Source: an uncultured Bryobacteraceae bacterium
GTDB taxonomy: Bacteria; Acidobacteriota; Terriglobia; Bryobacterales; Bryobacteraceae
Reading direction: 5' to 3'
Length of the DNA: 47,641 bases
Assembly (NCBI GenBank): GCA_938027685.1
Contig: CALJAM010000038.1
Coordinates: 1 to 47,641 of the forward strand
Shown in pieces: positions 1-47,641 of the stretch. Below the pieces are notes generated by a model. It searched no databases, was not told where the DNA came from, and saw only the letters and a program-made list of their open reading frames with translations. The position numbers and the translations under genes were made by a program. Each line of letters opens with the position of its first letter. The first letter of the stretch is position 1.

Positions 1-95
1 CGAACGCGGAACGAGCGGTCCTAAATCGCCACATTATCATAGTGCCGCGCGCAGGGGCAACCTCGCCGGGAGAAGAGGCACACGCGATCGGGGGC

Positions 96-171
96 TGGAG
101 CCACCCGCCGGGATCGAACCGGCGACCTGCTGATTACGAATCAGCCGCTCTACCAGCTGAGCTAGGGTGGC
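96..171 (-). tRNA. tRNA-Thr (anticodon CGT), CCA encoded
   Basis: Read on the minus strand this is a complete 76-nt cloverleaf. The acceptor stem GCCACCC pairs with GGGTGGC, followed by discriminator T and a genomically encoded CCA (96-98). The D-arm contains AGCTCAGCTGGTAGAGC. The anticodon arm is GCTGA-TTCGTAA-TCAGC, so the anticodon is CGT and it decodes ACG threonine. The T-arm carries GGTTCGATCC. It lies divergent to the sulfatase at 200, and its -10 box overlaps that of the sulfatase. The 95 bases to its left hold no recognisable gene. Confidence 0.96.
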
Positions 172-182
172 TTTCCAACGCT

Positions 183-188
183 ATTATA
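183..188 (-). promoter_or_regulatory. -10 box of tRNA-Thr
   Basis: The minus strand reads TATAAT, preceded by TG, ending 12 nt before the first base of the tRNA. No good -35 hexamer is visible at 16-18 nt spacing, so it may act as an extended -10 promoter. Confidence 0.6.
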
Positions 189-192
189 CACT
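187..192 (+). promoter_or_regulatory. -10 box for a leaderless sulfatase mRNA
   Basis: TACACT sits 7 nt before the ATG at 200, so a transcript starting 6-8 nt after the hexamer would begin at or next to the start codon. It overlaps the divergent tRNA -10 box at 183-188. No Shine-Dalgarno sequence precedes the ATG. Confidence 0.4.
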
Positions 193-199
193 ACGCTTG

Positions 200-1606
200 A
201 TGAATCGCCAGTTCCCCATGTGCACCCTGCCCAAACGCCGGGATTTCTTGCTCTCGCTCGGCGTGACCCCCTCGATCTTCTCCACCGCCGCCCCCAGATT
301 CAACGTGCTGCTGATCGCCGTGGACGACCTGAGGCCCGAGTTGGGCTGTTACGGCAACACCCTCATCCGCACGCCGAATATCGACCGACTCGCTCGTCGG
401 GGCGTGCGCTTCGAACGCGCCTATTGCCAGTACCCGCTGTGCAATCCCTCCCGGACCTCCCTGTTGACGGGCAGGTATCCCACGACGACACGGGTGCTGG
501 ACAACATCCGCTACTTCCGTGATGAGTTCCCCGATCGGTTGACGCTGCCCCAACTCTTCCGCCGGAACGGTTACGTCACCGCGCGCACGGGCAAGATCTA
601 TCACGGCGTCATCGACGACGCGCCGTCCTGGGACGAAGGAGGCGAACCGGTCCTGCGGCGCCAAGCGCCTTCACCCGAACAACGCGCCCGCCAAGCCCGC
701 AACTCCGATCGTTGGGAGGCGACGCCAGGGGAGGGCGAGGACCAGCCCGACTTCCGCACTGCCACGCGCGCCATCGAACTGCTGGAGAAATACAAGGACC
801 GCCCCTTTTTCCTCGGCGTGGGCTTCGTCAAGCCGCACAGCCCGCTGGTGGCGCCCCGCAAATACTTCGATCTTTATGACCCCGCGCGAATGCCGCTTCC
901 GGCCGATTTCGCGCCGCGGCCCACGCTCCCGCCCGGGGTCCCCGCCGCCGCCTTGCCCGAACGCAACGGCGACCTGTTCATCGACCGGGAAGCCACGCCC
1001 GAGGCCGCACGCGAAATGATCCGCGCCTACTACGCCTGCGTGTCCTTCATGGATGCGCAGGTCGGACGCGTGCTGGACAAACTCGAAGCTCTGGGGCTGA
1101 GGGAGCGCACCATCATCGTGCTCTTCGGAGACCACGGCTATCATCTCGGCGAGAAGGGCAAGTGGTCCAAACACAACTCGCTTTACGAGGTGGCCACGCG
1201 CGTGCCGTTGCTGATCGTCGCGCCCGGCACAGCCCGTGAAAACGCAGTCTGTCCGCGCACCGTGGAGCTGGTCGACCTCTACCCCACGCTCGCCGAACTG
1301 TGCGGGCTCCAGCCGCCTTCAGGCCTCGAGGGCCAAAGCCTCGTACCGCTGCTGCGCAATCCGCGCTCGAGTTGGGAACATCCCGCATACACGGTGACGC
1401 TTCGCGGCAAGATCTTCGGCCGCACCGTGCGCACCGAGCGCTACCGCTACACGGAGTGGGACCCCGAGGGATCTCAAGCCGAGCTTTACGACCACCGTGA
1501 TGACCCAGGCGAGCGCAGGAATCTGGCTGCCGAAGCCTCCCATGCCGCCGTGCGCAAGCAAATGCGGGCTCTACTCGCCAGACTTCCTGCGACCCCGCCT
1601 TCATGA
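200..1606 (+). CDS. Tat-exported formylglycine sulfatase, iduronate-2-sulfatase-like
   Basis: A 468-residue hydrolase expected to cleave sulfate esters, probably from sulfated glycans, outside the cytoplasm. The N-terminus carries a twin-arginine-type signal (KRRDFLLSL, residues 12-20). The core begins with FNVLLIAVDDLRPELG, whose Asp pair (42-43) binds metal. The sulfatase signature CNPSR (81-85) supplies the cysteine converted to formylglycine. A second metal-site segment, FGDHGYHLGEKGKWSKH, lies in the C-terminal half. The frame stays open back to 167, but that would overlap the tRNA. ATG 200 is favoured by the -10 box 7 nt upstream, and ATG 218 is an alternative. No sulfatase-maturing enzyme is in the window. 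The family is certain; the substrate is inferred only from similarity. Confidence 0.93.
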   Translation: MNRQFPMCTLPKRRDFLLSLGVTPSIFSTAAPRFNVLLIAVDDLRPELGCYGNTLIRTPNIDRLARRGVRFERAYCQYPLCNPSRTSLLTGRYPTTTRVLDNIRYFRDEFPDRLTLPQLFRRNGYVTARTGKIYHGVIDDAPSWDEGGEPVLRRQAPSPEQRARQARNSDRWEATPGEGEDQPDFRTATRAIELLEKYKDRPFFLGVGFVKPHSPLVAPRKYFDLYDPARMPLPADFAPRPTLPPGVPAAALPERNGDLFIDREATPEAAREMIRAYYACVSFMDAQVGRVLDKLEALGLRERTIIVLFGDHGYHLGEKGKWSKHNSLYEVATRVPLLIVAPGTARENAVCPRTVELVDLYPTLAELCGLQPPSGLEGQSLVPLLRNPRSSWEHPAYTVTLRGKIFGRTVRTERYRYTEWDPEGSQAELYDHRDDPGERRNLAAEASHAAVRKQMRALLARLPATPPS

Positions 1607-1633
1607 GCGTGCCGGCTTCCGGATGTATGATTC

Positions 1634-2142
1634 ATGCGACCGGCGGTGCGCCGGAAGCCTCTGCAGAGAACGATATCCTTTCGGTTAAACGGCAAGCCTC
1701 ACCCAACCGACACCGACCGCGAGCGGATGCTGCTCCGGGTGCTGCGATGCGATCTGGGGCTAACGGGAACCAACTTCGGTCGTAGGGCCGGACTGTGCCG
1801 CGCCTGTTCCGTGCTCGTCGACAACGAGACCGTGCGCGCCTGCGCGACGCCGGTCGGCTCTCTGGAGAGCAGGCGGGTGCTCACGATCGAGGGGTTGAGC
1901 CGCGAGGGCGGTTGCGTCCGGTGCAGCGGGCGTTTCTGGAACGACACGCCTTCCAGGGCGGCTTTTGCACGCCCGGAATGGTCATGAAGGAGCAGGCCCT
2001 GCCCGGGCGGAATCCGCGGCCGACGCGCGAGGAAATCACTCGCGCCATGAACGACAACCTGTGGCGGTGTGCCTTGCACTCGCGCATCGTAGAAGCCATC
2101 GGGCAGGCGGCGCGCACCGTGCGTGGGGGAGGCGGCCCATGA
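1634..2142 (+). pseudogene. Decayed 2Fe-2S subunit of a molybdenum hydroxylase (isoquinoline 1-oxidoreductase/xanthine dehydrogenase type)
   Basis: Two overlapping frames together spell the small iron-sulfur subunit. The first (1634 to about 1915) has FRLNGKP, DLGLTGTNFG, GLCRACSVLVD and LTIEGL. The second (from about 1912) has VQRAFLERHAFQGGFCTPGM, NPRPTREEITRAMNDNL and HSRIVEAI. Restoring one missing base near 1912-1918 would join them as about 169 residues. Several cluster cysteines are also gone: the usual GCGAGLCGAC is GRRAGLCRAC, FQCG is FQGG, and NLCRCG is NLWRCA. The protein could therefore not hold both 2Fe-2S clusters even with the frame repaired. The end overlaps the next remnant by ATGA, preserving the ancestral coupling. 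This is an old relic, not a fresh break. Confidence 0.85.
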
Positions 2143-2477
2143 GTTCCGCGTAGATGCGCATGCGACGGCCCGACCTGCTGTGCACGCCCGGGCTGTTCAT
2201 CCTGATTCCGCTCGGGGACTTGCTCGACGGACCGGAGCCCGCGCGTCTGCCCCAGCGGCCGGGCTATGCGGGGGATTTCAATGCATACCTGCGGGTCGCG
2301 TCGGACAACCGCATCACCTGCTAGGTAGGCAAGGTCGAGTCGGGCCGGAGCTCGATGACCGTGTTGACGCAGCTTCCGGCCGACGAGCCGGACGTAAAGC
2401 TCGACGCCGTCGGAGTGCGGCTGCTGCGGCCGCCCATAACGCCAGAGCGCATCCGCGAAGCCTTGCGTAAGAGTTGA
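2139..2477 (+). pseudogene. Internally deleted relic of the molybdopterin-binding large subunit
   Basis: Read in one frame from ATG 2139, this stretch has in-frame TAG codons at 2151 and 2322 and a final TGA at 2475. The start resembles the N-terminus of isoquinoline-oxidoreductase beta subunits: a hydrophobic lead, then GDFNAYLRVASDNRITC, VGKVE and SMTVLTQLPADEPDVKLD. It then jumps straight to what looks like the family's extreme C-terminus, VGVRLLRPPITPERIREAL. A functional subunit has about 700 residues, so roughly 600 codons of catalytic core are missing. It directly follows the 2Fe-2S subunit relic in the normal operon order. The family call rests on recalled motif similarity. Confidence 0.7.
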
Positions 2478-2481
2478 ATTC

Positions 2482-3865
2482 TCACCGGCCGAACAGCAGA
2501 CGGCAGTTGCCTTTCAAGCCGGCCTCTTCGGCTGCCGAAAAGCCGAAGCCGTTCCAACGGTAGGCAGCCACGCGCGAGACCGCAGCGGAAGGATTCGGCG
2601 CAAGGAAGGAATCGGCGCGGTGCAGCGGGCAGAGAGTGCCGTCCTCGAGCAGCCCCGCATCGGCCAAAGGCCAGGCGAGCCCGCTGCCGCGCCACAGCGG
2701 GATGAGCCCGCCAGGCCCGATACGGTAGACGTACGCCCGCAGTCCCCTTTCGCCGTCGAGCGTGGAGTAGCGGCGTTCCAGAGTCAACAGCAGGACGTCG
2801 CCATCCGGTTTCGAGAGCGGACCGGCTTCGACAGCCGCTAAGGGAAGGGGCGGCGATTGCCAACGCTCGCCCGATGGGCCGCGCCCCAGCAACACGACGC
2901 CGCCCGTTCGCGACTCCCCGCGCAACTCCCAGCGCCCCGCCCGCATCGGCGCGCGAAGCTCGATCGTGCAACCGGCCAGCGCCAAGCTCGCTTGGTCGTC
3001 GTTGCCGGCCGGCTGCGGAGAGCTGGAGCCGAGCGGGATCCTCGTTGCCAGCGCACGTGCACGGACTTGCCCCCGGCTTACGCGCAAATCCGCAATCATG
3101 CCGAGCTTTGTCGCGGCGTCCCTCCGATCGAACACGAAGTTACCGAGCGAGTAGAACACCGGCCGACCCTCCACGCAGTCGGGGGCCTGCGCAACGTGCG
3201 GGTGGTGTCCGATCACCACATCCGCGCCCTGCGCCACGGGCCAGCGCGCGGCCTGCTTCTGCGAGGCGTTCGGTCGCGGTTCGTATTCCCTGCCCCAATG
3301 CACGAAGACCACCACCAGCTGGGAAAGCCGGCGCGCGAGACGCAGCTTCTGCGCCGGCTCGAGTGATGGCGCCGAAACAATTCTGCGAGAGCGCCCCGGG
3401 ACTTGATTGAAGGAGACGATCGCCACCGTCGCTTCACCCAGCTTCAGGAACTGAGGCGAGTCCTCGAAATTCAGCGGCGTGATCCCCGCCTCGCGCAGGA
3501 TTCGCCGCGTAGACTCCCAACGGGCGGGCCCGAGATCCCCCGAATGATTGTTTTCGATGCCTGCGGCTCGGAAACCGGCCGCCGCCAGCAGCTCGGCAAA
3601 GGCAGGCGGTGTGGCGAAACACAGGCGGACAGGGGGCCCGCACTCCTCGGGCGGCCCGAACACGCCTTCCAAGTTGCCGGCGACGAAGGCTGCGCTGCGA
3701 AACAGATCCGCAAATGGCGCGAAGGGCGAGCGGCCCGTGCGCTCGATCTGCGTCCGCGCGCCGCGGGAGAGCCATGATATCGGCCGTGAAGAGAAGCCGG
3801 CTTCCCCCGGCGCCGGCGACGGCCGCGGCGAGACAGAGAGTCAGAACGGATCGCGCGGGGGACAT
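2482..3865 (-). pseudogene. CapA/PgsA-like metallophosphoesterase, single frameshift near 3772
   Basis: The ATG at 3865 opens a secretion signal (MSPARSVLTLCLAAAVAGAG) and the canonical CapA start LLFTADIM. The frame then breaks. Removing one G of the GG at 3772-3773 (minus strand) restores LSRGARTQIERTG...FADLFRSAAFVAGNLEGVFG, which runs without interruption to the stop at 2482, giving about 460 residues. Later motifs fit the family: AGIENNHSGDLG, VFVHWGREYEPRPNASQ, VVIGHHPHVAQAPD and VFYSLGNFVFD. CapA proteins are exported calcineurin-like enzymes tied to poly-gamma-glutamate or capsule metabolism. The start overlaps the preceding minus-strand gene by 25 nt, so they formed one transcription unit. 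Only one lesion is seen, so inactivation would be recent, or this is a local sequencing error. Confidence 0.83.
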
Positions 3866-5618
3866 GAGAGCACTGCCTCAGACAAATACGGCCGGATCCG
3901 CGCGGGCCGCGTTTCGGAGGGCAAACGCCGCCGCCACTCTTCATCGTTGAGCAGCTCCTGGGACGCGAACTCGTAGTAAGAGTACGCCGCTCCCTTGACA
4001 ATCTGGGTGCGCCCGTAGAAGGGCGTGACGTGGTCCCACTCGAGGGGCCGCCCCACTGCCGCCAACAGGTACGGAACCGCGTGGCGGCCGCCGCCGGCCA
4101 CGTCCGCGATCTTGGGCATGGGATCGGGCGTGGAAAGGGCCAGATCCTCGCGAGCCAGACTCTTGAAGACCAGAAAGTTGTGCTCGGCAATGCGCGGAAC
4201 CTTCGGCGGCCAGAATGCGCGCGGCCTCGGCGTCGCCGGCCGGATCGCCGCTGCGGACGGCCGCGAGCGAGCGAAACATTTTGGCCATTTTTGTTTCGAT
4301 CGGCAGCGCGGCGCGCGCCTCCCGCACCAGCTCCCAGAAAGCGGGAACGGCCTGCCGCCGCTCACGCAAAATGAACAAGCCCTGGAAGGCCGCGCCGTAC
4401 AGCTCCCAGAAGAGGTCGGTCGTCACCAGGAACGGCGGCCGGTGCATCGCGAAGGGCTGCTCCAGGCACGGGTAGCTTTCGGCCTCGTACGGCTGGTAGA
4501 GCTGATCGTAGGCGGTGGGCCTCAGCAGGCCGCCGTAACGTTCGAAGCGCTCCGCGTCGGCGGGATCCTCCAGAAACATCCAGGCATTGACTACGTCGGC
4601 GAGGGGATCTCGATCGGCGCGTAATCGAGCAGTAGGATCGAACCCTCGCGCGTTACGCCTACCAGGCCACGTCCGTCCGCCGTGACGGCGGGCGGGAGGA
4701 TGAATCGTCCGCCGGCGGCCTTGCGCACCGCGCTGCGCCCGGGTTGCATCAGCAACTCCGCACCGTCGGAATCCGGACGCCAGTGAAGCAGCCCGATGCC
4801 GTTGGGAGTAGGGATGAGCGATCCCCCGCACAGACCGCCCGGCAGCGGCTCGGTCTTCTCCCAGTGGTCCGTCGCGTATCTGGCGGCATGGAAGCAACCT
4901 TTGGCATCCTCCCAGAGCAGTAAGTGGCCCGTGGGATGAAAGGCTACGGGCAGGGCGGAGGCAGCCGCCAGTCCGCCGACCAGCCGCCAGTTCTGATCCT
5001 CCGGGACCGGGTCGGGCCTTTTACCCGGGCCGACGACCCAGTAACGGCGGCGGCCGTCCTCGGTAACGGATTCGACACGAAAACGCTTTTCATCAAGTTT
5101 GATCCCGAAGAACAACCGGTGCGCGTAGACGTCCCGGCCCCGCTCCTCGTCGCGTCCCACGAGGAACGGCCTGGGTCCCGCGAGTGAACGCTCGATCGGC
5201 CGCTTGTCGCGGTAGATTTGACGCGCGGTCCGGCCGGAGGTCTCGGGCGCCAGCCTCCAGATCACCCATTCAGCGCCCTGCCGGCCGGCCACGAACAGTT
5301 GCGTGCCTTGAGGATGCCAGGCGATCCGGCGCGCCAGGGCCCCTGCGGCGGGCGCGAGAGTTCACGCAGCCCAGCGTCGCCGATCTTCCACAGCGTCAAG
5401 ACCCCGGCCCCGGTCGAGTCCGTCAGCAACAGCGCGACTTCCGGACCATGCGGAGCCGCGGCTACGTCCAGCGGTTTGGTTGCAGAGGGCAGGGGCACGC
5501 GGGCCGCGTGCATCGGCGAAGGAGTCACCTTGACTTCAGGCAAGTCGAACAACGACGCGCCCACCCCGGGCCGAACCGCGAGCAGTAAGAGCGCCATAAA
5601 GCCCCTCATCCCGACCAC
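3841..5618 (-). pseudogene. Secreted propeller-like plus helical protein of unknown function, three frameshifts
   Basis: Three single-base corrections rebuild one reading frame of about 592 residues. One base is missing from the G/C run near 5340 (PPQG joins ALARRIAWHPQGTQLFVAG). One C is missing from the CCCC run near 4608 (DYAPIEIP joins LADVVNAWMFLED). One extra G lies near 4200 (ARILAAE joins VPRIAEHNFLVFKSLA). The product has a signal peptide (MRGFMALLLLAVRPG) and a beta-propeller-like N-half with WHPQG-type strands. A helical C-half contains FLVTTDLFWELYGAAF, loosely like DUF3160 proteins; I am not certain of that assignment. It overlaps the capA-like gene downstream by 25 nt. The function is unknown. 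Confidence 0.7.
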
Positions 5619-5699
5619 CCGCTCAAGTCTAGCTCAGTCGGAGCCCGGCGCAATCTTGAATTTCGCCCGTCTTTTCCAGCGGTGCGCGGTCCTTGGCTG

Positions 5700-5732
5700 T
5701 TACTGCTCAGTTTCTGCGATGAGCGACAGTAA
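5700..5732. repeat. Interrupted inverted repeat upstream of the broken secreted-protein gene
   Basis: TTACTG-CTCA (5700-5709) is complementary to TGAG-cga-CAGTAA (5720-5732), giving a 10-bp stem with a 3-nt bulge. It lies in the 168-bp gap between the URO-D-like gene and the start of the disrupted minus-strand pair. An operator or an RNA hairpin is possible. No protein gene is seen in this gap. Confidence 0.35.
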
Positions 5733-5786
5733 TTCAGGAAACTGCCTACCGTGGGGCGCCGGCGGCTGAATCGCTGCAACGGAAAT

Positions 5787-6809
5787 CTATCGCTGCCGGG
5801 CCGCACGGATCATAGCGCGCAGGTTTTCGGGCGGCGTGGTGGCGGGTATGGCGCAGCCGGCGTTGAGGATGAAGCGCGGCGTGTCCGCGAAAATGTCCAT
5901 CAGCTCCCGGGTCTTCTGCTCAACCAGCGAGGGCGTCCCCAGGGCAAGCACGCCGCTCGGATCGAGGTTGCCGACGAAGGTCGCTCGACTCGCCAGCACG
6001 TCGTGGGCGCGGCGGGCATCGGTCTTGTAGTCCAGCTCCAGCGCGTCGGCTCCGGTAGCGATCATGTCCTCCAGGATCGGTTCGGTCTTGCCGCAGATGT
6101 GCAGCATGTAGGGAAGCCCGAGCGCATGCGCCTGCTCGACCACACGTTTTTCGTAGGGCCAGGCGAATCGGCGGTAAAGCTGCGGCGAGATGACGCTGGG
6201 GCCGGCCGGGCTGTCGCCGTTCGAAACCATGTGCGCCCCGGTCTGCGCCATCAGGCGGATGAACTGTAGCGTGGCCTCGGCGGCATAATCGAGCAGGCGG
6301 CTCACGTCTTCCTCTCGGTCCGGGTCGACGAGATCCAGCATCCACTGAGAGGCGCCTCGCATCAGGCTGGCCAGCGAGAAGGGACACTGGTCGCAGTTGC
6401 CGCGCACAAAGATCTCGTCGCCGAAGTGGCGCTCGAGCAGGCGCACGGCCTCCAGCCACACCTGTACGCCCTCGTATCGGGCGACGTCGGGCGGCTCCAG
6501 TTCGCGCACGTCCTCCAGACGCTTCAGCCGCGCACCTCGACAGAGCGCGGGTTCGTCCTCGGGGAACTCGACGGGCACGCCCAGCGCGCCTGCCAGCGTA
6601 GCCGTATCTATGTCCACCACGATGCCGTCGTAACCGTATTTCTCGACGGCGAGAATGAACGAGCGCGCCACGGCCCCCGGGTCGCGTCGAAAGACGCTCA
6701 TCGTGACGCCGGCCTCACGTGCGGCCATCATGAAGTTGTGCAGCATCACGGGCGTTGCGTCAGGCCGCTCCCCGCGCAGCGCCGCTTGGATTCGCTGACA
6801 GCCGTTCAT
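5787..6809 (-). CDS. URO-D-superfamily protein, MtaA/CmuA-like (zinc methyltransferase motif)
   Basis: A 340-residue TIM-barrel protein of the uroporphyrinogen decarboxylase superfamily. It carries H237-I-C239 in LPYMLHICGKTEP and a late cysteine at 319 in ILNAGCAIP. This is the His-X-Cys-Xn-Cys zinc site of corrinoid-dependent methyltransferases such as MtaA and CmuA, which activates a thiol to accept a methyl group. True HemE enzymes lack this site. A methyltransfer role is therefore inferred. The substrate is unknown and no corrinoid protein is encoded nearby. It is divergent from a second superfamily member at 6880. A TACAAT box lies 12 nt before the ATG. The surrounding genes suggest catabolism, not haem synthesis. 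Confidence 0.85.
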   Translation of the reverse strand: MNGCQRIQAALRGERPDATPVMLHNFMMAAREAGVTMSVFRRDPGAVARSFILAVEKYGYDGIVVDIDTATLAGALGVPVEFPEDEPALCRGARLKRLEDVRELEPPDVARYEGVQVWLEAVRLLERHFGDEIFVRGNCDQCPFSLASLMRGASQWMLDLVDPDREEDVSRLLDYAAEATLQFIRLMAQTGAHMVSNGDSPAGPSVISPQLYRRFAWPYEKRVVEQAHALGLPYMLHICGKTEPILEDMIATGADALELDYKTDARRAHDVLASRATFVGNLDPSGVLALGTPSLVEQKTRELMDIFADTPRFILNAGCAIPATTPPENLRAMIRAARQR

Positions 6810-6821
6810 CGCCTGCGCGCC

Positions 6822-6827
6822 ATTGTA
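6822..6827 (-). promoter_or_regulatory. -10 box (TACAAT) for the MtaA-like gene
   Basis: The minus strand reads TACAAT with 12 nt to the ATG at 6809, giving a predicted leader of about 5 nt and no room for a Shine-Dalgarno sequence. Confidence 0.35.
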
Positions 6828-6867
6828 GCGCTTCGGCCGCGGCCCGGCCTCTTGCCGCAGGGTGACT

Positions 6868-6873
6868 TACAAT
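6868..6873 (+). promoter_or_regulatory. -10 box (TACAAT) for the second URO-D-like gene
   Basis: TACAAT is followed by exactly 6 nt and then GTG 6880, so transcription would be expected to begin at the start codon. This supports GTG 6880 over the upstream in-frame GTG at 6862, which would lie inside the promoter. Confidence 0.45.
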
Positions 6874-6879
6874 GTCGGC

Positions 6880-7941
6880 GTGACGCCGCGCGAGAAATGG
6901 CTGGCGCTGTTTCGGGGCAGCGGTTTTGCGGAGCCGGTCTGCGACTACTGGGCGACCCCGGAAGTGACCCGCCGCCTGCTGCGCGCACTGGACTGTTCCA
7001 CAGAGAGGGAGCTCTACCAAAAGCTGGGCATCGACAAGGGCGTCTTCCTAGCGCCGCGCCACCCGCGCGCCCGGGAAGATACCTGGCATACGGCTTCGCT
7101 GTTCAGCGTGTGGGGCATTCCGACGCGCCGCGTGCCCTACCTGGACGGCGCCGGTTACTACGAGGAGGCCGTGGATCCTCCGCTCGCATCCGCCACCGGC
7201 GTGCGTGAAGTCGAGCGCTACCCCTGGCCGGAGGCTTGCGAGTGGGAAACGGAAGAATTCCGTCGCGAGTGCCTGGCCTGGCGCGACTACCCCATCATCG
7301 GGGCCAATTACGAGCCGTTCTACCTTTACTGCCGGCTGCGGGGCATGCAGCAGGCCCTGGAAGACTTGCTGGCCAACCCCTCCATGGTGGATGCGGCCAT
7401 GGAGCGCATCTTTGAAATCCACGCGGGCATCGTGCGCAAGGCCATGGAGGCGGCAGGCGACCTGATCTGTTTCATTTGCGTGGCCGAGGATCTCGGCACG
7501 CAACAGGGTCCGTTGATGAGCCTGGCCTGCTTCCGGCGCTTCATAAAGCCCTGGCTCAAGAAGATGATCGATCTCGCGCACTGGCTCGGCACGTGGGTGT
7601 TCCATCACAACGACGGCGCCATACGCCCCTTGCTGCCGGAACTCGTCGAGATGGGCATTGACGTTCTCAACCCCGTGCAGTGGCGCTGCCCCGGAATGGA
7701 TCGCAGGCAGTTGGTAGGCGAGTTCGGAAGCGAGCTGGTCTTCCACGGCGCGGTGGACAACCAATTCACGCTTCCGTTCGGACGGCCGGAGGACGTCAAG
7801 CGGGAGGTCTGGGAGAACCTGGAGATTTTCAGTCGTGCCCGCGGCTACATCGTAGCGCCCTGCCACAACATCCAGGCGAACACGCCCACGGCCAACATCC
7901 TCGCCCTTTACGAGGCCGTGGCAGAATGGCGCGGCGTTTGA
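6880..7941 (+). CDS. URO-D-superfamily protein lacking the zinc cysteine
   Basis: A 353-residue member of the uroporphyrinogen decarboxylase superfamily that begins TPREKWLALFRG. Where the MtaA-like neighbour has HICG, this protein reads WVFHHNDGAIRPLL, and its C-terminal barrel segment is VAPCHNIQANTP. The first zinc cysteine is thus replaced and the two proteins are not simple duplicates. Close relatives in other bacteria occur in sugar or methyl-group catabolic clusters, but the reaction is unknown. GTG 6880 is preferred as the start because the frame's earlier GTG falls within the -10 box. The Gfo/Idh/MocA gene follows after 41 nt but has its own promoter. Confidence 0.8.
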   Translation: MTPREKWLALFRGSGFAEPVCDYWATPEVTRRLLRALDCSTERELYQKLGIDKGVFLAPRHPRAREDTWHTASLFSVWGIPTRRVPYLDGAGYYEEAVDPPLASATGVREVERYPWPEACEWETEEFRRECLAWRDYPIIGANYEPFYLYCRLRGMQQALEDLLANPSMVDAAMERIFEIHAGIVRKAMEAAGDLICFICVAEDLGTQQGPLMSLACFRRFIKPWLKKMIDLAHWLGTWVFHHNDGAIRPLLPELVEMGIDVLNPVQWRCPGMDRRQLVGEFGSELVFHGAVDNQFTLPFGRPEDVKREVWENLEIFSRARGYIVAPCHNIQANTPTANILALYEAVAEWRGV

Positions 7942-7968
7942 AAGCCCGGCAGCCGAGCCCGGCTCCGC

Positions 7969-7974
7969 TATACT
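7969..7974 (+). promoter_or_regulatory. -10 box (TATACT) for the oxidoreductase gene
   Basis: TATACT lies 8 nt before ATG 7983 with no Shine-Dalgarno sequence between, predicting a leaderless or nearly leaderless transcript. Confidence 0.45.
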
Positions 7975-7982
7975 GAACCACC

Positions 7983-9011
7983 ATGAACGAACGATTGGGA
8001 GCGGCCATCCTCGGCACCGGAGACGTTTCCGGCGAACACATCCGCGCGTACCAGAGGAACCCTTACACCGAAGTTCGGGCCATCCTCAGCCGCCGGCGCG
8101 AGCGCGCCGAAGCCAAGGCCCATGAATACGGACTCGCAAATTGCCGGCCGTACACCGATCTGGACGAGCTGCTGCGCGCCGACGACATCCACGTGGTCTC
8201 GATCTGCACGCCGCATCATCTGCATGTCGAGCAGGGCGTAGCCTGCGCCCAAGCAGGCAAGCACGTGCTGGTCGAGAAACCGATCGCACTCGATCTGGAC
8301 GGCCTCCGTCGGCTCGACAAGGCTGTTCGCGAGTACAACGTCCGCAGCGTAGTGAGCTTCGTGCTGCGATGGAATCCGCTGTTCGGGGTGATCCGTGCGA
8401 TCATCGGGCAGGGCCTGTTGGGTGATCTTTATTACGGCGAGGTGGATTACCTGCACGGCATCACCAAGTCCTACGGCATTCACTCGTGGATGAGCCGCCG
8501 CGCTTACGGGGGCACCGCCCTGCTGGCGGCGGGTTGCCATGCCGTGGACGCCCTCCGCTGGTTCCTCCGGCGCGAGGCGGTGGAGGTCTTCGGCTACGCC
8601 AATTTCAGCCGGGGCAATCCGCTCGATTACGAGTACGAACCGAACAGCGTGATCCTGATCCGCTTCGAGGGCGGCGTGATGGGCAAGGTGGCCACCTCGA
8701 TCGAGTACGCGGCGCCTTACACCTTCCCCATCGTACTCATGGGCAATCGCGGCGTAGTCCGCGACAACCGCCTTTTCACGCAGTGCTGGCCCGGACAGAC
8801 CGGATGGGCCCAGATCCCCACGATCCTACCCGATAGCGGCGCCGTATCGCACCACCCCTTCCAGGCCGAGATCGACCACTTCATCGAGTGCGTGCGCACG
8901 GGCACGGAGTCGCACGCGAGCGTCGCCGACGCGGTCAAAACGCACGAGATCTGTCTGGCGGGCGAGATCTCCAAGCAGGAGGGCCGCCCCGTCAGGCTGC
9001 CGTTGGCCTGA
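7983..9011 (+). CDS. Gfo/Idh/MocA-family NAD(P)-dependent oxidoreductase
   Basis: A 342-residue dehydrogenase of the glucose-fructose oxidoreductase/inositol dehydrogenase family. The N-terminal Rossmann fold starts with AAILGTGDVSGEHIRAY, a G-X-G-X2-G-like nucleotide loop. The family's EKP motif is present (HVLVEKPIALDL), as is the substrate-domain histidine in AAGCHAVDALRW. Family members oxidise or epimerise sugars, inositols and related alcohols in the cytoplasm. There is no signal peptide, unlike many exported relatives in this phylum. Its position beside two URO-D-like proteins suggests a shared catabolic route. The substrate cannot be read from sequence. Confidence 0.9.
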   Translation: MNERLGAAILGTGDVSGEHIRAYQRNPYTEVRAILSRRRERAEAKAHEYGLANCRPYTDLDELLRADDIHVVSICTPHHLHVEQGVACAQAGKHVLVEKPIALDLDGLRRLDKAVREYNVRSVVSFVLRWNPLFGVIRAIIGQGLLGDLYYGEVDYLHGITKSYGIHSWMSRRAYGGTALLAAGCHAVDALRWFLRREAVEVFGYANFSRGNPLDYEYEPNSVILIRFEGGVMGKVATSIEYAAPYTFPIVLMGNRGVVRDNRLFTQCWPGQTGWAQIPTILPDSGAVSHHPFQAEIDHFIECVRTGTESHASVADAVKTHEICLAGEISKQEGRPVRLPLA

Positions 9012-9078
9012 GGTCGGTCAGCACCGGCAGGCCTCCACAGGGATGCGGCTGCGGCAGGAATGCTGCGTTCTCCGGCGC

Positions 9079-10581
9079 TCAACGCGCCAGGGCGCTGTGC
9101 TTGCGGCCGAACAGCCAATAGACAGCCGCGCCCGCCGCCATCCAGGCGAAGAAGCGCAACCAGGTCTGTAGCGGCAGGCTTAGCATCAGGACCAGACAAA
9201 ACAGAATCGAGAGCCCGGGCACCCAGGGAGCGCCCGGCACACGAAAGCCCCGCGGGCGTTCCGGTTGCGTGCGTCGCAGTACGATCACGCCTGCCGCGAC
9301 CGCCGCGAAAGCGAACAGCGTGCCGATGTTGGCCAGGTCGGCGAAAGTGCCCACGTCCCAGATGCCCGCGGGCAAGCCTACGAACAGCCCCGCCACCCAG
9401 GTGGCCACGTGGGGAGTGCGGTGACGCGGATGGATGCGCGAGAAGGCCGACGGCAGCAGCCCGTCGCGCGACATGGCGTACCAGACGCGGGCCTGTCCGT
9501 ACTGGAAGACGAGCAGCGAGGAAACCATCCCCATGATGGCGCCCACGCCTACCCAGCGGCGGATGGAATCAAGTCCCAGCGTCTTCAGTGTCTCGACCAC
9601 CGGAGCGGCGGTGTTCAAAGTACGCCAGTCGGCGATACCGGTGAGCACCAGCGCCACCGAAACGTAGAGCGCGGTGCAGATGGCGAGACTGGCTAGGATC
9701 CCGAACGGCAGGTCCTTTTGAGGATTGCGCGCCTCCTCGGCTGCCGTCGAGACCGAGTCGAAGCCGATGTAGGTGAAGAAGACGATGGCGGCCCCCGTCA
9801 GCACGCCGCCGAACCCGTTGGGCATGAAGGGACGCCAGTTCCCGGTATCGACTGCGCGCGCCGCGCCGATGACGAAGATCAGGATGGCGCCCACCTTGAC
9901 CAGCACCATGAAGTTGTTGGCCCCGGCGCTCTCGCGCACGCCGCGCACCAGCAGCCAGGTCAGAACGAGCAGGATCAGCAGTGCAGGCAGGTTGAACCAG
10001 TTGCCCGTCAGGACGCCGCCCGCGATCACCGGACCGCTTAACTGCGGAGGCAGACGCAGGCCGAACAGACTGTCGAGGATGTCATTGAAGTGGGCCGAGA
10101 ACCCCACCGCGACGGCCATGTTTGAAACCGCGTATTCCAGGATCAGTTGCCAGCCCACCATCCAGGCGAACAGCTCGCCGAGAGTGGCGTAGGCGTAAGT
10201 GTAGGCGCTGCCGGCGATCGGGATCATGGAGGCGAGCTCGGCGTAGCAAAGGGCGGCGAAGGCGCAGGCGATCGCGGTCAGCAGGAAAGACAGAGAAATG
10301 GCGGGGCCCGCGCCGGGTCGTCCGATGGTCGAGACGGCGTCGGGCCCGTACCGAAGAAGATCGAGCACCGGCGCGTGCAGGATCGAATGAAAGCTGAGGG
10401 TCTCGCCGGCGGCGGCGGTTCCGGTTAGGATGAAGATCCCCGAGCCGATGACCGCCCCGATGCCCAGCGCGGTGAGGCTCCACGGCCCCAGCGTCTTGCG
10501 CAGGCGGTGCTCGGGCGCCTCCGCATCGGCAATGAGCTGGTCAATGTCCTTGGTGCGGAACAGCCGGCTCACGGCGGGCAC
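9079..10581 (-). CDS. APC-family amino acid permease (cationic amino acid transporter-like)
   Basis: A 500-residue inner-membrane secondary transporter with about 12 hydrophobic helices. The first helix holds the APC signature ALGIGAVIGSGIFILTG. The segment YAELASMIPIAGSAYTYAYATLGEL is typical of the cationic amino acid transporter/YfnA branch, as is the loop FFTYIGFDSVSTAAEEARNPQKDLP. Substrate specificity is not visible. The likely start is GTG 10581, only 6 nt after the stop of the 52-residue basic ORF. It therefore probably belongs to the uvrD transcription unit, an unexpected partner for a helicase. Confidence 0.9.
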   Translation of the reverse strand: MPAVSRLFRTKDIDQLIADAEAPEHRLRKTLGPWSLTALGIGAVIGSGIFILTGTAAAGETLSFHSILHAPVLDLLRYGPDAVSTIGRPGAGPAISLSFLLTAIACAFAALCYAELASMIPIAGSAYTYAYATLGELFAWMVGWQLILEYAVSNMAVAVGFSAHFNDILDSLFGLRLPPQLSGPVIAGGVLTGNWFNLPALLILLVLTWLLVRGVRESAGANNFMVLVKVGAILIFVIGAARAVDTGNWRPFMPNGFGGVLTGAAIVFFTYIGFDSVSTAAEEARNPQKDLPFGILASLAICTALYVSVALVLTGIADWRTLNTAAPVVETLKTLGLDSIRRWVGVGAIMGMVSSLLVFQYGQARVWYAMSRDGLLPSAFSRIHPRHRTPHVATWVAGLFVGLPAGIWDVGTFADLANIGTLFAFAAVAAGVIVLRRTQPERPRGFRVPGAPWVPGLSILFCLVLMLSLPLQTWLRFFAWMAAGAAVYWLFGRKHSALAR

Positions 10582-10587
10582 GTGCGC

Positions 10588-10746
10588 CTATCGCTTGCGC
10601 TGGCCCTTAGGCATCTTGCGCGGCTTTTTCTTGTGCGCGCCACGCGGAACATCGGGCGGGCGTTTTGTTTTGGGCGGACGCCGCTTCCGGGCCTCCCTCT
10701 TCAGCCGTTTGCGCTCGGCGCGGTCCTTGATGTGCTTAGTGTTCAT
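10588..10746 (-). CDS. Short Lys/Arg-rich protein of 52 residues
   Basis: An ORF too short for common length cut-offs, starting MNTKHIKDRAERKRLKREAR and ending KMPKGQRKR. About 45 percent of residues are Lys or Arg, and prolines are frequent. There are no hydrophobic segments, so it is probably cytoplasmic and nucleic-acid- or ribosome-associated. Its ATG lies inside the last codons of uvrD (11-nt overlap), and the permease begins 6 nt after its stop, as expected for translational coupling. I do not recognise a named family. Coding status is supported by the overlaps and composition, but conservation has not been tested. Confidence 0.6.
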   Translation of the reverse strand: MNTKHIKDRAERKRLKREARKRRPPKTKRPPDVPRGAHKKKPRKMPKGQRKR

Positions 10747-13048
10747 CTTCGCTTCTCAGCGCGTACCGTTCCACCAGTTTCTTCAACCCGTAACCCGGGA
10801 AACTTACTGTGATTTTGGCATATTCGCCCTCGCCTTCGCGACGCACCACCGTGCCCCGGCCCCAGCGCGGATGCTCGATCACGCTGCCGATGGCGGCTTG
10901 GTGTGCGGGTTGCGGAGGCTTTGTTGGCAGCGGCTTGGGCGATGGCGGCGCAGGCAGCGGTTGCGCCTGCGCGGAGGCCTTCCGCTGGGCGAAGAACTGT
11001 TCGATGGCCTCCACCGAATCGTACGTCCCGCCTCTATAGGCCCGCTGCTCCGCCGCGGCGCGCACCTCCCAACGCTCCGCGGTCAGGTCGAGCTCGGGGA
11101 CGCGTCCCGCCTGCAGCCGCTCGGTGAAGCGCGAGGGCACCTCGGCCAGGAACCGCGAGGGCTGCGAAGGCTCCAGCACGCCGCTGGCCCAGCGCCGTCG
11201 CTGCCGCGCCCAGGTGAGGATCAGCCGCTGCCGGGCGCGCGTCATGCCGACGTAAAACAGTCGACGTTCTTCCTCCAGCGCCCGCGGCACGTCGAGCGAG
11301 CGCGAGTGCGGAAACAGGCCGTCCTCAAGGCCGGTGATGAAGACCACCGGGAATTCCAAGCCCTTGGCGTTGTGCAGCGTCAGCAGCAGGATCTGCGCGC
11401 GCTCGTCTACCGTGTCGGCCTCCGAGACGAGCGCGGCGTGATCGAGGAAGTCGGCCAGCGTTTCACCCCGCTCGGCAGCCTCAGCGGCGGCGTTGATTAA
11501 CTCCTGCAAGTTCTCTCGCCGCGACTCGCCTTCCGGAGAATCGTCCGCCTCGAGCATCTTGAGATAGCCGGTGCGCTCGAGCACGACACGGATGATCCCC
11601 TCCACCGAGAGCTCGCGCGCCTGCTCGCGCAGCTCCTCGATCAACTGGCGGAAACTCGCGACGGCCGTCTCCGCGCGCACGCCCAACCGGCCCTCGCCTA
11701 CGATGGCTTCCAGGGCATCCCACAGGCACAGGCGGCGCTCGACGGCGAATGCTTCGATCTGCTCCAGGGTGGTGCGGCCGATGCCGCGGGCCGGCGTGTT
11801 GATGATGCGTTGCAGACTGACGGAATCCTGGGGGCTGAGCAGCACTTTCAGGTAGGCCAGCACGTCCTTGATCTCGGCGCGCTGGTAGAAGCTGAAGCCG
11901 CCCACCACGTGGTAGCGCAGCCCGTAACGCCGCAAAGCCTCCTCGAACTGGCGCGATTGCGCGTTCGTGCGATAGAGCACGGCCACGCGCGCGTCCGGGC
12001 TCCGGGCCAGCAGGCGCTGGATCTCGTCCGCCACGAAGAGGGCCTCCTGCTCGCCGTCGGCCGCTTCGAACAGCCCCACGCGAGGCCCTTCCTCCGCGGT
12101 CGTCCACAGCCACTTGCCCAGCCGCTCGCGATTGTGCGCCACCACGTGGGAGGCGGCTTCCAGGATGTTCTTCGTGGAACGGTAGTTCTGCTCCAGCCGG
12201 ACCACTTTCGCGTCGGGAAAATCCCGAGTGAACTCGAGGATGTTGCGGATGTCCGCGCCGCGCCAGCTGTAAATGGACTGATCCTCGTCCCCTACCACAC
12301 AGACGTTGCGGCGGCGTTCGGTCAGCAGCCGCATCAATTGATATTGGCTGCGGTTGGTGTCCTGGTATTCGTCGATGAGCAGATGGTGGATGCGCTCGTT
12401 CCAGGCCTCGCGCAGAGCGTCGTTGTGGGTGAGCAAACGCACGGCCTCAAGCAGCAGATCGTCGAAGTCTAGTGCGTTGGCCTGCCGCAGGCGTCCCTCG
12501 TACTCGTCCCATACCGCGGCCAGGCGTTTCATCCTTGGGTCGCGTGCGGCCGCGGCCATCTCTTCGGGCGACTGATTCTGATTCTTGGCGTAACTGATGC
12601 GGGCCAGAGCCGTGCGGCACGGCAGGAAGTGCTTCTCGTCGAGACCGAGGTGGCGGTAGACGGACTTGATGACGGCCAGCTGGTCGTCCTCGTCGTAAAT
12701 CGTGAACTGAGGGGTGAAACCCGGGCGCAGCTCGGCGAGCGAACGGCCGTCGCGGCGCAGCAGGCGCACCGCGAAGGAGTGAAACGTGGAGACCGTGAGG
12801 CCTGCGGCCGGACAACGGCCGCCGAGCAGGGTCAACACGCGCTCGCGCATTTCGTCGGCCGCCTTGTTGGTAAAGGTGACGGCCACGATACCGTGCGCGG
12901 GAACATTGCGCTCGTGGATCAGCCACGCGATCCGGTGTGTGATCACCCGCGTCTTGCCGCTGCCGGCCCCGGCGAGGATCAGAAGAGGGCCTTCGCCGTG
13001 TTGCACGGCTTCCCGCTGGCGTTCATTCAGGCCCTCCAGGAAATCCAT
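10736..13048 (-). CDS. pcrA: UvrD/PcrA-type superfamily 1 DNA helicase
   Basis: A 770-residue 3'-to-5' ATP-dependent helicase for nucleotide-excision and mismatch repair and clearance of recombination intermediates. It shows the Q motif LNERQREAV, Walker A GAGSGKT (27-33), motif II DEYQDTN, motif III GDEDQSIYSWRGA, motif IV QNYRST, and C-terminal motifs LLTLHNAKGLEFP and VGMTRARQRL. The tail IGSVIEHPRWGRGTVV matches the PcrA C-terminal module that contacts RNA polymerase. ATG 13048 is chosen because the upstream extension contains a -10 box (13084-13089) and the conserved start is MDFLEGLNE. A basic small ORF and a permease follow in the same direction. Confidence 0.95.
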   Translation of the reverse strand: MDFLEGLNERQREAVQHGEGPLLILAGAGSGKTRVITHRIAWLIHERNVPAHGIVAVTFTNKAADEMRERVLTLLGGRCPAAGLTVSTFHSFAVRLLRRDGRSLAELRPGFTPQFTIYDEDDQLAVIKSVYRHLGLDEKHFLPCRTALARISYAKNQNQSPEEMAAAARDPRMKRLAAVWDEYEGRLRQANALDFDDLLLEAVRLLTHNDALREAWNERIHHLLIDEYQDTNRSQYQLMRLLTERRRNVCVVGDEDQSIYSWRGADIRNILEFTRDFPDAKVVRLEQNYRSTKNILEAASHVVAHNRERLGKWLWTTAEEGPRVGLFEAADGEQEALFVADEIQRLLARSPDARVAVLYRTNAQSRQFEEALRRYGLRYHVVGGFSFYQRAEIKDVLAYLKVLLSPQDSVSLQRIINTPARGIGRTTLEQIEAFAVERRLCLWDALEAIVGEGRLGVRAETAVASFRQLIEELREQARELSVEGIIRVVLERTGYLKMLEADDSPEGESRRENLQELINAAAEAAERGETLADFLDHAALVSEADTVDERAQILLLTLHNAKGLEFPVVFITGLEDGLFPHSRSLDVPRALEEERRLFYVGMTRARQRLILTWARQRRRWASGVLEPSQPSRFLAEVPSRFTERLQAGRVPELDLTAERWEVRAAAEQRAYRGGTYDSVEAIEQFFAQRKASAQAQPLPAPPSPKPLPTKPPQPAHQAAIGSVIEHPRWGRGTVVRREGEGEYAKITVSFPGYGLKKLVERYALRSEDEH

Positions 13049-13083
13049 ACCGCAGGCAAGCTTCCGGGACGCAATCTTCCTTG

Positions 13084-13089
13084 ATTCTA
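13084..13089 (-). promoter_or_regulatory. -10 box (TAGAAT) for uvrD/pcrA
   Basis: The minus strand reads TAGAAT about 35 nt before ATG 13048, giving a predicted leader near 30 nt. A GTG inside this region in the same frame is therefore unlikely to be the start. Confidence 0.4.
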
Positions 13090-13200
13090 GCACCCACTAC
13101 GCCGCCTGACGGCAGGCAACCGCGGCAAAGCCGGGCACGCCCGCGACCCAGGCGAGGCCCTTACGTTGCCCGAGGCTGCAGGAACCGGATCGCCCGAATG

Positions 13201-13258
13201 ACGGCTTCCGATACCTGAAATCGGAATTTTACGGCTTCGTCATCCGGCCTTTTATAAA
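13201..13258 (+). promoter_or_regulatory. Promoter region with paired direct repeats before the intact TonB receptor
   Basis: ACGGCTTC occurs at 13201-13208 and again at 13231-13238, exactly 30 bp apart (about three helical turns). Between them is the inverted repeat CCGAT-N7-ATCGG (13208-13224). A -10-like TATAAA follows at 13253-13258, and a strong GGGAGG Shine-Dalgarno precedes ATG 13289. The arrangement looks like an activator or repressor site for glycan-responsive expression. The regulator is unknown. The remaining bases from 13094 to 13200 show nothing else. Confidence 0.4.
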
Positions 13259-13288
13259 ATGGGCTTGAATCGGGGAGGGATAACAGCC

Positions 13289-16200
13289 ATGAGACGGATG
13301 CGTTGGATGGCAGGGATAGTTTTGGGCTTGTGGATCCGGCCGGCCGCGGCCCAGTTCGAGACGGCAGGCGTTCTGGGTACGGTGCGCGATCCCTCGGGCG
13401 GGGTCATCGTGGGCGCCGCCGTAACGCTTATCAGTCAGGATACGGGGATCCAGGCCAAGACGATCACGGACGAGAACGGCAATTACACCTTTCTGAACGT
13501 GCGCGTGGGCCGGTATACGGTGACTGCGGAGGCGCCCGGCTTCGCGCGATTCTCCACCAGCGACGTCATGGTGAATGTAAATGCGCGCCAACGCGTCGAT
13601 ATCGTGCTGCAACCGGGCGCAGTCACGGAAGTGGTCGAAGTGCGAGGCGTCGCAGCCGCGCTCGAAACCGACAGCAGCGAGAAGGGGCAAGTGGTGGGCG
13701 CGCGGCAGATCACCGAACTGCCCTTGAACGGGCGCAATTTCTCCGACCTGGCGCTGCTGGCCACGAACATCCGCAAATCGCCCATCGGCATGCAGACCAC
13801 CACGCCGCGCGAAGGCGCCATCAACGTCAACGGCATGCGCAGCACCTATAACAACTTCTTGCTGGACGGCATGGACAACAATGCCTACTCGACTTCGAAC
13901 CAAGGCTTTTCCAACCAGGTGGCCCTTCCCTCGCCGGACTCCGTGGCCGAATTCAAAGTCGTGACGAGCAACTTCAGCGCCGAGTACGGACGGGTGGGAG
14001 GCGCCGTAATCAATGTGGTCATGCGCTCAGGCACAAACCGGTTCCATGCCTCGGTCTATGAGTTCCTGCGCAACACCAAGCTCAATGCGGTGGGCTTCTT
14101 CAAGCCTGTCGGCGGCGTGAAGCCGCCGCTTCAGCAGAATCAGTTCGGCCTCACGCTGGGCGGGCCCTTCGTGCGCAACCGGCTTTTTTATTTCGCCGAG
14201 TACGAGGGCCTGCGTCAGATCCAGAAGACGGTTTACTTCGCCTCCATTCCCAATATGAACGACCGCGCGGGCATTCTCCCTGTCACGGTCTATAATCCGC
14301 TGACCCGAACGCTGTACCCGGCGGGAACCCGCATCGAGATGATTCCCTTTGCGCGCAAGGTCCTTTCCGAGCTGCCGCCCGTAGCAGCGGGTCCGGCGCG
14401 CGCCAATAATTACCAGCAGTTGATGCTCAATCCCCGCGATTTCGCGGACAAGTGGGGCGCCAAAGTAGACGGGCAGATCAACGATCGCATGAGCGGGTTC
14501 CTTCGTTTCCATCAGCGTAAGGACAATCAGTATTATTCTCCCTATCTCGAGGGTCCCTCGGGCGGTTCGGGTAACGGGTATGTCTACGTGCTGGCGCAGG
14601 CCGCCGCCGCCGGTTACACCTGGACGGTTTCGCCGGCGACGCTGTTGGAGTTGCGCATGAGTTTCACCCGCATGGTGGCCGGCAAGCGGCCGCCGTTTCT
14701 AGGGGGCCCGAGCATGGAACAGCTCTATGGCATTCCCGGCCTGCCGACCTCGCCGGAGTTGACCGGCGGGCTGAATACGCAGAACATCAGCGGCTTCACC
14801 ACGGGCATCATCGGGCGACAAGCCACCAACCCCCAGTTCCAAAATCCGAAGGTTTTCAATCCGAAGATCAATTACTCCCGGATCCGTGGGCGCCACACCA
14901 TGAAAATGGGCTCGGAGTTCCACGTAATCCACACGCAGGTCATGGACATCAATCCCGTGTACGGCTTGCTCGGGTATGCGGGCCAGTTCAGTCGTCCCAC
15001 CTGCGCGCTGCTCGGGCAGCCCGCCGACTGTCGGATTCCCGCCGACACGGCCAGTTACAACCTGGCCGATTTCATGTTCGGCCTGCCCAGTCAGATTCAG
15101 CTCGCGAACTGGCTGGTGGGAAATTACCGTCAGCGCGACTATTTCTTCTATCTTCAGGACGACTTCCGGGTAAGTTCGAAGCTGACGCTTAATCTCGGCC
15201 TGCGCTGGGAATTTGCTACGCCCCGTTGGGAGCGCGATAACGTACTTTCGAACTTCGATCCTGTCGGCGTGCGAATGATCACTGCGCGGCCCGGAAGCCT
15301 GTACGACCGCGCCCTGGTCGATCCTGATTACCGCAACTGGGGCCCGCGTTTCGGCGCCGCTTATTCGCTCCTTCCCAAGCTGGTAGTGCGCGGCGGTTAC
15401 GGCATCAGCTACGTGCGGCACAACCGCATGGGCAGTGCGGATCTGCTCGGCATCAACGGACCTCAGGTCAACATCGTGACCATCAACCAAAGCATGCCCG
15501 CCGGAGGCCCGCCGCCTGCGGGCTTCCGGACGGTGTACACCGCCTTCGAGCCGGGGATGACCGATCCCTCGCGCTTCAATCCAGCCGCCGCGAACGTATC
15601 CTACATTCCGCGCGACACGCGGTGGCCCTATGTCCAATCGTGGTTCCTTGGCATTCAACGGGAGCTGCCGGCCGACTGGATCGTGGAGCTGGGATACACC
15701 GGCAACCACAGCTTGCGGGTGCCGATCCTAGCGGATTACAATCAGGCCTTTCCCAACCGTCCCGGCCAGAGTTTGGGCGTGCAGGCGCGGCGTCCCATCC
15801 CTTCCTTCGGAGCTATTACGTGGGTGAACCCTGCCGGGCAAACCGTCTACCACGGCCTGTCGCTGCGTGCGGAGCGCCGGTTGGCCTCAGGGCTGACCTT
15901 GCTGAACTCTTTCACCTGGTCGAAGGCGCTCGGCAACACGGAACAGGCCCTGGAGGATAACGCGACCGTGCAGAATGTACGCGATCTGCGGAACGAGCGC
16001 GGTCCCACCAGCTATGACAGCACCCTGATCAACGTCACCAGCTTCGTGTATGCCCTGCCCTTCGGCAAGGGTCGGCGTTACGGCAACGGCTGGGGCGCCG
16101 TTCTGGACGCCCTGGCCGGGGGCTGGCAGTTGAGCGGCATCAATAGCTACTACTCAGGACGGCCGGTGAACATCGTGTACACGCCTTCGACCGCGCTGGA

Positions 16201-16594
16201 CACGACCGGTCGCCTGGCGGAGTGGCGGGGCGTGGCCCAGCAGCGGCCAAACGTGGTAGGAGACTGGCGTCGACCGGCGGGCGCGGATCGGGTGGCGCAG
16301 TTCTTCAACCGCGCCGCCTTCGCCGTGCCGACGCCGGAGGCGCCTTTCGGGAATCTTGGCCGCAACGCCCTGCGCGGACCCAACTTCTGGCAGTGGGATC
16401 TGGGCGTGCAGAAATACTTCCGCCTGCCCGGCCGCGAGGACTTCCGCCTGCAATTTCGTTCCGAGTTCTTTAATTTGCTGAACCGGACGAACTTCGGGCA
16501 GCCGGTGGCCGACATCACCAATGCGGCTTTCGGCACGATTCGCACCACTTACGCGCCGCGGCAGGTGCAGTTCGCCCTGAAGCTGGCCCTCTAG
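13289..16594 (+). CDS. TonB-dependent (Oar-like) outer-membrane receptor with CarboxypepD_reg-like domain
   Basis: A 1101-residue outer-membrane protein. A signal peptide (MRRMRWMAGIVLGLWIRPAAA) is followed by a carboxypeptidase-regulatory-like beta-sandwich (about 25-105, GVLGTVRDPSGGVIVGAAVT). Next come a plug domain (ELPLNGRNFSDLALL, about 140-250) and a long beta-barrel ending in FALKLAL with alternating aromatic strands. Such Oar-type receptors are expanded in Acidobacteriota and are thought to import oligosaccharides or other large ligands using TonB energy. ATG 13289 is chosen because it follows a GGGAGG ribosome site and heads the signal peptide. The in-frame ATG 13259 overlaps the -10 box. 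The 119 bases after the stop hold no gene. Confidence 0.93.
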   Translation: MRRMRWMAGIVLGLWIRPAAAQFETAGVLGTVRDPSGGVIVGAAVTLISQDTGIQAKTITDENGNYTFLNVRVGRYTVTAEAPGFARFSTSDVMVNVNARQRVDIVLQPGAVTEVVEVRGVAAALETDSSEKGQVVGARQITELPLNGRNFSDLALLATNIRKSPIGMQTTTPREGAINVNGMRSTYNNFLLDGMDNNAYSTSNQGFSNQVALPSPDSVAEFKVVTSNFSAEYGRVGGAVINVVMRSGTNRFHASVYEFLRNTKLNAVGFFKPVGGVKPPLQQNQFGLTLGGPFVRNRLFYFAEYEGLRQIQKTVYFASIPNMNDRAGILPVTVYNPLTRTLYPAGTRIEMIPFARKVLSELPPVAAGPARANNYQQLMLNPRDFADKWGAKVDGQINDRMSGFLRFHQRKDNQYYSPYLEGPSGGSGNGYVYVLAQAAAAGYTWTVSPATLLELRMSFTRMVAGKRPPFLGGPSMEQLYGIPGLPTSPELTGGLNTQNISGFTTGIIGRQATNPQFQNPKVFNPKINYSRIRGRHTMKMGSEFHVIHTQVMDINPVYGLLGYAGQFSRPTCALLGQPADCRIPADTASYNLADFMFGLPSQIQLANWLVGNYRQRDYFFYLQDDFRVSSKLTLNLGLRWEFATPRWERDNVLSNFDPVGVRMITARPGSLYDRALVDPDYRNWGPRFGAAYSLLPKLVVRGGYGISYVRHNRMGSADLLGINGPQVNIVTINQSMPAGGPPPAGFRTVYTAFEPGMTDPSRFNPAAANVSYIPRDTRWPYVQSWFLGIQRELPADWIVELGYTGNHSLRVPILADYNQAFPNRPGQSLGVQARRPIPSFGAITWVNPAGQTVYHGLSLRAERRLASGLTLLNSFTWSKALGNTEQALEDNATVQNVRDLRNERGPTSYDSTLINVTSFVYALPFGKGRRYGNGWGAVLDALAGGWQLSGINSYYSGRPVNIVYTPSTALDTTGRLAEWRGVAQQRPNVVGDWRRPAGADRVAQFFNRAAFAVPTPEAPFGNLGRNALRGPNFWQWDLGVQKYFRLPGREDFRLQFRSEFFNLLNRTNFGQPVADITNAAFGTIRTTYAPRQVQFALKLAL

Positions 16595-16701
16595 CGTCGC
16601 ACTCGGCTCGGGCGCGCGCCCTTGCGAGTCGGCCGCGAATGCACGGCTCAAGCGCGATCGAGATTTCACTGTTTCCTCGCACGCCCGTAACCGGCCGCCG
16701 G

Positions 16702-16707
16702 TAGGCT
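16702..16707 (+). promoter_or_regulatory. -10-like box (TAGGCT) before the PHP-like gene
   Basis: TAGGCT is followed by 6 nt and then GTG 16714. A GGAGG overlaps this gap but ends only 2 nt before the GTG, too close for normal ribosome binding, so a leaderless start is an alternative. Confidence 0.3.
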
Positions 16708-16713
16708 GGAGGC

Positions 16714-17904
16714 GTGAGAACACAATCGCTCCTATTTGATTCGGCCACGGAGGCCCGTCCGCCCTGCACGATGCAATTCCTGTGGCGAGACAAACGTCCG
16801 CCGTCGTGGGCCCGCGCAGCGGTCGCGCTCCACGGTCACACGCACCACTCCCGCGAGAGTCTGCGATTCCTGAGCAGCTACGGCGAGAGTATCCCCGGCG
16901 TCACCCTCCTGCTCAGGCTTGCGGCCTGGCAGCACCGGCGTTTGACGGGAGAAACCTTCCGAGCGGAGCGGGCCTTCTGGCGGCCTCCCCTGAGTGCGGC
17001 GGAATCTTTTCAGTTGGAGTCGAGGCAGATCGCCGCTCTGGGCCTTCGTCCCGTGATCTCTTTGACGGACCACGATGAGATCCAGGCCTGCTTTGAAGTT
17101 CCCGACGCGCCGATCTCGCTCGAGTGGACCGTACCCTTCGGTCCAACGCTCTTCCACCTCGGGATCCATAATTTGCCCCGCCACAGGGCACGGCAGTGGC
17201 ATGCCGAGCTGCTGGCTTACACGAATCGACCCGATGCGCGCCGGCTGGGGGACCTGCTGGTCGCCCTGAATCGGCTCGAAGACGTACTGATCGTGCTGAA
17301 CCATCCTTATTGGGACGGCGGTCGCGTGGGCGCAGACAGCCACGCCCTGGCGGTGGGGGTTTTTCTGACGCGATTCGGACCCTTTCTGCACGCGTTGGAG
17401 GTCAACGGGCTGCGCACGGCGCGGGAAAACGAACGTGTCCTGCGGCTGGCGCAATCCTGCGGCCTGCCGGTCGTGGCGGGCGGCGATCGCCACGGCCGCG
17501 AGCCGAGCACGTGTCTGAATCTCACAGGCGCGTGCAGTTTCGGGGAATTCGTCGCGGAGGTTCGCCGATTACGGCGCAGTTACATCGTATTTACGGCTGC
17601 GTACCGCGCCTCCACGCGCTGGCGATGGCTCCGCACCGGGCACGAGATCGTGCGCATGAGGGCGGGCGTAAGAGGCGAGGACGCGCACTGGCTGGACCAC
17701 TTCTACTACCGGTTCGAGGACGGTCGCGAGGTCTCGCTCAGAGAATGCTGGGGGCGCCGGAGCGCATTCTACTTCAGTCCCTGCCTGACTCTGTTGAAAC
17801 TGGCTGCGCTGCCCGGGGCCCGAATGCTGGCCCAATGGATGCTCGCCGACGGCGGAGAGTTCGTCTGTCCGACGACGCCTCAGAGCTCTCTGGCCCAAGT
17901 CTAA
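16714..17904 (+). CDS. PHP-domain-like metal-dependent hydrolase
   Basis: A 396-residue protein with the metal-ligand pattern of the polymerase-and-histidinol-phosphatase fold. It shows HGHTHHS near residue 40, SLTDHDE near 110, VLNHPYW near 195 and GGDRHGRE near 255. PHP enzymes use two or three metal ions to hydrolyse phosphate esters. The C-terminal 130 residues (RWLRTGHEIVRMR...LADGGEFVCP) match nothing I recognise. There is no signal peptide, and the protein is probably cytoplasmic. It is transcribed convergently towards the anti-sigma module and stands alone. The substrate is unknown. Confidence 0.75.
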   Translation: MRTQSLLFDSATEARPPCTMQFLWRDKRPPSWARAAVALHGHTHHSRESLRFLSSYGESIPGVTLLLRLAAWQHRRLTGETFRAERAFWRPPLSAAESFQLESRQIAALGLRPVISLTDHDEIQACFEVPDAPISLEWTVPFGPTLFHLGIHNLPRHRARQWHAELLAYTNRPDARRLGDLLVALNRLEDVLIVLNHPYWDGGRVGADSHALAVGVFLTRFGPFLHALEVNGLRTARENERVLRLAQSCGLPVVAGGDRHGREPSTCLNLTGACSFGEFVAEVRRLRRSYIVFTAAYRASTRWRWLRTGHEIVRMRAGVRGEDAHWLDHFYYRFEDGREVSLRECWGRRSAFYFSPCLTLLKLAALPGARMLAQWMLADGGEFVCPTTPQSSLAQV

Positions 17905-17947
17905 ACCGGTACGTCTGCGCTTCGCCGATCGGCCGCTGCCCGCAGCT

Positions 17948-18334
17948 TTAGGGACTCTGCTCGGCCTGCATCCTGCCCAACATCTCTTCGAACTTGCGCC
18001 GCTGCCGCTCGTCGAGCAGGCGCAGAATGCGATCCTTGCCCGTTGCGCGAACTTCGTCCATCTGGGACTGGAGAGTGTGGTAGTAGGTGAAGAAGTCGTC
18101 GAGCACCCGCTCCATCTGCGCCGTCTGCTCCGGAGTCAGATCCAGCTCTTTCCGAAGCCGTTCGAGCGTGATCTGCTTGCCGCCTTCTTTCCAGGCCAGC
18201 GGCTTGGGATTCTGCAGGCGGTATCCCGCCAGGCTCATGACCAGAATTCCGGCGGCGAGGCCGCAGATGAACACCAGCAAGAGGGTCAGAACGACCCGCG
18301 GATTTTTCAGATAGGCAGTGCAGCTCGGCGTCAC
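17948..18334 (-). CDS. Membrane-anchored small protein with LTPEQ motif (Spy/CpxP-like)
   Basis: A 128-residue protein with one N-terminal transmembrane helix (VVLTLLLVFICGLAAGILVM, about 14-33) and a highly charged helical outer domain. That domain carries DLTPEQTAQMERVLDDFF and LLDERQRRKFEEML. The LTPEQ plus 'DERQRRKFEEM' pattern recalls periplasmic stress proteins of the Spy/CpxP/ZraP group, which bind misfolded proteins or metals. Its start lies 6 nt after the anti-sigma stop, so it is the last gene of the module. The assignment is by motif and context only. Confidence 0.65.
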   Translation of the reverse strand: MTPSCTAYLKNPRVVLTLLLVFICGLAAGILVMSLAGYRLQNPKPLAWKEGGKQITLERLRKELDLTPEQTAQMERVLDDFFTYYHTLQSQMDEVRATGKDRILRLLDERQRRKFEEMLGRMQAEQSP

Positions 18335-18340
18335 TGGGTC

Positions 18341-18793
18341 CTACTCGCGGTAGGTGGCGAGCGTGACCAGAACGGTGTCGCGATCACGCTCCGGGTCGAA
18401 GCCCAGTTCGCGGGGATGCTCCTGGACCGCGATGACCGTCACTGCGGGCGCCGGCGGCGCGCTCTCCTTCATGGCAACGAAACCGCCGATCAGCAACAAA
18501 GCCGCCAGCGATCCCACAGCCAGGCGCCAGGCGAAGGCAGGATCGAGCAGCGCATTCCAGACCGACGTGCTGCGCTGGAACTGAATTCGCTCCCACACCC
18601 GCGCATAGAATCCCGGAGCCGGGCTCAGCGGCTCCGCACACCGCAGGGTTCTCAGCAGCGCGGCCTGCTCGCGCAATGCCCGCAGCTCATCGCGGCACTC
18701 CCGGCAAGCCGCGAGGTGATCCTCGATCCGCCCTTCATGCTTCAGCGCGTCTGAGAGCAGCTCTTCCAGGCGCTCCCTGATAAGCTCATGCAT
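18341..18793 (-). CDS. Zinc-finger anti-sigma factor
   Basis: A 150-residue membrane protein. The cytoplasmic N-terminus has the H-X3-C-X2-C anti-sigma zinc motif (DHLAACRECRDEL, near 25-37), which binds and inhibits ECF sigma factors. A single transmembrane helix follows (LAVGSLAALLLIGGFVAM, near 90-108). The periplasmic tail is short and would be the sensing and proteolysis region. The cognate sigma gene is upstream on the same strand, separated by 135 bp that contain a GC hairpin. A short Spy/CpxP-like protein follows. Together they form a classic membrane-stress regulatory set. Confidence 0.85.
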   Translation of the reverse strand: MHELIRERLEELLSDALKHEGRIEDHLAACRECRDELRALREQAALLRTLRCAEPLSPAPGFYARVWERIQFQRSTSVWNALLDPAFAWRLAVGSLAALLLIGGFVAMKESAPPAPAVTVIAVQEHPRELGFDPERDRDTVLVTLATYRE

Positions 18794-18848
18794 GGTCCCT
18801 TCCCTCGCAATGCCTCTCGTCCCCGGTCACTTCAGGCGACAGCGCGAC

Positions 18849-18865
18849 GCGGCGTGACGCGCCGC
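18849..18865. repeat. GC hairpin between sigma and anti-sigma genes
   Basis: GCGGCG-TGACG-CGCCGC is a perfect 6-bp stem with a 5-nt loop and no T-run. It lies in the 135-bp gap between the ECF sigma stop and the anti-sigma start. It might attenuate transcription so that sigma and anti-sigma are made in different amounts. Confidence 0.3.
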
Positions 18866-18928
18866 ACCGTACGCCGCAGTGGCGGATCTTGCGTCCGCTG
18901 CCGAGGCCTTCCCAATCCCTTCCGGCCA

Positions 18929-19618
18929 TTATCCCGCCGCAACGCCCGGCACCGGCCGCGTCAGTCTCTGGGCAGCCTTGAGCAGCTTTTGCCGGGCGCG
19001 AAACAGCTTGACTTTTATCGTGTTTTCGTTGATTCCCGTCATCTCGGCCAGCTCCTCGATCGAATGGCCTTCGACTTCCTTGAGCAGGAGCAGGTCCCGC
19101 TCCTCGGCCGGGAGGCGGGCTAGCAGCTTGAGGGCCAAATCGCGCCGTGCCAGCGCCTCATCAATGGGTGGGCCCTGCTCCCGGCTCGGCTCGCTCAACT
19201 GGATCCGCTGGCTTTCCTCCTCCGTGAAATCGCTCTCGTAGACCAGCTTTCGCACCTTGCGCTTGCGCAGATAGTCGTAGCATTCGTTGACGGTGATCTT
19301 GTAGATCCAGGTGAGCAGGGAGCTTCGGAAGTCAAAGCTCTTGATCGAGAAGAAAACCTTGGCAAAAACCTGCTGAGCGATATCCTCCGCGTCGTTGTGG
19401 TTGCGAAGGATGCCGTAGATGATTGAGAACACTTTGGACTGGTAGCGCTCCACGATCTCGCGGAACGCCGCCTCGTCGCCGGCCTGAACCCGGCGTACCA
19501 GTTCGGCATCATCACTGGTCCGGTGGTCCACCGTCACCTTGGCCCAAACGGAGCCACCGGCCTCCGGAAACGGCAGTGCCGTGCTCAGGCCGTCCATCCT
19601 GCATAGGCTGACGCGCAC
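18929..19618 (-). CDS. ECF-family RNA polymerase sigma factor (RpoE-like)
   Basis: A 229-residue sigma-70 family regulator. Region 2 spans EAAFREIVERYQSKVFSIIY to the promoter-melting segment FFSIKSFDFRSSLLTWIYKI. Region 4 contains LPAEERDLLLLKEVEGHSIEELAEMTG with its helix-turn-helix, NENTIKVKLFRARQKL. The linked anti-sigma factor would hold it inactive at the membrane until envelope stress. The upstream GGAACT motif suggests it transcribes itself. The first in-frame start is GTG 19618. ATG 19597 is as likely, since conserved sequence begins only near residue 36. Confidence 0.92.
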   Translation of the reverse strand: MRVSLCRMDGLSTALPFPEAGGSVWAKVTVDHRTSDDAELVRRVQAGDEAAFREIVERYQSKVFSIIYGILRNHNDAEDIAQQVFAKVFFSIKSFDFRSSLLTWIYKITVNECYDYLRKRKVRKLVYESDFTEEESQRIQLSEPSREQGPPIDEALARRDLALKLLARLPAEERDLLLLKEVEGHSIEELAEMTGINENTIKVKLFRARQKLLKAAQRLTRPVPGVAAG

Positions 19619-19630
19619 GCCGAGTCAGCG

Positions 19631-19658
19631 GTTTCAATCTATTACAGGCCCGAGTTCC
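19631..19658 (-). promoter_or_regulatory. Candidate ECF (sigma-E-like) promoter of the sigma gene
   Basis: The minus strand has GGAACT (19653-19658), the -35 core typical of sigma-E-type promoters, then 16 nt, then TGAAAC (19631-19636), which can be read as a weak -10. The geometry fits autoregulation. The -10 match is poor, so this is tentative. Confidence 0.4.
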
Positions 19659-19659
19659 C

Positions 19660-19738
19660 GGGACCGGTCCCCGTGCATCCTAGCAAATCCTTAGAACCCC
19701 GCGGCGGGCGATTCGTCTCCCCGGACACGGTCCCCGGC
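19660..19738. repeat. Palindrome and imperfect copy between sigma and Fe-S carrier genes
   Basis: GGGACCGGTCCC (19660-19671) is a perfect 12-bp palindrome adjoining the candidate ECF -35 box. A related element, GGACACGGTCCCCGG (19723-19737), resembles GGACCGGTCCCCG (19661-19673) about 62 bp further on. Both sit in the 189-bp shared intergenic region and may be binding sites for one regulator. Confidence 0.35.
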
Positions 19739-19807
19739 AGAGGAATCATGCGACGATAGCGGTCCGGCCTGCATCTATTAGCAGGTAAGGGACCTAGGAG
19801 CATCGCT

Positions 19808-20134
19808 ATGGTTCGAATGACTGAGACGGCCGTCGAAAAGGTGAAGGAAATTCTGGCTCAGCAGCCTGATCCGAAACCCGCGGGCCTCCGGATCGCGGTC
19901 GTGGGCGGTGGCTGCTCGGGATTCACCTACTCGATGGCCTTCGAAAACAACCCGGGGATGCTGGACAAGATTTACGACTTTGACGGGCTGAAGGTCTTCA
20001 TCGACCAGGTGAGCATGCTGTACCTAGATGGAGCCAGCATCGATTACGTGGAGACGCTGGAGGGCTCGGGCTTCAAGTTCGACAACCCCAACGTGCGCAA
20101 CACCTGCGGCTGCGGCAGCTCATTCAGCGCCTGA
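19808..20134 (+). CDS. erpA: A-type iron-sulfur cluster carrier (ErpA/IscA/HesB family)
   Basis: A 108-residue cytoplasmic protein that transfers assembled Fe-S clusters to target apoproteins. The three ligand cysteines are intact: C36 in VVGGGCSGFTY, and C100 and C102 in NTCGCGSSF. Length and spacing match the family. ErpA and IscA cannot be separated reliably here; ErpA is preferred because no isc or suf genes are adjacent. AGGAG at 19796-19800 stands 7 nt before ATG 19808. It is divergent from the sigma gene across a repeat-bearing region. Confidence 0.93.
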   Translation: MVRMTETAVEKVKEILAQQPDPKPAGLRIAVVGGGCSGFTYSMAFENNPGMLDKIYDFDGLKVFIDQVSMLYLDGASIDYVETLEGSGFKFDNPNVRNTCGCGSSFSA

Positions 20135-20136
20135 CG

Positions 20137-20187
20137 GCCCGGACACCCGATGGGGACGGATGCTTGGAGGCATTTGACGGTCCGGGC
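20137..20187 (+). terminator. Possible stem-loop terminator after the Fe-S carrier
   Basis: GCCCGGAC (20137-20144) is exactly complementary to GTCCGGGC (20180-20187), with a smaller ATGC...GCAT stem inside (20160-20173). It begins 3 nt after the stop codon. It has only a T-poor tail (TTCTTC), so termination is uncertain. Nothing else is seen up to 20289. Confidence 0.35.
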
Positions 20188-20289
20188 TTCTTCGAGCAGC
20201 TTGGGAGCCGCGGCGTGTAGCAAGGGATCGCGGAGTTCGAACCGGTGATTGTCTCCGGCACGTGCTGTCTGCCCTGAGCTAGCCGGGTG

Positions 20290-20295
20290 TAACCT
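20290..20295 (+). promoter_or_regulatory. -10-like box (TAACCT) before the aminotransferase gene
   Basis: TAACCT is 7 nt upstream of ATG 20303 with no Shine-Dalgarno sequence, predicting a leaderless transcript. It also argues against the in-frame upstream start at 20249. Confidence 0.4.
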
Positions 20296-20302
20296 AGCAG
20301 GT

Positions 20303-21616
20303 ATGCCCGAGCTCGCTCTGCTGGGCGGACCACCCGTCCGCAGCCGACCCTACCCGCCCTGGCCCCAGGCGACCCAAGCTGACCGGGTCCGCCTGCTAGA
20401 AGTGCTGGAGAGCGGCAACTGGGGCGGATACCCTTTCCCCAACCGGCTGGCGGCCGAAGTCGCGGAGCGGTTCGCTGCTCTGCACGGGGCTCGATACGGC
20501 TGTCTGGTCGCCAACGGCACCATCGCACTGGTCGCGGCGTTGCAAGCCGCCGGCATTCGGTTTGGCGACGAAGTGATCGTCCCCGCCTACACCTGGGAGG
20601 GAACGGCCGCAGCGGTGCTGGCGGCGGGCGCGGTTCCGATCTTCGCCGATATCGATCCCGATACCTATTGCCTCGATCCCGAGGCCGCACGGAGAGCCAT
20701 TACCTCGCGGACGCGCGCACTGTTGCCGGTCCATCTCGCCATGCGCTTCGCCGACATGGACGCCCTGGTCGAGCTGGCCGTCTCCCAGGATCTGATTCTG
20801 ATCGAGGATTGCGCTCACGCCCACGGGGGCCAGTACAAGGGTCGGGGCGCGGGCTCGATGGGGGACATGGGCTGCTTCAGTTTTCAGTCGAGCAAGCTTA
20901 TGACCGCGGGGGAGGGCGGGGCGGTAATCACGTCGCGGCTCGAGTACTATGAGCTGCTCCAGTCGCTAGTGAACTGCGGCCGGGCCAGCCTCACAGATTG
21001 CTTCCGGCGTCGGGTGGTGGGCTGGAATTACCGCATCACCGAGTTCCAGGCGGCCATCCTCATGGGTCAGCTGGAGCGGCTTGGGGAGCTGAGCGAGCGG
21101 CGGGCGCAGAACGCGGCAAAGCTCACCCGGTTGCTGCAAGGCATCGAGGGCATACGCACTTTGCCCCCACAACCCGCGGTGACCCGCGAGGCGATTTACG
21201 GGTACGTTTTCCAATACCGCCCGCCGGATGAGCGTGTCTCGCGCGATCTGTTCGTGGCCGCCCTGGAAGCCGAAGGGGTGCCCTGCGACGGTCGATTTTA
21301 TGAGGCTGTGTATCGCAGCGACCTGTTTCCCGCGCGTTCGGAGGACTTCCCGCAACTGGCCGTGGGCCGGGAGCGCCCGCTCGATTACCGCGACTTCCAC
21401 TGTCCTGTGGCGGAGCGCGCAGCCTATCGGGAGGCGGTTTGGTTGCCCCAGTTCGTCCTTCTGGGTGAGGAGGACGACGTCGAGGACATAGCGCGGGCCG
21501 CGGCCAAGGTGGTCGAGAACAGGGACGAGCTGGCGGCCGCAGGCGAGGAATATGCGGGCCTGAAAGCCCTGAGCCGGGCGGAGCGCCCGCGCCTCGAGCG
21601 CCACCGCAATTACTGA
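20303..21616 (+). CDS. DegT/DnrJ/EryC1/StrS-family PLP-dependent aminotransferase
   Basis: A 437-residue aminotransferase of the sugar/AHBA-synthase type. It has the substrate entry segment NGTIALVAALQAAGIRFGDE, the cofactor Asp in LILIEDCAHAHGG, and the Schiff-base lysine K198 in FSFQSSKLMTAGEGG. Relatives transfer an amino group to keto-sugars or make aminohydroxybenzoate, so a nucleotide-sugar or envelope glycan role is likely. It is followed after 10 nt by murQ and then murA, consistent with amino-sugar/envelope metabolism. ATG 20303 is chosen because it begins the conserved LALLGGPPVR and lies just after a -10 box. The actual sugar is unknown. Confidence 0.87.
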   Translation: MPELALLGGPPVRSRPYPPWPQATQADRVRLLEVLESGNWGGYPFPNRLAAEVAERFAALHGARYGCLVANGTIALVAALQAAGIRFGDEVIVPAYTWEGTAAAVLAAGAVPIFADIDPDTYCLDPEAARRAITSRTRALLPVHLAMRFADMDALVELAVSQDLILIEDCAHAHGGQYKGRGAGSMGDMGCFSFQSSKLMTAGEGGAVITSRLEYYELLQSLVNCGRASLTDCFRRRVVGWNYRITEFQAAILMGQLERLGELSERRAQNAAKLTRLLQGIEGIRTLPPQPAVTREAIYGYVFQYRPPDERVSRDLFVAALEAEGVPCDGRFYEAVYRSDLFPARSEDFPQLAVGRERPLDYRDFHCPVAERAAYREAVWLPQFVLLGEEDDVEDIARAAAKVVENRDELAAAGEEYAGLKALSRAERPRLERHRNY

Positions 21617-21626
21617 GGCCGACGCC

Positions 21627-22529
21627 ATGCTCGAGGATCTGCTCACCGAACAGCCGAATCCGGTCTCCGAGGGCATCGACGCGCTGCCCACGTCGGAGAT
21701 TCTTCGCATCATGAATGCCGAGGACCACAAAGTGGCTCCCGCGGTCGCTGCGGAGATCCCCAACATCGCCCGCGCGGTGGAGGCCATCGTGGCAGCGATC
21801 CAGCGGGGAGGCCGCCTCTTCTATATCGGGGCAGGCACCAGCGGACGGCTGGGAGTTCTGGATGCAGCCGAGTGTCCGCCGACCTTCAACGTGCCGCCCG
21901 ATCTGGTGCAGGGTGTGATCGCGGGAGGAGAGGCCGCGCTGGCGCATGCCACCGAGGCCAGTGAAGACGATCCCGAAGCCGGAGCCCGCGATCTGGCGGC
22001 GCGCGGCTTCGGCGCGTCGGATGTGCTGGTGGGTATCGCGGCCAGCGGGCGTACGCCCTACGTGCTGGGCGCAGTCGAGTACGCGCGGCGCCTGGGCGCG
22101 ACGACCGTGGGAATCAGTTGCACGCCCAACTCCGCGCTGGCCCGAGCCGTGGATATCGCCATCACGCCGCTGCCCGGGCCGGAAATCATCGCCGGCTCCA
22201 CACGGCTGAAGGCCGGCACCGCCACCAAGCTGGTGCTGAACATGCTCAGCACGGCGACCATGATCCGCCTGGGGCATGTCTATGGCAACCTCATGGTCAA
22301 CGTTCAGCCGAAGAACGCCAAGCTGTTGGACCGGGCGCGGCGGATCATCCGGGCGGCAGCAGGCGTCAGTTACGAGGAAGCGGCACGCCTGCTCGAAGAG
22401 GCCGGCGGACAGGTAAAGGTCGCCATCGTCATGGCCAGGCTGGGAGTGGACCGCCGGGGGGCAGAAGCCCGCCTCGCCGCCGCGGGCGGCAGGATTTCGG
22501 AGGCGCTCCATGGATCAGTTCGTCATTGA
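21627..22529 (+). CDS. murQ: N-acetylmuramic acid 6-phosphate etherase
   Basis: A 300-residue cytoplasmic SIS-domain lyase that removes D-lactate from MurNAc-6-phosphate to give GlcNAc-6-phosphate during cell-wall recycling. It has the phosphosugar loop GAGTSGRLG (68-76), AAECPPTF with catalytic-type Glu82, and TEASEDD with Glu113. These match the two essential glutamates of the E. coli enzyme. VYGNLMVNVQPKNAKL is a further family hallmark. GAGG lies about 8 nt before the ATG. The last 20 nt overlap the start of murA, so translation is coupled. Confidence 0.95.
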   Translation: MLEDLLTEQPNPVSEGIDALPTSEILRIMNAEDHKVAPAVAAEIPNIARAVEAIVAAIQRGGRLFYIGAGTSGRLGVLDAAECPPTFNVPPDLVQGVIAGGEAALAHATEASEDDPEAGARDLAARGFGASDVLVGIAASGRTPYVLGAVEYARRLGATTVGISCTPNSALARAVDIAITPLPGPEIIAGSTRLKAGTATKLVLNMLSTATMIRLGHVYGNLMVNVQPKNAKLLDRARRIIRAAAGVSYEEAARLLEEAGGQVKVAIVMARLGVDRRGAEARLAAAGGRISEALHGSVRH

Positions 22530-23769
22530 AGGAGGCGTCCGCCTGGAGGGCGAGATACCGGTGAGCGGCGCCAAGAACGCCGCGCTGCCGGTCATGGCCG
22601 CCTGCCTTCTCACCCCCGAGCCGGTCATTCTGCACCGCATCCCCGAGGTGCGCGACATCCGTACGATGGCGCGGCTGCTCGAACACATCGGGGCGCGCGT
22701 CGAGTTCCGGAACGGCACCTTGCGCGTCGAGGCGGCTGAAATCGGGCAGCCCGAGGCGCCCTACGAGCTGGTGAAGACCATGCGGGCCTCCTCGCTGGTG
22801 CTGGGGCCGCTGCTGGCAAGGACCGGCCGTGCGCGGGTCTCGCTGCCCGGCGGCTGCGCCATCGGGGCGCGCCCCATCAATCTTCACCTGCAAGCCATGG
22901 AGCGGCTGGGCGCTCGGATCCGGCAGGAGCACGGCTACATCATCGCCGAAGCGCCGCAGGGGCTGCGCGGCACCCTCATCACGTTCGACCGCATCACGGT
23001 CACCGGCACCGAGGACGTGCTCATGGCCGCGGTCTTAGCGGAGGGCGAAACCGTGCTGGAGAACGCGGCGCGGGAACCGGAGGTGGCCGACCTGGCCGAG
23101 CTGCTCTCGAAGATGGGAGCTCAGATCGAAGGGGCCGGCACCTCGACGATGCGGGTTCGCGGGGTGGCGCGTCTTCAGGGGGCCGAGCACACCATCATCC
23201 CCGACCGGATCGAAGCCGGCACGTTCCTGATCGCCGGCGCCATTACGGGCGGGGACCTGCTGGTAACGCAGTGCCGCCCGGACCACCTCACAGCGCTCAT
23301 AAGCAAATTGCTGCAGATGGGGGCTGAGATCACGGAGGGCGGCCCCGGGGCTTTGCGCGTGCGGCGTCCTGGTCGGCTGTATGCCGCCGACGTCACCACC
23401 GAGGAATATCCGGGCTTCGCGACCGATCTGCAGGCCCAGTACATGGCGCTGGCTACGCAGGCCGAGGGCGTCTCGCTGATCACGGAGACGATCTTCGAGA
23501 ACCGGTTCATGCACGCGCTGGAGCTGATGCGCATGGGCGCCGACATACGCCTGGAAGGCCGCCGCGCCATCGTCACGGGGCCTCGTGAGCTGACCGGCGC
23601 CGCGGTCATCGCTTCGGATCTGCGGGCCAGCGCTTCGCTGGTGCTGGCAGGATTGGTGGCGCGTGGGGAGACCATCGTGGACCGCGTCTACCACATCGAT
23701 CGCGGTTACGAGCGGATCGAGGAGAAACTCTCCCGCGTAGGTGCGCGCATCCGGCGCATCTCCGTGTAG
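22510..23769 (+). CDS. murA: UDP-N-acetylglucosamine 1-carboxyvinyltransferase
   Basis: A 419-residue cytoplasmic enzyme that transfers enolpyruvate to UDP-GlcNAc, the first committed step of peptidoglycan synthesis. It has SGAKNAALP with Lys22 and the active-site loop LPGGCAIGARP with Cys116, the residue alkylated by fosfomycin. Asp in EYPGFATDLQAQ and the tail DRVYHIDRGYERIEEKL also fit. Length is normal. The start lies within the end of murQ. The downstream gene is on the opposite strand, so murQ-murA is probably the end of the transcript begun at the aminotransferase. Confidence 0.97.
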   Translation: MDQFVIEGGVRLEGEIPVSGAKNAALPVMAACLLTPEPVILHRIPEVRDIRTMARLLEHIGARVEFRNGTLRVEAAEIGQPEAPYELVKTMRASSLVLGPLLARTGRARVSLPGGCAIGARPINLHLQAMERLGARIRQEHGYIIAEAPQGLRGTLITFDRITVTGTEDVLMAAVLAEGETVLENAAREPEVADLAELLSKMGAQIEGAGTSTMRVRGVARLQGAEHTIIPDRIEAGTFLIAGAITGGDLLVTQCRPDHLTALISKLLQMGAEITEGGPGALRVRRPGRLYAADVTTEEYPGFATDLQAQYMALATQAEGVSLITETIFENRFMHALELMRMGADIRLEGRRAIVTGPRELTGAAVIASDLRASASLVLAGLVARGETIVDRVYHIDRGYERIEEKLSRVGARIRRISV

Positions 23770-23776
23770 CCGGGTC

Positions 23777-24097
23777 TCACCAGGGTAACATCAGCAGCAG
23801 TTGCGTCCCACGTACCAGCACGTAGGCGAAAACTCCGAACTCGGCGACGCGAACGGCCTTGAGGACCAGCCCGCCCATGAACTCGAAGCGCAACAGTAGG
23901 CCGCAGACGACGCCAAGGAATACAGCGTAACGGCTGAGCGAGCCCGGGAAGGCTTCCGAGTAGGCGATCAGGATCAGGTAGTAAGCGAGCGGCCAGGTCT
24001 TTTCGATCGAAGTGCGCAGCCGGATCCAGACCATCGCCGCGCTCGCCGCCATCACGAGCAGGGTGAGGCTGTTGAAGAGCGTGAACCGGAAATACAT
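23777..24097 (-). CDS. Small multi-pass membrane protein of unknown function
   Basis: A 106-residue hydrophobic protein starting MYFRFTLFNSLTLLVMAASA, with about three transmembrane helices. The loops contain TSIEKTWPLAYYLILIAYSEAFPG. ATG 24097 is chosen over the upstream start at 24205 because GGAGG lies 5 nt before it and the extension would run across the psd start. It stands divergent to psd and convergent to murA. No family is recognised. Composition and ribosome site support it as a real gene. Confidence 0.6.
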   Translation of the reverse strand: MYFRFTLFNSLTLLVMAASAAMVWIRLRTSIEKTWPLAYYLILIAYSEAFPGSLSRYAVFLGVVCGLLLRFEFMGGLVLKAVRVAEFGVFAYVLVRGTQLLLMLPW

Positions 24098-24192
24098 GCG
24101 GGCCTCCGCCTGGCCCCTCCGGCCATTGACATGACCATAGCACGGCAGGGACCCGGTCGTGGCTGCGGCGCCCGGACTTCGCTGTGCGAGAA

Positions 24193-24198
24193 TAAGTT
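24193..24198 (+). promoter_or_regulatory. -10-like box (TAAGTT) before psd
   Basis: TAAGTT is 5 nt before ATG 24204. The overlapping GAGAAT (24188-24193) is an alternative. No Shine-Dalgarno sequence is present, so the psd operon would begin with a leaderless cistron. Confidence 0.3.
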
Positions 24199-24203
24199 TG
24201 CTC

Positions 24204-24812
24204 ATGGTCCGGGACGGGCTTTGCTACGGGCTGGCTTTCACGGCCGCCGGCTGCCTGCTATGGTGGCTGTCGGGTTTCTGGACGGCAGCGCCGCTGTGGG
24301 CCGCCGCGGCCTTCAGCCTTTACTTTTTCCGCGACCCCGAGCGAGAGATTCCCGAAGGCGAGGTAGTCGTTTCGCCTGCCGACGGCAAGATACTTTCGGT
24401 CGCCCCGGCGGCACCCGAACTGACGCGGATCAGCATTTTCATGAGCGTTTTCGACGTGCACGTCAACCGGGCCCCCATCGGCGGCCGCATCGCCGAAGTC
24501 GACTATCGCAAGGGGCGGTTCCTGATCGCCAGCCGCGACCGCGCCGCGGTCGAGAACGAGCAGAACAGCGTGGTCATCGAAGGCGACGGCACACGGGTGC
24601 TGTTTCGCCAAATCGCCGGCCTGATCGCGAGGCGCATCGTATTTCTCAAGCGCGCGGGGGATTTCGTGGCGCGGGGCGAGCGCGTGGGCCTGATCAAGTT
24701 CGGCTCGCGCGTGGATGTGTTCCTGGGGCACGAGTGGGAGATTGCCGTGCGGGCCGGCGAGCGGGTCAAGGCAGGCGCCAGCATTCTCGCCCGCAGGCGC
24801 GCCGGAGCGTAA
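24204..24812 (+). CDS. psd: Phosphatidylserine decarboxylase, short archaeal/actinobacterial-type
   Basis: A 202-residue membrane-associated enzyme that makes phosphatidylethanolamine. N-terminal hydrophobic helices precede YFFRDPEREIP and VVSPADGKI. FMSVFDVHVNRAP holds family-conserved Asp/His. The self-cleavage site is GS at 167-168 in LIKFGSRVDVF, where Ser becomes the pyruvoyl group. The short form uses GS instead of the LGST of the E. coli type. The pssA gene begins 3 nt after its stop, so both steps of phosphatidylethanolamine synthesis are co-expressed. Confidence 0.94.
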   Translation: MVRDGLCYGLAFTAAGCLLWWLSGFWTAAPLWAAAAFSLYFFRDPEREIPEGEVVVSPADGKILSVAPAAPELTRISIFMSVFDVHVNRAPIGGRIAEVDYRKGRFLIASRDRAAVENEQNSVVIEGDGTRVLFRQIAGLIARRIVFLKRAGDFVARGERVGLIKFGSRVDVFLGHEWEIAVRAGERVKAGASILARRRAGA

Positions 24813-24815
24813 AGC

Positions 24816-25697
24816 ATGTGGAAGTTGCCCAAGCGATGGACACGACGGCGGGAGCCCGATCTGCGGCGGCGACGAGCGGCCTATGCACTGCCCACGCTGT
24901 TCACGGCCGGCAATCTGTTCCTCGGCTTCCTGGCGATCGTGAAATCGCTGCAGGGAGCCCTGGCCGCAAGCACGGGTCTGGGTCCGAATGCGCACCTGGA
25001 AGTTGCCGCGAAGGCGATCGGCGTCGCCGTCTTGTTGGACGGGCTGGACGGGCGCATCGCGCGGCTTACGCACACCGTGAGCGAGTTCGGGCGCGAGTTG
25101 GACTCGCTGGCCGACCTCGTCACCTTCGGCCTGGCTCCGGCGATTCTCGCCCTAGTGTGGGGCGTGCAGTTCGCCGCCCCCAACGGTCCGCTTCCGGCCG
25201 AGCATCTGATGGCAGCGGGCTATTTCGTGGCCTTCCTCTACCTTTTGTGCGGAGCCGCGCGGCTGGCGCGCTTCAACATTCAGGTGAATCCGGTGCCCAA
25301 GAATCCGGGCCGCCCGGACCGCAAGTATTTCGTGGGGCTACCGATCCCGGGAGCGGCGGCGCTGGTTGCGGCCGTTGTCTACGCCTGCGATGCGGCGCCG
25401 CTCGCGAACTGGCTCTGGGCCACGCTGTGGATGGGCCTGCTCGCCGTTCTAGGCTTTCTGATGGTGAGCACGTGGCGCTATCGCAGCTTCAAAGAGTTCG
25501 GCCTGCTGCGGCCGCGCTCGCCTCTGACCGTGGTGGTGTTCGGCAGCCTGATTTACATTTTGTGGTTCTACACGCAGCCCGTGCTGCTGGGCCTGGCCGC
25601 CGCCTATGTCGGGAGCGGCGTCACGGTGCGGGCGGGCGGCCTGCTGCGGCGATGGTGGCGTTCGGCCGCGCGCAATGCGGAGCGGGAACTTGGCTGA
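24816..25697 (+). CDS. pssA: CDP-diacylglycerol--serine O-phosphatidyltransferase
   Basis: A 293-residue integral membrane enzyme joining serine to CDP-diacylglycerol to form phosphatidylserine, the substrate of Psd encoded just upstream. The CDP-alcohol phosphotransferase signature D-G-X2-A-R-X8-G-X3-D-X3-D is fully present (residues 78-100). An Arg-rich N-terminus and about eight hydrophobic segments surround it. The last 23 nt overlap the next gene, so the run psd-pssA-usg-like-lptE-holA looks like a single transcription unit. Confidence 0.95.
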   Translation: MWKLPKRWTRRREPDLRRRRAAYALPTLFTAGNLFLGFLAIVKSLQGALAASTGLGPNAHLEVAAKAIGVAVLLDGLDGRIARLTHTVSEFGRELDSLADLVTFGLAPAILALVWGVQFAAPNGPLPAEHLMAAGYFVAFLYLLCGAARLARFNIQVNPVPKNPGRPDRKYFVGLPIPGAAALVAAVVYACDAAPLANWLWATLWMGLLAVLGFLMVSTWRYRSFKEFGLLRPRSPLTVVVFGSLIYILWFYTQPVLLGLAAAYVGSGVTVRAGGLLRRWWRSAARNAERELG

Positions 25698-26718
25698 CGA
25701 GCGCCGTCCGGTGATCGCGATCGTGGGCAGCCCCAGCCTGCTGGGGCGCGAACTGCGCGACCTGCTGGCCGAGAAACCATTGCCGGCGGCGATCCGATTG
25801 ATCGGGGCGGAGGATGACGATTCCGTCACGCTGAGCGAGCACGCCGGCGAGCCGGTGGTGATGACGTCGCTTGATGAGGACAACCTGAGCGGCGCGCGCG
25901 TGGTGGTACTCGCGGGCTCCGCCGCTGCCAGCCGCAAGGCGGCGGAGATTCTGGAACGGACGCGCGGCGAGGCAGCGCTGCTGGATCTCACCGGCTACTG
26001 GGAGGATTCGCCACGCGCTCGCCTGCGGGCTCCCATGTTGGAGCCGCCCGACTACGTCGTCCCGAAGACGGCGATCCACGTCGTCGCTCATCCGGCGGCG
26101 ATCGCGCTCGCGTTGCTGCTCAAGCAACTGGCGCGCAAGTACGCGCTGCGCGTCGCGGTGGCGCACGTGTTCGAGCCCGCCAGTGAGCGTGGGCGCCAGG
26201 GCGTCGAGGAGCTGAAGGAGCAAACGGTGAGCTTGCTCACCTTCAAGCAACTGCCTAAACGGGTCTTTGACGAACAGCTCGGATTCAATCTCCTCATCCG
26301 TTACGGCAGCTCCGCTCCTCAAGCGCTGGAAGACGTCGAGCGACGCATCGAGAGACACCTGGCGTCGTTGCTGGCCCTCGCGGGCGGCCCGGCGCCGCCT
26401 TCGTTACGGCTGATCCAGGCTCCGGTGTTTCACGGGCACAGTTTCTCGGTTTGGATCGAATTCGAACAGAACCCGGGCACACCGGAGCTGGAGCAAGCGT
26501 TGACTCACCCGGAAATCGACGTGCGGGGCGCCGGGACGGATGCCCCGACCGCGGTGGGCTTCGCCGGCCAGAGCGGTGTGGCGGTGGGCGCCATAGAAAC
26601 CGACCGGAACAATCCGCGCGCGGTCTGGTTCTGGATGGTGGCGGACAATTTGCGACTGGCGGCCCAGAACGCGCTGGCGGTTCTTGCCCAGCTGGTCGGC
26701 GGCGAGGGCGAAAAGTGA
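25675..26718 (+). CDS. USG-1-like paralogue of aspartate-semialdehyde dehydrogenase without the catalytic cysteine
   Basis: A 347-residue protein with the ASD/ArgC fold. It has the nucleotide-binding start PVIAIVGSPSLLGRELRDLL and the C-terminal dimerisation part with APVFHGHSFSVWIEF, which retains the family's His. Where active enzymes have ANPNCST, this protein reads VVAHPAAIAL, so the thiol nucleophile is replaced by Ala. The E. coli USG-1 protein is a known ASD homologue with the same kind of loss. It is probably not a dehydrogenase. ATG 25675 overlaps pssA; TTG 25690 with GGAG upstream is an alternative. Its stop overlaps lptE by 4 nt. Confidence 0.8.
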   Translation: MRSGNLADERRPVIAIVGSPSLLGRELRDLLAEKPLPAAIRLIGAEDDDSVTLSEHAGEPVVMTSLDEDNLSGARVVVLAGSAAASRKAAEILERTRGEAALLDLTGYWEDSPRARLRAPMLEPPDYVVPKTAIHVVAHPAAIALALLLKQLARKYALRVAVAHVFEPASERGRQGVEELKEQTVSLLTFKQLPKRVFDEQLGFNLLIRYGSSAPQALEDVERRIERHLASLLALAGGPAPPSLRLIQAPVFHGHSFSVWIEFEQNPGTPELEQALTHPEIDVRGAGTDAPTAVGFAGQSGVAVGAIETDRNNPRAVWFWMVADNLRLAAQNALAVLAQLVGGEGEK

Positions 26719-27233
26719 AAATCGCCGCGTACACGGTGATTCTGGGGGGCCTTCTGGCAAGCGCCTGCGGCTACCACGTGGCCGGGCGGGCGGACCGTCT
26801 GCCGACAAGCGTGCGGACCATCGCCGTCCCGGCGTTCGCCAATCTCACCACGCGACACCGGCTGACGGAAAGCCTGCCCGCCGCGATTACTCAGGAGTTG
26901 CTCGCCCGAACGCGCTATCGGGTAGTGGCCGAACCGGCGGATGCGGATGCCGTTCTAAGAGGCGTCATCGTCAGCTACAACTCTTATCCCACCGTGTTTG
27001 ACCCTGCCACAGGGCGTGCGACGGGCGTCGTCGTGAGCGTCACTCTGCAAGTCACCCTCACCGAGCGCGCCACGGGGCGGGTGCTCTTCTCACGTCCAAA
27101 TTTCGAAGCGCGCGAGCGGTACGAAATTGCCGTGGATCAACGCTCCTACCTCGACGAGAGCGACGCCGCGCTGGAGCGCCTTTCGCGTCAGGTGGCGCGC
27201 GCGATCGTCAGCGCCGTGCTGGAGAATTTCTGA
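26715..27233 (+). CDS. lptE: LptE-like lipopolysaccharide-assembly lipoprotein
   Basis: A 172-residue lipoprotein predicted to plug the LptD barrel that inserts lipopolysaccharide into the outer membrane. GTG 26715 overlaps the preceding TGA (GTGA). The signal ends in a lipobox, LASAC, with Cys18, followed by the LptE-typical GYHVAGR. The segment RTIAVPAFANLTTRHRLTESL and the alternating strands after it match LptE. GAGGG provides the ribosome site. In Gram-negatives lptE commonly neighbours holA, exactly as here, which strengthens the call on a poorly conserved family. Confidence 0.85.
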   Translation: MKIAAYTVILGGLLASACGYHVAGRADRLPTSVRTIAVPAFANLTTRHRLTESLPAAITQELLARTRYRVVAEPADADAVLRGVIVSYNSYPTVFDPATGRATGVVVSVTLQVTLTERATGRVLFSRPNFEARERYEIAVDQRSYLDESDAALERLSRQVARAIVSAVLENF

Positions 27234-27237
27234 GAAG

Positions 27238-28308
27238 ATGACGCCGCAGCAGTTCATCGCCCTGGTCCGGCAAAGAAAATTTCCCCCGGCCTGTTTGCTC
27301 TTGGGCCCCGAATCCTATCAGCGGGACTACTGCCGACGTGCGCTCATCGAGGCCTTCCTGGATGCGGAGGACCGTGAAAGCGGAGTTGTGCGCTTCGATC
27401 TGGAAGAAAGCGGGCTGGAGAGGGTGCTGGACGAAGCGATGATGCCGTCGCTGTTCGCTCCCCGTCGGGTCATCCTCGTGCGGAACGCCGAGGCGGCTCT
27501 GCCGCGAGGTCGCACGGGTGCGACAGGCGACGAGGAAAGCGGGGGCGGCGGCTGCGAGGCGCTGAAGCGGTATTTGGAGCGGTCGGCGGGGGACACAGTC
27601 CTGGTTTTCGAATCAGCCCGTTACGGCCCTGAAGGGGAAGACAAGGCGAGGCTGGAGCGGGTGCGTAAGTTCTACGCGGCGGTCCCTGTAATCGTCGAGT
27701 GCTTCCCCATGGACGCGGAGCAGGCCCGCAAGCTGGCAAGGAATCTGGCCCAACGGGCGCATCTGGCGATTGGCGAAGCCGAGCTGGACCTGCTCGCGGA
27801 ATCTCTGGGCTGGGACGCGGCCCGCATCGCCGCGGAGATCGAGAAGCTTGCGGTCTGGGCGCAGGGTGGCAGGACGGTGACGGCGGCTGACATTGCCGTT
27901 CTCGTACCGGAGGCCCGTTCCGCGGGCATTTTCCAGTTGGCCGACGCCCTGGCGGCTAGGGACCGGTTGCGGGCGCTGGAGTTGCTTGACACGTTGGTGC
28001 GGCAGAGCGAGTACCTGCCGCTGGCCCTCGCCTCGCTTTCCAGTCAGTTGCGCCTGGCGCTGGCCGCGCAGGAGGGCGGCTGGAAGAAGCCCGAGCAGAT
28101 CCTGGCCCAGGGAGCCCGGTTGGGCTTGCGTATGTGGCCTGCGAGGGCGCAACAGATCAGCCGTACCGCCAATAGCTTCCCCGCCGACCAATTGCGAGCT
28201 GCCCTGAAGCTCATCTTCCAGGCGGACCGGGGGCTCAGGGACGTCCGGCCGGACGATCGCACGCCGATCGAGAATTTCATCTTCCGGTTAACCGCTTTGC
28301 CGGCGTAA
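27238..28308 (+). CDS. holA: DNA polymerase III delta subunit
   Basis: A 356-residue clamp-loader subunit that opens the beta sliding clamp. It has family-typical segments CLLLGPESYQRDYCRRALIEAF near the N-terminus, MPSLFAPRRVILVRNAE, and ELDLLAESLGWDAARIAAEIEKLAVWA in the middle AAA+ part. The C-terminal collar includes DALAARDRLRALELLDTL and LRAALKLIFQADRGLRD. The start ATG 27238 is 4 nt after the lptE stop. The earlier in-frame ATG at 27127 lies inside lptE. Placement after lptE is the classical order. Confidence 0.93.
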   Translation: MTPQQFIALVRQRKFPPACLLLGPESYQRDYCRRALIEAFLDAEDRESGVVRFDLEESGLERVLDEAMMPSLFAPRRVILVRNAEAALPRGRTGATGDEESGGGGCEALKRYLERSAGDTVLVFESARYGPEGEDKARLERVRKFYAAVPVIVECFPMDAEQARKLARNLAQRAHLAIGEAELDLLAESLGWDAARIAAEIEKLAVWAQGGRTVTAADIAVLVPEARSAGIFQLADALAARDRLRALELLDTLVRQSEYLPLALASLSSQLRLALAAQEGGWKKPEQILAQGARLGLRMWPARAQQISRTANSFPADQLRAALKLIFQADRGLRDVRPDDRTPIENFIFRLTALPA

Positions 28309-28388
28309 CCCGGCTGCCGCGCGGCGCATCCCACGGGGTGAAGGCCGGCACGAAACCAGTAGCTGCCGGCGCGAGGGGGACTTATCCG

Positions 28389-28649
28389 ATGCGGGTCGCA
28401 ATGGCGCCGGTGAAGGCTTGGAACCGCCCGAGCGGCGTCCGGGGTGTTTTTACTCGCCTGGGCAACCAGTGGTGCCGGTGGATGCACTCCGACATCACCT
28501 GGCCCGTGAACGGCTACTATTCCTGCCGCAAGTGCTACCGGCGTTTTCCAGTGCCGTGGGAAAACCCGCAGGCTTTCCACGCGCCGCCCAGGCCCGCGGT
28601 CGGCCTGGTCGAAGAGACCCTACCCGCCCTTGCCGAGTCGCTGGCCTGA
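28389..28649 (+). CDS. Small Cys/His protein, zinc-ribbon-like
   Basis: An 86-residue protein with NQWCRWMHSDITWPVNGYYS followed at once by CRKCYRRFPVPWEN. One Cys and a His are followed by a CX2C knuckle, a likely zinc site, next to a Trp/Pro-rich motif. The remainder is low-complexity. GAGGGGGA stands 8 nt before ATG 28389, so the longer in-frame start at 28338 is unlikely. It follows holA by 80 bp and may be monocistronic. I do not recognise a named family. A regulatory or nucleic-acid-binding role is possible but not shown. Confidence 0.55.
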   Translation: MRVAMAPVKAWNRPSGVRGVFTRLGNQWCRWMHSDITWPVNGYYSCRKCYRRFPVPWENPQAFHAPPRPAVGLVEETLPALAESLA

Positions 28650-28757
28650 GGTCCGGGGCCAATTGCCGCCCAGGTAAGGGATTGTCGGCGCCATAGCCTG
28701 CCCGTCCGGGCTTTCCGGCGTGTTACCTTAGCCGTTGATATAGCGGCAGGAGGCGTC

Positions 28758-30230
28758 ATGATGTTGCATTCCCGCCGGCCGGCGTTCCACAGGTTCCTGG
28801 CGCTGCTGCTGGCCGAGCTGATGGCCCTGGTTCCTGCGGGTGCGGCCGCGCAGAAGACCCGCCCTCCGTCACCTCCGGAGCCTCGCGAGGTCTTCGAATC
28901 TCTGCGCACCGCTCTCGAGCGCCCGTATCTGGAGCTGTTCGACGCCGCACCCAAACTGGAGTACAACCCGGCCCAGATAGCGCGCATGCGGAAGTATCTG
29001 GACGAGGCGCAGCAGTATTGCGTCCGGGAGTTTCGTTTGCGCCTTGCCAACCATCAGAAAGATCGGCAACGCTTACAAGCGGATTTGAAGCGGCGGACGG
29101 CGAGTCTGGAGGATCCCGAGCGCCGCGATTTGCATTGCAAGATCCAGAACCTGCGCATCCTGGAGAGCCAGGCGCAGATGCTCGCCGAGCACGCCATTCC
29201 GGTGGCCTACGAGAACAAGAAAGCCAAGCTGGAGTTGATCGAAAAATGGCCGCAGGAACTCGAACGCATCAAACAGGAGATTGCTACCGGCGCCCACCAT
29301 CGGCGACGTTTCGGCGACGTAAAGGACATCGGCATCCGCGAACTGGTGCCGGGCCAGGAGCGCGACGTCAAGGATGGGCAGGAGGCCCTACGGCAACTGA
29401 AGATGACCGGCTTGTTGCCGCCGGAGCTGGACAACGCGGCCATCAAGAAGTATGTCAACGACCTGGCCCAGAAAATTGCCCGGCATTCCGACCTGCGTGT
29501 GCCGCTGAACCTGACGTTGCTCAACTCGAAAGAGATCAACGCCTTCGCGCTGCCGGGGGGATTCCTCTTCGTCCAGCGCGGCCTGTTGGAAGCCGTCGAA
29601 GACGAAGCGCAATTGGCCGGGGTCATTGCGCATGAGATCGCCCACGTCACCGGCCGTCACGGCAACAAGCTCATGAAGCGGGCCACGATCGCCTCCATCA
29701 TTTATCAGGCGGCTCAGGTGGCGGCCGTCATTCTTACCGGCGGCGCCGCTACGTTGGGCACCTACTACGCCCTGCAGTACGGGTTCTACGGGCTGGGACT
29801 CGTGCTCAGCCTCGATCTGCTCGGCGTGAGCCGGGAGTTCGAGCTGGAAGCCGACCAGCTCGGCGTGCAGTACGCCTGGAACGCGGGCTACGATCCTTCG
29901 GGCTTCATCCGCTTTTTCGACAAAATGGCCACGCGTGAAGGGTACGTGAACGGCGCGAGCTGGTTCCGCACCCATCCGCCGTTCTTCGCACGAATGGTGC
30001 AGACCAGGCGGGAGATGATGTTCCTGCCCGAAAAGCCCGGGCTCATCCGGGATAGCGAAGAGTTCCGGCGCATGAAGGAGGAACTGGCCAAGGTCACCGC
30101 GCAGGCCGCCGAGGAGGAGAAGAACAAGCCCAGCCTGCTCACGCCGGTTCAGGGCTGCCCGGCGCCTGAAAAGCCCGAGTACAAACCGGGCGATCCCATC
30201 GAAAAGATATGCCCATTGCCTTCTTCCTAA
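28758..30230 (+). CDS. Exported M48-family zinc metallopeptidase
   Basis: A 490-residue protein with a signal peptide (RFLALLLAELMALVPAGAAA). It continues with a helical, charged region (100-230), then the M48 catalytic core: VIAHEIAHVTGRHG (HEXXH near residue 291), a hydrophobic hairpin, and SREFELEADQLGVQYAW with the third ligand Glu. It resembles BepA/YfgC-type periplasmic proteases, but its N-half is replaced by a long helical part and no TPR is obvious. AGGAGG precedes two adjacent ATGs (28758, 28761). Its end overlaps the VWFA protein by 22 nt, suggesting coupled production. Confidence 0.88.
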   Translation: MMLHSRRPAFHRFLALLLAELMALVPAGAAAQKTRPPSPPEPREVFESLRTALERPYLELFDAAPKLEYNPAQIARMRKYLDEAQQYCVREFRLRLANHQKDRQRLQADLKRRTASLEDPERRDLHCKIQNLRILESQAQMLAEHAIPVAYENKKAKLELIEKWPQELERIKQEIATGAHHRRRFGDVKDIGIRELVPGQERDVKDGQEALRQLKMTGLLPPELDNAAIKKYVNDLAQKIARHSDLRVPLNLTLLNSKEINAFALPGGFLFVQRGLLEAVEDEAQLAGVIAHEIAHVTGRHGNKLMKRATIASIIYQAAQVAAVILTGGAATLGTYYALQYGFYGLGLVLSLDLLGVSREFELEADQLGVQYAWNAGYDPSGFIRFFDKMATREGYVNGASWFRTHPPFFARMVQTRREMMFLPEKPGLIRDSEEFRRMKEELAKVTAQAAEEEKNKPSLLTPVQGCPAPEKPEYKPGDPIEKICPLPSS

Positions 30231-31099
30231 GCCTTCTGCTTGCGGTGGTCGGCGCCTCGCAGCCCTCCACCATTTCGCTCTACCTCTCGGTCGAGGATGG
30301 CGATCGGCTCATCGGCGGACTGACCGAGAAGAACTTCCGTCTCTACGAGGACGGCCGGCCCGTCGCCTTTCGGCTGGAGCCACCTGAGACACCCATGCTG
30401 GTGACCCTGCTGGTCGAGCGCAGCCGATCTTCCTGGTTTTACCAGAACGATCTGGACGCCGCTGTTCATGCGTTTCTGGACGCCGCGCCGGAAGGACACT
30501 GGTATTCGCTGGCAACGTTCTCCCACGGGCTGGAAGTCTCGGTCGATTTTACGCGCCAGATCGGAGAATTGCGCGCCGCCTATTCGGAACTGGGCGCGCC
30601 CATGTGGCAGGACATTGATACGTACGACGCGATTTACGAGATCCTGGAAAAGCTCGAGTTATTGGGCGGCAGGCGCGTGCTGATCTTTATCGGCTCGGGT
30701 CTGGACACCCTGAGCGCGCGGACCTTGGCGGAGGTCGAGCGTAAGATCGAATCCGTGAACGTGACGGTGTTCGCCGCCGGCGCTGGATCGAGCCTGCGCG
30801 GGACGTACGAGCCGTATTTGGCAACCACCGCGCGAATGGACCTGCTGCAGGCAGAAGCGTTCCTGAATATGCTCGCGCGCAAGAGCGGCGGCCAGGCTTG
30901 GTTCCCTAAGTTCGAGACCGCTTACCGGGACATCGCGCGCGCCGTTTTCACGACGCTGGCCAACCAGTACCGCCTGGTCTACGAGACCACCTTGCCCCGC
31001 GACCGCAAGTTTCACCGCCTGCGCGTCGAGGCCTTTCAGATCACGGACGACAAGAGGCGCGATTTCCGCGTGCGCGTGCGCGAGGGCTGGCGGCGCTGA
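30209..31099 (+). CDS. Secreted VWFA-domain protein (Acidobacteria type)
   Basis: A 296-residue protein with a signal peptide (MPIAFFLSLLLAVVGA), then the typical N-terminal strand set LYLSVEDGDRLIGGLTEKNFRLYEDG, then a von Willebrand A-like domain. The usual metal-site DXSXS is replaced by VERSRSS, so metal binding is doubtful. The family's late segment FTTLANQYRLVYETT is present. Its start lies within the end of the M48 peptidase gene. Such proteins are numerous in Acidobacteriota, but their job is unknown; an adaptor or substrate for the peptidase is possible. Confidence 0.85.
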   Translation: MPIAFFLSLLLAVVGASQPSTISLYLSVEDGDRLIGGLTEKNFRLYEDGRPVAFRLEPPETPMLVTLLVERSRSSWFYQNDLDAAVHAFLDAAPEGHWYSLATFSHGLEVSVDFTRQIGELRAAYSELGAPMWQDIDTYDAIYEILEKLELLGGRRVLIFIGSGLDTLSARTLAEVERKIESVNVTVFAAGAGSSLRGTYEPYLATTARMDLLQAEAFLNMLARKSGGQAWFPKFETAYRDIARAVFTTLANQYRLVYETTLPRDRKFHRLRVEAFQITDDKRRDFRVRVREGWRR

Positions 31100-31108
31100 G
31101 GCACCCGA

Positions 31109-34100
31109 TCAGCGCGGCGTGAACGAGAAATAGGACAGGCCCACCTGATCGTCGCCGGGGATGTAAAAACCGAAGGCGCCTTCGGTAAAGTCGCGTCCGG
31201 GCTCACCGGCGACCTGGGAGAGGGTAATCCATTCCTCGCCCTTGCGCACACGGTGCACTATGGCGGAAGGCCTCACTTCGACCTGCACGGAGCAATATCG
31301 CCACTCGCCCAGGTCGTGCGCCACGCGCGGACGCTCGTTGCGGCGACCGTTGCGCACTACCGTGTGGTAGAGCGAGCGGCCGTCGAGCTCGAACAGGTCG
31401 TAGTTACGTTCGTCGCTGTAATTGAGCACCCAGCGCAGACGCCGGCCCTTGCGCAACATGGCGGTGAAAACAATGCGCCCGTCGAGCTTGGGTATCTGCG
31501 CCAGCACGAAGTTGCCGCCCCGGCGGAAGAACCAGCCGGCCTCTTCCACCCAGCCGGCGCCTAGGAGCGCGATCCCGGACGCGGGGGGCGGAGCGGGCCT
31601 GGAAGCGGCCTTGAGCGGAGCCAGCTCGATCTTGACCACCCGAGTCTGCCCGGCGAGGATCTGCACCGTCTGAGAGCTCTCGGCGTGATCCGGCGCTCGC
31701 GCGATCAGCACGTAGGCGCCTTCGGGCAGCTCGGCGGTCGTTGCCGCCAGCGGCTTAGGGGCCTCGCCCGGCCGGCCTATGAGAAGCTGAGCGTCGCGCG
31801 GGCTGAGCGCGACCTGCAAGCGCCCGGTGAGCGGCTGGAGCGCCACTTCCGCACCGCTGAGCTGCACGGTCTGCCCGGCGGCAAAATGCCGGCGGATCAC
31901 TCTGGGCGCGAACCGCTCGCGACGGATCTCGATCTGGTGTTCGCCCTCGCCGATGCCGGAGTGGTGAAAGCTGCCGTCATCCTGAACGACCCCCACCGAC
32001 TGACCGTCGAGCAGCACCTGAGCCCCCGCCGGTCCTCCCTGAATCACCAGCGCAGCCGCGCGCGGCAGCGGACGGAGACGAAACTCGATCTTCGATTCCT
32101 CGCCCTTGCGGATCGCTACGCGCTGCTCGGGCGCCTCTTCGAATCCCTCTTTGGCTACGCGGACAGCGTACTCGCGCACCGGCAGGTTGGGGATGCGCAG
32201 TTGTCCGCGTGTAGTTGTCCGGCGCTGCTCACGACCGTTGAGGAACACGCGCACGCCGTCTTCGCCGGTCAATACCACCAGCGTTCCGACGTCGCGGTCC
32301 GAGCGCAGGTAAGCCGTTAGCAGCGGGGCGGACGAAATCTCGACGATCATCTTCCGGCGGTTGCTCTCGGCGCCGATCGTGAGCTCATAAGTTCCTGGCG
32401 TCAGATTGGAGAGCTCCAGGCCGCCGGGGCCGACCTGCCCGACGGGTTCGCCGTTCAGCTCGACCGGCGCGGGCCCGAAGCTGGCGTGGATGCGTGCACG
32501 GCTGCCCATGCCGGCGACCACCACCGCCGCGAGGTTGCGCGTCACAGGATCCGCAGCGAGCGGAGCCGCGCCCGGGGCGGCCTCGAAAGCGATCGTGGCT
32601 TCGCCGTCACGGCTGACTACCCTCAGCGTGTGTTTTCCCGGGCTCAGTCCGTCCAGACTGAACTGCCCTTCGAGCAGTTCTCGCGCCGGCTCCTCATCCA
32701 AGGCCACCTTGCCCTGGTCCAGGTCCGTGATCAACCGCAGGCCCACACCCATCGGCTCGAGCGTCAATTGCACGGGCGCCACGGGCCCCGCCGTAAACTC
32801 CAGCTTTGTGAAGGCGGGCCGGTAGCCCTCGAGGCGGGCCTCGATCTGGTAGGAGCCGGGCGCCAAGCCGAGGGTGAGATCAGAAAGGCCGCGCGCCTCG
32901 CCGTTGACGAAAATCGTGGCGCCGGGAGGCGTCGTGCGGATGTCCACGGTAAGGGCACCTGCAGGCGCTACAGCGGTCCGGCGGCTGAGCATGATCACGC
33001 CGGCCACGATCGCCGCGACCGCAACAAGGCCACCTGCACCCGCGAGCAGCCACATCCGGCTGATGCGGCGGCCGGCCAGTGGTGTTGCAGGAGGCTTGGT
33101 GACGGGCGGGGGCGCAGGGACGGGGCGCTCGAGAGCGGATGCAGGCGGCACCGCGGACAGTGGAGGGCTGACCGCGGACGGCGCGGGCTGCGGACTCACA
33201 GGCCCGGCCGGAACGGCAGCAGGACCCGGGCTCGCAAACTCGGGCGGCTCGCCTGTCCCGACGGCGGGCGCCACATACAGACCGGACCCGCCCGGAAAGG
33301 GCTCGCTCGGCGACGGCGTGGGTGACGCCTGCGGGACGACCGGCGGCGAGGGAGCCGGCGCCGCAGCTCGTCCCGCCCCCAACAGCGCCGACCGCCTCTC
33401 GATATCGGCCACCACCGACTGGATTTCAGGATCCAGCAGGTAGGCCGCCGCCAGTTGGCGAGCTTTCTGGAGGTGGCTTTCGACCGTCGCGGGATCGGTC
33501 TGCAAGGCGGCCTCGCGCTCCAACCGCCTGAGCTCTTCCAGCGTGGCACGACGCGCGCTGCGCCGTTGAGCCTCACGCGCCTGCTCGAGCTCACGGCTCA
33601 GGATGTCGCGCAACTGCGTCAGCCTGGGCTCGCCCGGCCATGCAAGTAGGGCCTGCTCGGCCTGCGCCAGGGCGCCTTCCAGGTTGCCCGCGGCCCGCAA
33701 GTCGCGCGCGGCCAGGAAAGCCTGCGCGACGGCTTCGTCACGCTTGCGATCCTGCGTGAGCGTGCGCAGACTGCGGGCGGCGGGATTTTGCGGATCCAGA
33801 TCGAGCGCCTCCGCCACCAGCGTTTCGGCCGACCGCCAGTCGCGATCCACCAGCTCGCGGGCGTGCCCGATCAGGGCTTCGACCAGTGCGGCGCGCGCCT
33901 GATGGTTGCGGGGATCGCTCTCGACCGCGCGGCGCAGCACGGACACGGCTTCGGCGAAGTTCCCTTGCGCGTGGAACGCCAGTCCCTCCTCGAGCAGGCG
34001 CTGCGCCTCGGCGATGCGCGCGGCCGACTGCCGCGCAACCTCCGCCAGACTGACGATCTCGGAGTCGCCGGGAAACTCGGCCTGGGCCGTTTCCAGCATC

Positions 34101-36148
34101 TGCAGCGCCGCGCCGTGATCGCCGGCGGCCAGGGCACGGTCGACCTGCTCAATCAACCTGGCCTTGGCTTCCGAGCGCGACTGCTGCTCGCGCCGTTTCT
34201 TCACCCGCTCGATTTCAAAGCTCAGGCCGGGATAGTGAGGATAAATGGCGCCCAGCGTCTCCCATTGGGTGAGCGCCTCGGCGAACTGGCCGCGTTCCTC
34301 GAGCTGGCGCGCCTTGGTCGCAATCGAGTTGACCAGATCGCGCTTGTCGCGCGTCAACCGCAGCGCGCGTTCGAAATGCGGCTCGCCGGGATACGCCGCG
34401 ACGGCCTCCTCGAGGATCGCCACGCGACGGTCCAGATCGGCCTCGGCTTCCACGCGCCGGTCGATCTCGGCGATCCGTGCCGAGATCTCCTGCCGCTGCG
34501 CCTCCTCGATGTCGAACTTGAGCGCCTGAAACAAAGCGTGTCCCGGATGTTTTTTGAGGCACTCCTCACAGATGGCCAGGGCCTGGGCGAAGTTGCGGGC
34601 GGCCAGGTGCTGGCGCGCCTCGGCATAGGCGTTCTTGAGGAGCTCGTGCTCGGTGCGCACCTGGTTGTAGAGACTGCGGTAGGCGGCCGAGCGTTCGGGC
34701 GCGCTGGTATCCGGCGCCCGCTCCTCGAGGCTCAGAACCTGCTCGAGCTTGCTGAGCGCCGCGCTGACCTCACCCTCGCGCCACGCCTCCACCGCCGCCT
34801 GGTAAAGCTGCTCCTTCTGCTGACGCACGCGCAGGTGTTCCTGCTCGAGCCTGTCGACCTCGGCCAGCAACTGCTGCGCGCGGGTATCGCCCGGCTTGAG
34901 CGCCAGCACGTTGCGGAGCGCCTCGCGCGCGTGTGCGTAGGCATGGTTCTCCATATGCTGGTGCGCCAGCCGGAACCAGTCCTCGATCTTCTGCGACACC
35001 ATCCGGGTCTCGATGTCCTTCTTCAGACCCAGGGCGGTCGCGTTCGAGGGATCCAGTTGCAGGACCTCCTGAATCTTCTGCAGGGCCAGCGGATATTCTT
35101 CGTGCTCGAAGCGCGTGCGGGCGCTTTCCAACAATTGGGCGATGGTGCGCTGGCGGGCGGCCTGGTCCAGCCGCCGACGCAGGTCGGTCAAGGCCGGGTC
35201 CAGATGGCCTTCGGCCTCCAACTCGGTGAGGATTTCGTTGGCGAATTGCAGATCGCCCTGTTCGAAGGCCCGCTGGGCGCGCTCGATGCGCGGCCGGATG
35301 CGGCCGGGATCGAAGAACTCGATGGGCTCATTGCGCAGGGCTTTCTGGAGGGTCTCGGCGAACTCGCGAGCGCTGGCGAAACGGTGCCAGGGCTGCTTCG
35401 CCATCGCCTTGTGGATCACGCGGCTGATGGCCTCGCTGACGGCGGGGTTGATGGCCGAAACCGGCGGGGGCACCTGGTGCAGGATGGCGTCGATGATCTC
35501 GGCCTCGGTAGCGCGATCGAAGGGCCGGCGCAGCGTGAGCGCCTCGTAGCAGACCACGGCCAGGGAGAACAGATCGCTCAGCGGCGTGGGCGGCTTGAGC
35601 TCCAGCTGCTCGGGCGACATGTACAGCAGCGTCCCCTTGATGCCCATGGAGGCGCGCGTATCGATCATGTGGGCCACGCCGAAGTCGATGAGCTTGACCG
35701 AGTCGTCCTCGAGCACGAAGAGATTGCTCGGCTTGATGTCGCGGTGCACCAAGCCGCGCTCGTGCGCTGCCTGCAGGCCGCGGCAGGCCTGCGTCATGAT
35801 CTCGACCACGCGCTCCACGGTGAGCCGCTGACTGGCGGTGCGGATCAGTTTGTCCAGCGTCACGCCGGGCAGCAGCGGCATCACGAAATAGGGCTTGCTC
35901 TGCCCCTCTTCCTGGTACTCCCCGATATCGAAGATCTCGACGATGTTGGGGTGACTCATGGCGGCCAGCACCTGGCACTCGCGCTGGAAAAGCTCGAGCG
36001 AGGCGCGGCTGGGCGCGTCGCGCAGCGTCTTCAGCGCGACCTCCCGCTTGACCACCAGGTCGTAGGCACGGTAGACGATTCCCATGCCTCCCCGGCCCAG
36101 GATTTCGCGGATTTCATAACGGTTGTTGAGTCGCTTTGGAACTGCCAT
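31109..36148 (-). CDS. Giant membrane Ser/Thr kinase with TPR-like, PEGA and concanavalin-like parts
   Basis: A 1679-residue Hanks-type kinase. The kinase domain (11-275) has GRGGMG, Lys40, Glu57, HRDIKPSN (135-142), DFG (155-157) and MSPEQ, so it is expected to be active. A long helical TPR-like region (about 285-915) follows, then a Pro/Ala linker (925-1023) and a single transmembrane helix (RMWLLAGAGGLVAVAAIVAG, about 1030-1056). Six PEGA-like beta repeats (about 1066-1520) come next. The C-terminus (about 1526-1679, WFFRRGGNFVLAQIPKLDG) resembles a concanavalin/LamG-like sandwich. The kinase and TPR parts would be cytoplasmic and the rest periplasmic. The 233 bp upstream hold only a weak promoter-like TAAATA. 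Confidence 0.9.
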   Translation of the reverse strand: MAVPKRLNNRYEIREILGRGGMGIVYRAYDLVVKREVALKTLRDAPSRASLELFQRECQVLAAMSHPNIVEIFDIGEYQEEGQSKPYFVMPLLPGVTLDKLIRTASQRLTVERVVEIMTQACRGLQAAHERGLVHRDIKPSNLFVLEDDSVKLIDFGVAHMIDTRASMGIKGTLLYMSPEQLELKPPTPLSDLFSLAVVCYEALTLRRPFDRATEAEIIDAILHQVPPPVSAINPAVSEAISRVIHKAMAKQPWHRFASAREFAETLQKALRNEPIEFFDPGRIRPRIERAQRAFEQGDLQFANEILTELEAEGHLDPALTDLRRRLDQAARQRTIAQLLESARTRFEHEEYPLALQKIQEVLQLDPSNATALGLKKDIETRMVSQKIEDWFRLAHQHMENHAYAHAREALRNVLALKPGDTRAQQLLAEVDRLEQEHLRVRQQKEQLYQAAVEAWREGEVSAALSKLEQVLSLEERAPDTSAPERSAAYRSLYNQVRTEHELLKNAYAEARQHLAARNFAQALAICEECLKKHPGHALFQALKFDIEEAQRQEISARIAEIDRRVEAEADLDRRVAILEEAVAAYPGEPHFERALRLTRDKRDLVNSIATKARQLEERGQFAEALTQWETLGAIYPHYPGLSFEIERVKKRREQQSRSEAKARLIEQVDRALAAGDHGAALQMLETAQAEFPGDSEIVSLAEVARQSAARIAEAQRLLEEGLAFHAQGNFAEAVSVLRRAVESDPRNHQARAALVEALIGHARELVDRDWRSAETLVAEALDLDPQNPAARSLRTLTQDRKRDEAVAQAFLAARDLRAAGNLEGALAQAEQALLAWPGEPRLTQLRDILSRELEQAREAQRRSARRATLEELRRLEREAALQTDPATVESHLQKARQLAAAYLLDPEIQSVVADIERRSALLGAGRAAAPAPSPPVVPQASPTPSPSEPFPGGSGLYVAPAVGTGEPPEFASPGPAAVPAGPVSPQPAPSAVSPPLSAVPPASALERPVPAPPPVTKPPATPLAGRRISRMWLLAGAGGLVAVAAIVAGVIMLSRRTAVAPAGALTVDIRTTPPGATIFVNGEARGLSDLTLGLAPGSYQIEARLEGYRPAFTKLEFTAGPVAPVQLTLEPMGVGLRLITDLDQGKVALDEEPARELLEGQFSLDGLSPGKHTLRVVSRDGEATIAFEAAPGAAPLAADPVTRNLAAVVVAGMGSRARIHASFGPAPVELNGEPVGQVGPGGLELSNLTPGTYELTIGAESNRRKMIVEISSAPLLTAYLRSDRDVGTLVVLTGEDGVRVFLNGREQRRTTTRGQLRIPNLPVREYAVRVAKEGFEEAPEQRVAIRKGEESKIEFRLRPLPRAAALVIQGGPAGAQVLLDGQSVGVVQDDGSFHHSGIGEGEHQIEIRRERFAPRVIRRHFAAGQTVQLSGAEVALQPLTGRLQVALSPRDAQLLIGRPGEAPKPLAATTAELPEGAYVLIARAPDHAESSQTVQILAGQTRVVKIELAPLKAASRPAPPPASGIALLGAGWVEEAGWFFRRGGNFVLAQIPKLDGRIVFTAMLRKGRRLRWVLNYSDERNYDLFELDGRSLYHTVVRNGRRNERPRVAHDLGEWRYCSVQVEVRPSAIVHRVRKGEEWITLSQVAGEPGRDFTEGAFGFYIPGDDQVGLSYFSFTPR

Positions 36149-36381
36149 GCCCTCGCTTAAGCCCCCCCGGGCGACGCTTATTTACGGCAGAATCGCGGGC
36201 CCCGCCCGTGCAGGTTTGCTTTCGAAGAGTAACACATTTCCGCGGCCTTGTGAATCCGTCGTCCGGGCGCCGGACCGATCTTCATCTTCTAAAGCCGGAA
36301 GCGCTGTGGAGTCGGAGCGGGACGGCCGCTGCGGTCACGCAGGGGACGGAAACCCGGGCCGCGCCCTCGTGCTGCCGTACA

Positions 36382-39300
36382 TCAGCCAGGGACTCTATCG
36401 TGCTCCTCCTTTCTCCGCCCGCCGTATCGTTCGACGGCAGCGATCAACTCCGCAGCGCGAATCGGCTTTGCGATGTAATCGTCGGCGCCGGCCGCCAGGC
36501 AACGGTCCCGGTCCTCCTTCATTGCATAAGCGGTCATGGCGACGATGGGAATATGGCCTCCTCCCCAGCGCGCTTCCGCGGCCCGGATGGCCGAGATGGC
36601 CTCCAGGCCGTCCATCCCGGGCATCTCTATATCCATCAAGACCACGTCGAAGCTTTCGCGATTCAGCAAAGCCAGCGCCTCGCGGCCATCGGCCGCCGCA
36701 GCGACCTGATGCCCGCGCCGCTCGAGGATTCGGGTGGTCAGCATTTGGTTCACCGCGTTGTCGTCCGCCACCAGCACACGCAGTCTACTCTGCGCCGGCG
36801 GGGCGGAGTCCCGCACCGGAAGGTCGGCGCCTGACATACGGGTGATTCGACCGGCTAGGGCGGACAAGACGGCGTCGAGCAATTCCGATTCCTTGAGAGG
36901 CTTCAACAAGACGGCCTCCACCGGCGGTTGCCCGTCGGAACGCAGACCTGCGGAAGTGTATAGGATGATGGGCAAACCGTTCCCGCCCGGCAACTCCCGG
37001 ATTCTCCGGGCGAGCTCGCAACCGTCGATACCCGGCATCTGGCCATCGAGGATCGCCAGGGCGAACTCCTCTACACCGTTTTCACCCAGCCGCTCAAGCG
37101 CCTCCGCGCCGCTCGAGACGGCCAGCGGTCTCATGCCCCAGCGTGTCAGCGTCTCCGTAAGAACCAGGCGGTTGGTGGCGTTGTCGTCCACCACCAGCAC
37201 ACGCAAACCTTCCAGACGCAGGTCAAGTTTCGCCGATTCCCGCCGGGTCGCCTCGGGGTCGTATCCGAAGCGGACCGTGAAGTGGAATGCGCTGCCCGGG
37301 CCGCCGGCAGTACGATCGGGTTCCCGCCAGGGACTCTCGACCCAGATGCGTCCACCCATCAACTGAACCAATCGCGTGCAGATGGCCAGCCCCAGCCCGG
37401 TCCCGCCGAACCGTCGCGTGGTGGAACTGTCGGCCTGCCGGAAGGCCTCGAAAATGATCCCCTGCTTTTCTACGGGAACCCCGGGTCCGGTATCCGTCAC
37501 GGCAAAGTGCAGGATCACGGAGTCGCCTTCGAAAGACTCCACCCAGACGCGCAGTCCGACCTCGCCTTCTTCGGTGAACTTGATGCCGTTGGCGGCCAGG
37601 TTGATCACCACCTGCCGCAAGCGCAGGCTGTCGCCCACCAGCAGGTCGGGCACTTCCGGAGCCACGCGGCAGGTCAACTCGAGCCGCTTTTCGCCGGCCC
37701 GGGCCGCCAGGGAGCGCAAAGCGTCACCCAGCATATCGCGCAGTCGGAAAGGGGCCGGATTCAGCTCGAGCTTGCCCGCTTCGATCTTGGAAAGATCCAG
37801 GATGTCGTTCAAGATGCCCAGCAACGAGTAAGCCGAGTCGCGCACGATGCCGAGGTAGCGGGCCTGCTCGGCGGTCAGCTCAGTTTGCAGGACGAGTTCC
37901 GTCATCCCGATGATGCCATTCATGGGGGTGCGGATCTCGTGGCTCATGCTGGCCAGGAAGACGCTCTTGGCGCGATTGGCGGCCTCGGCCTGATCTCGCG
38001 CTTGGGCGAGCTCGGCGATGAGCTTGCCGCGCCGCCGGTACTCGCCGATCGCGAAACCAAGCAGCAGCGCGATAAAGGCCGCACTGAACCCGGCGAAAAC
38101 GGCGAAGCCCGTGTGGCGGTACCAGGGCACCAGGACCGTGAATTGGATGGCAGCGGGGGTTGGATCCACGTTGCCGTTGCGGTCCATGGCGCGGACTTCC
38201 ACGCGGTGTACGCCGGCCGGCAGCTTGCCCAGGCTCGCGTTCGGGCGTTCCAGGAACGGCGTCCATTCGCCGCCATCGACCCGATAGGAGAACAGAAGTC
38301 GCTCCGCGGCGGTCGACCGCCACTTGTCCACACCGGCGAACGTGAGCCGCACGTCGGCGCCCGGCGCTACCTCGCGCGGGTTTTCAGCCTCGGCGCTCAG
38401 GGTTTCCGGCGGCCAGGGATCGGCTTCCGGATGAAAAAGCGCCAAGCCTCGCGTCGTGCCAACCCAGATCCGCCCGCGACTGTCTTCGAAGACCTCTGCA
38501 ACCGGATCCGCGGGAAGGCCGTCCTCGCGAGTGTTGGTGATCCATGCATCGGAACGGAGGCGGTGGATCCCGGTTCCGGAGGCAATCCAGATCGTGCCGT
38601 CGCGCGCACGGATCATGCTGCGCACGCGGTCCAGTCCCGTACGCACGGTTCGCCAGCGGCGGCCGTCGTATTCGATAAGGTCTTCCCGACCACCGAGCAA
38701 CAAGACTCCCGGTCGCGCCGCCAGCATGGAAAAGGTGCCTGCCGCGTAGTAGCCGTCTTCCGGGCGGAACACGTGCGCGTGGCCCCCTCGGAGGACCGCT
38801 AAACCGGCGGCCCCGCCGATCCAAACCTCCCCTTCCTTCACCTCCAGCAGGCAACGGATGTCGCTCAGCTCGCTCGCGACCGGCAACCGGTACAGTGGCT
38901 GAAAGCGCGAGCCGTCGTAGATCTCCAGCCACCGCTCCGAGTCGTCGGAGGTGCGCGTGACCACCCACGCGCCGCCCTGCCGGCGCGGAGCGATCGCCAC
39001 CATCGAACGTCCGGCCGGGTGAACCAGCGGCGTGAAGCGGCGTCTGCGCGCATCGAACACGAGCAGGTGGGACTGGGTGTTCGCGCGTATCAGGAGTCGG
39101 TCGCCGGGCAAGGCGGCCAGAGAGTCCGTCTGATAGTAATAAGTCGTCTCACCCTCGGGCATAGGGAAGAACTCCCACCGGTCACCTTCCAGCAGACCCA
39201 GCGAGCGGGTGCAGGCGAACCACACTCGTCCCTGCGGGTCTTCGGTGATGGCGTGGACCGGAACGTCAAGCTGGGCAGCGGCGGGTGGCTTCCTCCAAAT

Positions 39301-40272
39301 CGGCGGTGCGTAACGCACCAGACCTTGCGTGGTTCCGAGCCAGAAGGCGCCGCCCGCGTCGGCAGCCTGATCGAGGATGATGCCGGAGAGAATTTCGGGC
39401 TCCTCGACACGCTGAACGCGAGCGCGGGATGTCCTCAGGAGGCGGCCGCCTTCCAGAATCCAGACCGTGCCCCCCTCGCCCGCCCAAGCGACCAGGTCGG
39501 TGGTGTGGCTGGAATATACGGGCTGCCATCGACCGGTCTCGAGTAGGAAGGCCGTTTTACGGAAAGAATCGTCCCGGGCTTCTCCCACCACGTAGAGAGT
39601 TCCTCGCGGGCCTGGACGGGGATGCCGGAAACGCACATGCCCGGTCGGGCCCGCGTCGTATTCCTCCCATAGGAAGGACTCTCCCGACTGGGGCAACAAG
39701 CGAACGACCCCGCGCTCCGTCGTGAGCCAGATCCAACCCTCCGGAGCTGCCGCCGGCTCCCGGAAACGGCCCACTCCGGTCTCGACGGCGGTACGCAGGA
39801 CCAGCGTCCTTCGCTGTGCGGCACGGAACTCAACGAGAAGCTCCGGCAGGAGGACTGCCAAGCGATCGGCGTCAAGGGCCACGCATCGGGCCAGTTGCCG
39901 CTCCTGCGGACCGGCTTGTTGCAAAGCTTCCAGGGGATGCTCGGTCCAGCGCCCATCCCGGTACTCGTGCAAGCCGGCGCCACCCAGGACCCAGACGGTG
40001 TTCCCGGATGCACCGCAGAGCCGGAAGTTGGGCCCGGGTATCGGTAGAGAGTGCACGCGGTAACCGTCGAGCAAGCTGAAGGTATTCACATGCCCGTGGC
40101 GGGCGAGGACCCAGCCCGATACGCCCAGGTGGATTTCCGGGGTGTAGGATTCCCGCAGGCCGTCGGAAACCTGCCAGGATCGCCACTCGGGCGGCTGGCC
40201 CGCGCCTGCAAGCCGCCACATGAGCAGCGCCAGTACGGCCCCGCGCACACCCCAAGGCATCGCGACACACAT
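36382..40272 (-). CDS. Hybrid sensor histidine kinase with beta-propeller sensor and two receiver domains
   Basis: A 1296-residue membrane sensor. A signal peptide ([19 protein letters not shown]) precedes two-component-regulator propeller blades (e.g. [28 protein letters not shown]). A Y_Y_Y-like beta domain (about 642-714), a transmembrane helix, HisKA with His778 in [11 protein letters not shown], and HATPase ([18 protein letters not shown]) follow. Two receiver domains come last, with Asp1076 and Asp1214. No DNA-binding or HPt part is present, so phosphate must pass to an unlinked partner. Propeller sensors usually bind carbohydrates. ATG 40272 is preferred because the frame's earlier start at 40338 is in the divergent promoter. 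Confidence 0.9.
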
Positions 40273-40333
40273 CTTTCGGACTCTCTCATCGGCCGCGCCG
40301 CTGACCGGCTTCAGCCTTTTTGCGCGGGCCGGG

Positions 40334-40339
40334 TACACT
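40334..40339 (+). promoter_or_regulatory. -10 box (TACACT) of the TIGR00300-queF-methyltransferase unit
   Basis: TACACT lies 19 nt before ATG 40359, giving a leader of roughly 12 nt. It is in the 86-bp region divergent to the histidine kinase. Confidence 0.35.
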
Positions 40340-40358
40340 GGAAAGAAACAGCGATCCC

Positions 40359-41597
40359 ATGAATCCCGAGCACTCGGTAAGGCAACACTACGAGGTACTC
40401 GAGGCCGAAGGCCACCTCATCGACTCCCACATCATGGAGCGGATCTTCGACACCGTGGTTGAATACCAGGGTGAATTCGAGGTCGAAGACTTTCGCATCG
40501 GCCGCACCAACAGCGAACCCTCGCACCTGCGGTTGCGGGTCAGGGCGCCCTCGCGGCAGCAACTGGAGCAGATGCTTCAAGCCCTGCTGGGCCTGGGCTG
40601 CTCCTTGGCCGAGACGGGCGAAGTCGAGTGGGCGATCGTCGAGCGCGATCGCTGCGCGCCGGATGATTTCTACTCCACGACGAACCACCGCACGCTCGTG
40701 CGCCTGAACGGCCGCTGGGTGGAGGTGGAGGACCAGCGTATGGACGCCGTCATCGTGATCGAGGGCGAGCGGGCGCGCTGCCGTCGCCTCCGCGACCTAC
40801 GCGCAGGCGATCGCGTGGTGGTAGGGCTGCGCGGCATCCGTGTGTTGCCTGAACCCAAGGAACGGGACCGGCTGGCCTTCGCTTTCATGACCAACGGCGT
40901 CTCCTCGGAACGGCAGGTCGAGACCGCCGTGCGGCAGACGGCCGCCCTGATCCGGCAGACGCGGGCGCACAACAAAAAGGTGGTGGTCGTGGCAGGGCCC
41001 GTCGTGGTGCATACCGGCGGAGCACCGGGCCTGGCTGCTTTGATCCGTCGGGGCTACGTGCAGGCTCTTCTCAGCGGCAACGCGCTGGCGGTCCATGACG
41101 TGGAGGCAGCGCTATTCGGAACTTCGCTCGGCGTGCGCCTCTCCGACGGCAGGCAGGAGGAACACGGACACCGCAACCACATGCGGGCCATCAATGCCAT
41201 TTACCGCGCGGGCGGGCTCCGGCAGGCGGTAGAGAGCGGCGTTCTCGGGAGCGGCATTTTTTACGAGTGCATCCGCCGGGGCGTGGATTTCGTGCTGGCC
41301 GGCAGCCTGCGCGACGATGGTCCGCTGCCCGAAACCATCACCGATATGAATCAGGCGCAGGATGCCTACGCGCGGGCGCTAAAAGGCGCCGGCCTGGTTC
41401 TCTGCCTCGGGACCATGCTCCACTCGATCGCGGTCGGCAACATGCTGCCGAGTTGGGTGAAGGTGGTTTGCGTCGACATCAACCCGGCCGTGGTCACCAA
41501 GGTCAGCGATCGCGGCACCGGCCAAGCGGTGGGAGTGGTGACCGACGTCGGCCTGTTTCTGGAGATGCTCGCCCGATGCCTGCAGGAAGAAGCATGA
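40359..41597 (+). CDS. LOR/SDH bifunctional-enzyme conserved-domain protein (TIGR00300; ornithine cyclodeaminase-like)
   Basis: A 412-residue cytoplasmic protein of the TIGR00300/LOR-SDH conserved family, related to archaeal ornithine cyclodeaminase and the C-terminal part of cyanobacterial AgrE/ArgZ. It starts with [21 protein letters not shown] Rossmann-like C-half has [46 protein letters not shown] and [14 protein letters not shown]. The likely reaction is ornithine to proline plus ammonia with bound NAD, by homology only. ATG 40359 is chosen by the conserved N-terminus and the TACACT box upstream. Its stop overlaps queF by ATGA. Confidence 0.8.
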
Positions 41598-42010
41598 AAT
41601 CGACAGGTTACACGCAAGAACACGCGCGGGCCGGTGTCGACGCTCCTTTGCCCGAAATCGAGACCTGGCCCAATCAGTATCCTGGATACGAAATCGAAAT
41701 CGTCATACCGGAATTTACCTCGGTCTGTCCGAAAACCGGCCTTCCCGATTTCGGAAAAATCACCATACGTTACGTGCCGGCGAAGCGTTGCATTGAGCTG
41801 AAATCGCTCAAGATGTATATCCTGGCTTACCGGAACTTGGGCATTTTTTATGAGAACGTCGTAAACCGCATTCTGCGGGACGTGGTGAAAGCGGCGCGGC
41901 CGGTGCGCGCGACGGTGATCGGCGAGTTCACGCCGCGCGGCGGCATTTATTCCAAGGTCGTCGCCAATTGGCCGCTGCCGCGGGAGGGAAGCAGGCGCCG
42001 TGCCGGCTGA
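41594..42010 (+). CDS. queF: NADPH-dependent 7-cyano-7-deazaguanine reductase
   Basis: A 138-residue T-fold enzyme that reduces preQ0 to preQ1 in synthesis of the tRNA base queuosine. Nucleophile Cys45 is in FTSVCPKTGLPDFG with Asp52, and the substrate-binding Glu68 is in the QueF signature ELKSLKMY, followed by FYENVVN. Compared with the B. subtilis enzyme (Cys55, Asp62, Glu78) the three residues are offset by exactly ten. No other queuosine genes are in the window. The start overlaps the preceding stop (ATGA), and the methyltransferase begins 11 nt before its end. Confidence 0.96.
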   Translation: MKSTGYTQEHARAGVDAPLPEIETWPNQYPGYEIEIVIPEFTSVCPKTGLPDFGKITIRYVPAKRCIELKSLKMYILAYRNLGIFYENVVNRILRDVVKAARPVRATVIGEFTPRGGIYSKVVANWPLPREGSRRRAG

Positions 42011-43403
42011 AGTCCCCGACGCCCGGGCCGAAGAGCTGGCAGCGATCGTACGTGAAATCCGGGAACGCGTCCGCTCCCGTTATCCCGTAGACGGCGACAC
42101 GGGCGAGGTACGCATCCCGCTCACCGACCTGATGCCTGTGCTGCATGCGCGCGACGCGGCTGAAGGCAAGGTGGCGGCCATCGGCACGGTCAACCCCCGC
42201 CCGCCCGGGCTGATCAATGACGCCATTCAGTTTTTCAAACGCATCGTCGCCCGCCTGCTCGATTGGCACGTTCGCGAACAGGTGGAGTTCAACCGCGCCG
42301 TAGTCGCCTCGCTCGACGCCATACTGGAAGCTTTCAACGAGAACAACCGAACGTTTGCCCGCATCGCGGGCGCGCTGGACGAGATTCGCCGCGAGGCCCG
42401 CGAGCTGAAGGACATCCGCACGCATTGGGCCGCGTGGCGCCAGGAATGGGAACAGAAGCTGGCCGCCAACGAAATCCAGTTCCTGCGGGCCGTCGCCGAT
42501 CTCCAGGCCGGCTTCCAGCACCGCGTGGATCTGCTGGACTCCAGCTTTCGCGATCTTGTGCGCAGCCAGCATAAGGATTTCACGACCGAACTCGAGCGGT
42601 GGGCGCTGGAGGTTCAAAAACGGCTCTGGGCGGATCTGGAGAAGCTCAGGCTGGAGTTCGAGCGCCTGATCCACGCCGAACTGCGGTTGATCCGGCAGCG
42701 CGCGGCCTCGCGTCCCGAACAGGCGCCGTTGGGCGCAGCCGGGACCCCGGAAGCCGAACGCATCGAACTGGTCGACTGGCTCAAGTTCGCCGAGCGCTTT
42801 CGCGGCAGCGAAGAATACGTCAAGGCGCAGCAACGCTTTTACCTGCCTTTCTTCGAAGGATGCCGCGCGGTGGCCGATCTCGGCTGCGGCCGCGGCGAGT
42901 TCCTCGAGCTGATGCGCGAGGCAGGAGTGCCCGCGCGAGGCGTGGATGAGAACGAGGAAGCCGTCGCGCTCTGCCGCAGCAAGGGGCTGGACGTAGAGCG
43001 GGGCGACCTGCTCGAGTGGCTCGCCGCCCAGCCTGACTCGAGCCTGGACGGCATCTTCTGCGCCCAGGTCATCGAGCACTTGCCGCCGGGACGCGTGCCG
43101 GAGCTCATTCGGCTGGCCGCGCGCAAGCTGGCGCGGGAGGGCCTCCTGATTCTCGAAACGCCCAATCCCGAATGCCTCGCGATTTTCGCTACGCATTACT
43201 ACCTGGACCCGGGCCACCGTCACCCCATCCCTCCCGCGCTGCTGGCGTTTTATTTCGAGGAAGCCGGCTTCGGCGGCATTCGCGTGGAACGTCGTTCACC
43301 CGCCGTGGAAGCAGCGCCCTCTTTGCAGGCTCTGCCCCCCGATTTTCGCGAAGCCTTTTTCGGCGCGCTCGACTACGCCGTGATCGGCCGCCGGCTGGGC
43401 TGA
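42000..43403 (+). CDS. Coiled-coil plus class I SAM-dependent methyltransferase
   Basis: A 467-residue protein. Residues 1-250 are predominantly helical and charged (e.g. FKRIVARLLDWHVREQVEFN, TTELERWALEVQKRLWADL), consistent with a coiled coil that may act as a ruler or oligomeriser. The C-half is a methyltransferase, with motif I VADLGCGRGEFLELM near 292 and FCAQVIEHLPPG near 352. Helical-coil plus methyltransferase architecture is seen in O-antigen or polysaccharide chain-terminating enzymes such as WbdD, but no kinase part is present. GTG 42000 overlaps queF, so it is expressed with it. The substrate is unknown. Confidence 0.83.
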   Translation: MPAEVPDARAEELAAIVREIRERVRSRYPVDGDTGEVRIPLTDLMPVLHARDAAEGKVAAIGTVNPRPPGLINDAIQFFKRIVARLLDWHVREQVEFNRAVVASLDAILEAFNENNRTFARIAGALDEIRREARELKDIRTHWAAWRQEWEQKLAANEIQFLRAVADLQAGFQHRVDLLDSSFRDLVRSQHKDFTTELERWALEVQKRLWADLEKLRLEFERLIHAELRLIRQRAASRPEQAPLGAAGTPEAERIELVDWLKFAERFRGSEEYVKAQQRFYLPFFEGCRAVADLGCGRGEFLELMREAGVPARGVDENEEAVALCRSKGLDVERGDLLEWLAAQPDSSLDGIFCAQVIEHLPPGRVPELIRLAARKLAREGLLILETPNPECLAIFATHYYLDPGHRHPIPPALLAFYFEEAGFGGIRVERRSPAVEAAPSLQALPPDFREAFFGALDYAVIGRRLG

Positions 43404-43442
43404 CTCCGCCTTCCATTCCGCGTCCCCGCTTCGCGGAGTGCC

Positions 43443-43470
43443 TTGACTCTTCGTGTTGCCGTGTTACGTT
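43443..43470 (+). promoter_or_regulatory. Sigma-70-like promoter of the second TonB receptor
   Basis: TTGACT (43443-43448), 16-nt spacer, TACGTT (43465-43470). A GGGAGG ribosome site lies just before ATG 43512. This is the best -35/-10 pair noticed in the window and has a normal leader, unlike the leaderless genes. Confidence 0.5.
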
Positions 43471-43511
43471 AGACCGGGTTTGGCGAGTCTGGAGGCTTAG
43501 GGAGGCGAAGC

Positions 43512-46500
43512 ATGGCTGGCCCGCATTGGACGATCTTCCCTCTGGCATTGCTCAGCCTGTTCGCGCACGCGCAGAATATCACCGGCACGATTCTCGGGAC
43601 GGTCACCGATTCCAGCGGCGCGGTGGTCGCCAACGCCACCGTGACCGTAGTGAATGAACAGACGGGAACGGAAGTGAAGGCCGCCACTTCGCCCACGGGC
43701 GAATACGCGGCCCCGAACCTGCTCCCCGCTACGTACACCGTCAGGGGTGAGCTGGCCGGCTTCAAGCCCAGCGTGACGCGGGGGGTGCGCTTGCTCGCCA
43801 ACCGATCCGTCCGTGTGGACATCGTGCTGGAACCCGGCACCGTGACCCAGACCATCGAGGTGCAGGCCCGCGCTCCGGTAGTCAATTCCGAAAGCGCCAC
43901 CATCGGCAACATCCCGGAGTCAGGGGTCATCGCTAACATCCCGCTGAACGGACGCACGCTGGACCGGCTCATTCGGATCTCGGCCGGGGTCACCACGGAC
44001 AGCGCCGCCAACCCGCGGGTGGCAGGCAGCGCATACTGGGGAGGCATCCAGTTCAACGTGGACGGGGCCATGTACAACGACACTGGCAATGGAGGCGGCG
44101 CGTATTCCTACCGCAACGGCCTCGCCACGCTGCCTTCCGTGGACGCCATCAGCGAATTCAAGATGGATTCGAACAACCAAAAGGCCGAGTTCGAGGGCTC
44201 GGTCGCGGTCACGGTAGTGACAAAGTCCGGCACCAACGAGCTGCACGGCTCCATGCTTTGGTTCAACCGCAACAAGGAGTTCGCCGCCCGTTACTACTTC
44301 ACGCACCCGCCGACGCCCAAGCCGCCATACAACCGCAACGAGTTCGGCTATACGGTGGGCGGGCCGATGCTCGTGCCCGGTTACGACGGACGCAACAAGA
44401 CGTTTTTCTTCCACAGTTACGAGGGCCTGCGCGAGCGCACGGCTCCGAATTACGTGACCAGCGTCGCTACGCAAGCCATGCGAGAGGGGGATTTCACCGG
44501 ACTGCCGACCATTCTGGATCCTTTGGCAGGTGCGCCCTTCCCGGGCAATCGGGTGCCTGCCGCCCGCATTGATTCGCGCGCCAAAACCCTGATCGGCTAC
44601 GTCCCGCTGCCCAACACCGCCGGTCTGGGGCCGGCGGGCACTCTCTCCAATTACCGCTGGACGATCGCGAATATTTCCGATATCAACCGCTACGGGTTAC
44701 GCATCGATCATCGCTTCAGCGCGAAAGACAGTATCTGGGTGAACCTCAACTACTCGAAGGGTTACCCTTACTTTGCAGCGGTCGGTTATCCCCCGAAATA
44801 CGGCAACTGGGCGAACGGCGGCTATAGCACGCAAAGCGCGAATCTGACCTGGAACCACGCCTTTTCGCCCGCTACGCTGAACGAGGCGCGCTACGTCTAC
44901 TTCCGTCACGCCTCGGTGCGACAGGGCCTGAACCGGGACTTCGACCCCCGCAGCCTATTCCCGACGCTCTATCCGGTGGCCTACGGGGGCTTGCCGAACA
45001 TGAACATCAGCAATCACATCGCAATCGGGGACTACGGCGGCGGCGATCCCGGCACACAACTTACGCCGCAATTCATCGACAACCTCACGATGGTCCGCGG
45101 CAAACATACCGTCAAGATGGGCGCCGACATTGCGCGGCACAAGGTCCTGTCGCCGCCCTTCGTGGCGGGCATGGGCGCTGGGCTGGCCAACAACGCCGCT
45201 CTCGGCCGCTTCGATTTCAACGGGCGCTACACTCTCGACGAGAAGACCAAGAGCGCCCAGCCCGCCCACGCCTTCGCCGACTTCCTGCTCGGTTACCCCC
45301 TGCGCGCTTATCGCTCGACCACTAGCCCCAACCTCCTCTTTCTCGGCCCGCGCACGAGCTTCTATATCCAGGACGACTGGCAGGTGACTCCGCGTCTGAC
45401 GCTGAATTTCGGCCTGCGGTACATGTACCAGACCCCCTGGTACGAGCAGAACAACACCATCTCGAACTTCGACTTCAATACCGGTCGGCCCGTCATTCAA
45501 AGCGAGCGCATGCCTTCGCAAGCCCAGGAGAGGCTGGTCAGGGCCTATCCCATAGTCCTGGCCGGCGAAGCCGGTTTGCCCGTGCGAGATATCGAGCCCG
45601 ACCGCAACAACATCGGTCCGCGTCTCGGCGTAGCCTGGAGGCCTTTCGGCAATACTCGCACCGTTTTCCGGGGCGGTTTCGGCGTCTATTACAACTTCCT
45701 GCCCGTGTACATCGGCTTCCGCCAGCGGGGCTTCAACAATCCCCCCTTCCTGCTGGCGGAATCTTTCGAGGCGGACGCGAGCTACAGACCTTCCATCACG
45801 TCGGCGGCGCCTTTCCCGGGCGGCGGCGCGATTTCGCCGAACCCAAGCCTGACAGCCGTGCAAAAAAAATATCCGGAATAGCGAAAGCTATCAGTGGAAT
45901 CTTACCGTGGAGCGCGAGTTGCGGCGTAACCTCGGCTTTCGCGTATCCTACGTGGGCAACCACAGCACGCATCTGCCTTGGTATAACTACTCCATCAATC
46001 TCTCGCGCCAACAGATCCCCGGCGCCATCCAGCCTAACAGGCCGTACCAACCCTGGTCCGACACCCTCCTGCTGGCCGGCGGCGGTAACTCCATCTTGCA
46101 TCAGTTGCAGATCGAAGCCATCCAACGTTACTCGAGCGGCCTCAGCTTTCAGCTCGAGTACTCGTGGAACCGCTCTTTGGATGACGTTCCGGTGGTGGGC
46201 GGTCCGCAGGATCCTTACAATGCGCGCGGCGACCGCGGCAATTCCGATCAGATCCGCCGGCACATCCTCACTTTCGCGGGCACCTACGAGTTACCCTTCG
46301 GACCCGGCAGGCCGTGGCTGAACAGCTCGCACGCACTCGCCAGACATCTGGCCGGGGGCTGGCAGGCGGCCGGCATTATCTACTTGCGGACGGGCACCCC
46401 GTTCTCGCCCAGTTTCACCGCCACTTTGGCCGGCTGGCGCGGCGGGCGACCGGACCGGGTCAAGGACGCACCGTTGTACCCCGAGAAGAAAACCATGTAT

Positions 46501-46791
46501 CAGTGGTTCAATCCGGCGGCCTTCTCGGTGCCCGCACCCTATAGTTACGGTAATGCCTCGCGAAATCTGCTCTTCACGCCCGGCGACATCGTCATCGACC
46601 TCAGCGCGCTCAAGGACTTCTCCCTGACCGAGCGCCTCAAATGGCAGTTCCGCGCCGAATTCTTCAACGCGCCGAATCACTTCAACTGGGGAGGCCCCGC
46701 GGCGAACATCTGCGTGCCCGCCAGCGTGGGCCGCATCACCTCGGGGGGCGAAGCGCGCATCGTTCAGTTCGGACTGAAACTGCTGTGGTGA
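43512..46791 (+). pseudogene. TonB-dependent (Oar-like) receptor split by one extra A in an A8 tract
   Basis: The ATG at 43512 opens a signal peptide (HWTIFPLALLSLFAHA), a carboxypeptidase-regulatory-like domain (GTILGTVTDSSGAVVANATV), a plug (NIPLNGRTLDRLIRI) and the first half of the barrel. The frame ends at TAG 45879. The other frame continues the same barrel directly: NIRNSESYQWNLTVERELRR, then NHSTHLPWYNYSINLS, through to a C-terminal strand ending QFGLKLLW. Removing one A from the eight at 45862-45869 gives a single frame of about 1092 residues, the normal size. No other lesion is seen. It could be a fresh pseudogene, a phase-variable or slippage-expressed gene, or a homopolymer error. 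A sulfatase follows. Confidence 0.85.
45862..45869 (+). other. A8 homopolymer at the TonB-receptor frame break
   Basis: Eight consecutive A within an otherwise GC-rich gene. Seven would keep the frame. Homopolymers of this length are prone to replication slippage and to RNA-polymerase slippage, either of which could switch or partly restore the product. Confidence 0.8.
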
Positions 46792-46897
46792 TGCGGGCCT
46801 GACGGAAGCGCGGGTCCCGGCCGCGCCCCGCCACGGCGGCAGGCGTCAACGTGGCGAGCATGAGGCAGCTAGCGGTTTCGAAATCGCCCGGGCATGG

Positions 46898-46903
46898 CAC
46901 AAT
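46898..46903 (+). promoter_or_regulatory. -10-like box (CACAAT) before the second sulfatase
   Basis: CACAAT is followed by 6 nt and then ATG 46910, with no Shine-Dalgarno sequence, again predicting a leaderless mRNA. Confidence 0.35.
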
Positions 46904-46909
46904 AACGGC

Positions 46910-47641
46910 ATGCCCAGCTCCATGACCCGTCGCCGGATGCTGGCCGGCGCTGTGGCAGCTCCTTTCTACCTCCATGGCGGTTGGACCGCGCGGCGCTCGT
47001 CGCGGCCTCATCTGCTGCTGCTGATGGCCGACCAATTCCGCGCTGACTGCGTTGGAGCGGACGGCAACCGCGTCATCCGCACGCCCAACCTGGACCGCAT
47101 CGCGCGCGAGGGCGCGCTGTTTCGTTGCGCGTACTCGTCCACGCCCACCTGCACGCCGGCGCGCGCAGCCTTGCTTACCGGGCTCTCACCCTGGCGCCAC
47201 GGCATGCTCGGCTACGGCCGCATCGCCCAGAGCTATCCGATGGAAAAGCCGCGGCTGCTGCGTGAAGCCGGCTACTACACGTTGGGCATCGGAAAGATGC
47301 ATTAGCATCCCCAGCGCAACCTGCATGGGTTTCATCAAACGTTGCTGGATGAGTCCGGCCGCATCGAATCTCCGGACTTTCGCAGCGACTACCGTGCCTG
47401 GTTCTGGTCGGAAGCCCCTAATCTGGATCCCGACGCCACCGGGATCGGCTGGAACAGCTACCGCGCCGCGCCTTATGCGCTGCCCGAGCGCCTGCACCCA
47501 ACCCTGTGGTCAGGGCAAACCGCCGTGAATTTCCTGCGCAGTTACAGCCGGCCCGAACCTTTCTTTCTGAAAGTCTCCTTCGCGCGCCCTCACAGCCCTT
47601 ATGATCCGCCGCAGCGGTTCTGGCGACTCTATGAGGACGCT
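46910..47641 (+). pseudogene. Formylglycine sulfatase with one in-frame TAG, truncated by the window end
   Basis: A sulfatase starting with a Tat-type signal (TRRRMLAGAVAAPFYLHGG), metal-site Asp in LLLLMADQFRADC, RTPNLDRIAREGALF, and the maturation motif CTPAR (81-85). At codon 132 a TAG (47303-47305) interrupts GIGKMH*HPQRNLHGFH. From there the same frame is open for 112 more codons to the window edge with clear family sequence (GWNSYRAAPYALPERLHPT, FFLKVSFARPHSPYDPPQRF). The residue before HP in relatives is usually aromatic, so a Tyr codon changed to TAG is one plausible origin. It is the only defect seen. The 118 bp before it contain nothing but the -10 box. Confidence 0.85.

Follow-up and report, generated by a model that had tools for sequence, protein, structure and literature searches.

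The window analysed here, a stretch of 47,641 nucleotides from an uncultured Bryobacteraceae bacterium, encodes a single-pass receptor and scaffold kinase of Terriglobia, for which PpkA-like licensing of the assembly of a type VI secretion system (T6SS), a contact-dependent injection weapon, is the most likely role, with roughly even chances of being correct. What is new is the association of the T6SS with a family of transmembrane Hanks kinases that have an unusual ectodomain. The T6SS role of the window copy is taken from family evidence, and the T6SS genes of its own genome lie on other contigs. No published description of the architecture was found among titles and abstract openings on PEGA, TPR, Hanks-kinase and T6SS topics, nor was an account of a T6SS kinase of Acidobacteriota found in titles and abstract openings, where subscription journals mostly lie outside the search. 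An earlier sequence-only reading of the window had called the combination of domains possibly undescribed; within these titles and abstract openings that holds, although the architecture is common to a Terriglobia family. For many species it is still debated what triggers the T6SS, and a kinase family with a rod-like ectodomain and a lectin-like tip, whose genes repeatedly adjoin VgrG, offers a concrete candidate sensor.

The kinase gene (31109..36148, minus strand) starts with ATG and encodes 1679 residues, and relatives share the domain order of its product. It belongs to a genome of 3.93 Mb in 45 contigs, which is 96.7% complete and of which the window is contig C38. The sequence-only reading had placed a 1679-residue kinase here, which is confirmed by the frame on the minus strand, a Pkinase domain at residues 11–258 and intact motifs. 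This domain (35375..36118, minus strand; Pfam PF00069, E 8.6e-46) is of the Hanks Ser/Thr type, with a glycine loop (GRGGMG at 18), the VAxK lysine (VALK at 37), HRD (HRDIKPSN at 135) and DFG (at 155) all present, and the key residues of these motifs do not vary across a 19-row alignment of relatives. Residues 285–924 (33377..35296, minus strand) form a TPR-like helical array, recognized by Pfam families (TPR_19, TPR_14 and TPR_2 exceed the cut-off) and by TPR-like helix pairs in an AlphaFold model of residues 1–988 (mean pLDDT 74.3), in line with the cytoplasmic array proposed earlier. In the same model the C-lobe of the kinase is badly built, much of 159–261 having a pLDDT below 50, and the VIA-align matches listed for the model fall on the kinase part and hardly cover the TPR part. 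An antisense ORF (33788–36160) overlapping the kinase gene is judged to be a high-GC artefact. A promoter and terminator scan upstream of the kinase gene found neither.

A proline-rich linker at residues about 930–1030 (33059..33361, minus strand), seen in the sequence, in low pLDDT over 926–988 (988 being the end of the model) and in its dN/dS given below, leads to the membrane helix at residues 1032–1055 (32984..33055, minus strand). This helix, modelled by AlphaFold at pLDDT 54–71, coincides with the only place in the protein where Kyte-Doolittle hydropathy rises above 1.6 (to 2.44), so that the single membrane helix proposed from the sequence is present both in the structure prediction and in hydropathy. 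The strongest hydropathy peak likewise precedes the PEGA part in 17 of 18 relatives; the sequence of L009 is cut within the helix, and a second, weaker peak is found in L013, L015 and L017.

The AlphaFold model of residues 1030–1679 (mean pLDDT 86.4, pTM 0.49) continues from this helix into beta modules and a terminal sandwich. The ectodomain stalk (residues 1066–1512; 31613..32953, minus strand), delimited from this model and Pfam, is divided by our reading of the model strands into six modules of about 70–80 residues each. Pfam detects PEGA in the protein (E 4.8e-28), and the PF08308 cut-off of 20.8 bits is exceeded by modules 1, 4 and 5 (48.1, 30.2 and 23.3 bits); scores are weak for modules 3 and 6 (12.8 and 13.6 bits), and the Pfam scan detects no PEGA in module 2. 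The six PEGA-like repeats of the sequence-only reading are thus kept as six beta modules, of which three are PEGA domains by Pfam.

The C-terminal part (residues 1525–1679; 31112..31576, minus strand) is predicted to be a concanavalin-like beta-sandwich. By VIA-align of the model it shares its fold with the carbohydrate-binding module CBM66 (4azz; Z 14.2, rmsd 2.9, 147 residues) and with galectin-9 (2d6o; Z 13.4, rmsd 2.4, 132 residues), galectins reaching Z about 13, at 6–17% identity among the matches listed. No family is assigned to this tail, since CBM66 and galectin-9 are tied within one Z unit. The tail sequence has no credible match in Pfam or among PDB structures; in a Pfam search with the tail family six families each matched one of 18 members, with E up to 1, and a Foldseek search of the whole model gave low TM-scores only and was set aside. 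The lectin-like tail proposed earlier therefore survives as a predicted fold, and neither fold nor sequence searches matched it to an intracellular domain. A shared fold alone proves no sugar binding: of the proposed polysaccharide receptor, the receptor-type kinase with one membrane helix, the long ectodomain stalk and the lectin-like fold are supported, and the reading of a polysaccharide surface is at most a possible role. Outer-membrane beta-barrel proteins are encoded in the window, which makes a diderm host cell probable; the tail would then sit on the periplasmic side, or beyond it should the stalk pass through the outer membrane.

Over its full length the protein has its nearest named relative in the congener L006, a Bryobacteraceae genome. 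Against it dN/dS is 0.054 for the kinase, 0.112 for the TPR array, 0.284 for the linker (taken over 956–1034), 0.068 for the PEGA region and 0.087 for the tail, values that are rough because dS exceeds 1 in every part except the kinase. This comparison indicates that the domains are under purifying selection and that the 1679-residue protein is real and maintained. An artefact or chimera is ruled out by relatives with the same domain order together with the low dN/dS of the folded domains, and a protein unique to this genome is ruled out by the same architecture in scattered Terriglobia (Acidobacteriota).

Scanning 84,980 species genomes for the pattern yielded 23 loci. The first 21 of them (L006–L026) are from Acidobacteriota, and 15 of these are complete frames of 1555–1732 residues from the match with the same domain order. 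The remaining two, from Myxococcaceae (L027) and Spirochaetales (L028), match weakly and only in part. The tail is absent from some members, such as L012 (1292 residues from the match). Querying with the TPR stalk brings up clear relatives in 12 of the 200 genomes sampled from the class, where the limit was E under 1e-80 and 56 more genomes with weaker TPR matches were not counted as family; in 4 of 297 genomes of a phylum sample, all in the same class; and in 23 of 121 related genomes, the three samples sharing genomes. In G062 (L052:6418-7833, 3084-7043) and in L020, sequencing error or decay has divided the kinase gene between frames.

The first sign of the T6SS was the presence of VgrG, a Clp ATPase and TssG among the annotated neighbours of relatives. 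Searches with T6SS proteins, those of G213 among them, place the kinase gene in or beside a T6SS locus in 12 of the 44 rows of a kinase tree: L010, L012, L016, L019, L024, L042 (G039), L052 (G062), L053 (G213), L080 (G518), L081 (G545), L082 (G541) and L086 (G501), the last through a TssK gene that the contig end truncates. The kinase lies downstream of VgrG in nine of them (L010, L016, L019, L024, L052, L053, L080, L081 and L082), with other ORFs in between in L024. The cluster of G213 has the order second TssK, FT-array protein, TssK-L-M-B-C, Hcp-Hcp, ImpE, TssA-E-F-G, Clp ATPase, VgrG and kinase, in which "ClpV" is our label for a Clp-type ATPase identified by position. A PAAR gene lies between VgrG and the kinase on the opposite strand in L010 and L082; a 126-residue ORF in this interval, which has no Pfam match, was rejected because its antisense frame is PAAR in these two loci. 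Only VgrG-like and gp5-like genes adjoin the kinase in L054 and L055, 24 rows have no T6SS gene within the flanking DNA examined, and six have little flank or are outgroup. Among the rows scored as unlinked, L013, L021 and L025 have scant flanking sequence on one side or none; L039 (G106) was scored so despite a second-type TssB/TssC match about 16 kb off, and L020 despite weak Clp matches upstream. The tree, with L056 (31% identical) as outgroup, omits L009, which has no kinase part on its contig, L027, L028, the window genome's own paralogues L002–L004, G013, G044, G080, kinase-less forms and same-genome duplicates. The T6SS association of the relatives is the most informative evidence, and it is invisible from the window sequence alone.

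The linked label changes at least seven times on the tree, counted by starred branches, and is spread over several branches with weak clustering (51 of 500 shuffles as low); linkage therefore comes and goes and is not the mark of one clade. The family has the T6SS gene-cluster context of a PpkA-type kinase. The window copy has not: its own branch (WIN, L006, L007 and L040) contains no linked row, and T6SS queries match nowhere in the window. This unlinked branch and the 24 rows that have no T6SS gene in the DNA examined would suit a general envelope-sensing kinase, which would sense peptidoglycan, a glycan of the outer membrane or stress through its tip or PEGA stalk, control envelope genes, and have the T6SS as one client in some lineages and not in the genus of the window. 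The recurrence of linkage in several branches speaks against such a general sensor, which we regard as possible though rather unlikely.

Co-occurrence with TssC (PF05943), the T6SS sheath gene, bears on the same choice. TssC is present in 20 of 23 stalk-bearing relatives and in 34 of 98 stalk-less ones (one-sided Fisher p 5e-6), the exceptions among the former being G013, G044 and G513, where it was not found. When the six linked genomes are removed, 14 of 17 stalk-bearing relatives still have it against 34 of 98 (p 3e-4), which disfavours the general envelope sensor. The 23 include two kinase-less forms, G506 and G513, and two genomes, G013 and G044, for which no kinase domain was seen; when these four are moved, a post hoc split by kinase domain seen gives TssC in 19 of 19 versus 35 of 102. 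The congener G001, in which the contig ends within the copy, was counted as stalk-less. Among the 200 genomes of the class, 48 of which have TssC, the association is weaker (7 of 12 stalk-bearing versus 41 of 188; p 0.009), and at least four of the five stalk-bearing genomes in which TssC was not found carry the kinase (G160, G073, G059 and G085), a point for the envelope sensor. The kinase search alone had picked out 21 Terriglobia genomes, some of which recur in the other samples; 19 of the 21 have TssC, those of L015 and L020 being the misses; the Myxococcaceae genome of L027 also has it, making 20 of 22 kinase-found genomes in all. Family f1 gives, among the matches listed, TssC in 18 of 19 versus 32 of 51 (p 0.006). 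Phylogeny confounds this co-occurrence: none of the p values allows for kinship. Genomes also recur between the samples.

In the window genome the T6SS genes are scattered over several contigs, among other genes, so that an unlinked kinase is not odd. TssK-L-M lie on C12; TssB-C-Hcp-ImpE-TssA-E-F-G, a Clp ATPase and VgrG on C34; a second TssB/TssC-type gene on C32; and on C35 a second TssK adjoins a 489-residue protein in which six FT[RQ][ML]F motifs occur and a hydrophobic C-terminal helix is discernible by eye. The C38 kinase could be one more scattered T6SS piece, or unrelated. Directly downstream of TssM is a gene for a different kinase, with an FGE-sulfatase domain (L100:16677-18569, on C12 of the window genome, G000), which could be the T6SS kinase of this genome and which also favours the general envelope sensor. 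The T6SS reading is accordingly weakened by the unlinked branch of the window, by the FGE-sulfatase kinase beside TssM, by the carriers without TssC and by kinship among the genomes. The search for FHA proteins in the window genome yielded a single one, an FHA-SpoIIE phosphatase (L106:6801-8408, on C10), and a canonical PpkA-Fha pathway was rejected on this ground; no T6SS-linked Fha was found in the genome, which is 96.7% complete and in which a diverged Fha could escape.

Among known systems the nearest to the licensing kinase preferred here is PpkA of the Proteobacteria, the kinase of the T6SS threonine-phosphorylation pathway. In the available portions of the reports on Pseudomonas, Serratia, Agrobacterium and Acidovorax, PpkA has an N-terminal Hanks kinase, one membrane segment and a periplasmic domain, a layout found also in the window kinase, whose ectodomain is presumably periplasmic, and T6SS gene context is shared with many relatives of the latter. 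As far as the accessible text of these sources goes, PpkA acts upstream of Fha and binds and recruits T6SS parts including membrane-complex and baseplate proteins (PMC12607579), and its periplasmic domains, which vary between species, receive input (PMC6082577). The periplasmic fragment of Serratia PpkA given in the latter source, 363–482, has about 120 residues versus about 620 here. Unlike PpkA, the window kinase has a TPR array, PEGA modules and a lectin-like tip, and no T6SS-type Fha was found in its genome. PknS of Xanthomonas citri, in the part of its report available, is likewise a transmembrane Hanks kinase; it has a regulatory periplasmic domain, is needed for T6SS expression and works through the sigma factor EcfK (PMC13147305). 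The receptor layout is common also to the PASTA kinases PknB, PrkC and Stk1, and PknB is the nearest solved structure to the kinase domain by sequence (E 1.3e-49). The window protein, at 1679 residues, differs from them in that the Pfam scan finds no PASTA family in it and in that NCBIfam PknB_PASTA_kin matches its kinase part only, at 269.4 bits versus a cut-off of 450, which places it outside the PASTA kinases. Of the PEGA-domain kinases, the Myxococcaceae locus L027 has kinase-like and PEGA-like parts in one frame, as here, and differs in being a 33% identical match in a frame of 732 residues from the match, where stalk and ectodomain queries find no match.

For the window kinase as a licensing factor the following sequence of events is proposed. 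Six modules of about 3.5 nm each, by our estimate, would make a rod across most of the periplasm, whose length would let the tip touch peptidoglycan, a glycan of the outer membrane or some partner in the periplasm. A change at the tip may dimerise or reposition the kinase, which would then phosphorylate T6SS proteins docked on the cytoplasmic TPR array. The ligand, the substrates and the topology are the parts of this model that we infer.

The stalk also occurs apart from the kinase. Six loci encode an ectodomain without a detectable kinase domain, as stalk proteins mostly with the tail (L049:3176-6112, L047:5155-7731, L048:5955-7940, L051:3186-5180, L095:9067-11892 and L096:1660-4281). The protein of L049 occupies the slot of the kinase after VgrG, and in the T6SS cluster of G012 a kinase-less form following VgrG takes the place of the kinase. 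Close to its start L095 retains a few residues that look like a Gly loop (GQGGM). These six loci, together with the position of the form in G012, might be expected of a scaffold or tether, in which the TPR array holds baseplate parts, the stalk and tip anchor them to the cell wall, and the kinase is secondary and losable; PpkA itself binds and recruits T6SS components, according to the available text of its report (PMC12607579). A losable kinase agrees poorly with the lowest dN/dS of all the domains against L006 (0.054) and with catalytic residues invariant in the 19 aligned rows, and we consider the tether improbable.

A candidate substrate of the licensing kinase is found in the T6SS clusters themselves. 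Tail-anchored proteins with FT[RKQ][ML]F motifs are encoded beside TssK genes (L072:1480-2775, L074:16682-18235, L113:8920-10389 and L116:5791-7278, all on the minus strand). They have a proline-rich array of these motifs and an N-terminus that by eye resembles a kinase N-lobe, with no Pfam match (L072, L113 and L116) and no NCBIfam match (L072 and L074). With the N-terminal 100 residues of one relative as query, a match is found in 34 of the 121 relatives, 32 of which have TssC. The motifs themselves are seen in G213, G062, G541, G545 and G518 (two motifs only), and also in G000, G001, G002 and G007; motif-bearing copies lie within contiguous T6SS clusters in G213, G062, G541, G518 (two motifs) and G007, and the copy of G545 is at a contig end. 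By position and motif the FT-array protein is a candidate substrate of the kinase, and since this candidate array lies in the same clusters, the idea is testable in a cultured relative. A more specific form of the licensing model, that the lectin-capped rod reads an outer-envelope glycan and that the kinase phosphorylates the threonines of FT[RKQ][ML]F on this tail-anchored scaffold next to TssK, is distinctly unlikely to hold in all its parts; if true, it would constitute an Fha-independent phosphorylation switch for the T6SS.

Upstream of the window kinase and on the same strand, with 233 intergenic bases between the two genes, is a gene for a hybrid histidine kinase that combines Reg_prop repeats with HisKA, HATPase and two receiver stretches (36382..40338, minus strand). 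Its position, together with a homologue also upstream of the kinase in L006, might suggest a local regulator in which the two proteins are paired and both sense oligosaccharides; among the loci compared this neighbour occurs near the kinase only in L006, and we think such a pairing very unlikely. On the other side are a convergent gene with a weak VWA match below the cut-off (30209..31099, plus strand) and an M48 peptidase gene (28758..30230, plus strand), both beside the kinase only in L006 and L009. A conserved operon with the histidine kinase, VWA and M48 genes was rejected, these neighbours being kept in L006, and the last two also in L009, only. Elsewhere in the window two adjacent ORFs (43512-45881 and 45907-46791) match positions 1-528 and 540-838 of PF25183 in succession, and they appear to be one outer-membrane beta-barrel gene that was split in assembly or is broken.
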